This document shows, piece by piece, positions 1 to 64,000 of a DNA stretch of 64,000 bases. This DNA is from Haliotis asinina. Taxonomy: Eukaryota > Mollusca > Gastropoda > Lepetellida > Haliotidae. The notes under the pieces are model-generated. The model searched no databases. It saw only the letters and a list, made by a program, of their open reading frames with translations, and had not been told where the DNA came from. How positions within the stretch are numbered: the first letter of the stretch is position 1; each line of letters opens with the position of its first letter. Position numbers and translations under genes: made by a program. Location of the stretch: NCBI RefSeq assembly GCF_037392515.1, contig NC_090285.1:6699501-6763500 (forward strand), read 5' to 3'.

Positions 1-1215
1 CTGCTGTCAGGCGAACCAGCCCACTTTGGGATTTGTCAATCATGCTTGAATGGCTACTACTTTCTCATGTCTACTGGCTGTTTCAGCTGTCGAGGTGACA
101 GCTCCTATCAAACTTCCTACTTTCACCCAGCCTTCTACATCGGGGACTGTCGTGTCGTGTATTGTGAATATTTCGTTCCGCATCAGAGTTGATGTTTTTG
201 TATAATGTCCGGATGAAATAAATGGAGCATGTGGTGGAAACCGAAACTGTGTGGTCTAATTTCAAGCTGGCAGTAATAACTGAATGGTAATACTGCAAAA
301 TAACAGGGACCTCTGCAACGCACACTCACCCACTGGATGTCCGTAAAACCCTCAAGATCCATATCAAAGCTGTTATCAGCTTGATCCGCACTCACACACT
401 TTGGACATACTGTTCTCTCCAGTGGACAGTATAATGCCACCATGGCCAAGTGGGTCTTGGTTCATTGACAGCTGACGCTGTTGTTACTGCATACTTGTGG
501 TATGTTTCCACTGCCGACGTGTCCCATGACTGACAATCTAGTTTGATCTGTTTTCAGTTATATGCTGGGCTTTCCCCCTAATGGTGCTCTAGATAGAATT
601 CATAATGTGGGCGGGGTTATGTTCGCACTTTTTACAGTGATCTATATCATGCTTAGGTCTGAGGTTGGTTCTTATTGCGGTTGCTCCCTGTCTGTTCCCT
701 CCCATAACGCCTCTTACGGAAGCTTCAGGTCAGGTCACAGGTGAGCGTAAGTCAATTTTCATAATTACAATAGCTATTATTACGTACTGTGCCAGAATTT
801 CCTCCTCCCTAGTCTCTCGTCTTTGGGAGTCTCAGTTTATGCATATATGTACCCCAAGGACAATCTCTATGAAAAAGAATTAGACAAACCTGTAGAGGTT
901 TCCTATTCTTTGAAGAGAATCGTCCTTGGGGAAGGGCGACCAACCTCCCCACAATTCTGTTCACTGCTTTACTCAGAGGAAATGATGATATGGGCTTGGA
1001 TGCTTCCCTGGTTGCCTGCGCACACACGGCAGAGTGGTGACTCCACGTGGTGAGGGACCGTATAATGAACAAAAAAGACTAGCTATTGTTCATGGTACAA
1101 TATTTGATTAAGACATTGATACAACTGTCACGTGACATTTTCCAGCAGCAGAAAATGCATATTTGTACCCGAAGGATGACTGTCTTCAAAGAATTGGAAA
1201 CTTCTACAGGTTTCT
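1..1215 (+). mobile_element. DIRS-like retroelement fossil, 3' part
   Basis: This stretch matches the 3' part of the well-preserved DIRS-like element at 20424-26950, in the same order and with similar spacing. From about 310 to 480 it resembles the late tyrosine-recombinase region, and a shared ATGTCCGTAA...CC segment marks the match. From 540 to 800 it resembles the 3' untranslated region. From 815 to 960 it matches the internal complementary region, and 1150-1215 matches the right terminal repeat. The repeated TGCATAT...GTACCC blocks at 838 and 1155 lie about 317 bp apart; their counterparts in the younger copy are about 312 bp apart. The copy is broken in many places and much older than its relative. 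The match is clear only from about 300; the left edge is unresolved and may lie outside the window. Confidence 0.6.
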
Positions 1216-1315
1216 CTAAGTTTCTGGCAACACAATATGGACCATTTCAGCAAGGCGCTTGAAGCTACCATCTCATCTCTGATGAGGTGCTCATGAATGC
1301 CTTAAAGAACCTGAA

Positions 1316-1402
1316 GATTTATTTATTTTTACTTATACATTTATTTACCTATTTTTACTTATTTATTTATTTACTTATTTACTAGTATTTATTCATTCAT
1401 TT
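1316..1402. repeat. (TTTA)n-rich simple sequence
   Basis: This is an imperfect run of ATTT/ACTT units (ATTTATTTATTTTTACTTA and similar). It has no coding content and lies just downstream of the old DIRS-like fossil. Confidence 0.6.
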
Positions 1403-1868
1403 GTACTATGTGTTAAAGTGTTCGCATTTCATAATAAGGTAGAATATCTCAAATTTGGAGCCTTCTCTATGACACATCCTTATCTAATTCAGTTGGAACA
1501 ATGTAAGCAGCAAGAAACAAAATGAACTCAAGGAATGTGCCATCAGATCACTATGACAACTTCCATGCCTCTGCTGAGTTCACGGATAAAGTCATAGCTG
1601 CCTCCATAATTACATATGGCTTTCATCACTTCCAAACAGAATGCTTCTATCGTGTATCAGTTACTTATTTTACAAAATTCTTCATGAAATCAGAGTTCAT
1701 ATGCTTCAGTACAAGTAGGAAGGAGGGAACAATTTGGGTCAACCAGCGCTGCTAGTGAGAATGGCCTTAACATTGTCGGAGTCTATACACTCACTGGCAC
1801 TCACTATTCACAATGTTGGAAGCAAAGAAAGCAGTTCAAGCTGATATGCCACAGTCAAATGTGAGTGA

Positions 1869-2133
1869 GTGAGTGAGTTTAGTTTTACGCCGCACTCAGC
1901 AATATTACAGCTATATGGCGGCGGTCTGTAAATAATCGAGTCTGGACCAGACAATCCAGTGATCAACAACATGAGCATCGATCTGCGCAATTGGGAACCG
2001 ATGACCTGCGTCAACCAAGTCAGCGAGCCTGACCACCCGATCCCGTTAGTCGCCTCTTACGACAAGCTGAGTCGCCTTTTATGGCAAGCATGGGTTGCTG
2101 AGGGCCTATTCTACCCCGGGACCTTCACGGGTC
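1869..2133 (-). mobile_element. SINE-like repeat, type A, with 14-bp target duplication
   Basis: Read on the minus strand, this is a near full-length member of the main dispersed family of the window. It starts ACCCGTGAAGGTCCCGGG, passes through a conserved GATCACTGGATTGTCTGG core and a GGAATATTGCTGAGTGCGG segment, and ends in AAACTAAACTCACTCAC. A direct repeat TCAAATGTGAGTGA flanks it at 1855-1868 and 2134-2147. That is a clean target-site duplication, as expected of LINE-mobilised insertion. It is the best-preserved type A copy here and sets the family's ends. Confidence 0.8.
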
Positions 2134-2183
2134 TCAAATGTGAGTGATCCCAGAGGGGAGAGAGTGAACTTGGCAAAGCCTAT

Positions 2184-2521
2184 TGTTATGAGAGTGCATT
2201 TTCTGTAATTGGTATTGTTATTGATTAAGTTATAGTTATTATTGAGTGACAATGTTTAGAGTTTTGAGTGACAGTTATTATGGGAGACAATTCGCATCAT
2301 GGTAAGGTAGCACTTTAGAGTTGCCTCCCTTTGGTTTGTGAAGGTTCCATACTTTGCTGGAATGCTCAAGAATCAGTGACTGTGTATATAAAGGCTGGTT
2401 GGTGTGTTGACACACACAAACATACAGAGTTATCCTGGATTTGTGTCTTCATTTGGCCTACATCCATCTGTCTGCCTCCTTATCAACGTTCAACCCACAT
2501 TCAAGAAAGCTGGCCGTAACA
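2184..2521 (+). mobile_element. possible solo LTR of an LTR retrotransposon (fossil)
   Basis: This 338-bp segment begins TGTTATG and ends CGTAACA, giving short TGTTA/TAACA inverted ends. It has a TATATAAAGG box near 2383, as LTR promoters do. No second copy is seen in the window and no target duplication is obvious, so the call rests only on ends, length and the TATA box. Weak coding-like stretches follow between 2820 and 3570 and could be a decayed internal region, but I do not recognise them. Confidence 0.35.
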
Positions 2522-4226
2522 TTTAGTATAACTGTTTCTCATTCTCAAACTAAGATGAATATGTTATATTTGTGACCAGTTACTTGAGATTTTACTCAGT
2601 TGCATTGTATTAGAAACATCCATTGTGAATCTTGCTCTTTGGTCAATACATATTACTGAATATTTTAGACTTGTCTGTGTTATGTTGTGCTGGTTCTGAG
2701 GGGATTTCTTATACCTTTTGTCATGGCAAATTATTAACCATAACACTATGGTAACAGCCATAGGTATAGTTGACTGTGATCTCGACTGAGTAGCACTGCT
2801 AGTCAAGCAAGTGCTTCAGTGATTCTAGTGCACTTCATGAGAGGGACACTACATGAACTGCAAGACTCCACTAATGACGGCTTCAAAGACTTGAAGCAGG
2901 TGAATATGTTAATTATGAATATGATGATGACTATGAAGCTGGACATGAGGACCCTCACACACCTGGACCCTCAGCCCAAAAGATACAATGCAGACCTAGT
3001 ATCCAGTAGACCTATGGCAAATGAACAAAGGGCCAAGAATGACGAACCCTGGGCATACCTGCGTGTGTAGGAATAGGAGTGCAGTTGATGACGGGGGAAG
3101 TTGTAGAGAAGTTCAAACCTACATTTGAAAGTGTAGCACTGAATAAACTGTTGTGGTCCCTCAGATGGACTTTCATTGTTCATGAAAGGACATCCACTAG
3201 AGAGACTATCTCCACTTGCGATTCTAGCTAAACATACTACACGCCCAGGACCAGCCTCAGTTGCAGCCTCACCATATGAAAATTATACACTGCTTCCATA
3301 TAATACTTTCACTTATGCTGTGACTGCCATCTAACTCTGTCTTCTTGCCAGCGCATGAATTTGAACTCCATAAGTCAGACAGACTTGTGTGCAGAATCAA
3401 TCACTGGTACATTCCACAAGGGCAAGAACCAACTTACTTCAACAACATGATCGACCCCACCACACCCAACAGGACCAGGACTCTTAGTCAAGTGACCAAC
3501 CCTGTCACACCCCAACAGCAAGAGACAGGGGACAGCTCAAGATCACACTGCTACAACTGTTTTCCTTAAAACTATTCAGAGATTCTAGTCCATATTCCAA
3601 CTGTATAAGCATTTATGTCACTACCCACTTACTTCCTCTCTATAACAAGAGTTATAAAAGATCTGTTATACATGTATATCAAACATGTTTTAGGCATGAG
3701 GGGCCCCTACTTACCCCTAAATCAAGGCATGTAACATGCCCCTTTATTTTACTTAACTTACTACCTGTCAAAAAAGATTATCTTTAAAAAAAAACGCCTG
3801 CCACATTATTCACAAATTAGGACCAAGGTGACAACAGTGGCATGTAGCCTGATTCCGCAACGTTTTCATTGATCTGCCAAATTCATTATCATTCTGAAAA
3901 TAAATCCTAAGTCCTAAATCCTAAGTATAAGTCATCGAAACTAATATTCTGTGTTTCTTATGCATTATGGCCAAATTATCACTTTGTCTTACCAGTATTT
4001 GGGACAAGTATCCATCTGGTACAATACGACAAAAGTACTTCAGGCATTTTTATTTTTATTTTTTTTGGTAAATTACTGTTTTAGGAAAGCAATAGAAGAA
4101 CTAAACACAACTGCTTTAAGATTGATTTATTTCAAATCACAGTAATATCTGCTATCTTTACAGTAAAGCAATGCATTTAATCATGCTATCATACCTGCCA
4201 CACAGTTGACAAATTATCCACCCACC
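2522..4226. other. intergenic stretch with no recognised gene
   Basis: The region is AT-rich. Short coding-like pieces at about 2820-3230 and 3345-3570 are not recognised and may be an old retroelement body downstream of the possible LTR. The rest, 3575-4226, shows only low-complexity A/T runs and a CCTAAGTCCTAAATCCTAAG simple repeat near 3905. Confidence 0.4.
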
Positions 4227-4425
4227 AAAGGTCATAACCTAGCATGATACATGCACTAAGGTCCGTAATGTATGTGTAGGTGGTGGTATGTTGTCTAACA
4301 CGTTCAGAATAGCATGATTTTACTCAAAACTTTCATCTAAATCTGTAAGTTTACAAAGGACATTATCCATTGCTGTTATCTGATTGGCTGTCATAGGTCA
4401 TGTGTTTGATTTTGACCATTCACGA
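4227..4425 (-). mobile_element. inverted fragment of the MITE at 6719-7662
   Basis: The reverse complement of this 200-bp segment closely matches about 6945-7140. Shared landmarks are CTAGGTTATGACCTTTG, ACATTACGGACCTTAGTGCA and ATAACAGC...GATAATGTCC. Neither end of the full element is present, so this is an internal fragment in opposite orientation about 2.5 kb away. Confidence 0.7.
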
Positions 4426-5640
4426 TCCTTATAGCAGACTGTGGCAAATAAGTGTCATTAGAAACTAGTTTTTATCCAATAAGATTGCTTCTTACAAATC
4501 GGAAAATACTCTTGGCAAGGTTGATGTTCAGAGCTTTTGAAGAATACCTGCCATCAAACGAATCGCTGCCTCACATGTTATTTTGCACGAAATTTCAAAC
4601 ACGGAGGTATTTGCCCCAGCTGTATTCCATTATAAAGCTCTCAACTGGGGGATATAATGACATGTTACAAATGAATGACCTTATTCCAATAATTGCTCAC
4701 TTCTTGAAAGTGCTTGTGCAAACAACAAAACAATAGCAATCGGTGCCCCCTATCGCTTGCGTGGCATCTACGAAACAACAGGAAGCAATCACCACATGTG
4801 AAGTGACAGGAAACAGCTGATCTGATTGGCAGATTGACCAGATAACATCTTCAAAAACATGCATGACAAACTCTCCGAAAAGGAGGACCCCACCAGTGAG
4901 AAAACTCTCCAAGAAGGAATTGCTGATGCCCTTATGTATGAGGAAAGCTGACCTGAAGATGCAATAAAAGTGAAATCTCCTGTGTAACATCATTCAGTTA
5001 CTCTGCTTTGAGCTTGATTCATATTTCTCTGTTTCCTCACCAGGGTAATCATGGGTGACACAACAGTAACTGCACCATGGCTTGAGTCTTCTGTGTGCAT
5101 TTTCTGCTGAGGTAAATGGTGAGTAATGCTTGCCAACAGATCAGGGTGTTGGTCCATGGTGCGTACTTCTCACTACCGATGTAGCCCATGGCAGCATGAC
5201 TGGTGATGTTGCACAAAGTATTAACCTCCTTCATCAGTTGACCTAGGTGCAGGCCCACCTGATGTTTCATCATACCATGGTGCCAGTCCTGGAACACCCT
5301 GATTTTAGCAGACCCCATTGTCCTCATCACTGTGCATTAAATTAAAGGTGGGAATAATGGTGCAGGAAGGAGGATCCAGTAAAGTTGTGCTGAGCTTTGC
5401 TAGCAGATCCCTTTGACCATCCATTCCCATATTCAAATTGATTCAAATTGTAAAAACGTGTGCCTTGCCTTTTAATTGATCACAGCAAAATTCAGTGAAA
5501 GGGGACAATGGTTCAGAAGTGGAGCTGGACAATATGAAAGATAAATATATGAAACAAATTTGCATTATGGAAATGTTGACAGGGCCACAAAAAATATATA
5601 TCACACTTAATACTTTTTCCCCTGGTAATTGTATTACGGG
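4426..5640. other. intergenic stretch, nothing recognised
   Basis: There is no supported gene or named repeat. Open frames here, for example 4452-4736 and 5049-5330, lack recognisable motifs and look like chance frames. Confidence 0.4.
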
Positions 5641-5646
5641 TGAATA

Positions 5647-6262
5647 CTGTAAATCACTAAATTAATCGGAGCATTTTATTAATGCGAAAAATGCGTCTGT
5701 ACATGTGTCGCATTATTAAAATGACGCATTTCAGTCTGGGGGTGTACTTTTGAATAAACATCAGAAAACGGATATCTCTTCTTGTCTTTGTCATGTTTTA
5801 TTGTCTTCAATACAATCAATACAGAATGAAACAACAATTTAGTCATCTTGTATAACATTAATTGACAATCGAGCACTCGTTTCATTGACACTACTTGTTC
5901 ATCGGCAAATTTTCTCACTAAGCAGAAGTGTTGACACTACACACTACACCAGTCAATACAGGTCACTTCCTCATTACAGGTATAACAAGTCAGTTATCAC
6001 TGGTTACAGTAATCACTGTCAATTGTTCAAAGTCATTGAAGCACATCAGCCAGACCGGACATTCTCCAGCCACGCAGGATCGTTTCGTGATCTTTGCTCA
6101 CCTTTGCAATCGCGGCCTCCATCCATTTGGCATGAAAGAATCAGGGTGTCGCATTTTCTGATCAAAACAGCTACCTGAGCTCGCATTAAGTTCATGACGC
6201 ATTTTAGACAAGACCTTTGCACTCGCATTAAATTCATGACGCATTAATTTCATGATTTACAG
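5647..6262. mobile_element. MITE-like DNA element, TA-flanked
   Basis: The ends are inverted. The left starts CTGTAAATCACTAAATTAAT and the right is the complement of CTGTAAATCATGAAATTAAT. TA dinucleotides lie just outside both ends (5645-5646 and 6263-6264), as expected for a TA target-site duplication. Subterminal GCATTAA/ATGCG motifs repeat in both arms. The 616-bp interior has no transposase, so it would be non-autonomous and mobilised by a Tc1/mariner-like or other TA-targeting enzyme. Confidence 0.65.
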
Positions 6263-6264
6263 TA

Positions 6265-6715
6265 TTTAGAGTATAGTTTCATATATCTGACATTTGTGGG
6301 GGTTTTCATATCCTGGAATGAGGTTTCCCCAATATGTTTTTAGCATTAAGGGCCCTGTATCACATACATGTACTATTGTTGACTGGTTTACATTGGCGGT
6401 GAAGAAAGGAAAATCCTTACATAGTTATTGCTTGAAGGAATATGTTTTGATGACAGAGGAAAGACCTCATAATTTCTCTGCCTTACTATGTGAACAACAC
6501 TTTCAGTGTCAAGAGCACAGAGTCTGAAAACAGACAGGATTTTGGACACTCCGGTCCAAAATGAATACTATTACTTTATCTTAAATATTCGTAATCTGAT
6601 ACAGGTATTCATTCATATTAAGTTGTTGTTTTGTCAACTATTAATTGTCTATCAGCTTGTGATAACTCTTCACCAAACCCCCCTAGAAACAGAAGATTCA
6701 CCAATGTACCATATA
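6265..6715. other. intergenic stretch between two MITEs
   Basis: No gene or repeat is recognised in these roughly 450 bp. The open frame at 6294-6527 has no known motif. Confidence 0.35.
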
Positions 6716-6718
6716 TTA

Positions 6719-7662
6719 CCGTGTATAAGCCAAATTTTGAGGGGAAAAAAAAGTTGTCTGTAGAACGGGATCGGCTTATCTATGAGGCACAATTTCATGC
6801 AAGTATTTTTCTGGTCGTCAGCGCCCTGTCAGGACGATCTTACAGGTTAGAAATACACCTGCCAGGAAGTTTACCAAGATTAAAGCCACTTTGTTATACA
6901 TCATTAATAAAATACAAATCAAAGTATAGAGTTTTCATTATTTCAATGGTCAAAATCAAACACATGACCTATCCCAGCCAGTCAGATAACAGCTATGGAT
7001 GATGTCCTTTGTAAACTTATACTATAGATTCAGATGAAAGTTATGAGTAAAATCATGCTATTCTGAATGTGTGAGACAACATACCACCACCTATACATAC
7101 ATTACGGACCTTAGTGCATGTATTGTGCTAGGTTATGACCTTTGACAAAAATGCTTTATGCACATTTTTTCTCATTGAACATCGTGTCTGAGATTAAAGT
7201 TTGAGGCGATGAGAGCCAAGATGTCACTTGAGGTATGGAACACAATTGCTCAAAAAAGATGGACGTGGTAAGTTATAATGTTCATTTGACAACTTTTACG
7301 AGTACTGTTTTTGATTGTATTCTTCTGCTTATTCACTTTGATTAATTATCTCCCTGAAAAATCGTTACTTTGCTCTTTGACAACTTGATCATATGGACCC
7401 GTTGATGATGCATGTGTACGAGAATTTTTTTCCAATAAAATAGGGAATAATAGTTTACAATTCTGTTGGGGTTAACATATTATTGTGATATAGAGTGGAA
7501 AACAAACACAGATTTTTAGAATAATGGTCATACTCTCACATTGCATACTGACCATACTTACGTTTTACATTCAAGACTTTAACGGGGGGTGTGGGGGTGC
7601 ATGAAACATACCATTTTGACACTGATTTTGGGGGTCAAGTTAGGGGGTCGGCTTATACACGG
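6719..7662. mobile_element. MITE-like DNA element with CCGTGTATAAGCC termini
   Basis: The left end CCGTGTATAAGCC (6719) and right end GGCTTATACACGG (7662) are perfect 13-bp inverted repeats with TA on each outer side. The inverted pairing continues loosely into G/T-rich subterminal DNA. The 944-bp interior holds no recognisable transposase. About 200 bp of the interior recur inverted at 4227-4425. Confidence 0.75.
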
Positions 7663-7666
7663 TAAT

Positions 7667-8351
7667 TAAAAACAAACAAAATCTGCAGGACTATCTACAC
7701 ACCATGACTGTTACTACAGTGGAAACACCACAGCGGCTTGTAACACAAGATATATACTGTCACTGATGGGTTTAACATTGTATAAAAGGTCCTTTTTATA
7801 GTGTTAAGACTGATATCAACGCCTTTTTCATTATTCTTAAGAGCCTGTCAGTGACGGTTTCTACCTTGATGCCGTTTTTGTGGATAACAGCATATAGAGT
7901 ATGAAACATGTAATATTTAACCTGTGTTTCTGTATTTGAATAAAAGGAAAATTCTAAAAATGCCCTTCTTTAGGTAAAGACTAAAGTAAGGCACCTGTGT
8001 CGGCTTCAATCACATGACAAAAGACATCTTAAACATAATTTGGATCTCTTTTGTAAAGATATATATAAGGCAACTTTGAGGGAGAATAAAAACAACAAAA
8101 GTCATGTAGGGTGCACATTTTTCCTGTCCTACTGCTTTGAAGAGGCAGCCCTCACTGTTACATCGTGTAAATCTGAAATTGCACCACAATGAGGAGGTAA
8201 CTCTTAGCACACAAAGGCACTCCAATAACATTCCCTGAGTGTTGATATCAGTTTGAGTATTTTGAGAACATTTCCTGTGTATGAAGGTTGAGAGTGCTTC
8301 TGTTTTGTTACTTTGTTCAGTCAAACAGAAAAGTTTTCTTAGGATTTCATC
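7667..8351. other. region downstream of the unnamed gene, probable 3' UTR in part
   Basis: This segment lies downstream of the minus-strand gene that stops at 8352, so the part nearest 8352 is probably its 3' untranslated region. I could not fix a poly(A) signal. The open frame at 8010-8324 has no recognised motif. Confidence 0.35.
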
Positions 8352-11300
8352 TTACAAAAGACGTTTCTTTTTTGCATATGCATTGAAATCCTCCTGATTG
8401 AGTTTATACCCCCAGTGTTGTAGAGTCTGTCGGACTACCGGAGAGATGCTGTGGTTGTTATAACCACACCCACTCTTCACACACTTTGAGATGAGATTGT
8501 TCCGCCACCGTCCCGTTGGGCCTGCACATCTCAACCATCTCCCAATCTGACGATTGTCATCATCTGTCCTTCGTCCTTGATAAAACCTGAAACAAAAGGG
8601 AGACTATATTCAAAAAGAATCTCCCTTAGCTGACATGTGACATCAAATATAGCAACACAAGTCATAACTTTAGATACTATATTGTGTTTCTTCACTCACC
8701 AACGGCACTACTGACTTGTGTCAGGATATGATCCCAGGGTACCACTGACACAATTCATCCCACAACACAACTGACACAAGTCAGGTTTGAACATACATTA
8801 CCTCTGATGCAAGTCAGGTGTGATCCTACACACCATCAACACAAGTCAGGTTTGATCCAACTGTACCACTGACACAAGTTGGGTCTGACACAAATCAAAT
8901 TTGATCATGAATTACCACTGACAGGTCACGTTTGATCCTATAGCACCCTCAGCACAAGTCAGGTTTGATCCTACTGTACCTTTGACAAGTCAGGTGTGAT
9001 CTGACACAAGAGTGGATTGATTCTATATTGCAACTGACACAAATCAGGTTTAATCAAACAATACCATTGACACAGGTGATGATTGATCCTACAGCACTAT
9101 TGACTCAAGTCAGGACTAATCCCCAAACATACCACGTACACAAGCCAAGTTTGATTATTCAGTACCACTTACACAAGTCTGGTTTGATCATACAGTACAA
9201 CTGACAGGTTTGACCAAACACTCACCTACAGTACCACTGGAACCAGCCATAAGGGTCCTGTTTGTGAATCCAGCCGCTTGACTCCCACATGTCAAGACTG
9301 CCGCCACATTTTACCTTGTATGTGTTGACTTTCTCATCATATGTTGATGACGACACCTGTGAAGATGACAAGATGCCTACATAAAACTAGGAGAGAGTAT
9401 TAACCAACTTTAATCAAAGTGACCAGGGACATCAGAAATGGGCTCCATATTGTACCAAGGCAGGGAAAGAAACATTGAACTTTGGTAAGCTTGGGCTCCA
9501 GATAATTTTTGAACATGAGGAGTATGTACACCATAATTTTTCGATATAAGAGTACTGGGAAAAATTAGAGTACTGAATGGAATTTAATGACGTCTAAGTA
9601 ATCTCATGTTTCGTTTCATATACTAGTAGGCAACACAACATTGCTACTCTTGTGTAATGAGGTCAATAAACAATAAAGTAATGCTTTTTCAGATAAATAC
9701 ATCCGTAAATGACTCTAAGACCATACACCATTGCTACGGTGCTTATCTGCTATGTTTTCTGATTTTCCCCCACAGTATGATGCATATTCATTATCCATAC
9801 ATACGCTGATACAGCCCTTATCTGAAGTCCTGTGAACACCTTAACCACATGGTATCTATCTCCTTGTTTCCTAGACCAAAATGGAGCCAGGCTTTAGACA
9901 TCACATAGATGAACAAGGCAGGCATCTTGACTGAAAAACCCAAACATGTCAGATCTATGGCACTTAAATCAGTTTACCACTTAAGAGGCTTTTAGCTTCT
10001 ATTCCTGTGATCTGTTGCAGAGATCAAACGACCCAGCCATCAATAACATTTTTTCATAATAGAACATACACAATTTTGGAATTACTGATTTAGTCTTAGG
10101 AACACAACTATGGAACATTTCTTCGAATATGTCAGGGCCTGAAGACATAGTTATATTTCATGATTGATAGAACTCTCTTCACTTATTGAAAAGTCATGAC
10201 TGAACATTTCAGTGGCAAGTTGCATCATGTTATACTTATCAGCTGCTACTACAGCCTGAATATGAAAATGTGAAAAATGTTGGTAAGCAATTTTTTTTAA
10301 TGATTGTTCGTTGTTAATGAAGTGATCATCAATTATGAGATTTCAACCGATTCCCAACACTAGAGAGAACTGTTTCATACTCAAATCAAAAGTAAGCTGA
10401 GAAACAGACAGGTAGATTTCCAGACCTGTTGTCCTATGTTGAGTCCTTGCAACCAATCCTTGGGAAGCTCCTTCCATACACCAGAATAGCTCTTTTCTGA
10501 AATAATAATAAGAAGTGATGCAAAACCTGACTTGCGTTTGTGGAAGTATTAATGTGAAAACCTGTGTGTATAATGCGTAAATCAGTGTAGTAGATTCATG
10601 TGAAGGGTGCATTCATATTCTTCTCTCTATAGCTATACACACAAACAATATATTCAATACAACTTACAAGCATTAACATAAAAAATATAAAAAATTGAAA
10701 CATAAAATCCAAAACTCTTGATCAACAAATTGACCCGTGAAAGTCTGGGGTAGTCTTTAGCAACCCATGCTTGCAATAAAAGATGACTATGACTGTCGTA
10801 AGAGGCGAGTAACAGGATCAGATGGTCAGCCTTGCTGACTTGGTTGACACATGTTGTTGATCACTGGATTGTCTGACTCGATTATTTACAGACTGCTGCC
10901 ATATAGGAGGAATATTGCTCATTCACTCACTGATAAGCAAATTAAATGCAATGGAAACACTTAAAGTATATTTATCTAGATGTGAAGTGTGCATCTGCTC
11001 TGAGGAGTGAGTGTGTTTGGTTTTACACTTTTAGCAATATTCCACCAATATCACCAATACCTGGGGACACCAGAAATGTAAAAAATGTACCCATGTGGGT
11101 ATTGCATCTGGGCCTTCAGCGTGACAAACAAACCTTTTAACCACTAGGCTACCCCATCAACCCCACCATGATTATGAGTCTAGGTTTGTCAAGTTTCAAA
11201 ATGGTGTGTTTTCTGGTGTCCCCATGAACCCTTCTCCCACAAGCTCTGACATCCTTGGGACGCAGTTCAGAAAACCATGGCAAGATACCGGTACTCACTC

Positions 11301-14300
11301 ACTCACTCAGACAAACACTTTGCCACGTTCAAAACATACTTGTAACACCAGATTTGATTGGTCGAAAATAAGTTCCTCCAAAACTGCCAGCTTGCATGAC
11401 TTCTTTAGGAGTCATATTAGGTCGGAACTCAGGAACTCCAGCAAATACCAGCTGCCCTTTGCTGTTACGTGTTGGAAGACCAGCTGTGAACTCAATCTTT
11501 TCATCACTCTGGAAAAATACAATTAACACAAACTACCGCAATATCTCTAAAGAATGTATTAATTGTTCAGCACAACCTTGTGATTTAAATTGATGTAACA
11601 TTTTGGAGCAGGGGAGGTGAAATGGAGTTTAATGTTGTACTTGACAATATTTTGCTCACATGACTATGTGTATGCATGTGTATGGACATCTGCTTGTGCT
11701 AGTCCTGACTAAACTGGTTTCATAGTGATAGCAAAGCCCATACACAGAGATGCCATACACAGTTACCCATGATACCCCACTCAGACACATTATACTGACT
11801 CCCAGCCAACCAGTTGTTGTTATACCCGTTAATGACAAGCGCCAAGCAGGGACCAACAAGCACCATACTTTTGGTTTGATGTGGCTTGAGATCGAACCTG
11901 CAACCTTCTGCTTGGCGGGTGGACACTCTAACTACTCCACCACATAGGTGATCAGAACAAGGACCATGAAAGCTTTGATGGATGCAGTACAATGTAGGTT
12001 TTCACTTTGTACTTCTGTGGTGGTTGCCCGCTGTCCTATCATGAAATAAAACAGACACGCCACTCAGACACAGCATATACAAGCTGATCAGTCCTTGTTT
12101 TTAACCCTTAATGTCTAGCATGAGATAGGGCATCTACAAGTACTATCCTGCATGTTTTGTGGTAAGTATGGCTGGGTAACTCAACCCCTTCCCTTCCCAT
12201 CTGTAGACAAATGCTCATCCACTCTGCACTATTGTGGTAAATGTATCTTTTACTAGTGTCTCAAATAAATGTATACCATCTAATGTCCACCAGAGGTATT
12301 AAAGTATAGAACTGCATGTCAGTGCCCTTTCATTGTTCAGTTCATTTCTCACTACGATGCTAGAAGGTGTAAGCATGATCACATATCACCTGAAGGCAAT
12401 TACTGTGTGAAGACTGGAAGCATAGCAAAATTAAAACTGCTATGAAAATCTTACTAGTTTCATTTCCTCAAACTTTGCATATTTGTACTGTCAGTTATGT
12501 TTAGAAATAAGGACATTAAGGTGGGAAAAAAGGGCTCCTAGCTGTAACAGTAAACTTTAATATTTGTGTATCAGACAAATACTTGTGTATCAGATAAAAT
12601 AACAAAAACTTATATGAATAAGTTACATAACAGCACATAATGAAATCACCCGTGAAGATCCGGATTAGAATTTAGTAACCCATGCTTGTCCTAAAAGGTG
12701 ATTAACACGATGATTGGCTGGTCCGATTTGCTGACTCGACTGTCATTCTATTGCATAGATACATGCTCATGCTGTTGATCACTGGATTTTCTGGTCTAGA
12801 CCACATATTTACAGACTGTTGTCATATAGCTGGAATATTGCTGAGTGTTGCATAAAATAAACTCACTCACATAAAGAAATCTCAAAACTAGTTAAAGATA
12901 TTAGACACATAAAATATCAAACAAATATTCTCCACATGTATGTTCGCACCTTGACTTGATCTAAGTACTATTGTTAACAAAAATGTCAGTCAACTTTTCA
13001 TATGTTAGACTGCAAAGAAAACTGTATGAAGTACTGGCTTATCTGTTCCAGACTTCCTTATTTGCTGGCTACCATCACAAAGGTGAATTATTGCTGAACA
13101 TAACATTTAACAGCAAAGTATCAGTTAAACAACGGACAAGCAAGAAAACAAATATACAACATACAAGAAGGAAATTTTATTCATGCATACATGGAATGTA
13201 TGAATTACATTCCTCACTATATGGATCAAATTTCTTTCCAAACTTATTTCATACACTTTAGAATACTGAGAAGGCTGTAATAGTAGTTATATGTCTTCAG
13301 GCTATCATCATAAATAAGAAAACAGTGTGTTCTTGATTGACATCTTGCCCCAGGCAACAGCTGCTTCTTCCTTTCTCTCTCCCTTTACGCATCCCCCCAC
13401 CCACCCCCACTCCCGAAAGTAACCAATTCCCCACCAAATCATATCAAATCAAGGTTAAGGTTACTCATAGAGTGTGTGAAGCGTAAGACAGGATCAACAC
13501 CATGAAATGTGCGCAATCCTTGGGGCACTCATAAACATGAGTAGGTGTGCTCTTTGTAATTAAAAATGTGTTAAAAACGTTTAGCTATCATTGAAATAGA
13601 ATGCTGTTTCACAAATGCTAGATAATAAAATTAAGTCAACAGCTGTTTGAGGTTTGATCAGCAATGAGGTAACTGAGTCAGTAGACAAATTGCAAATGAT
13701 ATAGTTTGTCCCTGCTGGAACCTGTCTTCCCTTTTTTCTTCCTACATCAATGCGACCCGTGAAGGTCCCGGGGTAGAATAGGCCTTCAGCAACCTATGCT
13801 TGCCATAAAAGGTGACTATGTTGGAAGAGGCGACTAATGGGATCAGGTGTTCAGGCTCGCTGACTTGGTTGACACACGTCATTGGTTCCCAATTGCGCAG
13901 ATCGATGCTATGTTGTTGATCACTGGATTGTCTGGTCCAGACTTGATTATTTACAGACCGTCGCCATATAGCTGGAATATTGCTGAGTGCGGTGTAAAAC
14001 TAAACTCACTCACTCACTCCTACAGTACATCAATGCATGTGCATCCCAAGGTTGAACACTTAAGGCCATGTAGTTTCAGTGAGTGAGCAAGTTTAGTTTT
14101 ATGCCGCATTTAGCAATATTCCAGCAATATCACAATGGGAAACACCAGAAACAGGCTTCAAATTTATGCCCATGAGGGGAATCAAACCCCAGTCTTCAGC
14201 GTGATGAGCAAAAATACCTCAACCACTACCCCACATGTAGTTTCAGATGAGACACTGAAAATGCATTAACTCTACCAAAAGAGTGGTATCTCCAAGGTTG

Positions 14301-14637
14301 CAGCTGGATCAAAAATCAAAACATCCCTTAAACAAAACTACATGCCTTTCTGAAAACCACAAACCTTTTACAAAAAGTCAATAATTATACCTACAACTAT
14401 GACAGTATTAATTACCTCCACATTCGTGCCCTCGTCTATCAGCTTGGGGTATGAGGAGTTCTTCCCTTCTTCCTCCATTGTGTTTGCAACTGGCTTAACA
14501 TTCTTCTTCCCCTTTTGTCTCACCTCAGGTTTCTTTTGTACATTCTTCTTAGATGACTTTGATTTTTGAAGGGCAGGTGATGGCTTCCTTTTCTTTGCAG
14601 TTTTGGATTCAGCTGTTTCCACTTTCCGTTTCAACAT
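8352..14637 (-). CDS. conserved eukaryotic protein of unknown function, 5 coding exons, 275 aa
   Basis: Coding exons in transcript order are 14637-14416, 11508-11340, 10496-10426, 9356-9226 and 8586-8352. All junctions are AG/GT and phases agree; total length is 828 bp with the stop. The start ATG comes directly after a CAG acceptor, so an upstream noncoding exon is implied. Residues 1-74 are a Lys-rich, nuclear-signal-like, disordered head (KRK, KKRK). The conserved part includes FRPNMTPKEV (about 103-112), GSFGGTYFRPI (115-125), WKELPKDW (137-145), YKVKCGGSLDMWE (167-179), DPYGWFQWYCRFYQGRR (188-204) and DDDNRQIGRW (206-215). From memory, similar proteins without an assigned function occur in fungi, plants and protists; I know no accepted name or reaction. 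The donor after exon 3 (GTCTGG) is weak. The gene is divergent from SEC63. Confidence 0.85.
8690..9222. repeat. decayed minisatellite, about 35-40 bp unit
   Basis: Diverged units resembling CACTGACACAAGTCAGG followed by TTTGATCCTACAGTAC repeat about 13 times across the last intron of the unnamed gene. The spacing is irregular and copies differ at many positions, so the array is old. It stops within a few bases of the donor side of the exon at 9226. Confidence 0.75.
10732..10930 (+). mobile_element. SINE-like repeat, type A
   Basis: The copy runs from GACCCGTGAAAGTC to a TCACTCAC tail and keeps the GATCACTGGATTGTCTG core. It is diverged and lies in intron 2 of the unnamed gene, antisense to it. 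Confidence 0.75.
11005..11155 (-). mobile_element. tRNA-derived SINE-like repeat, type B
   Basis: On the minus strand the head reads GGGGTAGCCTAGTGGTTAAA, which looks like a tRNA A box, followed by a decayed B-box region. The body ends with GGTGATATTGGTGGAATATTG and a CACTCA tail. It shares the AATATTGCT...AAAAC 3' segment with type A repeats but has a different, tRNA-like head. Confidence 0.65.
11690..11948 (-). mobile_element. tRNA-derived SINE, type C (MetaSINE-like core)
   Basis: The minus strand begins TGTGGTGGAGTAGTTAGAGT (A-box-like) and continues to GCAGGTTCGATCTC (B-box-like), so the head is tRNA-derived. The body contains GGGAGTCAGTATAATGTGTC and GAGTGGGGTATCATGGGT, a core I recall from widespread molluscan SINEs. 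It lies in intron 1 of the unnamed gene's coding region. Confidence 0.7.
12649..12871 (+). mobile_element. SINE-like repeat, type A
   Basis: A diverged copy running from CCCGTGAAGATCCGG to AAACTCACTCAC, with a GATCACTGGATTTTCTGG core. It lies in the large first coding intron of the unnamed gene. Confidence 0.75.
13754..14016 (+). mobile_element. SINE-like repeat, type A, near full length
   Basis: The copy runs from GACCCGTGAAGGTCCCGGGG to ACTAAACTCACTCACTCAC. It closely resembles the copy at 1869-2133, including CCCAATTGCGCAGATCGATG, and so is among the younger members in the window. Confidence 0.8.
14079..14240 (-). mobile_element. tRNA-derived SINE-like repeat, type B
   Basis: On the minus strand the head reads GTGGGGTAGTGGTTGAGG (A box) and then CTGGGGTTTGATTCCCC (B box), a clear tRNA-like pair. 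The body ends AATATTGCTAAATGCGGC and AAAACTAAACTTGCTCACTC. It lies about 60 bp beyond the type A copy, so two repeats of different types sit side by side. Confidence 0.75.
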
Positions 14638-15819
14638 CTGAAACAAAGAATCAATGAATGAGTTTGGTATTATCATTCACTGAACATGACTTACGCTATA
14701 CTACTGCAGTATACATCAGGAAGGTACGTCACTCATTGTTTTAATGTGGGGAATCAACAAAGGCCTTTGGAAAGCAAATGCTTTCACAACTGGGTCACAC
14801 TACCAAATCCTAAAGCAAAGGGTAATTTAATAATTCATGACACTAACTACATGGAATATATTGATAAACAAAGCCATCGGGAGATGATATCTGGGACAAT
14901 TTGCAAATTGGGATTGACTTCTTACACAAAAGTCTGGAAAGATATTTTTCTTATTCATACTTTCAGATTGTCAGAGATTGAAGTTAAAGTCGCATGTAAA
15001 GGTCACGACACAATATTATATATCAATACTGAAGAGATCAATACCATAAACCACGTATGTATAAACCACAAGAGAATATTTTTCAGCCCACACTGGTACC
15101 TGGAATCATGATTCTTGAATGTGTTGTTATGAACAGCAAGTGTTAAACCTATCTACCAAGCGGATGTTGTTATCAACTGCAGTATTTGTTAATTATTTCA
15201 AATGAAAATTGTTAACGCATCTATTCAATTAAACGCTTGTTACTGTTTGACACAGACCCCTGTTGCCATAAACAAGCATCAATAACCGAACACTGCCTCG
15301 TTACGTGATCCGGAATACCCTGAAATGATTCGGAAATGGACTTTCAGTTATTTTTCTCCACCTTCTGGGGTCATGACCTTTTAGCATTAGCATTTACTAT
15401 TACAGACGACCGACAGATAGGTGATGTCACGAATGAAAACTATTTTTTAGGGTTTATATTCGTTTTGATGGTTTTTGCATTAGTGTAGAAGAGTAAAAAT
15501 ACATTTGCTGGGAACTTTGGATAAAAAACTCGACTTTGAAGTTTGTGATTTCCGAATCGTGACAGCAGGAAAATGAAGACGACTTCTTGTTTACAAACAC
15601 TTTCATGTGTAGCGACCGCGTAAGGCCAGAAGTGATAGGCGCAATGTCCGCGAATTTACATTACGCCAGACATGTGACGGTCAGACCACAGCTACACATT
15701 CGGATTTTGCTCAATCTAAAGAATGATTGAACAAATCCAAATGGTCATGTGCATACGCCAATAAAAGGTTTTGCACACTTTCCATTCTAAGCATACATGT
15801 ATATATGCAGATAATTTAC

Positions 15820-15900
15820 CTTGTCACGACAACTCTCCACCGTCGCAAATACTTGTTTATAAATGGCACGCGTTCAGAAGCGCCCTCTTTAAACTAAGAA
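15820..15900 (-). other. probable 5' noncoding exon of the unnamed gene (start approximate)
   Basis: A good donor, GACAAG|GTAAAT, lies at 15820 on the minus strand, upstream of the ATG exon whose acceptor is directly before the start codon. Splicing would give GACAAG-ATGTTG. The upstream edge is not defined; a TATA-like TTTATAAAC on the minus strand near 15860 suggests that transcription starts only a short way upstream. Confidence 0.35.
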
Positions 15901-16071
15901 CCTGGATATGTGCAGAAACAAAAGCTCTTGAGATTGCTTATCAAAGGGATGTAACTGCTGTCGTGACTAACGGATGGCCGCCCGAATGGTGACGAGACAT
16001 TTACGCAGGTTATATAAAGGGACACAACCGACTTCCTTTATCAAGACGGAAGCGACGTAAACAGAGCCAAG
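15821..16071. promoter_or_regulatory. divergent promoter region of the unnamed gene and SEC63
   Basis: The two genes point away from each other with only about 250 bp between the inferred donor of the noncoding exon and the SEC63 start codon. A TATATAAAG box at 16012-16020 lies about 50 bp before the SEC63 ATG, and a TTTATAAAC box faces the other way near 15860. CGGAAGCG upstream of the ATG resembles an ETS site. Start sites are inferred, not observed. Confidence 0.5.
16012..16020 (+). promoter_or_regulatory. TATA box of SEC63
   Basis: TATATAAAG lies 52 bp upstream of the SEC63 start codon. With initiation about 30 bp downstream, the 5' leader would be only about 25-30 nt. Confidence 0.5.
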
Positions 16072-19000
16072 ATGCCTGGCATGCAGTTTGAGTACGATGA
16101 GGAGGGGGGAACTTTCTACTATTTCCTTCTTTCCTTTTGGGGCCTGGTTCTCATACCGGCTACATATTATCTATGGCCACGGGCTAAAGCTAAAGGTAGG
16201 ATTTTGACATCCATTTTGAATTTCTCATTTTGAGGGGGCACATAAATCTGCTAGCCCCTCAAAGCCAAATAAAAACATGGATTACCAAATATCGTTTCAA
16301 TAATAAATACAAGTATTAAAACTATATTGTGTTTTTACAGACTCTCACCAGTACACTAAGACGAGTGGTTGAGGAATTCAATGAATACTTTCATTCATTT
16401 TTTTACTTCATCCGTATGCCTTTCACCCATCATGTTTGGGAAAACCCGGATTGGCATACAATAAACATCAGCTCTAGTAGTACAAGAACCCAATTTCAGC
16501 ATTTTAAACGGAACAACTGGCATATGACACCGTAGAATTACAATAGTTCAAAAATGAATACAGTTAATAGTGGGTTTGGTAGCTTGTAAAACAGGTGGTT
16601 AGCATATGCCTCAAAACATAGTTTCTGGAAATTTTTGTCGCTCGAGTGACACTGTCCTGTAGTGGGACTGGTGGCTAAGCCATGTTGCTAGATTATTTGT
16701 TCATCATGCAGTAGTGCCAATTTATATTTTCCAGTGTAAAGTCTTTTGCTTGTGTCATACAATATCATATGATAATCGATACTGACCCAAGCCAACTTCA
16801 TCTCTGATTGATAAAACACATGAAACACATTTTCCATGAATCATTTCGGCATATAGAACAATCAGATCATACATAAACAGAATTTGATTATGGTCATGTT
16901 TATAGATGTAAACATGTATTAAAGTCAGAAGGAATCAGAGGATAGTCAGAAAGAATTGCAAAAGGAAACTTGTGTAACCCTGGTCATCAAGCAATATAAT
17001 ACAGTAATACATGACAGGCCTCTGGTCACTATGACCCAGTTGGTAGCCATGACCTTAACAGGACTCATCTAAGTTATCTGCCCAAGCCTTTTATCTAAAC
17101 TTAGTTGCTTTTCTCATCACATGTTTCTGTTGAAAGAAAAATAAGCAGGAATACAACTTAATACAAGAGGTCATGATTAGGTGGAGTTGTGACAAGATGA
17201 AGACAATGACTGGTATGCTCACCAGGATGCATTCAATAATATATGTACATGCTGTTAAGGAAATTATTTGGAATGCCATTAATTAAGAATTAGTTAATTA
17301 GTTTCAACTAATAACTGTCACTAGTAGATCAGTCGGAAGTCACTCACATTTCCAGTGAATTACACCATATGCTGGTGATTGGGTGCCTGAGTCTGAGGGT
17401 GTGGATTCGAATCCCAAATGAGACTGAACTAAAAAAAGAACTGGAATTTGTACTTTACTAAGAAAGTGTAGTCCCTAGTATGACATGTTACATTTGACCA
17501 CTTTCTGAACATGCTAAGTGGTAATAAGTAACCACTGCATTGTGTAAACAAGCCATGCCCTTTGATGAATTCAGTTCATTACCCATGATCACTAGAATTG
17601 GACAAACCTGATTTTTTTTTTAAAGAGAGTGTTTTTACTTGAATACGGGTGTTATTTATCAAAATATGATGTGCAAAAGGGATATCACCACAAGGTAATA
17701 TGTTAACCTATTTTACATAGTCACTTTGACTATATTGTTGTCACCGGTCATTGTTCTAAGAAATTAACACTATTATCGTAGTTAAAATATGTCAGACAAG
17801 TCCTTTTGTTATTATTTAATTGAATATATTGAATAATCCATCACCTGTGCAACTGTTGACAGTGTTCTAACATATAGCTCATGTACATATTTGTTAACTG
17901 ATCTTCATCATGCATACAATATTCAGATCATAGTGGCTTCACAGCAGCAATAATCACAAGCAGTTTGTTTCACCATGATAGTCATCACACACTTGAAACT
18001 AGCCTAAATGACAAATATAAAATATTTATTAAACTAATTTAAAGGTTGAAATGTAAATGTTTCATAAAGGTGATGTAGTCAAGTAGCATTTTCCAGAAAA
18101 TAAGTTCTATTTTTCTGATTTAATTTACACCTGCTGTTGACCATAATCACCATTTTTACAATGATGTAATGGATGGGAAATACTAATTTTGACAACTTAA
18201 TGTGCATTTTTTTCACTGGGGTTTTGTTTTGTTTTGTTGTTATCATGATAATGTGAGTTGCGGAGGGGAGATGGCTACATCACTAAAACTTGATTCATAG
18301 CCAATTTGTAAAAATAGTTCTTAATCACATTATACTCAATTCTTCATTTAATGAAGACACACATCGCTGTCAACATTTGCACAATTCATTTACATGTTTT
18401 ACCCATGTTACTGCAGCAATGCATTGCCTGTATCCAACGTGCAATGTGTAAAATATGTCCTGTTTGAACATCAGCATCATTGAACCACAGCACCATGATA
18501 GGCAGTTTCATCCAAGGCTTAAGGACAAAACAATCAAAATGACATCAGCTTGTTGACATTTAATGATTTATTGATTGACATTAAAAGACATCTGTCTTTT
18601 GTTGTTGCAGTGACATGGGTTTTTGTTTTTTTCTCCTCATGTTAACCCTATAGCTTTATGAATTATGTACTCAATTCTGTAATTTTAGTGTAAATGCCTC
18701 TGTGGGGATGTCATGTATAACCAGTGTATCAGTGCATTCAAATCATTATGATATTTGATTTCATTTTTTAATCCTGTGTCATTTCACATCTGGAACATTT
18801 AAGACATCAGTGAAATGGCATTGTTATCCAACTTACATTTAATAAACAATTTCATTCTTTGCAAACAATATACTTTTGGTTTTGAAATTGTATTCATTTT
18901 TATGTGGTGTGAAAATATTGATTTCTCAATTTCATCTGACATAATATTATACTGAAATTGTTGATTTAAAGAAGACTTTCTCAGGATATTGAGGAAGGCT

Positions 19001-22000
19001 CAAGCCTTTTTACGTGTTTAATCATGTTTGTTCCTTTTTAAGAAGGTTCATATGCTGTGATATGTAAGAATTCATGGAAAGTTTCATGAATTAAGTATTC
19101 CGATTCATTTCATATCATGAACATAGAATCATGGTTCATAGTATATCAGGGGATAGCTGTATCATGACGTGCCTTGTAAGAATCCACTGGCTGTGTCGGA
19201 GTACTGTGACATTATCAACAGAAACCATCACACAGAACTATGCATGTGTTCCCAAAAATCAATGAATGCAGTGCTGTCCGGATGAAAAAAAAACATATGA
19301 TATAGAAATATGGGATTTGAATGGGAAAAAAATAGTCATTGTGTTCTAGCTGCTGTTGCAGTTATTGTGAGCATATGTTGCATCAACCATTGCAAAGACA
19401 AATACATAAATAGTATACATTTTGTCTTCAATTCATGTAAACTGTTAATATCTCATTAATTCAGACAAACCATGACAACATTAGTATGTTTCAGCGAATT
19501 AATTTACAATTGTTTAATAGTAAGTGCAGGGATGAGAATATTCCTCACATCCACAGAATTCTGTTTATTTGATGGCACTAGTATCATTCATGATATATGT
19601 TATATTGTTTCTGTTAACATGACTCCAAAGAGACTTGGACCAATTTTGCTCTTTTTTCACTCATATCCATTCTCATCCCTGTAATTGCAGGAGTACATTT
19701 ACTTATGTTAATTCTGTTATGACTGATGCCACTGTTTTCATCATATGAAGGTTCTGAACTCATCAGCTGAAGGTCTGCAGATTACATCTGTGAAACTGGG
19801 GTGTGAATTAAAAATTGAGCTAATTTTCTAGCTTTGCTATGTTGTCATGGTTCCCATGTTGTAGTTCTGCCTTTCCTGTAGAGCCATGGGTGTTGGGTCT
19901 CAGGTGTACATGCTCCACCTCAATATATGCCACGGATGTTCAGTTGGGAACATATCAGGGAACCTTTTCTGAGTCTCTGTGGATGTGCTTATCAATTTTG
20001 TTGCATCCATTGTAAATTTTCATGCATATAGGATGCAGGATTTTGTGTGCTGTAAATCCCTGTCACTCCAATATCTGTAGGACTCAATGTCAGAGATACT
20101 TGGTGATACCTCATTGACCTCTTGAAGTTCAATATTTCAGATAAAAATTCTGTGAATTGAAACCATGTCAGAATTAAAATTTTGTCAACAAAACAATTAC
20201 ATAAGGGCAAAAGTCCATTCAGCAAAAGTCCAAAGTCCAAAGTCCAAACAATTTCCTTTTATGTGTGCTACTGCCCCCTCCCCACACTACTCTCATACTA
20301 TGGACAAGATATTGTTGTAGCTTTAAACATGCTGTAATGCCATTGGTGCACAGCCAGATCCCAATCTTTGTCACCATGGATTTTGCGATGCTGCAAAAAG
20401 CCATTTTCGAAAAGTAAATCTTGAATTCTTTTTCATAGAGATCCTCCTTGGGGTACTTATAAGCATTTAAATGTTCTTTAAATTCTCGCGACAGTTGTAA
20501 CTATATTTTTTCAATAAAATATATACAAAGCAAAAAACATCGTTTTTGTCTTGTGAGACCACCCCTACAGGGCCCCTGGCCCCGTGACAGCCAAGAGCAG
20601 GTAACTCTTCAGACTATAGCCTCCAGCAAAACACTTCCTTTTCTGTCGCCCGCCTATGCAGACGTGCTTCAGCATTCACAGAGATTCTTGCTTACCAAAG
20701 ACAAAGAGAAGTACTAAGATGAGTACCTCAGAGGCTCAAACTGTATGTATGGTTTCTTTATTAGACGCATGGGCGCATTAGGAATCATTTTTTACAGTTT
20801 ACTTGTCAAACTGTTGTAACTTTTGCTGTCCCTGTTGGTAGCCACGTGGTTAGCATAATGGTGGAAGGCAAACCTTTTTTCCCGCCAAAACTTTTTAGTT
20901 TTATGGCGGTCTTTTTGTGAAAAAGTAAGCTTGTGTAGCTATGCTTTTATGTACTTTATTCATGTTATCTCCATATTTACTACTATTTTTATAAAAATAT
21001 GTCGTAAACTATGGTGTCGCGGCACTTAGCTTTTACCTTAACTATGTACGTAGTTTTAGTTTTAGCTTTGCGCCCATGCGTGTCTTGTTTTATTGTTGTT
21101 TATTATGCAACACTAGGAGGTTATTTGTTGCCTTGCAGTTTAAATCCTGCTCAACATGCAAATCCTCCATTCCGGCTAACGACCTGCATGATGTATGTCT
21201 AAGATGCCTAGTGGAATGTCATCCCGACGATCAGTCTTGTGATGTGTGCGCGGGGTTTACCCCTCAGACCAGAAAGTCTAGACACGCAGACTTCTTGTTC
21301 TATTCCAACCTACTGAAGGCGGGGGGGATATCTGGGCTCAGGACCCTCCATCTAAGCGCTCCCACAAAAAGAAAGGCGCAGCTTCTTCTTCGGAGGGGTC
21401 GGTTAAGAAGGCCAGGGTGTCTAGGGACCCTTCCCCTTCTTCTGCCGTTGTATCCTCAGCACCTACCCCTACTTCGCAAGCACCATTAATCTCTGTTGAT
21501 TCAATTAATGCCTTGTTTCAGCAACAGATGTCTTCGGTACAATCAATGATAGATTCGGCACTGTCTGGTTTCCGAAAGGAACTGGACGCCCGATCTTCAT
21601 TGAGCGGCCATGGTGGTTCAGTTGAGGGAGGCCGCGGCCCGGGCTTAGGCTCGGAGAACGCTCCTCCCTCTGGGCAGCCGTCCTGCGCTTCGGGCGTTCA
21701 GGCGGATGTGCCTAGGGCAGTCGACCCCAGCTTGTCCCGTGGGGCAAGTGGGGCAACGACGCCCGGTGTCGGCGGCTTGACCGCGGTCAGCGCGCCTAGT
21801 GCCACGGTGGGCAGGCAGCCTAGTGCTGCCCAGCCGCTGGGGGCATCGACATCCTATCCATTTCCTGGGCTCTCGGGTCACCCTCCGGTGGGGGGCTTGC
21901 CCCAGTTGCCCAGGCGACCTAGTTCGGGCTCTGGCAGGGGCGAACCTAGTGGCTCGGTCCTTCTTAGTCTCTCTGCTCCTTCGAGTTCCGTCTCGGTAGC

Positions 22001-25000
22001 GCCCTCGACAGGATCGCTTTACGGTGAAGGTTCCCTGTCTGAGGAGCGTGAGGAGATGGATATCGAGGAGGAGGGGATTGGGGAGGAGTGCGAGTCGGAG
22101 GTCACGTACTCGTTCGGTTCGTCCCTCAGACAGGTTAGAGAGAAAATTGCCGAGGTCTTCCCTCAGGTTTCTATTCCTGTGTCGGAGCCCGACCCCTTGG
22201 AGTTTCGGCTCCCTGGGGAGGCGTTCGCGCCTACTAAAGTCGCCGAGGCGACGTTGCGCCTGCTCCCATCGCTGGTCGGGGAGGTAGTGAATCCGCTCCT
22301 TTCGGGTACCCGGTCGCGCTTTGATCTCCCGGAGATTAGCCGCCAGTATCAACTGGATGAGGATTCTCTATTCGAACCGCCGGTGGTGGACGAGTGTGTG
22401 TACGCCTCGGTCACCCTGGGGTGTCCTCCTCCTCTTCCTTGGCCTTGGCCAGGCAGGGCCGGCGGCTGCCGCCCTTCTCCACGGCCGCTCCAGTGCTAAG
22501 GTCCGCCTATCGTTCCTTTGAGGAGCAATATAGGTGTGCGGCCCAGCAGCTGAGAGTAGTGGTCCATTCAGCTTACCTTTCTGCTTTGCAGGGGCAGCTG
22601 TTGGATCATGGGAGCACTGCTGACGACTCTCCGTCGGCAATGTTGGGTCGGCAGCTTACGGACGTGCACACTCATCTGGCGAGGGACAGCATCAGGTGCT
22701 GTGCTAGCCAGATGATGGGGGCCATCATGGGGTTGCGTCGGCTATGGCTATCCTTAGCCAGGTACTCTCCCGCTACCCAACAGGCACTCCTGGCTCTGCC
22801 CTACAGGTTGGGATCTTCCCTCTTCCCTGGGGCATTACAGGTTGTGCGGGAGGCCGCGGAGGCTGTTAGCACTTTCAAGGACTCTAAGCCCTTGTTTGAG
22901 CAAGCCTCCTCGTCTCGCCAACAGCCTCCCACTCTTGCTTCAGCTTACCCTTCGGCGCTGGCAAAGGAAAGTGCTAAGTGGACTGCTCTGCTGCAGCGCA
23001 AACGTAGCAAGAGGGCGAAAGGCAAAGGCAAGGGGCCTGCATTGCAGCAGTCGCAGCAACAGCAGCCTTTTCGGGGCAAAGGGAAGCCGGCCCCGGCTTC
23101 CCGTTAAACATTTGCCCGGAGCCTTTGGTGTCCCCCACACAAGCAGGTGGAGAACTGCCGACGGTGGGGGTACATTGCCTTGCGCCAGAAGTCCCTGTAG
23201 GCGGCAGGCTGTCACTATTCCTTTCGGAATGGCAGGCAGCTACTTCAAATCCCTGGGTCCTGTCCACAGTCAGGGATGGCCATATGCCACAGTGGAAGCG
23301 AGACCCTCCATGCTTCTCAGGGATTCGGCACACGCCGGTGCCGTTCTCCCGGGAAAGAGCAGAGGTCCTCCGTGCCGAGGTCCAGTCGTTACTGGACAAG
23401 GCTGCCATCGAGTTGGTTCCTGAAGGTCAACAAGAAGACGGGTTTTATTCCACGTACTTCCTTGTGACCAAGAAGGACGGAGGGTTCAGACCGATCTTGA
23501 ATCTCAAAAGGCTGAACAAGTTCATAGATTTTCCGTCCTTCAGGATGGAGACACTGCGGTCAGTGATCTCTTCTGTAGAGACAGGGGATTGGCTCACGTC
23601 AATCGATCTCAAGGACGCTTACCTCCATGTTCCGATACACTCCGAGTTCAAGAAATACCTTCGGTTTTCGTTCGACGGGAAGTGTTATCAGTTTTGGGTT
23701 CTACCCTTCGGCATCTCCACGGCGCCGAGGGTGTTCACCAAACTTATGTTGATTCCGGCTCAGCTAGCCAGGTCACAGGGCAGATGTTGTCATCCGTACC
23801 TGGACGATTGGCTTTTGAGGGCCCTCGGGCTCCTGTTATCACACGATGCCACACAACAAGTGATGGACATCCTGTTGAAGCTCGGCTGGATCATCAATCT
23901 CAAGAAATCAGACCTGACCCCTACGCAGGATCTGGTGTTCTTGGGGGCACGGTTCAATACGGCTCAGGGGATTGTTTCCCTAGCCCCAGACTGCATCGTC
24001 AAAGTTCAGAGAACTGTATTTCAGTTTCTCGAGTTCCCCAGAGCCACAGCAAGAACTTGGCTTCATTTGCTGGGCACTATGGCGGCTACAGTGGACGTGG
24101 TCTGGCATGCGAGGTTGAGGATGCGACCCATTCAACAGGCATTAGCCCAGTTGTGGTCCCATTCGGAGAGCTACGAGACTATTCTCGAGACTCCCGCTTG
24201 GTTGATTCCTCACCTGCGGTGGTGGACGGAAGTCGGAAATCTGTCCAGGGGGATCCCCTTAGAGACACCGACACCTTCCCTCTCGATTCAGACGGATGCC
24301 TCCCTCACAGGCTGGGGGAGCGTCCTGGGCGAACTATCGGTCTCGGGTCATTGGGCCGAGGACAAAGTTACCCTACACATCAATGTGTTGGAATTGAGAG
24401 CTCCGTGGAGTCATTGCGGGGTCAAGTGGTTCACCTAGAGATGGACAACCAGACCGCTATGACGTATATCCTGAAGCAAGGCGGCACAGTGTCTCCGTCC
24501 CTCCTTCAGGAGGCGTGGCAGTTTCTGACTTGGTGCGACCAGTTCGACATTCGGGTGCTCCCTGTTTATCTCCCGGGCATAGACAACGTCCGCGCAGACG
24601 CGCTATCGAGACGTATACTAGCCCCACACGAGTGGATGCTGCATCGGGGGATATTCGGGATTATTTCCCAGTTGTTCGGGTCGTTCCAGGTAGATCTGTT
24701 TGCCTCTGGGGCGACGAACCAGATTCCTGTGTTTTGCTCAAGGATACCGGATCCGAGAGCGATAGCCAACGACGCCTTTCTGCTCGATTGGACATGGAGT
24801 ACTTTGGGCATTCCCGCCAGTGCCTCTGATCTCACGAGTCCTCTCGCAGCTGACCGCACAACCGGCTCGGCTACTTGTGCTTCTAGCACCGCTTTGGTCG
24901 GCTCAAAGCTGGTTTCCGGTAATTCTCAGGTTTCTGGCTCAGCCTCCTGTACTATTACCCTTTCGACCGGACTTACTATCCCAGAACGGAGCGTCACACC

Positions 25001-28000
25001 CCAATCCCAGGATTCAGTGGGTGGCTTGGCCGCTGTCCGGAGTCGCCTCCATGCGAGAGGAATTCCTGCACCAGTTGCAGACACAATTCTGGCTTCGCGG
25101 AGGGATTCGACGAACGTTCAATATGAGGATAGATGGGCCTGTTATGCGCGCTGGTGTGTCGACAGGGGGATTCTCGATCCCTTTTCTGCAGATCTAGTAT
25201 CTGTGTTGGAGTTTCTGCAATCTAAACTGGAAGCCGGTCTGGCCGCTTCTACAGTTAGAGGTTACTCCACGGCAATCTCTGCCTTCCACATTCCTGTCGA
25301 TGGTGAATTATTGGGGCAGCACCCTCTAGTTCAGCGCTTTCATGCAGGCGTGGACAGAATCCGTCCGTCTGTCCGGCGGATTAGTCCCCCGTGGGACTTG
25401 CCAGTCGTTCTTGATTGGCTGTCCGGTCCTCTTTTTCACAACCTGTCGGCTCTGTCCCTCCAGCTGTTGACATGGAAGACTGCTTTTCTTGTGGCGGTAA
25501 CCTCTGGCAGGCGGGTAGGCGACATACACGCTATGTCCGCCAACCCTGAATTAACGGTGTTTCACAAAGACAGAGTGAGCATTCGATTGCCAGATACTTA
25601 CCGTCCTAAGAGAGATAGCACCTTTCACGTTACGGCGCCTATTGAGCTTCCCGCTTTCATGCAGCCTTCGCCGCCCGGTACCTCTCTTCGACGTGCTCAC
25701 GTCTTAGATGTCCGTAAGACCCTTAAGGCTTATATCAAACGAACAAAAGACATTCGGAAGAATGATCAATTGTTCTGCTGTTATGGTGGCGGCAAGGCTG
25801 GCCTTCCGGCAAACAAGCAGACCATATCTAGGTGGCTTGTCTCTGCCATTTGTATGGGATACACCTCGAAAGGTCGTACGCCCCCTGAGGGTTTGAAAGC
25901 TCATTCGGTTAGGGCTGTGGCGACTTCTAAGGCATATGCGTCTGCCTTGCCCATTGAGGAGATCTGCTCCGCGGCTATTTGGAGCCGACCGAGCACGTTC
26001 ATCCGTCATTACCAGTTAGACAGACTGTCAAGCGAGCGTGCTCGGTTTGGCCAGTCAGTTCTCACCAGTGGGCAGGGCACGAGTGCCCTAGCCGATTGAG
26101 CTACCCTTGCATTTGACGAACGATCATTTGACGAACGATCATTTGACATTGTAGCTGCAACAAGTAGACTGGTGGTGGTGTCTTACTGTATACTTTCCAT
26201 CTTTTATCCCGGTGGTGGGCTCTATTATGGTGGTGGTATTTTTTGCTTTACCGGTCTAGACTGTTTCAGGTCTTCCCTAGCACCTTGGCCAGTGCACGAG
26301 AATGGACCCTGATATATCGGTCGCCTGTCTCGACGGGGCGGGGGGCATTTTTTATAAGCACCCTACGACTTTCTCATAGAAATGTAGGGTTAGACTGTGT
26401 AATAGCCTGGCCCTGGTCCACACCCCCGCCGCAAGGCATAGAAGGTCACGTGACCAGGTAAGTTTGATTCCTTGTTACTTTCAGTTAAACGTAATAAAGG
26501 TTATCATCTTATGTCAGGTTCATGAGCAGACAGAATGCCTCTCCCTAAGATCAGTCTTTAGGAGTCTGTCTTATGCTTATAAGTACCCCAAGGAGGATCT
26601 CTATGAAAAAGAATCGAACAAACCTGTAGAGGTTATAGATTCTTTGAATAGAGTCCTCCTTGGGGTAAGGCAACCCACCTCCCCACATTCTGTCTGTATT
26701 GCTTACAGAACGGAAGTGTTTTGCTGGAGGCTATAGTCTGAAGAGTTACCTGCTCTTGGCTGTCATGGGACCAGGGGCCCTGTAGAGGTGGTCTCACAAG
26801 ACAAAAACAATGTTTTTTGTTTTGTATATATTTTATTGAAAAAATATAGTTACAACTGTCGCGAGAATTTAAAGAACATTTAAATGCTTATAAGTACCCC
26901 AAGGAGGACTCTATTCAAAGAATCTGCAACCTCTACAGGTTTGTTCGAATTTTCCTTCCTGTTTTTGTATGGAATTCTTTGTAGGTTATCATAGCAGATA
27001 TATATGTTTTGCATTCGGCAGTTAATGTTAAAAGATGACTGTTTAAGCGTTATGCTGCTTGTTGATGTGTTCCTTCGAGTGGAACATGCGCCCGTAACCT
27101 TGGCTATATGAAATGCCACAACTGCAAGGTCAGTTTGTTGATAGTCGTTGACAGTCACCCTGACCCTTACTGGATTGTCTGGTTTGGGCTTCGTTGTGAC
27201 CCTCACTGGATTGTCTGGTTTAGACTAGGTTGTCTGTAGACCATAGCTGGATTTTGTTTAGTTTGTTGTGTAGTTGTGTGTGTGTGTTTTGGGTTTTTTT
27301 CGTTTGTTTGTTTTGGGATGTTTGGGGGTGAAAGGAGGGAAGCTGCTGAGAGTTATGTTGAGAGTTATACATTGTTTTCTTGATTATCCATGGACCTTTC
27401 TAATGAGATACATACTTCCAGATGACGCACAACAGTCACGGATCCAGTGTAGTTGCGAGCAGTGTCAGTTGAAGAAAACTCTGCTCAAGACCAAGGACTC
27501 CTGGTTCCATGCTAAGGACAAATCAATGTGAGTAGAATAAATGTGTGCAACCTTACTATCAAACATGGTAATGTCTTGTACGTTGGTGTGAGCATGTAAG
27601 TAATCTTACCCATGAAGATCCAGTTTGGAATTTGTCTTCAGCAACCACAAAAAAGCAACTGACAGGATCGGATGGTCAGGCTTGCTGACTTGGTTGACAC
27701 ATGTCATCACATGCCAGTGGTGTAGGTCAGTGCTGATGCTGTTGATCACTGGATCATCTGGTCCAGACTTGATTATTTACAGACCGCCATCATATAGCTA
27801 AAATATTAGTGCAGCGTTCAACAGCTAACTAACCAATAATCTTGTCTAGCAAACATTTGTGAATAGATGAATTATACAAGTATATGATTAAGTTCATAAT
27901 CTTGACAGTGCTTTAGTTTTTATATTAACTTTAGCCTATAAGTTTGCCTGGATCATGCTGGTTGCTTACATAAGTCATGTGAGTAGATGTGAGTACATTT

Positions 28001-31000
28001 GAAATTATGTTTCCATGTTTTGTTTTTCAGAAAAATTGGCTTGATAATTGGCTGGTTGATCTTTTTCCTGTTGGCCTACAAGGTGTCCAAAATACAGATG
28101 GACTATGTGGAATATGACCCCTTCCAGGAACTTGAAGTTGATAGAGTGAGTACTTGTATGATAGTATCATGAAGGGCATTTCAAGTAATTAACTTTAATT
28201 GTTTGCTAAACATGTTTGGACCAAAACAATTTGGAAATTTTGATGCCAAGTATTCTATTCTGTCCAATAGCTTGTTAAATTGGCAATAGTTTCTGTGATA
28301 GTCTTGTGTAACCATGGGTAATAAATGGACGTGTTGCTCAATAACCATCAACAACTGTGACTTAGGGTGCCAGCCCTTCAGAGATCAAGAAGGCCTACAG
28401 GAAGCTCAGTTTGATCTACCATCCTGACAAGCAGACTGGAGACCCCAAGAAGTTTATGAGAATAGCCAAGGCTTTTGCTGCGTGAGTTAATTTAGTCTTG
28501 TCCTCAGCAGTAAATAGAGCCTGCATGTTTCAAGTCTTATGTTGACAATAGAACCAGTAAACTTCAGAAGTATAAAGGCTTAGTATTGCTTTTCTGGGAT
28601 TTTCTTAAGTAAGAATCTGAATTAACCTTTTGATACAGACTGACAGATGAAGAATCTCGCAAGAACTGGGAGGAGTATGGGAACCCTGATGGCCCTGGAG
28701 GTAAGAACTGTGTACATGGTGAAGATTTGTGTCCTACAGGATACAGTGAACAAGTTTCGTTGAATGCCAATTTGAACAGTATATCTGTATATGGAGTCAC
28801 TGAGTATCAGCTTAATGTCAGAAGAAAGCCCTAAATGATGTGGCTCTTAGCTCTTAGATCCAATGCTGACAACCAGGAAGTATTATCAGGCCAAACTGGG
28901 ATTTGAACCCATAAACATTGGCTGCTGTCACTCTCAAGGGACATAACTCTGCAAGAACTAGGTCATGATGATACCGATTTATGTACTACTGTGTATCCAG
29001 TGTTCATTACGTTATCAGTTCTCACCCTGTCTTTTCTAAACGTGTTTGCCCAACAAAGGTATGTACTGATATTTGAGATGTGTTTCAGCTACCAGATTTG
29101 GTATAGCTCTGCCCAAGTGGATTGTTGAGAGGGAAAACTCTATGTGGGTATGTACAATGCAGGTTCACCCAGTGAATTCATGCATTTTTGACATTTTGCA
29201 TCTGTTTCTAATTAAGGGACATAACTCAAGTCAATGTTTATCTCAATTAAAAAGCCTCTTGGGTTCCATTAAGGATTTTACTTGTGTAAAATGAGTCTTT
29301 AATGTGAGTCATGATTGACAGAGTATATGACTGTACTTTTTATTTCTTCCTGTGAACCTCTGTATCGAGTATAATGGATAACATTCAAGTTATTTCTGAA
29401 ATGCCACTTAATGCATTGATCATGTTACCGCATAATTTAGATTAAATAATTGTATAGTAGTGTAAAGAAAGTCATGACTCCCAAATTTAGGAAATGAGCC
29501 CTCAAAGTATATGGTGTATTGTTCCAATTTTTGCAAGTCAGCATGAAACCATGTTACGTGATGTATTTGTGGTAAGCATGTGAAGTGTATTGCAGGTGCT
29601 TGCTGCCTATCTGCTGGTCTTCATGATTCTCATGCCAATCATTGTGGTAAGTGAAACTGCAGACTTGTTCCTTTCTCACCCAACGGAATGGCTCTTCATC
29701 TGATATAAAATAAAAACAACAGCATTTTAGTCATTGACTATAATTTTGAATTTTTCCTCATCACAACTCATGCATATTTGCTCATCTTCACCCTTTATGC
29801 AAAGATAGTGGAACACTTGAAATCTCTTGAAGTTCTCTTCTTTTGAAGCAGACATACAATTACACTCACCAACGGCTTTCATGTCGCGTAGAAACATTAT
29901 GTCAAGTTTATATATTTCACATGTGTGAATAAGATTCTGCATTGACTGAAACAGTAATTGGCTGTGTGTAACTGTATGACCATATTCTGCCAGGGCATGT
30001 GGTGGTATCGGTCAATCAAGTTCAGTGGTGATCAGATCCTGCTGGATACAACACATCTCTACTTCTACTTCATTAGCCGAACTCCAAACATGATCCTCAA
30101 ACGTAAGTTTACCCAGTTTATTACTCTATCAGCTGTTTCTGCTCTCTTCATCCATCAGTAAGTGGGTACCGAGTGGGATGTCATTAACTGTTCATCCAAA
30201 TATAAATGTGTGTCTCTACTGTTGATGTACAGTTATCTTTAAGAATAGGATTTTCATTCTGTCTTTCTGAAGCATAATTTTATGTGAATTTTCACATTTT
30301 CCTCCATTCACAAAGTAAGATTCAGCCTTGGTATGTTTTACTTAGCTGAGAGAAGTAAAAGTAAAAGCCTTGTGTTATTATGGTCTGTTTTCAATCACCC
30401 TGTGTATGTCTCAGGTTCCTTTGATGATTTGGGTTAGAATTGGTCTTCAGAAACCCATACTTGTTGTAAGAGGCAAGTAATGGGATCTGGTGGTAAGACT
30501 CACTCACTGGGTTGATACATGTCATTGTATCCCACTTGTGTACATGTTCATGGCGTTGATCCCTGGATTGTTTGGTCCACATCCAATTATTAACAGGCCG
30601 CCATCACATACCTGGAATATTGCTAAGTGTGGCCTACAGCTAAACTCACTCACTATTTTCTCAGGTGCCATCATGATCCTGGGAGCATCATTTGAATTTG
30701 ACCGCTTTCACAATGCCGAGATCGCAAACAGACCAAGTGACAATGAAGAAATTCCAACAGTAAGTCTTGACTTTACCACTTTTGATATATAGACTATCCA
30801 TGTGTGAATTTTATGGGAATTTCCATGTTTGACAGTGTTTGCTTGTTGTCCCTGACTCTTGTTAACAGGATGTCACGAGCACTGTTTGGTGCATTGGTGA
30901 ATTATCAGACACCAGTAACTTTGGGTGACCTTGACCTCATTTTCAACTTCACCCCAATACTTTGACTACTCTTCAAACTCTTGTTAATGTGATATCTCAT

Positions 31001-34000
31001 GAACTGTTGTACCCAGTGTCTTTATATTTGGTGACAGCTTACATTGGGGGATTATGCAGACACCAGTTGATTAGGGTGCTCTTGACTTTATCTTCATGGT
31101 CACCATGACACTTTGGCCACTTTTTAAACTTATGTGAATGTGATATCTCATAAAACATTGCATCCAATGTCTTCAATCATGATTGAGCAGACACCATTCT
31201 TTTCAGTTATTTTGAGTGTGATCAAAGAATAAAAGGTAGTAACTATGTATATAAATTCTTTCAGCTGATGAAGCTTTTGCCCAACATCCAGAAGGAGAAC
31301 AAGAAGCCACCATTGTGTTACCCTTACAGCATCAAGGCTCGTGCCCTCATTCTGGCTCACTGCCAGAGGATGCCACTGCCACCTCTCAGTCTGGACATCG
31401 GTATGATACACCTTCACAGCCAGATACGGCTTTTTAACAATGGGAGGGTGTGCACACTGTTGAGAAAGAGGGAGCGCATACTTCATTTTCACCCATTTTC
31501 AATGGTCATTTGATATACTTCAATACAAAAGAGGGGCTGCGCACCCCTGCACCCCCTCTCGATCCACCTATGTACGCCTTATGTAGAACTTTCATGCTAC
31601 CATTTCAAATCATGGCCTCACGGAAACTGTGCTGTACCTCATGTAAAGTTTTTCTTGAACGTTTGTTATAATTGTATGGTTTACTGTCATGTATATTGTG
31701 TTTGATTTCCCCAGACAAACAGTACATCCTGAACAAATGCCCATACCTTCTGAATGAGATGATCAACATTTGTGCCCAGCAGGTTGCCATGGCAATGGCA
31801 GGTAGATGTAAGTGCTGCCGTTATGTTTCGTTGTGCCCATCAACTTTAATCCACTAGATGAACTTAGAAACCATAATTTTTCCTTACCCTGACTAATTGA
31901 CTACCCTGACTACATGCTAATTGCTGTTGTCGTGAGTCGGGATAAGTATAAAATATCAATTTTATTCAGAGAATTACATTACTCAGCATGTTTAGATCAC
32001 TCAGCCTGTCCACTGAAAATGCCACTCAGTCCACCCAGTGAACCTGTCCACCCAATACACATAAGCACTCAGCATACACACCCCAGCCAATCAACTGAGA
32101 TGTATCAGAGCTAAACCTGTCATGTATGTCACTGTGTGAACTCTGCAGTTACAAAATAGCATTTACAGTGATTAAAGTTTTATGCTGCTTTGAAATATTT
32201 TCCAAAAATATAGACAGGGACACCAGAAATGGACTGAAAACATTGCACTGTTGTGGGAATCGATCCTAGGTCTTCAGCGTGACAAGCAACACATTACACA
32301 TTAAACTACTATCACATACTGACAAGTATTTACAACATGGTATTACGATGGATGAATAGTGTCAAAAATTTCCAGCAATATGTTTTAATTGTGTGTCAAA
32401 CATGGAGAGCATTATCTCACCATGTGTGAATTTTGTCAAGCATGTAGCCCATTGTGTTACAGTGCAGCAGAGTCCCCGTCTGGACACAGTGGAGAACCTG
32501 ATGAAGCTGAGCCAGATGATTATACAAGCTCTTGAGGAGAAGTCCAGCTCGCTGCTGCAGTTGCCCCACATCACACAGGACATGCTGAGACACTTTGTGG
32601 GCAAGAAAGTGAGATCATTGTTGGTCATATACTTAAACCTACACCACCGTATCATGCAGATACTTTGTGGGAAAGAAGATAGATCACTGTCTTCTGTCCT
32701 TTGTGCCTTATACTTTACTTTGAGAGATCTGGCTCCCACCATGTTCCCAGATGATTTATGTCTTTCAGAGCACTCACATTCCTAGAGAAACCTTGCATTG
32801 TGGTCTCAATGTTCTTTATTCAATTACAGAGGAACATTCGCACTATCCGTGATTTGGTATCCATGAAAGAAGAAGATCGACGCTCAATGCTACGTGGTCT
32901 GAATGACAGCGAATACAATGATGTGATGAACGTGTGTGCAGGCATGCCTGATGTCATCATGGAAGTAACATCTGAGGGTAAGCTAACAAGCAGTTAAATC
33001 CCATGCAACATAAGTGGAGCCAGGAGCACAGGTGACACAAGGTGTCACAGTTAGCTGTGCAGCATTGCACCCCTTAACTGCCCAGATCTGCTGGTCATGG
33101 GTTCAGTGATTGAAATAAAGAAAATTTACAAGTCTTTCATCAGAATTATCCTTCAGCTGTGCATGTCTGGTCATAACGCTTGCTGACTTGGTGGGCACAC
33201 GTAGATCAATGCTCGTAGTGTTTGTCTCTGGATTGTCTGGTTCATAATCCTGTTTTTACTGATCCTGTAGCATAGATTTTGCTAGTGTGTTGTAATACAT
33301 GAAACAAACAATCAATGTTTAGTCTGTTCCCTTCTGGTCACTTCGAACTTTCTGGTGAACTGGTGAAGATGAAAGAATAATGTTTGGTGCACAGCTTATG
33401 CATTTCATATCTGTATGGAAACCCTTGTTGGAGGGATTCATGAAGCAAGCAGTGCATGATTCGAGATAAAATATCGGACATGCATTGTACTTTCCTGTCA
33501 AATTTCAGTTCTTGATGATGAAGACAAATCTATCACTGCTGGATCAATTGTCACGGTAACTGTGAGACTGACACGTGAAGATCTGGGTTTGAAACTGAAT
33601 CGGGAACTGCCAGCCTCTGAAGGTGTTGAAGATGTTGTAGAGAATGATGGAGATGAAGAGGGTGAGGATGGTGAAGAAAAACAGGTGAGGGGGAACAGTG
33701 CTGTTGAGATTTAAGATCAGAATAGTTACACAATACCTCATGCTACCCATGAAACAACCCAACTTTTGGGACAACCCTTTTGACGTTTTTTTATATATAG
33801 ACAATTGTACCTGAAGCCTGCACTACTATGACCCGAGGTCATGCTCATGAATTGTGCACTGACCTTACCCATAAATTGTTTTGTTTACTGCAATTGCACC
33901 CCGTCTCTTGACACCAAAGCAAACAGCAGTTTTAATGATACTTACTTAAGTAACTTCTTCCCCCCAATGACCAACCGTGAACAATTGGTGTTACTTGGAA

Positions 34001-36384
34001 GATATATAGCAAAAGGGGTGTCACGAAAGTAGGGTTTACAGAGTATAAACAACAGTGATAGGCTGATTAGGCCATTACTGGCAGATGATGTTTATTATAT
34101 AGTGAGGGTTTGCCTTGTATAGACTTGCAGGCTGAAGCATATACTTGGACAGGTGAAGAATGCAGAGTTTCACAACTGTTTCTCCTTACATGACTATGAA
34201 CTTACATGATGTGATAAACGCATTGTTTAACATTACATCTTACCAAATTAGTATGGTGATGCAATGTTCCCCAGACGAACGCCTCCCCCCAGAACAAGCC
34301 CAAGGTGTGGGAGAAACAAAAGAAGAAAGGCAAGAAGGGAGGAGCCAAGCAGAAGAAGAAGACCAAGCAAGCCAACCAATGGAAGTCTGCAGCTCCACAT
34401 GCCAAATCTGATGCTGCACAGAATAATGGGGTAACTGTGCTATATTTGTTGGTTATTACATAGGATAACTGACCTGTGTTAAATGTTTACCTCACAAGAT
34501 AACAAGTGTGATCCTGTACTTGTTGATTATAATAACCCTACAGTCATGGACGTGTCCACAGGGTAATAAGGTAACTGTCATGCCCTTGTCAGTCAGTTTA
34601 AGTGAGTGACAGATTGTAAGTCCTATTCTTGTTTTTTAACAGTGTCAGGTGATGGTGTTAAGCATCTTTCGGCATTGCATCTGTATTGGGCAACATTCCT
34701 ATTCATGAAATCCTAACAGGTTACCTTGACATAAAAAGTGGGAAGGACTGTTTCCTCTTAACTGTCACATTGTACATGTTTTTCTCCTGTTGTTGCACAG
34801 AAAACAGCCAAAGCAGCAGAGGCAGCAGCCGAAGGAGCAGATGATGATGAACATGAAGACGTGCCCGAGAAGAAGCCACAAGACTCGCATGTTGAGGAGT
34901 CAGAGGATGAGGAGAGAAATGAGTCCGAGGAGGAACAAGAAGAGACTAAGAAGCCTGTCAAATCAGAGGATGAGGAGAAGGATGAAGATGAGGAGGAGGA
35001 CTGGTCAAAATTCCAGGAAGAATCGAGGAAAGAAAACTCTCTGGAAACCAAGAGCAAGGAGAGCCACATCGTTCACTGCCCGTATTTCCCTACAGTAAGT
35101 TGTATAACATGCTCTAACACCCTCATAACAGCCAATCGTGGAATGATTCTTTTTAGATATTGATTTGTGTTGTCAGAAGAGACCGAGGATTGAAACTTAA
35201 ATTCTGCCCTCTTTGGACATGTTCAATAGCCATATAAGATCTAAATCAGTTGAAATATGAATGGAACTGTTTGATTTTGGGGAGTGATATGGGAATAAGT
35301 GATGCCTACTAGTAGTGTTGTAGTTTCGTTTATCTTGGTTCCTTCTAACCTGTGTTGGTTGTTAGTGGTGACTTTGTGGATCTGCCAGCTGATTGCACAT
35401 AATATCCATCAATCCATCACTTTATTGTCTAATCAGAGGTCACCATCCTACATTTGGACTAGTGCTGAGTGTTGTTTATACAAGCGAATGAAAACAAGGC
35501 AGTGAATAGGCAAACTGATGAAGGAGATAACTACTTGACGCTGTTGTTTGGAATACTGAAAAGGGAGATAACCCCTGGACTGTGTTGTTGGTAGTTTTGA
35601 TAAATTAACCATGATGAAATGTCCCTGTCACTGTTGGTGTGACTATGGAAGAAAGAGTTAAAGCCTTGATAGAGGAGAAAGATAAGTCCTTAACATTGTT
35701 GTTTGTAATAATCAACTCATGTTGTTTGGTGGAAACGCTGAACTCCTTGTCATTCTTGTTGAGTGTAATGTACTGGGTGATAACTTTTTGGTTTTATTAT
35801 TTGGAATGCTAAACAGGGAGCTAACTGCTTGTCATTTTTGTTGCAGGAGAAGCAGGAGTGGTGGTGGTTGTACGTGGCTGACAGGAAACACCATAACCTC
35901 ATCACTGCCCCTGTACAGATTTGTAGCCTGAAGAAGGATGAAGAGGTCCAGCTCAAGTTCTCAGCCCCACGTAAACCTGGCTCATACCAGTACTCTGTCA
36001 TCCTGCGCTCAGACTCATATCTGCTTGACTTTGACAAAATATCCAACATCAAGGTACGTAATTACTTCCTGCATAGGTATTTCCTCGTGCAGTGCAGCTG
36101 AAATCAAGTCTTCACATGACCAAGTCTTGTAGTTCAGAAAAGAATGGATTCTTGTTATGCTAGTCTAATGTAGCTGAAATATGCGTGTCATTAAGCATTG
36201 ATTGACTCAAGGCTACATCTTAGACTGAATACTACTATTGCAGCTGGACGTGAAGGAGGCAAAGGTTGTGTCTGACCACCCACAGTGGGACATCTCGGAC
36301 GACGAGGCAGAGAAGGAGGATGGTGCGGGAGAAGACACAGAGGAGGATAGCGACTACTCTTCTGAGGAGGATGACGATGATTAG
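16072..36384 (+). CDS. SEC63: SEC63 homolog, ER translocon J-protein, 18 coding exons, about 777 aa
   Basis: Exons: 16072-16195, 27422-27527, 28031-28145, 28366-28481, 28639-28700, 29089-29147, 29596-29646, 29994-30102, 30665-30759, 31265-31400, 31715-31807, 32463-32608, 32830-32977, 33509-33684, 34275-34430, 34801-35094, 35847-36053, 36244-36384. All introns are GT-AG, phases agree throughout, and the total is 2334 bp. The first residues ([20 protein letters not shown]) match animal SEC63. Membrane segments fall at about 16-36, 79-93 and 195-211. The lumenal J domain (about 103-170) keeps its HPD at 134-136, the site that stimulates BiP. A Sec63/Brl domain follows, then a Lys-rich and Glu-rich linker (exons 15-16), a beta-sandwich with [12 protein letters not shown], and an acidic tail EEDDDD, which in other species contacts Sec62. 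SEC63 works with Sec61/Sec62 in post-translational import. Intron 1 (11.2 kb) hosts a DIRS-like element in the same orientation. Confidence 0.97.
16196..20423. other. SEC63 intron 1, left part
   Basis: This is AT-rich intron. The only repeat-like signal is a perfect B-box-like GGATTCGAATCCC at 17403-17415 within a probable SINE remnant. Frames such as 19472-19684 and 19992-20240 have no recognised motif. A short run of AAAGTCC units lies at about 20225-20247. Confidence 0.5.
17365..17430 (+). repeat. probable tRNA-SINE remnant with B box
   Basis: GGTGTGGATTCGAATCCC is a good tRNA TpsiC-arm/B-box match, but no A box or cloverleaf is found upstream. It is therefore read as a SINE fragment rather than a tRNA gene. 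Confidence 0.3.
20424..20641 (+). repeat. left inverted terminal repeat of the DIRS-like element
   Basis: About 215 bp, from ATTCTTTTTCATAGAG to CCAGCAAAACACTTCC, are repeated nearly exactly in reverse complement at 26712-26950. The copies diverge by only a few bases in the shared part. The right copy is about 20 bp longer on its outer side. Confidence 0.9.
21076..23107 (+). mobile_element. gag-like region of the DIRS-like element
   Basis: A GC-rich stretch with overlapping open frames, the longest at 21417-22499, encodes Ser/Gly/Pro-rich and then acidic sequence, with a Gln/Lys-rich basic end ([10 protein letters not shown]...[11 protein letters not shown]). The position before the reverse transcriptase fits the gag-like first frame of DIRS elements. 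At 21130-21250 there is a Cys-rich CKSC...C..C...H pattern. No structural homology can be claimed by eye. Confidence 0.6.
23125..24620 (+). mobile_element. reverse transcriptase and RNase H-like region of the DIRS-like element
   Basis: The long open frame at 23125-24438 holds classic DIRS reverse transcriptase blocks: [45 protein letters not shown] and the catalytic YLDDWLL. RNase H-like motifs follow at 24285-24610: [21 protein letters not shown] and NVRADALSR. The family is known to place reverse transcriptase and recombinase in overlapping frames. Confidence 0.9.
23589..26099 (+). mobile_element. open frame bearing the tyrosine recombinase of the DIRS-like element
   Basis: An 836-codon open frame overlaps the reverse transcriptase frame. 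The recombinase domain is roughly 25060-26060. It shows the catalytic Arg in [11 protein letters not shown], the HxxR pair in [11 protein letters not shown] and the nucleophile Tyr in IRHYQLD. This enzyme replaces the DDE integrase of ordinary LTR elements and inserts a circular intermediate by site-specific-like recombination. Confidence 0.9.
26105..26145 (+). repeat. short tandem repeat after the recombinase frame
   Basis: About 2.5 copies of CATTTGACGAACGAT lie a few bases past the recombinase stop, within the element's 3' untranslated region. Confidence 0.7.
26573..26672 (+). repeat. internal complementary region of the DIRS-like element
   Basis: This block is the complement of the left end (ACCCCAAGGAGGATCTCTAT then GAAAAAGAAT) joined directly to the complement of the right end (CGAACAAACCTGTAGAGG then ATTCTTTGAATAGAG). 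Because both ends begin with the same stem, the block itself folds into a hairpin. Such a region is diagnostic of DIRS-1-like elements and is thought to template completion and circularisation of the cDNA. Confidence 0.9.
26712..26950 (-). repeat. right inverted terminal repeat of the DIRS-like element
   Basis: This is the reverse complement of 20424-20641, from GGAAGTGTTTTGCTGG to TACCCCAAGGAGGACTC, with an extra outer segment ending CTACAGGTTTGTTCG. Confidence 0.9.
26951..27421. other. SEC63 intron 1, right part, with a duplicated SINE-core fragment
   Basis: Two copies of CACTGGATTGTCTGGTTT-like sequence about 48 bp apart (27150-27225) resemble the type A SINE core but lack its ends. A T/G-rich stretch follows at 27265-27330. 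Confidence 0.4.
27607..27833 (+). mobile_element. SINE-like repeat, type A
   Basis: A diverged copy running from CCCATGAAGATCCAG through GATCACTGGATCATCTGG to CAGCTAACTAACC, in SEC63 intron 2. Confidence 0.65.
30412..30654 (+). mobile_element. SINE-like repeat, type A, abutting a splice acceptor
   Basis: A diverged type A copy (GATTTGGGTTAGAATTGGTC ... GGAATATTGCTAAGTGTGG ... ACTCACTCAC) ends about 10 bp before SEC63 coding exon 9 at 30665. Its (TCAC)n tail forms the upstream part of the pyrimidine-rich tract of that acceptor. Confidence 0.7.
32165..32310 (-). mobile_element. SINE-like repeat, type B, diverged
   Basis: On the minus strand a decayed tRNA-like head (GTAGTTTAATGTGTAATGTG) is followed by GACCTAGGATCGATTCCCAC and a worn body ending in CAGCATAAAACTTTAATCAC. 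It lies in SEC63 intron 11. Confidence 0.5.
33168..33300 (+). mobile_element. SINE-like repeat fragment, type A, strongly diverged
   Basis: GCTTGCTGACTTGGTGGGCA and TCTGGATTGTCTGGTT match the type A core. The ends are missing. It lies in SEC63 intron 13. Confidence 0.45.
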
Positions 36385-36748
36385 GAGAGATGACAGTGGG
36401 GAGGGGAGGAATGACGGATGCGAGGTTGTACAGAAGATTATGATTTGTTAATTAAGGAGGATGAATTCAGGTCAAGAAGTTGGGGATGCAGAAGAGAATA
36501 GTGCACGTTTGTATGTAAGCAGTGTCTGGTGGATGGATGAATGTGGATAGGATTATACATAATAATACATAACTGGCTGATACGTATTTATGTTAGAGTT
36601 GGCGTGTGGAAGGGATGAGTGTGATTGTAGAGAATGAGTGTCCAGCTTGTTATCGCAAATGATGCAATAGAAAAGAGATTTATTTACGTTTATCTCAAAT
36701 GATGTATTGGAATATCAAGTTTGAGATTAAGTACAACATTGTTGTTAA

Positions 36749-36754
36749 AATAAA
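36749..36754 (+). terminator. poly(A) signal of SEC63
   Basis: AATAAA lies 365 bp past the SEC63 stop and is the first canonical signal there, which would give a 3' UTR of about 385 nt. Confidence 0.6.
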
Positions 36755-36784
36755 GTGAGTGATTGTTATTTCATTTATGGTATA

Positions 36785-39700
36785 TTGGTTGGGTCATGTT
36801 GTCACATTTAAGTTGTGTGGAGACCTTGCCTTTGGTGCAGTGATCTATACCGAGATCTTCTAAAACTGAAGACGGATGTGTATGTGGACTGTGTGTATGA
36901 TCAAAGTGCAAGTGTTAGCAGGAAATGCTCCAGTCTTGACAGATGCTAGCCCTTGATGGAACAAGTACATATTGTCTGGAGGGTAACAAATGCATGAACC
37001 TTTACCTTCATTCATGATAAGGATGAGCCATCTGGAGTGAACATTAAAGATCATCATAGGGTTAGGCAAACTGGATTGAGCATAACAGAACTGGTCATTT
37101 TTTGCAGGGTTTGCCAATGAAATGGTAGAGGGTCACAGATTTAGTGTACTTAATATATCACTGTTAATGTAAACTGTCACCCAACTGTCATCTGAAGATT
37201 CAAAACAAATGACCTTAGTAATGTTACATCATATGGCTGCAACAGTTCACCCAAACTTCTATTATGTCATTTATGATTCAATTCTTCAAACATGTAAAAC
37301 ATCAGATTTCATTTAACACTCATCATATTTAGCATGAAATCCATCATCAGCTTGACAATGTTTTCTAACAATTCTCACTGGATAATTAGCCCGGCGTCAA
37401 TCAATCAGGTTTTGCCTGATTCCAGCGCTCAAAACTGCTCAAGTTGGAGTCAAAATTATGTTCTGGCTGCATGGAAATAATTTCAATAGGTATTCAAATA
37501 TGGAATTGAAATAGTGATAATGGTTATTGAAAAACAACACTAAGGAGTCAGATTTGATTTTTTAAGAATCAAACAGAACTGTTGCAGCCCAATTACAGTA
37601 TGGGCAACACAGATATATCAGAATCACTGATTGGCTACTGCTCCTACATGAAGACTACACCTTGGTGGCATTCTCCCTGTGACTAGTGACCAGTCCCTGT
37701 GCTCCAGTGTCATGCAAGCATCAGGGTAAGATGGCAAAGTGTAACTCTTGTGATTTCTGGTTCAATATAGCTGCTGACTGAGATTGAATGATATATATAC
37801 TATAGGAGATCAAAGGGTCTGTACAACATGATGAATGATCAGATATTTTGTCCAATGTTTTGTCATAAAATGTGACCATGTTGAAAGCTATGCTTGGATG
37901 AGTTTTGTAGACTTACTGCCTAAGCATTTCAGCATAGCATTTGTTCATCTGGGGGCAATTATTTAAACACATTTATGAACAGAGATACAAATGCTAAAAC
38001 AAAAAATCGCAAGTTGAAAAGTGCTGCCACGCCATGAAATAAGTTCTGTCCATTATGTTTTGACCTCTGGTACACAGGCATAGCTCCTTGGAACATTGAA
38101 TCATGCATTGAACCATGCACTATTTGACAACTTTATCAGGTGAGCTAAGGAATGTAATCGTTACCTGTTGAAACGACTCCATGACTCTTGAAGCACCAGA
38201 TCATACATAATCAGACTCTCTTAGCGTGTCAGCCTTGGCCACGATGCAACATGTAATACTGTTGGCACCAAATTTGTCATGCTCTCATTACATCAGTTAC
38301 AGCAAATTCTTTCCTTGTTTCAGCAAATGTCAGTTTTCAAGAATTAGGGGTATGAATTAATTTCAAACGGACAAGTGTTGAAATTGATTGTACCTTTGAT
38401 GATTTAAGTAAATTTGGGTGCAGATGTGTGTACTAAATAAAGAAAGTGCTTGGAAACAGTTGGAACGTAATTTTTGTTTGATTAAAGTGCAACCATCTGT
38501 GCCAAAATGTCACATTGAAAGAATCCATGTCCTAATTGTTCCTACAGCTGTTAATATAACTAAATGATGTGTCTCAAAGAGTTCTTTAATGAAAGCAGTT
38601 TATTTCATTAGTGTGCCATTTCTCATTATTGAACATATATACTACACAAGTCTGTTGTTCTTTAATTTCTGTGAGCAGTGTATTTTCTCTGCTGATGGTG
38701 CAAGATAACTCATTAACCACCAAAAGATGTCATGACAAACTGCCATTCAAATCATTAAACCAGCATCCTTCCCCGAAATCTGTTACAGTTATTATTTGTA
38801 CTATTCAAAGGGAGACTACTTTTCATGCCTATTTTTACCATGTCCTATATATGCAGACAGATAGTACTTTCAAAATGCTGGAATATTACTGGATATGCCA
38901 AATAGCTTCATCTAGCCCTCCTTCAACTCTTTCTTCCACACTTGTTTCTAGATATATTTATGGATTATTCCATGTTAAATTATGCTGGTAGAGTGCTTAC
39001 ATTGGTTTCTTTCGCTGTTGTCCTTGGCTATAGAGTTGAGTAACGATAACCAGCTTCTGTCATCAGGAGCTTCAAGTTGTGTATTTGGATAATGATATGA
39101 AGAGAAACCACTAACTACCATAAAGCAGGCCAGACAGGACCAATCTCATTTTCTTCTCTTTGGTTTGCAAACGTGAGAACTATATTTGATTGAAAGAATG
39201 CCTAATTCTTCAACCCATAATAAAAAAAAGGTTATTAACCTGCCGTAGAATCAATGTTCTTATTTTTCAAAGATCATGTACCCCAAAGACATATGCCAAG
39301 GTTTTCCTTGGAACCTTGACATGATTCCGACTGTCATGGTTCAAAGATAGCCTTGTAGGATTGGAGCCTTGAGATGAAGTTAATTACATTACAAAGAATG
39401 GTCTGAAATCAATGTGGACAAATTATATTTGTCATCTGCACTGTGCTGCAATGGCAGGGAAATCTGTGTAATATGTATTAGACTTTATTTCTAGTCTGAC
39501 CTTGAACCAAATCTAATATTGCCTTTATGTCAGAGATGTGTTCAAGAATATTGTTACTAAGGTTATCATACGTCAGTCACCTGCAGACATTTGATTTTCC
39601 ATTACTGTAATTGTTATTATGTCGACACTGATAATATTGAATAGCAGTGAGGAGACAGAATGTGTACATAGTAATATACAGGATAAAACTGTTATGGCAG

Positions 39701-40000
39701 AGTTTGAACAATTTGGTGTTAGAGGGATTTTCAGACAATATGTTATGTGATGAAATAATTAGCTTTCTTGTTGAAGGTTATAATGTTTGTAAATAGCTTA
39801 GTAATCCCATTTTGTAAATAAAATCTGAAATACAGTACTGAAGAAATATACCTAGAACTGAGTTGTAAAGAATATCTGAATTTGTCTTGATGTTACATGG
39901 GTTATTTATTCGGAAAATCCTTTACAAATATGCTCTTTGACCGTTCTGAGTTCTATGATTTACAGTAAGGATATACTTGACATCTGCTATATCTGGTGTC
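36785..40000. other. DNA between convergent genes, no gene recognised
   Basis: These 3.2 kb lie between the 3' ends of SEC63 and CNOT2. They are AT-rich with no known motif or repeat. The longest frame, 38611-38991, is Ser/Ile/Leu-rich without recognisable domains and is probably a chance frame. Confidence 0.4.
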
Positions 40001-40015
40001 ATTAGAATGGATCAT

Positions 40016-40615
40016 TGCATGCTGTACTACATGACCAGGACTAGTCATGTATGGAGTAGCTGCTGTACTACATGACCAGGACTAGTAATGCATGGAGTAG
40101 CTGCTGTACTACATGACCAGGACTAGTCATGCATGGAGTAGCTTCTGTACCACATGACCAGGACTAGTCATGCATGGAGTAGCTTCTGTACCACATGACC
40201 AGGACTAGTCATGCATGGAGTAGCTGCTGTACTACGTGACCAGGACTAGTCATGCATGGAGAAGCTGCTGTACCATGTGACCAGGACTAGTCATGCATGG
40301 AGTAGCTGCTGTACCACGTGACCAGGACTAGTCATGCATGGAGTAGCTGCTGTACCACGTGACCAGGACTAGTCATGCATGGAGTAGCTTCTGTACCACG
40401 TGACCAGGACTAGTCATGTATGGAATACCTCTGTAGCTACTGTACCATGTGACTATAGCCAATCATGCCTGCAGTAGTTGCTGGATCACATGACCATGGC
40501 TTTTCATGCATGCAGTAGTTGCTGTATCATGTCACCAAATGCATACAGTGGTTGCTGTCCCACATGATCAGAACTAGCCACGCATGGAGTAGCTGCTGTA
40601 TTGTCTAGTACCATG
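40016..40615. repeat. 41-bp minisatellite, about 10 good copies plus decayed copies
   Basis: The unit reads GCTGCTGTACCACGTGACC followed by AGGACTAGTCATGCATGGAGTA, about 41 bp. About ten close copies run from 40016 to 40435, and four worse copies continue to about 40615. Units differ mainly at TACTACATG/TACCACGTG and GCT/CTT. Several units carry a CACGTG E-box and the palindrome ATGCAT. Confidence 0.85.
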
Positions 40616-42134
40616 TGAGCATGGCTAGGTGGACATATTTCCAGATACACTGCAGATCATGTACGTTTTCTTGCTTACGTAGGTATAGATAAACACATTG
40701 CATCATAAATTCCCTTTAATGAACAGTAATTGTTGAGACCATTACCCTGATCAACCCTCAAAATAACACGAACAATCCATCAGTCTTCATTCCACTCATG
40801 TTAGTTTCTTACATTTTCCTGTGGCAGTTATAGCAGTGTGAAGTGTTTCTTTACATGAAAATACAATAAACTATTTTCAGCGTCAGTCTTGGCTCTGTCA
40901 TTTATTTTGTTTACTGCAACCATTGCAAGAAGGAAGGCGCAAGGGAGATGACAATACTAGAAGATCTGCACGAATGTGTGGCACAATACTGTAATGTTGT
41001 TCATTGGTTACTTATATGCACACTTCTGCCTAAAAGTAAAACTGCTTCCTTCCTGACTGTGAAACTGTTATGCCAGTCACTATCACGTGTGAAACCACGG
41101 TGTGGAGTGAAAATGGTTATAAACCGTGAAAGGGATGTTGTTCCTCATGTCAAAAACAATACAGGACCAACAAGATAAAGAACCTTGCATGACAGTACAG
41201 CCATGTTATGCTGCATCATAAAGTCTCCAACTGTTGTCTGTCATCTAACTGCAAGGTGACATTACAAGAGGCTATGAGAAGGTTTTGAGCCCCTAAATAC
41301 TTCTGATTAGTGGATGATAAAAGTAACTGTTTGATAGTGAAGAATGGTTTATATCATTCACATGAACATAATATTGACATTAACATGTCACTAGTTTCTG
41401 GTCACATGACATCTAATCACATGTACCCTGACCTCTGAATGGACAAGCATGAGAACAGAGCAGTCAAAGATTTTGATCCTTGAGGGCCATCCTGTGAAGC
41501 ACACTGAAGAGAGACAGCCATATGCATACCATTTCTGCCATTTCAGTATGGGTACATTTGATTAGATGTCACGTGACATCGCGAGTATGTAGGTGAAGTT
41601 ACATGCCAATCAAGCAGTGATTTGTTGCTTAAAGTAGATTCCAACTGCTACTGGGCAGGTATTCTCCCACACATTCGTAGTTGGTAGGATGGTTTCGATC
41701 ATGGCTCAACAACAAAAAGTCTGACCAAACCTTTGATAGGTCAACATGTCTTGGTTCTCATGTTCTTCAGCAAGATATGAATATTGTGACAGCCAAAAAG
41801 CACTTTTCAAAGGAGAATATGATTATCTAGAAGTGTAAGATCCAGCCTTGAGACAATTCTCATCAACACAAAAACACAAGAGACACTTGGTTATACTAGA
41901 TGACAGATGTTGTATTTACAATGAAATCAACACATTGTCTGGCGACCTGTCTCCCCAGGAGAATAGAAACAACACCGGTGGGTGTTCCAATTTACATAAT
42001 TACAATAAAACAAATATTGATCCATCTGCTGCATCAGGGCAAGGGGAGACAACTCTGTTTCAGAGTTCATGTCTGACAGTTCACTGAGAGTGGCACGGCT
42101 GCTTCCCTGGTCACAACAGTCTGTTCACCCACTG
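40616..42134. other. probable CNOT2 3' UTR and downstream DNA
   Basis: Lying downstream of the minus-strand CNOT2 stop, the part next to 42135 is probably its 3' UTR. A TTTATT on the plus strand (AATAAA on the minus strand) at about 40901 is one possible end signal. The foldback element at 41401-41577 lies inside. Confidence 0.35.
41401..41577. mobile_element. small foldback (MITE-like) element
   Basis: GTCACATGACATCTAATCAC continuing to ATGTACCC at 41428 is inverted at 41550-41577 (GGGTACATTTGATTAGATGT then CACGTGAC). The arms are about 28 bp with two or three mismatches around a 120-bp loop. No coding content and no second copy are seen. Confidence 0.55.
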
Positions 42135-45100
42135 CTAGTGAGCAACAATCGGCTGATTAGGGTTGTGATGGAGTGTGGGAGGTAAGCTGGGGCGTTCCTC
42201 CAACTTGTCATACTCCAGGTGAAACTCTTTTGCCACTTTCCGCCAGTTCTGTGCGTCAAAGAAGTAGTATGTTCCCCTCTCATACGTGTTTGTTTTGACG
42301 ATGGGATCCATACCCGGTGCCCGTGTCATCCACACCCTCTCCTCCTTGTGGTACCTCCACTCTCGACTGTGACTGAAATCATCACACAAGGGAAATAATA
42401 ATTATATAGGATCAACTTATATAATCATATTATTGTGTTTGCTGATTAAAGCCACATCTAGAAATAGTCAAGATCTATCATGGCCATCTGTTAATACTTT
42501 ACACTGACCAGAAGTGATGCATAGTTGATATTATACAAACAACTGTGCCACAATACCAAGAGCTTAAGTATATGACCCAGAAAACTGCCTCATGCTAACT
42601 AACTTTGATTGGTTATTGCAACAACTTCAAAACCCAAACACTAACATCAGTAAAAAGTGAGTGAGTTTGGTATTACGTCACTTTTATCAATATACCAGAA
42701 TAGGCTTCACACACTACGCATGTGAGGAATCAAACCAAGGTCTTTGGCATGCCTCCTCACACCCCATCAGTAAAAAGACTACAGATTGCTACAGACACGG
42801 TCTAACATTTCTCAGTTAGGCAAAGATGTGTTTCCAATACATATGTGATGTATTTAACAACCCACAACAGTGACAGCTGAGGCAGTACTTAAAAAACTCA
42901 ATCCCTTCATATGTCCATATTACCGATGCTATGTCATCAGAGCAACATATTATGCAAACTGACAAATAAAACATTTCCTATGAAATATTCAAAAACAATT
43001 CAAAGACTTTGCAGGGTGTGACTCACAGTTCTGCTGCAGCCGCCAACTGCAACACATCCCCACCATTCATGTAGAACAAGAAGAACAACAAGTCCTCTCC
43101 ATACCGGTTCAGCTTGATCGGAGCCAGCTGCATGACAAACAACACAATCATGTCAACAGAACATCAATTTGCATTTACAAATTGGCAGGATGAAGAACGA
43201 CAAGTCCTCTCCGTACCAGTACGAATTGCTTTTATTTGTTCACAACTTCTTTATTGCAATAGATGCAAAGTTTCCCTGAAGATGCTATCGCTGTTATCAA
43301 GCAAGATACACCAAAACATCAAATCTACTGCTATAAAGATTACTTCAAAAGAAATTAAAAGAAACTGCTCTCCTAATAAACCCACTACCTTCCCAGCCTT
43401 CAGTTTCACACATATTCAAACATACACAATCATATCAGTGTCAGGTTGACAACATTTCATATTGTCCCTTTTATCACTAGCATAACCTCTCCAAACTCAC
43501 CTTTTCCCTGATGAAAATGTTTGTGAGATACTCTGCAGGCACATGGAAATCTGAAAGTAAACAGGAGGTTCTCTTAAATCTGCCATCTGGACAAACATTT
43601 CTGTTATTGACTTAAAACAGACACCTCATTGGATTTGTATTTGCCTTGACTTTGAACAGCAAGTGGATCCTCTTAGTATCTGAAATATACCTATCAGGCC
43701 AAGCAGACAGGTGGTTTAAATGTGACTAACACATCTCAAAATAACAGTCCTATGTCATCTCATTTGACTCGGGACTATCTTGAACAACAAAACAAGAATA
43801 TCCTGTACAACTCACACATAGTGCAGTTCTTGTTTAAGCATTCAGTCATACCTCTATCTCCATAACGCTCAAAACCATGAATTCATTTGTTAGGTTTGCC
43901 CTAAATGTGTCACCACATGTCGCCAGCGTCTGTAACTGCTGTCATCTGTTGTCACAACTTACCAATATCTTGTGGCCGACAGGGTGCATCTGCCCAGGGG
44001 GACTGAAATGTACTGTAGAGGTTTCTGGAACAAAATAAGCAAAAAATGTCACAGTCAGTTGACGACATGCTACAACAATTTATGGCAATTTCAAGCAATG
44101 CAGCAACTTTAAACAAGACAGACACCAGTAGTGGTTGAACGCCTTATGAATGAAGTAACTGAATCTTACTCTTAAAGGAAGGTTACACAAACGTTACGAC
44201 TATTTATATACATAGTGAGATGAAGAAGCTGTTTCATGGGTATATCTGTTGTCATTAAATACACTCATGCACACTACACCACCCAAATCCATTCAAGTAA
44301 AGATATATACAAAGTAGGTTTACAAATATCTACCTGGTCAAACAAAGCAAACATTGCCATCATCAGATAATGAAATATGACCTACAAGATCAAACAATGT
44401 AAACATTGTCATCAGACAATGTAAACATGACTTACATGATCAAACAATGTAAACATTGTCATCGTCAAGGTAAACGTGACCTACAAGATCAAACAATGTA
44501 ATATGCCCTACATGAGCAAAGCAAACACTGTCATCGTCAAATGAAATGTACATAACTTAAATGATCAAACAATGTAAACATCACCTACATGATCGAACAA
44601 TGTGAACATGACCTACATTATCAAACAATGTGAACACTGTCAACATCAAATGTAGTAAACATTGTCTAAATGATCAAACTATGTGTAATGTAAACATTGC
44701 CAGTCAGGAGAAATATTGAAAAATATTGATGAGTCACATAAAAAAAGATATTAAACAATACCAACACATTGTCAAACATTGACAAATAATGTGAAGCAAG
44801 GTCAGTGTCAGAACAACCAGACAATGTCAAACAACAATTGCAGACAATTTCAAACAAGGCCAAACAGAACAACCATTCCAGACAATGTCAAACAGAACTA
44901 TAACTCCAGATAAAATCAAATAATGCCAACAATGCCAACAATACAGGCAACCATTTTTGACATTGCAAAACAATATGCACAATGTCAAACAAGGGTAACC
45001 ATTCTTGACATTGCTAAACAGTCACAATGTCAAATGCAGGCAGTCATTCTTGACAATGCTAAACAGTCATAATGCCAAACATGAGCAGCCATACTTGACA

Positions 45101-48100
45101 ATGGCAACAATGTTGAACAATGCCAGCCAACAATGAACGTGTATGCAAAAAAAAACCATCACAGTCAGTTTAGTAAGCTAATGGCCAGTACTGCAGTACA
45201 CGATTTACTTCAGAACATGACACCAATCATCACAGTTTCACATAACATATTGATGTACGGTGAAAGAGAAACAACAAAGATATACGACATAGATCAGAAT
45301 GTATATTGGTTTATGAACATGATCCACATACTGACACACAATCACTGGCACTCACTCATACATAGAAACACAATGACTAGAAGACAGGCGAACAGATTAT
45401 GCACAATCAACACTGACCGACAGATCCTTTTAAATGGAAAGTTAAGGGGTAAGCATTATATTCCTATACCACACAGATAATGGAAGGGAACGCTTCTCAC
45501 ACAAATGAACAAGTAATTTCCCACACATAAACATGTATCAAATCCACAGACCTCACAAAAACAGAAGGGGAACAACTCTGACATCTAGTACATGTATTTT
45601 CATTGGGTGTCTATCTGTGCACCAGCACCTGGGAATTTCCATGTGACATGAAGAACTAGACAATGAGCTTTTCCAAAGTGAGCCACGCATATAATGATAA
45701 TGACAACTATCAACCCCTCCCTAGCATTGAGAGAAAAGGAAAGAAAGTCTAGTCTGCTACATGAGTCTGAGGAAACAGATCTGAACTGAATACGACAAGC
45801 AGTCTACCAAGTTGAAGTTTTAAGTAAAGCATCTCTAATACTTCAATAATTGTCATGAATAATGAAAACCACCAATCTTCTTGACCATTTCAGGCCAAAA
45901 ATTGAGCAGTGAGTATTACACAGAGCATCATATGTTGAATGACAAATGCTGGAAAACACTCATTCCATCCATGATGGCATGAAATGCTTATGGATAACAA
46001 CTTCATTCTTTGCAACAATACTCACAATCTACTTCTTGCCATTTACCTGAAGAAGAGGCAGAAGTAGATTGGTAACCTTAAACATCTCATTACACAAGTT
46101 AACAAAGTTTATATGCATAAAAATTTCACGCCTTCATGTTTGTCAAACTTCGGAACTTATACCAAAGACTTCATCATGACCAAACATAAGGTACCACATT
46201 TCCAAGTAGTGTTTTAACCTGTTTAGGACCAACCTGTGATCCATTCATACAGCTGTCACAAAGTGCACATGAAGCTACATGTTACAAAGTGCATATGAAG
46301 CAATCCCTGACACAACAATTTCTGGAACTCACAGCCTAACTATATTGTTAATGGCTACAGCAAGAGACATACCAGAGGACTAGCACTTCACAGTCTTCAC
46401 CTGCTGAACACAAGGAACTATGGCCTACCACCATCCATGAACCAGCTGGACAAAATAGGGCTTACTGTAGACAGTGTTAATTGTGTCAGATGTTAGTGCA
46501 CGACAGGAATACAGACGTAGAAGGACAACAGTCGCAGAGAGATTAAGTAAGCAAACACGGAACACCTCACACACCAAATTTTGAAACAAAAATTCAATAG
46601 AGAAGATAGTGAGAAAGCATATTGGGTCAGATTGATCATTTGGAAAATTTAGAAATAATTCTTCAGGTCCTAGATTAAACTTGGAGCTGCACACCTACCC
46701 TTCAGCTGTGATTACTGTTAGTCTGATGGTATTTTATCAAGGAAATCTACCCCTGACTAATATGCTTTACTAATTATGTTTTGCAAGGGAAATGACACTG
46801 TAAAGGAGACAATGACAGTTTGTTGAATAGATGTTTCCGGAGACTGTAGTGAGCATTCCAGCAGAAACAATGGTAAATGAAGTTAGTTTGAGAATAATGG
46901 TCAGGCCTACCTCTTAGAGCTGCATAGAGAAAGAAGCAATGATCAGAACATGATTATCTTAATTATTGCAATTATTGACACATCAACGAAAGTTTTACAA
47001 TGCAGGGTCCAGACTACCACTTCCTCAGACAGCCATGTTAACAGCAGTGAAAGGTGTGCAAAGGGTAAGTCAGTCTCCAGCGGAGGATGTGTATTTCATT
47101 GACAGATGTGTTTCAAAGATGATAGTCATTGTGAGTGAAAACAGTCTCTGCAGGACTTCATTCTTGACCATGACATAAGAAAAATGTTTGATGGATAGAA
47201 AACTATAAAAAATTATCATGAAGTAATGTTTACATGAAAGTAATACAAATGAAACAAAGCAAGAACTGAAGCACTGGCCAATCAGCTTAAGGAAATGCAT
47301 GATGACTGCACACACAGACATGGAGGAATCAGTGTGCACAACACATGCAACCAAACCATACCAGCCAAGCCAAGACACCATCCTGACAATAATTCCAGGA
47401 CTAATATCAGTGCTGAAGTTAACACAGACTATCAGTTACCTGCACAATATCTACAAAAATATGACGACCAGTTCATGGACAGATTCTAGCTACCAAAAAC
47501 AATCCTAAACTCAGCGAGTTCATGACCTGGTTGTACCCACTGCGAAATAGCAAAAGGTTAGTGCAGCTACAAACTGTTACAAAACCCTATGAAAAAGACA
47601 ATACTTTGGCTTTAACTTTACACATTTAATATGAAAAAAAATTTTAAAAAGGCTATAATTTTCTATGTAATTATCATGTAAATAAAGGTCTATTTTCATG
47701 TCTGTCCTGAAGGATATAAAGAATTATTGGCAGGATATATAGAATTAGTGGCACACTGTAACATAGTGGTTATTGAAAACATCCATGAATGACACCCCCA
47801 GCAGGTGCCCCGATGCAGGTAACTTGGGAATGCTGACAAAGCACACAGTTGCTTAAATTGAAAGGCCAGGGCAAGTTTGCAAGGAGCAGATACTGGTGAG
47901 ACAACTTACTCAGGTGAGTTGAGATTGAGGCCCAATGTTGTGAGATCAATCCCAGGTGCTAAAGCAACCAAGTTGGGGTCGTTCTCGGATGCCCGTATAA
48001 ACGTGAGGAGACCCACGATGCCAAACTGATCTGTAACCATGCCTGGCGGGATATTGGAGACTGTGCCTGTATTGGAAAAAGATACATAAACACATGGGTG

Positions 48101-51100
48101 TATTAAACAGGATGACAATAACAGACGTAAATAAACATTGCTTCAATTCATATAATAGATAGATCAGGAAGTTCTTTTGTCCACAAACTGCAAGATATTA
48201 ACTACTTAAAGGTCACATGCAACGTAAACCACAACTTCGCAGATTCTGATACCTTTCGGTATACACTTACCGAAATAAAGCATCACAAATGCCAATTCAA
48301 CCTATAAAGTTGAAAAAAAACGCGATGAAAAAAGAAACCTGCGAAATCGGATTCACTAAATTTCCCCAAGCGCTGGTGTGTGTGTGTGTGTGGGGGTGGG
48401 TGTGTGTGTGTGTGGGTGTGTGTGTGTGTGTGTGTGTGTGTGTTGGGGGGGGGGGAGAAAGTGGTGTCAACAGCTAGGCTGCCCATACCTCATGCGCAGT
48501 GAATAGGTTTGCGGCGCTTGAAACAGTATGTCTGCCTGGAGCATGAGGTTGTGAGCAGTAGTCTTATCTTGGTTGTGTACACAAACAAGTAAATAATCTA
48601 CTCATAACATAAAAAAACTTGTTCATCGTGGTAAGCAGCCTCTGCCACAGAGAAAGCTCAATTTCTGGTTTATTGACACCTATATGTCTGCCTGCTTGTC
48701 TGCTAAAGAGAACATGCAATACACAGCTTCAGTCATTGAACTTAACACCTATCAGGCTACATGCCATAAACAAAATAAATTGATTTATGACTCGTGCACC
48801 TGAGTCTTGTCTCTGCCACATTATTTAATGAGGCAGGTGTGATACTTGTACACATGACATGTTTTTATGTCTGTGGGTTGCAAACAAACTACATCCATTT
48901 TTCATGGGTGATAAGATCTGACGGAAGCTGGTGCAAACTGTTGTCAATTTCAAATCCTGCTTTGTACTTGGACAAATGAGTTTCCAGCCACGCAGTAGTT
49001 CATTTTCTGTATTGAGATGATTTTTATTGGATCAAACACAAATTCAGAGAACATGTATTTACAAAACCCAACATCTCTATATATACATTCTTTATGGATA
49101 ACAACTTCTTCTACTGTATATGATTTTGTCTGACAACAGAATATGAATTCATACTGAAACGACGCATCAAGTACAATAAAAGAAGTTGTTATCCACAAAG
49201 AATCTTACTTTCTTGTGACTCGCTGTACTTCTAAAATGCCCATCAAACAGATCATCTTTCTGTACACACAATGAACCCTCAGTATATCAGCAAATGAAAC
49301 TGCCAAACCGTCGTTACGCTTGAGTGCACACTGCCCGTTATGACTGGGGTCGGTTTCCCGAGTGCTTCGTTTCGAGAGAAGTAAGCCCAAGTACAAAATA
49401 TTGCACTTTTGAATCGTGATTGTATGCTTATAATTTTGTTTATTTGTTTTTTACAAGCAGCAATGTATATCATATGTCATGAATAAGTGATAATTGTGTT
49501 TTAATTATGTTTGATTTTTTTGTTGCATGTGACCTTTAAAATAAATTCTGAAGAGATCCTCTTATTCACTAACCATCATAGTTTGTAGCTACTCCTGTTT
49601 GAACAAGACAAAAATGATAATCTAAATACAGTTTATTTCAGCAGCAGAAATTATGAATAGAGAAAGGGATCAAAATTATTTTTCCCAGGTGACTCCAAAA
49701 TTCCTGCCCAACTGCATGCTGTTCTAACTACTGTGAGGCACAGGGTCACTCACCATCAGGGTGTGTCTGAATGCCTCTCTTTGGTTGAGATGATTTGTCG
49801 GAGGGTTTGTCTTTGCTGTTCACCGACTCGAATGTTCCTGGAGCAGGCTGCAACAATACTCACTCATGTCACTGACACCCTGAACAGACATATCACTAAT
49901 TCACTGGCTTCAGGTGGATGTCAAAAGTACTTATGCATCAAGGCATATTCTGGACCAGACATCACTCTACTTCCCACAATATCCCATTTGGATCAGACAT
50001 TGCACTACTTCCCGTGATATCTCATCTGGACCAGACATCACTCTACTTCCCACAATATCCCATCTGGATCAGACATTGCACTACTTCCCGTGATATCTCA
50101 TCTGGATCAGACATTGCACTACTGCCTGCAATATCTCATCTGGATCAGACATTGCACTACTTCCCGTGATATCCCATTTAAATCAGACATCACTCTTGTT
50201 CCAACAATATTAAATCTGAACATGAATTCGCTCGGTACACTAAATATCCCATCTGAACTTGACTTCACTTTTGTTACCTCATTTTCCTACCCGAACCTAA
50301 CCTAAATCCTGTTCCCTTATTATTCCATCTGACCCTAACCTCACTCTTGTTCCCTCAATATCCCATCTGAACCTGACCTCACTCTGTTCCCTAAATATTC
50401 CATCTGAATTTGGCCAAAGTCTTGTTCCCTAAATATCCTATCTAAATCTGACCTTACACTTGTTCCCTCCATATCCCAACTGAACCAGAATTTACTCCTA
50501 TTCAATAAATATCCCACCTGAACCTAACAAAAGTCTTGTTCCCAAAACATCCTATCTGAATCTAACTGTACTTTTCTTTCCTCAATATCTCCTCTGAATC
50601 AGATCTTGCTCTTGTTCTGTCACCTTCCACTGACAACTCCAGATCAGCCCTTTAATCCCCCCAGGCCTAATGACTAAAACCTCTCCCCAACATGCTGGTC
50701 AGTCTGTCAGTACATGTATTACCCAAGCAAAGTATTTTCATCAAAGCAAATTTACATGGCTCATATTGAGACAAGTTAACATACTTGCCCCAGGCGCAAC
50801 CTAAGATGACAACCTACTTGCATCAGCCAGATTCTAGCTGCACTTTTCATTGCATTAAGTAGATGCAAACATTTAGATGTTTTGTTCAGAAGTTTACCCA
50901 CTCAAAAATGTATTTGCACCTGGTGCAAGTTAGCCTAAGAACTAGGATGCGATTTGTAATATTGAGCTGCACCAGTGCAAGTCACACTGCACTAAATTGA
51001 GCCCTGATTTACCATGGAAGATCATTTACTTACCATGTAAGGATTTGGAGGACCAAACAGAGCACTAACAGTTTTCCTTGTGGAGTCATTTGCCGATGAT

Positions 51101-54100
51101 GCTGGGGGATCTGGACCAAAACAACAATGTTCTTACAGTGAGAGATAAAATCTAGTACAGTGCACCTAGTAATATTTCAGCTGTATGCCGGAAACTTATT
51201 ACATTTTCAGGTTTTGAAGTGTTGTATTGTTATACATACATATCCAGGCATTGTACAGAACTGTAACACTGTGTTACTAACATGTTTGTTGTTAAGGCCT
51301 TGTGACTATATAGTGATTGATACTTTGAGCATAGATTGCTGGGGCATGCTCAGCATGAAGCTTGATATGAAACAATGCACTTGGTTGGTTGTTTAATGCC
51401 GCACTCAGCAACTGTCCACCTATGTGTTGGTAGTCAATATATAATAAAGTCTGGACCAGACAAACCAGAGATCAACAACATCGATCTATGCAATTGGGAT
51501 ACGACAACAGGACAAACAAGCCAGGAGCCTGACCACCTGATCCCGTTAGTTTCCTCTTACAATAAACATGGGTTATTGAAGACCAGTTGTAACCTTGACC
51601 TTCACATGTTGACAATGTACTTACTTGAGGATCCAGGCAGGGCAGGGAACTCCTCCTGGGTGATATTGAACTCGGGGGTGGGGTCCGGAACAGCTTTGCT
51701 GACCATACCTACTGTAGGCAAACAAATACCCTCTTTAGTCACCGCGGCTTTTGTATACACACTGGAAACCTACTGTAGGCAAACAAATACCCTCTTTAGT
51801 CACCGCAGCTTTTGTATACACACTGGAAACCTACTGTAGGCAAACAAATACCCTCTTCAGTCACCGCGGGCTTTTGTATACACACTGGAAACCTACTGTA
51901 GGCAAACAAATACCCTCTTTAGTCACCGCGGGCTTTTGTATACACACTGGAAACCTACTGTAGGCAAACAAGTACCCTCTTTAGTCACCGCAGCTTTTGT
52001 ATACACACTGGAAACCTACTGTAGGCAAACAAATACCCTCTTCAGTCACCGTGGGCTTTTGTATACACACTGGAAACCTACTGTAGGCAAACAAATACCC
52101 TCTTTAGTCACCGCAGCTTTTGTATACACACTGGAAACCTACTGTAGGCAAACAAATACCCTCTTTAGTCACCGCGGGCTTTTGTATACACACTGGAAAC
52201 CTACTGTAGGCAAACAAATACCCTCTTTAGTCACTGTGGGCTTTTGTATACACACTGGAAACCTACTGTAGGCAAACAAGTACCCTCTTCAGTCACCGTG
52301 GGCTTTTGTATACACACTGGAAACCTACTGTAGGCAAACAAATACCCTCTTTAGTCACCGCGGGCTTTTGTATACACACTGGAAACCTACTGTAGGCAAA
52401 CAAATACCCTCTTTAGTCACCGTGGGCTTTTGTATACACACTGGAAACCTACTGTAGGCAAACAAACACCCTCTTCAGTCACCGCGGGCTTTTGTATACA
52501 CACTGGAAACCTACTGTAGGCAAACAAATACCCTCTTCAGTCACCGCGGGCTTTTGTATACACACTGGAAACCTACTGTAGGCAAACAAATACCCTCTTC
52601 AGTCACCGCGGGCTTTTGAAAACACACTGGAAACCTACTGTAGGCAAACAAATACCCTCTTTAGTCACCGCGGGCTTTTGTATACACACTGGAAACCTAC
52701 TGTAGGCAAACAAATACCCTCTTCAGTCACCGTGGGCTTTTGTATACACACTGGAAACCTACTGTAGGCAAACAAATACCCTCTTTAGTCACCGCAGCTT
52801 TTGTATACACACTGGAAACCTACTGTAGGCAAACAAATACCCTCTTCAGTCACCGCGGGCTTTTGTATACACACTGGAAACCTACTGTAGGCAAACAAAT
52901 ACCCTCTTCAGTCACCGCGGGCTTTTGTATACACACTGGAAACCTACTGTAGGCAAACAAATACCCTCTTCAGTCACCGCGGGCTTTTGTATACACACTG
53001 GAAACCTACTGTAGGCAAACAAATACCCTCTTTAGTCACCGCGGGCTTTTGTATACACACTGGAAACCTACTGTAGGCAAACAAATACCCTCTTCAGTCA
53101 CCACGGGCTTTTGTATACACACTGGAAACCTACTGTAGGCAAACAAATACCCTCTTCAGTCACCGCGGGCTTTTGTATACACACTGGAAACCTACTGTAG
53201 GCAAACAAATACCCTCTTCAGTCACCGTGGGCTTTTGAAAACACACTGGAAACCTACTGTAGGCAAACAAATACCCTCTTCAGTCACCGTGGGCTTTTGT
53301 ATACACACTGGAAACCTACTGTAGGCAAACAAATACCCTCTTCAGTCACCGCGGGCTTTTGTATACACACTGGAAACCTACTGTAGGCAAACAAATACCC
53401 TCTTTAGTCACCGTGGGCTTTTGTATACACACTGGAAACCTACTGTAGGCAAACAAATACCCTCTTTAGTCACCGCGGGCTTTTGTATACACACTGGAAA
53501 CCTACTGTAGGCAAACAAATACCCTCTTTAGTCACCGCGGGCTTTTGTATACACACTGGAAACCTACTGTAGGCAAACAAATACCCTCTTTAGTCACCGT
53601 GGGCTTTTGTATACACACTGGAAACCTACGATAGGCAAACAAGTACCCTCTTTAGTCACCGCAGCTTTTGTATACACACTGGAAACCTACTGTAGGCAAA
53701 CAAATACCCTCTTTAGTCACCGCGGGCTTTTGTATACACACTGGAAACCTACTGTAGGCAAACAAATACCCTCTTTAGTCACCGCAGCTTTTGTATACAC
53801 ACTGGAAACTGGCATCATGAACATCTGCATCAGGTAAACTCCCACGACTACACCAATAACACATTCAGATGATCACAGAAAATCTACAAAAACATAATAC
53901 TAGTTATCTGTACTTTCTAATTTAAAGTAAAATTATTGACTTTATACATTATAAGTCTGCCTAATCCATGATTTGGGAAAGGATAACAAACAAACAATCA
54001 CATAATGGAAACATTACACCACAGCATTAACAGTTAGTCATAGTTACAACACACTCAAACACACCACTTGTTTCACTTCACAATATGCATTGTATATAAT

Positions 54101-57100
54101 ATGCATTTTAATTGATATATACAGCAAGTTTGTTATATTCATCAGTTTATTATAAGCATATTTGTTATAAACATAGCTCATTGTAAATTATTTCATATAT
54201 TAAATTCAAAAGTAGATTGTAATAAGAGCTTTGATAAATACTAATGTGCCTGGAGAAAGGAAAACTTCAAAAGTAAATTGCAGCAAAAGCTTTGACATGT
54301 ACTCATTGTGACTGAAGAAAGATATGATCTTTTAATTTGACAGGAGTGACTCATCACCATTTCACTCCTGCATGGACAGAGAGAAAGTCTTAGGCCAATG
54401 ATGAGGCAGTTAACTCATAGACTGATAGAGAATACAGGGTGGCTACATCAAGAACTGAAGCAGAGATGACGTTCTGGGGAAAATAGACAGATAAAGGAAG
54501 CATGGCAATAGTGCAAAGTAACTCCGCAGAAAACTAGGTAAGGTTGCCATAGTTTTAATTATCACAAGACCTTAAAACTGATATTTTTCTAAATTTTCCT
54601 TTTTTTTAGAAACTATTGTGGATTTTCATGACAAGATGGCAAAAGCTCTCTGCTTAACTTTCACAATCAGGAGAGGCTATTTGTGACAAATGGTTTTGGA
54701 GCTGGTCATATTTTCAGACAAATAAATATGTCTTGTTTGTCAGTTTGAGGAATGATCTATTTTTAGATACATGATACACATGACTCACAAACTCTTTCTT
54801 CTCAGTATCTGCATATATTTTATGATTCATGGGGTCATCTTTCACACTAAATATAAAACACTTATCTCAACATGAACCGAAAAGCTGGTATGTCATCAAA
54901 AAAAGATGTCAAAAAGAGCTTGATCCATTGGCTAGATCTTACCATAGTTTCGAGCGGTTGGCATGGGATTGGGAGGGATGTTAGATCTGTTGCTTAATGA
55001 AGGAAATTCCGACAAATCCAGCGCTGGATGGTTGTTCTCGTTACCTGTGGAACATAAGGTGAATAAGGTGTCACAGAGAATTACTGTACACCCACAGCAG
55101 ACTACCTTCTCAAATCCAAAAAATGCACCAAGATTGAAAACCCTTTTATCAAATATATGTGTATATATACAAATTCTGAATCAACAAAGCAAAACAGCAG
55201 TCCTAAATCTCACTTTGGTGAGATTCTATTCAGCATCCAAATCTTTCTTTCAGTGTTTTACGTTTGTAATCAGTGACAATGTGTTTAAATAGTATAGCTT
55301 CTGCTTCATTGGCAGAGAGATCAATGATGTCCCCTAAGATATCACAATAATTTACAAAGCAATCGACAATTAAAATACTGCATACCTTGCCTGCTCCCCG
55401 AAAACCCGAAACTGTTTGTGACACTAGTGATTGGTCCAGCAGCACTGCAACACACAGGACACACAGTGTAGTAGGTGGGGGACATCAGTGTACACACATC
55501 ACCATAAATATCACAGGTGGCTTATGCAGAGTGGGAAACAGTGGGTAATTGTTAGTTGGAACAAACCACATTGTTTTTAGATGGTGAGAATTTTCAGTAT
55601 ACTGCAATAGCCGATGCAAAAGCATATAGAGTGATACATACTGCAAGAATTTATTTTATCAAAAAACTACTGTTAGTCAATTTGATGTTTGATTCATAAA
55701 GCAAAAACACAATAAAATGACTATGTTTGACTATTTGGCACAAATGAAACAAGGAAAAGAACACTTCATTATCAACACAGTGATTACTAGTTTCAGCTAA
55801 TTTCTCTATTTTCAAAAAAAAAAGCCCTGGTATTTTAGACAGCAGTTTGACCTGGTCAGGACATACAAGAGATCACTGGTCACTTACGACAAAACATGCA
55901 GAACAGTCAGATCCAAGACAATGCGGAACATTTGAACAAAAATTCAAAATACATCTTTAAACCAAACTTGTGTGAAAAAAGGAAATATCCTAAGACTTCT
56001 GAGTGTTAGGAAGTTTTCCATATGCATGTCAAAATATCAGTTTTTCAATCAGCATATCACAATTCTTTCATGTCTGAACCAGGTTATTTCAGCAAACTTG
56101 TTCTATTGCTCAGCATTATGAGTTTGTAGAGTGAAATAATACCCAAAAGCATGAGGTTATATCCCTTCATTACAAACAGTGGTCCAAGCATTAACAGAAC
56201 AATATACACATATAATATATATATGGTAATATAAACTTTCGATATATATGGTAATACACACTTTATAATGTAAATATTAAGAAACATGTATACTATTGCC
56301 ATTTACTGTTTTGTTTAGTCTAAAGTTTCCTTAGAGTTCACTAGAAGTAGAAGTGAAAAGTATATCAGTACTTTCTCGATCAATAGTTTGCCTTGTCCTA
56401 AGTGGCAGTGTTATACATTGTGTAACATTTCACGCCATACCTTGAATTGTAATATTAATGAGGTTCAGTGATGTGCAATAAAGAACTGAATTCATAAAGA
56501 AATGTTGTTTGATTCAATTAATGTGCCAGTGAATCACAACAGGACAAGTATACATTTGTAAACAGTAAGTTCTCAGGCAATAAGAAAGGGATAGGAAAAG
56601 TTTTTTTATAGCCTAACACATTTCACAGGTAACCCCAGACATTGGTACAGACGTGTTGTTGTTAAATGTGGGCGCCATTACCTTCCGAATGCTGAGGATA
56701 AAGTTGTCCGCTTCTGGAGATTATTGAGAGGTTGGGAGGACTGGTTCTGACCTAGCACACTGCGGGGTCCGATCACTGACATGCTGCAAGGATCAAATAA
56801 CTCACTTGCACATCATGAAAATATGGGCTGTTGCTTACAGTTTCACACAGTCCTCACATATCCAAGCTGTACTGCACTGGCCTGTAATCCTGTCTGAGCC
56901 AGACAGTCCAATGATTGATATTACAAGTAGTAAACTATGTTGTCATTCTGATGTCACTCACACAAGTCACTAGTCTGATCATGGAGTAAGAGAGTGAGTT
57001 TGTGAATATAGTTTTACACAGCTTTGAGCAATATTTCAGCAATATCAGGATGGGGCACCACTACAAATGAGCTTCACACATTGCACCATGTGGGGAATCA

Positions 57101-60046
57101 AACCCAGATCTTCAGCTAGACAAGCAAACCTCAACCATTAGACTACCACTTCCAGATCTTGTAACTCAATATGTAGTCTCTTACGAACTAATTAGGTTGC
57201 TGGGGATCAATTTTAATCCTGAATACCAATGGGGTTTACAAATGTGAAACCAATTTGCTTTGAGATATGGTGAGACTGGCTGGGAATTGGCATTGATTCT
57301 ACATGTAACTACTGACTACACAGCACCTGTTGGGTGAGTGTTGAGGCTGTTGTATACTGATGGGAAAGTTGGGGTTCATGCTCGTCGGCGTGATGTGGCC
57401 ACCACTGCTGTTGCGTCCCGGGAACTGACTGTTACCAATACTTCGTTGGGGCAGGCCTGGAATCAAGAAACACAGCTTTCTACTGTTCCATCTCCCAATC
57501 ATTAACCTTGTTGGTCAAAGTTTACCTTTAGCTGGCAAAATATTGTCACTATGTTTAAAACCTTTACATGAATGTAACAAACAGAAAGGCAAGATTCAAG
57601 AAAAGTACTTTAAGAGGAATACATGTCAGATGGTAGCTATAACATCTGATGACTCACCCTGGCTGTAGAAGTTGTTTCCAAACCCAGACAGTTGAGACGG
57701 GGATTGAGATGTCATCTGTCACAGAGAGACATCGATACCAGAAACACAGTCTATCAATCATTTCCAACACAGATAATGAAGATCTTGTTCTACCTTTCAG
57801 TTATTACAGAGAAGCCATCTGTTGGAGAATACTGTGCCATAATGAACCAAAAGATAATGATGCATCGATATGACAATTCCAAGATCTCATCTGAAATTGT
57901 TCACTCAGGTTTGTGCCATACATTGAGTTGATCAGATAAAAAGAAACAACAAATTCTTTGCATCTGCTTACTCAACACCTTTAATAGCTAAGAATTTTGT
58001 GACTAGTTCAGTTGTTCAATATATCTAACATGCACAATTTCCTCTTCAATAATCAAACATAAGTACTCTCATCACTCTAAATGGAAAACAACCAGATTTC
58101 TTTTCTTTCATCATTGGTCAAAATTCCAGTGATTTCCTGGGCGGTAAAGGCAAAAATATTTCACTTGTCTGTCATTTGCCTAAGTGTTTTGGGGATGAAT
58201 GACTAAAGGTGAGTTATGTCTCTAAAAAATTAGGCGTTCCCAAAGGGCACTGAGAATATTTTTTATTGATGCCATTTCAATATTTACCCTTGGCTTGCTT
58301 CTTGCTTTGATGACAGCATATATGTAAATATCTAAATCTAGACTAGACAATTCAGATATTAATTTCATGAGCAACTATCCATGGGTGACATCAGCCATCA
58401 CTCAGTCTGATTATCCAATCCCTAAAGTTAAATCTTCCAGCCACTATTGGTTCCTCAGGAATTTTCTAACATGTAATCGCCATGGGAACACAAAAATGAG
58501 GAGTAAATGTTGTTACTGACCCGCACCTCCTTGTCTGGTCGAAACACAGACTGATTGAAGTACAAGCTGGGATCATCCTCGTCTGTCTCGAACATGCCCT
58601 GCACAAAAAAACACAAACTTGTTTACTTTATAATGTTTACTTGCCCATATGGCCAAGTCAAGAAAAGATCATAAGGATATCCTGAAACATTTTACAGATC
58701 CATTCATCAAAGCAGACTCAAGGCTACGACTGTGTAACCATGGTAACTAAAACTATCTAATGCTTTTGTTGCAGTTTAATGTCACGCTCAGCCATATTCC
58801 AAAATGATGACAACATGTTCATGTTTGAGTCAGAACAAGAACGTCCTGTGAACGCATTAATCAATGATGCATCAGGTTATGATGACATATCAACCAAGTC
58901 ACTGAACAACCACTGCTAAGGACTTAAGCCTGAGCCAGGACATGCATATTACTCAGATTTCCAATGTGATACTGCTTGATGAGATTCTTACTCTTTCCAG
59001 CATTTGCGAGTTTCGTTTCACGCCACTCTCAGCAACATTCCAGCTGTATACTGGCCAGACAATTTAGTGATCAACAGCATGGGCTTTGATCTATGCAGTT
59101 GGGAACTGATGTCAACCAAGTCAGTGAGCCTGACCACCCAATCCTGTTAATCACCTCTCACAACGAGCATGGGTTTGTGAAAGCCAGTATATTCTGACCT
59201 GGCCCTTCATGGGTCCACTAACTTGGGGGAACCAACTGCAAACCTTATGCATATAAACTGTGCTAGGATCTAGCAGCAATGTTCTACGTATAAATATTGT
59301 GCATGTGAACATCTGTGTTCTGTTAAGAATTCCCGTATTTTCAACATGTTTAATTATTTTTTGAACTCAAAACAAAAATCTTTTCAACGTTTCGAATTTG
59401 TTTTACAATACATCAGTTCATGTGTAAACAGCACCTTTGGAAAATTTCCCAACAGTATGGGATATTTTGTGAAATCTAGTGAGTCTTAATTTATGATGAG
59501 CTGTTTATTTGATCATGATTTACAACTACCATAGAGTTCTGGGGACCTACAGCCTGTTCAGCTCCACCTGAGCAACTCTATATGCATGGCCTGGGAGGTC
59601 AAAAGGCACGAACAGCAGGTCAAGTTAACTTCATTCACTAGGGGAGCAGAGAATTCCATTGATGATGTGTTTGCACGAAACATGCATACATCGGAAACTT
59701 TAAACCATCTTTAGCTTCTGTGAATGCATGAGTATTCACTTGACCAGGTCAAGCTGAACAAGCTGTATTTCAACATAGAATCACCTTGTGGACCAGTGGG
59801 CCAGGACAGACAGACAGACAGACATACTGTTTAGACTGCAACTGGGATTGTGCCTGGTGAGATACTTTTCAGCATTATATACTCTGGATTTTTGTGTAAC
59901 ACTGACGAATTCAATACTCGGTTCTAGGTGGGCTTCTACTCACATGCTTTCTTGTTTGGGATTTTGCTTGTGGCATGCCAATCATGCCGAAGTTCCTGCG
60001 TGGACCTGGGGATGGATCTGTAACATTCTTCTTGTTCATGTTGAAT
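42135..60046 (-). CDS. CNOT2: CNOT2 homolog, CCR4-NOT complex subunit 2, 15 coding exons, about 493 aa
   Basis: Exons in transcript order: 60046-59944 (ATG at 60039), 58598-58527, 57715-57658, 57456-57327, 56783-56682, 55444-55386, 55044-54943, 51708-51625, 51110-51034, 49847-49754, 48066-47910, 44024-43963, 43550-43501, 43127-43027, 42372-42135. Phases agree at every junction, total 1482 bp. The Ser/Asn/Pro-rich first half keeps short CNOT2 motifs: FETDEDDPSLYFNQS, GLPQRS, LDLSEFPSL, EEFPALPGSS, KRGIQTHPDG. The NOT-box domain (about 300-485) is very close to vertebrate CNOT2: PPGMVTDQFGIVGLLTFIR, DLTTLGLNLNSPENLY, CRPQDIDFHVPAEYLTNI, IKLNRYGEDLLFF, EWRYHKEERVWMTRAPGM, TYERGTYYFFD, WRKVAKEFHLEYDKLEERP. 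CNOT2 binds CNOT3 and CNOT1 and stabilises the deadenylase that shortens mRNA poly(A) tails. The ATG exon starts with an acceptor, so an upstream exon exists. The exon 2 donor may be at 58527 or 58521. Confidence 0.96.
42655..42772 (-). mobile_element. SINE-like repeat, type B, diverged
   Basis: On the minus strand a worn head with TTGGTTTGATTCCTCACATG (B-box-like) is followed by a shortened body ending in AATACCAAACTCACTCAC. It lies in the last CNOT2 intron. Confidence 0.5.
44330..45125. repeat. decayed tandem repeat rich in CAAACAATGT
   Basis: Loose units of about 30-35 bp such as GATCAAACAATGTAAACAT with TGTCATC and ACCTACA fill 44.33-44.70 kb. They grade into units such as CAGACAATGTCAAAC up to 45.1 kb. 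Copies vary in length, so this is an old array in the CNOT2 intron between 47910 and 44024. Confidence 0.7.
45126..47909. other. CNOT2 intron, remaining part
   Basis: No gene is recognised. Frames at 45133-45480, 46425-46694 and 46966-47178 lack motifs. A TTATGGATAACAACTTC piece at about 45988 matches one arm of the small hairpin at 49087-49203. Confidence 0.4.
48374..48461. repeat. (GT)n microsatellite with G-runs
   Basis: An interrupted GT run with GGGGGTGGG insertions ends in a run of about ten G. Alternating purine-pyrimidine sequence plus G-runs could form Z-DNA or G-quadruplex. The matching frames on both strands are artefacts of the repeat. Confidence 0.85.
49087..49203. mobile_element. 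nested 117-bp hairpin element
   Basis: ATTCTTTATGGATAACAACT (then TCTT) at 49087 is inverted at 49180-49203 as AAGAAGTTGTTATCC then ACAAAGAAT, giving 24-bp arms with one mismatch. It lies inside the TTAA-flanked element, so it inserted later or was carried by it. One arm alone recurs near 45988. Confidence 0.65.
49930..50620. repeat. minisatellite, about 36-37 bp unit, good then decayed copies
   Basis: ATCTCATCTGGATCAGACAT followed by TGCACTACTTCCCGTGAT repeats closely from 49930 to 50175. Worse copies based on TCCCATCTGAACCTGACC and TCACTCTTGTTCCCT continue to about 50620. It fills part of the CNOT2 intron between 51034 and 49847. Confidence 0.8.
51386..51612 (-). mobile_element. SINE-like repeat, type A
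   Basis: A diverged copy reading on the minus strand from ATGTGAAGGTCAAGG through TTGTTGATCTCTGGTTTGTC to TGCTGAGTGCGGCATTAAAC. It ends about 13 bp from the donor of the CNOT2 exon 51708-51625. Confidence 0.65.
51708..53809 (-). repeat. 61-62-bp minisatellite, about 34 copies, containing the CNOT2 splice acceptor
   Basis: The unit on the gene strand starts GGTTTCCAGTGTGTATACAA, continues through AAGCCCGCGGTGACTAAAGA and ends GGGTATTTGTTTGCCTACAG plus TAG. The array spans 2102 bp and fills two thirds of the intron between exons 54943 and 51708. Copies are highly uniform; variants are GCAG/GCGGG (the source of 61- versus 62-bp units), TTTAG/TTCAG, AAATAC/AAGTAC and GTAT/GAAA. The exon-proximal unit ends TTTGTTTGCCTACAGTAG and is the actual 3' splice site of the exon at 51708. 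Open frames that run across two or three units are artefacts. Confidence 0.95.
53810..54942. other. rest of the CNOT2 intron beside the minisatellite
   Basis: AT-rich intron with no recognised repeat or gene. Confidence 0.4.
55445..56681. other. CNOT2 intron, nothing recognised
   Basis: AT-rich, with a short AT microsatellite-like stretch (ATATATATGGTAATA) near 56215-56260. No repeat family or gene is identified. Confidence 0.4.
56990..57155 (-). mobile_element. tRNA-derived SINE-like repeat, type B
   Basis: On the minus strand GTGGTAGTCTAATGGTTGAG (A box) and TCTGGGTTTGATTCCCCACA (B box) are well kept. The body passes through GATATTGCTGAAATATTGCT to AAAACTATATTCACAAACTC. This is the clearest tRNA head among type B copies. 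It lies in the CNOT2 intron between 57327 and 56783. Confidence 0.75.
57716..58520. other. CNOT2 intron, nothing recognised
   Basis: No repeat family is identified. The frames at 57649-57873 and 57692-57931 overlap a CNOT2 exon on the other strand and are shadows. Confidence 0.4.
59005..59217 (-). mobile_element. SINE-like repeat, type A
   Basis: On the minus strand it runs from GGACCCATGAAGGGCCAGGT to TGTTGATCACTAAATTGTCT and GGAATGTTGCTGAGAGTGGC. A weaker, partial relative may lie just before it at about 58770-58950. It sits in the first coding intron of CNOT2. Confidence 0.7.
59805..59825. repeat. (GACA)n microsatellite
   Basis: About five units of GACA in a row in the first coding intron of CNOT2. 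Confidence 0.8.
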
Positions 60047-60084
60047 CTGTAAAAATAATAGTCACAAATGATTTCTAACATTCA

Positions 60085-60480
60085 CCCTACTATAATCTAC
60101 ATGACATCTGAGATATCCTAACATGAGACACCCTACCATGTATAACATCTGTGAGACACTGTAACATGTAAAACACATTGACATAACACCCTAACATGTA
60201 TGACATGTTAGACACTCTAACATGTATGAAGTCTGTGAAACACCCTAGTATGTATGATATCCATGAGGCACTCTGGCATGCAAGACATGTGAGACACCCT
60301 AGTGTGTATAACATCTGTGAGACACCCTCACATGTATGACATCTGAGACAACCTAGCATGTATAATATTGATAGGACCCCTAGCATGTATGACACTGATG
60401 TCACCCTGAAATATGAGCCCATGACATGTGTGACAATGATATAACATTGACATGACACCCTAGCATGTATGCCAATGACA
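60085..60480. repeat. minisatellite, about 30-bp unit
   Basis: Units like ACATGTATGACATCTGTGAG with ACACCCTA repeat about 13 times with drift. The array begins some 40 bp upstream of the first recognised CNOT2 exon. The minus-strand frame 60090-60458 is an artefact of the repeat. Confidence 0.8.
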
Positions 60481-61486
60481 TTACATCATGGCAATCATGC
60501 ATATATGACACACAAAAATGTAGTCACCACATCTACATGAAACATACCTAGCTATACTGTAGCTCCTGAGTAAGTTGAGGACATTATCATACTATAAAAC
60601 ATCAGCTTGACCCGCAGAATTATACTGACCGACATCATAGTAGACACAATTATACAAGCAGGATTTAATTCTAAGAGTAGTCATAACCGACATTGCTTAG
60701 GGTCAGGGAAGGGCATGTGCCACATACTGCAATGTTAAAAAACTCAACAGAAACTCAACTCTTGTTGAAACTAATAAAAGCCATGATAATGAGGTGTCTG
60801 AAAACTATCACTTGTTTCCATGTTAAACTGTTGTAAAACAACAACAGTGACCATTTTAACATGAAAGAACAGAACACACAAATTATATATGCCAAAATAA
60901 CTTGCAATGCCATTCTCAGCTATTACAAATATATCAGATGAATATTTATTAACAAAGTACCAAAGAGTGTCTCCAATAACCTTGCGTTCAACATCACAAA
61001 ATTTGCACAAAGCAATCCCTATGATACAAGACAGACAAACACAGACATAAACCTGGACGAATCAGCCAAAATAAGTTAGCTGGGGTTCAATGACCTGCAG
61101 GTTAAACCATCAGTCTAAGTTGAACACAGTGAATATTTAATGGCATCCATGCTTCAAGAAAATCAATACTTAAGCCTGCTATGGCAAGTGTCCATCAACC
61201 ATACCTAACAGCTTGGTAAATGACAGTATAGAGTGAGTCAATTCTATAACTTGTGATGCCGCCACGATAATCACCCAAACACTACAGGGTACTACAGAAC
61301 TAGAAGTGGTTTAGTAGTCAAAGTATTTCTGTCCCCATTTCACTCCAAATCCTTTCTTCACCCAATATCATTCAAAAGTGTCTGTAGAAATGTCCAATAA
61401 CAACCATCCATCAAGGTTGCCAGTACAAGGTTACATTATGACAGTGGCTAGTAATTAGCCTCACCATAAACATTATCACCATAGCA
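60481..61486. other. upstream CNOT2 sequence, no exon recognised
   Basis: The missing 5' exon of CNOT2 should lie beyond 60046, but no convincing exon is seen in these 1 kb. AT-rich, no repeat family identified. Confidence 0.35.
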
Positions 61487-62470
61487 AACTACAGCCAGCA
61501 ACTAGTAACACCATGGCTAGGGCCACCAACTAGTAACACCATGGCTAGAGCTAACAACTAGTAACAAAAAGACTAGAGCCAGCCACTAGTAACACCTGGT
61601 AACACAATGGCTAAAGCCAACAACTAGTAACAGAGAGACTAGAGCCAGCAATTAGAAGCTCCATGATGTCTAGAGCCAGCAGATAATAACACCGTGGCTA
61701 GACCCACCAACTAGTAACACCATGGCTAGAGCCAACAACTAGTAACACCACAACTACAGTCAGCAAAGAGTAACACCATGACTAGAACCAACAACTAGCA
61801 ACACCATGACTAGAACCAGCAACTAGTAACACCATGACTAGAACCAGCAACTAGTAACACCATGACTAGAGCCAGCAACTAGTAACACCATGACTAGAAA
61901 CAGCAACTAGTGACACCATCACTAGAACCAACAATTGGTAACACCATGACCATAGCCAACAACTAGTAACCTCATGACTAGAGCCAGCAACTAGTAACAC
62001 CACAACTACAGTCAGCAAAGAGTAACACCATGACTAGAACCAACAACTAGCAACACCATGACTAGAACCAGCAACTAGTAACACCATGACTAGAACCAGC
62101 AACTAGTAACACCATGACTAGAACCAGCAACTAGAAACACCATGACTAGAGCCAGCAACTAGTAACACCATGACTAGAAACAGCAACTAGTGACACCATC
62201 ACTAGAACCAACAATTGGTAACACCATGACCATAGCCAACAACTAGTAATCTCATGACTAGAGCCAGCAACTAGTAACCTCATGACTAGAGCCAGCAACT
62301 AGTAACCTCATGACTAGAGCCAGCAACTAGTAACCTCATGACTAGTGCCAACAACTAGTAACCATATGACTAGAGGCAACAACTAGTAATCTCATGACTA
62401 GAGCCAACAACTAGTAACCTCATGACTAGAGCCAGCAACTAGTAACCTCATGAATAGAGCTAACATCATG
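61487..62470. repeat. 28-bp minisatellite, about 35 copies, with a 9-unit higher-order repeat
   Basis: The unit is AACACCATGACTAGAACC followed by AGCAACTAGT. Variants include ACCTCATG, GAGCC and CAACAACTAG. The order of variants from about 61746 recurs 252 bp (nine units) later at about 61998: the rare block CACCACAACTACAGTCAGCA appears in both, followed by the same series of variants with one extra unit in the second. This shows block duplication within the array. Confidence 0.9.
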
Positions 62471-62869
62471 TGACAAGTAACACCCTGACAAGAATCAGCA
62501 CAATGTAACATTGGGACAACATCTGACAGCACGTAATGACATGGCTACAGCCAGCAGTCATCACAACCCTGCCCACAAGACAGTGACACTTGTCTGTATG
62601 GTAATCATGCCACCAACATAACTGCACTTAGTTAGTTTTCCTACACATTATTGAGACAATCTTTATTTCCTAATTATAATTTTGACAATATAATTTAAAA
62701 TAGGTGCAGCATTATGTAGTAATGCACTCAGTATGGGATGAAACTCTTGTAGGCTAAAGAGTGAACATGACTGCATAAAGAGTTATCTCCCCTTGAGTAG
62801 CAGATGGCTTCATGTGATGACATGACCTATTTGACAGCAGAAGAGTAAAGAAAGCTGTTTCTACAAGAT

Positions 62870-63770
62870 CTTAAAGGGATGAGCCTGATGCAAAAAAAAG
62901 TGTTAGTTGGTAGACGTGACATTCCTCTGTCAACAATATGCAGAACTTTGATGAATATTCAGTCAAGAGTTGGTACTGAGCACAAGACTAGGGCAGGTAC
63001 ACCAAGGAAGTTCAATACTACGGATTGTTAGTGACTTCACATTGTGAGTTGTGGAAAATTGAAAAGCGTTGAGAATATCAGAAATGAGATTATAAACAGA
63101 GGAAATCCTCAGGAATGTAATGAAACCCTGAAACAAGAATTAAAAAGTCTTCACTGGGAGATTCCCACAGGAATTCCCTCACCATTGATGAAAGATGTAC
63201 AAAGAGAAACATGTTACACAGGTAGAGGGCTCACGAAATTCAAGATGAAGATAACCTTTTCTTTCCTGGTGGAAGTACTATCTGATTTTTTCTGGACAAA
63301 AGATACTGTGAAACCTATCTTCCAATTGCCAAAGCATAGCTTAAAATTTCACATGGGGTGGGATACCACCACATGGAGTGAAGTACTTGTGTATTTTCAC
63401 TGGAAATTTACCAAAGGAGCAATATGTTGACATCTTAAATGACCTCCATCTTCCAACGGCCCAAACACTGTATGAAGACAATGGGATTTTCCTGCAGTTA
63501 CAACCCAAAAAACAGTGGTTGCTGGATAAAAATTTACAAGTTTTAGACTGGCCTAGCTACAGTCCAGATCTTAACACTATTGAGAATGTGTGGAGACTAA
63601 TGAAGGAGAATAAACCAAAAAGGACTCAAAAACACTGAAGAATGACATGGTTGAATATTGGGATACGCTGTCACAATGTTTCCTACAAACTTTGATTAGT
63701 TGTGTACCTAGGCACATCACAGGACGTTTCACTAAATCCTTAAAAGACACTTTGTAAGAGAATCATATTT
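62870..63770 (+). pseudogene. broken Tc1/mariner-like transposon
   Basis: The region reads as a decayed transposase. Near 62925-63020 there is a helix-turn-helix-like part ending GTEHKTRAGTPRKFNTT. The 3' half (63450-63620) keeps YEDNG...LDWPSYSPDLNTIENVWRLMKE. The spacing between the Asp of EDNG and the Glu of TIENVW is 34 residues, as in DD34E Tc1-like enzymes. The frame shifts at least twice between 63040 and 63470, stops interrupt it, and the first catalytic Asp is not evident, so it is inactive. Terminal inverted repeats were not found, so the limits are approximate. Confidence 0.8.
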
Positions 63771-64000
63771 CAACATACTCATTTAAGGAAAACTTGTATA
63801 CTTTATATACATGCATTTGACTTTCTCAATAAATTCTGGGAATGTACGATTTTACTGATATATTGAATCGAGATAGTGGGGTCAAAAGCCACTTCAAATG
63901 GTGTCCCAGTTACACCTTCGCATGTCAGTTTGATGTCAGATGCCAGCCCAAAGTGACATAAGGGAATTATTGCTCACTGTGGTGTAAAAGGTCTGAAACA
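63771..64000. other. window end, nothing recognised
   Basis: No gene or repeat is identified in the last 230 bp. Confidence 0.3.

Follow-up and report, generated by a model that had tools for sequence, protein, structure and literature searches.

How did a splice acceptor come to stand dozens of times in a single intron, and what does this mean for the gene that carries it? The question arises on the minus strand of the window (the whole stretch of DNA analysed here, 64,000 nucleotides), which encodes CNOT2, a core component of the deadenylase complex CCR4-NOT. A human CNOT2 probe matches the exons, and a single open frame runs through the nine exons of our model, which starts after the N-terminal exons and extends from 55044 to a stop at 42135 (minus strand). 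Compared with solved structures, the translated C-terminal portion hits CNOT2 (4c0d_B) with E = 1.4e-108, against 5.1e-11 for the best CNOT3 match (4c0g_A). A CNOT2 peptide, queried with one extra residue at an exon join, matches Pfam NOT2_3_5_C at 1.2e-40. A sequence-only reading of this DNA had named the gene as CNOT2, and the exon frame and the protein matches bear this out.

Exon A (54943–55044, minus strand, 102 nt) ends at the donor ATG/GTAAGA, where the slash marks the splice boundary. It is followed by an intron of 3231 nt (51712–54942, minus strand) and by exon B (51625–51711, minus strand, 87 nt, VGMVSKAVPDPTPEFNITQEEFPALPGSS). The exon after B, inferred at 51034–51110 (minus strand, 77 nt, NPPASSANDSTRKTV...), is required by the frame; it was chosen from two candidates by its frame fit and its resemblance to human CNOT2, the alternative being 68 nt long with the same donor. 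The exons from there to the stop codon lie at 49847–49754, 48066–47910, 44024–43963, 43550–43501, 43127–43027 and 42372–42135, all on the minus strand. A candidate N-terminal exon lies at 58607–58530 (minus strand), where FVQGMFETDEDDPSLYFNQSVFRPDK resembles human FVEGVDSDYHDENMYYSQSSMFPHR (tblastn E = 1.8).

The intron between exons A and B is dominated by a minisatellite at 51709–53809 (minus strand), which makes up 65% of its length. The 34 head-to-tail units, of the form GTTTCC...CCTACAGTAG, comprise 27 of 62 bp and seven of 61 bp, and their consensus in the transcript sense is GTTTCCAGTGTGTATACAAAAGCCCGCGGTGACTAAAGAGGGTATTTGTTTGCCTACAGTAG. This confirms the 34-copy minisatellite that had been placed at 51708–53809. 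We distinguish 14 unit sequences, and over the 34 units the pairwise identity has a mean of 0.964 and a minimum of 0.855. The unit types are interspersed and identity stays flat with distance (0.961–0.969 over lags 1–11), a pattern expected of a homogenised array. A protein-coding repeat was considered and rejected, as the 61/62-bp period is not divisible by three.

Both edges of the array are sharp. Writing the edge itself as a slash, the 5′ flank reads ATGATGCCA/GTTTCC and the 3′ end CAGTAG/GTATGG, so that the array passes directly into the exon at GTATGG, with no unique intron sequence between the two. The unit start and the exon have two letters in common, GT. When a 24-base piece of the unit is searched with up to three mismatches, all of its 34 matches in the window fall within the array (shuffle mean 0.00 over 100 shuffles). 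Two consensus units, compared by BLAST with the remainder of the window, give chance-level matches only, the longest being 17 bases at 88%, and no unit copy is found at another locus in the other 62 kb. The exact 24-base piece is also absent from viral contigs, a collection where little was expected.

Which unit serves the exon? The last one (51709–51769, minus strand, 61 bp) has a sequence that occurs once, with the acceptor CAG at 51714–51712 and the exonic TAG at 51711–51709. Exon A ends TAT G, and a join at CAG/TAG gives TAT G/TA GGT ATG GTC, translated as Y-V-G-M-V. We take the human CNOT2 residues at this join to be YVGMV. Judged by frame and protein match, the CAG/TAG of the last unit is the predicted true CNOT2 acceptor. 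The sequence-only reading had likewise singled out the last unit, and the same two lines of evidence uphold this; its splice point was TAG/GT. Such a join keeps the frame, since CAGTAG is a NAGNAG acceptor and either choice does so, but it is 3 nt off and drops the V, and CAG/TAG appears the better supported of the two. Exon B then starts as TAG/GTATGG at 51711, with the true acceptor 3 nt upstream of the site first proposed.

Within the repeated unit lie a branch-point-like motif, a pyrimidine tract and CAG, followed by the three bases that open the exon; these are the whole exonic share of the unit (five bases with the common GT). CAG/TAG is intact in 33 of the 34 units, the true acceptor included, leaving 32 intact decoys; the remaining unit end, at 53626–53631 (minus strand), reads TCGTAG. 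TAG/GT is present in all 34, with no variable column there. The claim that every unit has both CAG and TAG/GT thus stands for the latter and fails in one unit for the former. At 23–27 nt before the AG we notice a branch-point-like GTGACTAAA in 19 units and GTGACTGAA in 15, whose role as branch point is suggested by position and by the usual consensus. The acceptor is middling, with a pyrimidine fraction of 0.62 against 0.44–0.81 over the eight modelled CNOT2 acceptors. The last unit is no more divergent than average (mean identity of 0.966 to the other units).

Repeats at intron/exon boundaries have been described in several animals. The excerpted text of two papers on amphioxus gives the name ‘mirages’ to tandem repeats spanning intron/exon boundaries, with cases in Adh3, the globins BflGb6 and BflGb9 and troponin C, and likens repeats of PGBD5 to them (PMC3087553, PMC3902484). 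According to the same excerpts, many units hold cryptic AG/GT signals, the data suggest that regular splicing is undisturbed, and length varies at the globin and Adh mirages (PMC3087553, PMC3902484). On these descriptions the CNOT2 array is alike in two respects: its unit spans the boundary (intron end, CAG, exonic TAG), and splice signals lie within the units, CAG/TAG being kept in 33 of 34. Adh3 units, quoted at 10–72 bp, bracket the 61–62 bp of CNOT2. BflGb6, in contrast, has three or six units of 150–160 bp, whereas the CNOT2 array has 34 copies of 61–62 bp and lies on the acceptor side. The mirage cases named in the excerpts are cephalochordate, whereas the host of the CNOT2 array is probably a mollusc.

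In humans, the VNTR of ABCA7 intron 18 has a 25-bp unit in about 12 to 427 copies and begins with the exon 18 donor; array length and exon 19 skipping are reported to be correlated, and retention of a single unit is observed independently of length (PMC5954066). Like this VNTR, the CNOT2 minisatellite adjoins an exon, whose splice site lies inside the abutting unit. Unlike the CNOT2 array, which is on the acceptor side, the ABCA7 repeat is on the donor side and has a measured association with exon 19 skipping. Human segmental duplications show boundary internal tandem repeats, and minisatellite expansion can create introns (PMC2812944). Those repeats average 30-bp units in four copies, half of them within coding exons, which sets them apart from the CNOT2 array. 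In C. elegans, the CeRep25B minisatellite is over-represented near regions of multiple alternative splicing (PMC4039745). With mirages and the ABCA7 VNTR already described, the boundary array is a known kind, of which the CNOT2 array is a new example. Among the boundary repeats described in these excerpts, none is an acceptor-side array of this copy number. Within a limited open-licence literature we recognised no molluscan boundary minisatellite, the combined topic of molluscs, minisatellites and splice sites matching only PMC3902484.

We consider it likely that the CNOT2 array is a minisatellite of the mirage type, in which a junction segment was duplicated in tandem and the decoys go unused in most transcripts. 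A segment of about 62 bp, in which the 3′ end of the CNOT2 intron is joined to the three bases that open exon B, would have been duplicated in tandem, probably by slippage or unequal exchange at the 2 bp (GT) that the start of the unit shares with the exon. Subsequent expansion and homogenisation would have led to 34 copies, nearly all of them complete 3′ splice-site modules with branch-point-like motif, pyrimidine tract and CAG. The last copy alone would be used in most transcripts, and the others would remain as intronic decoys.

The array most likely arose by tandem duplication of the local intron/exon junction. Because the unit closes with the opening three bases of the exon and no unique spacer intervenes, growth from the acceptor-side junction, as the sequence-only reading had proposed, is the most likely course; that no relative of the unit exists elsewhere in the window is a further ground. 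A satellite or mobile element might instead have inserted at the intron end and then been adopted as acceptor, and the window is indeed rich in SINE pieces and minisatellites. Such an origin is highly improbable in our judgement, as the window holds no other copies of the unit and the end of the unit is made of the exon's own codon bases. No unique acceptor sequence is left between array and exon, so a foreign satellite would need to have supplied the acceptor itself. The exonic TAG falls within the codons GTA GGT (V-G), which match human CNOT2, and it is therefore most likely older than the array. Position by itself is weak evidence: among seven arrays set against 17 modelled junctions, one touches a junction and the next nearest is 102 nt off, yet in 10.6% of 20,000 random placements of the seven over 39–63 kb an array end lands no more than 5 nt from a junction. 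This test covers the seven larger arrays of that region; short, two-copy or GT repeats (44854–44920, 47711–47753, 48376–48443, 54127–54176, 56217–56264) were left out. As for the number of copies, a single assembled sequence stands behind the count, and real units could have been inflated or collapsed by assembly. We give hardly any credence to an artefact of this kind, because 14 distinct interspersed units in 61- and 62-bp forms are hard to obtain by simple stutter, though 34 may not be the exact number.

The window contains other repeats and elements. Within CNOT2, a minisatellite at 49949–50603 with a 38-bp period ends on the upstream side of the 49847 acceptor, 102 nt short of it. Others around the gene, at 40020–40600 (41-bp), 44338–44684 (28/49-bp) and 61488–62465 (28-bp), touch no modelled junction. 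A full-length SINE at 1869–2132 shares 97.7% identity, over 264 nt, with a query sequence that we take to be a common abalone or gastropod SINE. The window holds another 14 matches, a number of which belong to a single copy. Copies of the family are located at 1869–2132, 14013–13755, 30653–30457, 27817–27655, 51391–51569, 12870–12682, 59051–59170 and other places, and one diverged copy lies within the intron after CNOT2 exon B. A retroelement-like block with long ORFs occupies 20995–26099 (plus strand), with a GC content of 54–57% over 22–26 kb. Its ORF at 23008–24435 (plus strand) matches the reverse transcriptase family RVT_1 (E = 4.8e-19), while an 891-aa ORF (23424–26099) and a 405-aa ORF (21282–22496) have no Pfam match; the block presumably resembles a DIRS-type element. 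An inverted repeat at 49087–49203, with 38-nt arms that are 87% complementary and 41 nt apart, is perhaps the remnant of a small DNA transposon. An acidic, lysine-rich open frame at 34762–35163 (plus strand), without a Pfam match, is possibly an exon of another gene.

What would follow if a decoy were used? For all 32 intact decoys, computed read-through from the decoy acceptor adds 11–12 residues and then meets a stop. Leaky decoy use with read-through would thus end in a premature stop and probably in mRNA decay.

A decoy exon might also end at a donor inside the array. We scored donors with an approximate weight matrix, on which the seven modelled CNOT2 donors score 1.51 to 8.34 (1.51 for the weakest, 2.79–8.34 for the other six) and the exon B donor CAA/GTAAGT is fair at 5.31. 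The GAGG/GT site follows CAG/ at a distance of 43 or 44 nt, and TAG/ at 40 or 41 nt, and reads GAGGGTATTT in 30 of the 34 units. It scores −0.44 to −0.62 over the units, below all seven modelled donors. GAGG/GTATTT had been called a fair donor about 42 nt past the acceptor; it lies at 43/44 nt and, with a score of −0.44, is weak. Decoy exons that end there would measure 43 nt in 6 cases and 44 nt in the other 26, with a stop in 32 of 32. Better donors exist at GTGACT, namely ACG/GTGACT at 2.09 (8 units), GTG/GTGACT at 1.40 (1 unit) and GCG/GTGACT at 1.30 (24 units). With every unit scored, 2.09 is the highest value of any GT in the array. A GTGACT donor (1.30 to 2.09) follows 31 of the 32 decoys, giving frame-shifting exons of 31 nt in 25 and in-frame exons of 30 nt in 6. 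These 30-nt exons are open and encode VGFQCVYKSC or VGFQCVYKSR. Since ACG/GTGACT at 2.09 exceeds the weakest modelled donor at 1.51, donor score is no bar to decoy exons. The cryptic micro-exons suggested in the sequence-only reading are weakened where GAGG/GT is concerned; the better GTGACT donors are not mentioned there.

A putative effect of the array on CNOT2 splicing is plausible. In the simplest account, exon definition would select the last acceptor, the only one followed by a genuine exon whose donor is fair (CAA/GTAAGT, 5.31), and the remaining array would be near-neutral intron; ACG/GTGACT at 2.09 weakens this donor argument. Recursive splicing at TAG/GT was rejected as the main mechanism, the regenerated donor TAG/GTTTCC scoring −5.60, far under the modelled donors. 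RNA structure was rejected as well: the z-scores of three folded stretches of the array (−0.05, −0.33 and −1.00) and of the region around the exon A donor (−0.48) are not unusual. No known RNA family is found in the window at gathering thresholds.

The array might rather be a regulatory device, in which decoys would compete for the upstream donor and send transcripts to decay, so that array length would tune the level of CNOT2 or the skipping of exon B. Such a role would suit the 32 intact decoys, all of which meet a stop after 11–12 residues on read-through, and the GTGACT donors behind 31 of them. The precedents, as excerpted, point both ways. In human ABCA7 the length of a donor-containing VNTR tracks next-exon skipping and, inversely, expression, but retention of a single unit is constant across VNTR length (PMC5954066). 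CeRep25B of C. elegans is enriched close to sites of multiple alternative splicing decisions (PMC4039745), whereas the amphioxus mirages are reported without interference in regular splicing (PMC3087553, PMC3902484). Selection on the splice core is not apparent either: variable columns number 4 of 25 in the core and 8 of 37 elsewhere (P = 0.75), which is no depletion. A count of single cells makes the core less variable than the rest of the unit; columns and not cells were counted because variants are common to several units. That the array is a regulatory device seems to us unlikely. More doubtful still is a length-adjustable brake on CNOT2, in which more units would mean more decay and the 61-bp units would contribute ten-residue inserts before VGMV, copy number and unit type together shaping the output. 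In those units the 30-nt open exon ends GCG/GTGACT, and VGFQCVYKSC or VGFQCVYKSR would precede VGMV.

If the host is a mollusc, the CNOT2 array would be a possible mirage outside lancelets, and boundary minisatellites would recur across animals instead of being a lancelet peculiarity. Such recurrence, if true, bears on how introns lengthen and on how introns and exons are born. The CNOT2 locus is also a natural test case for the way in which splicing picks one among more than 30 near-identical acceptors in one intron.
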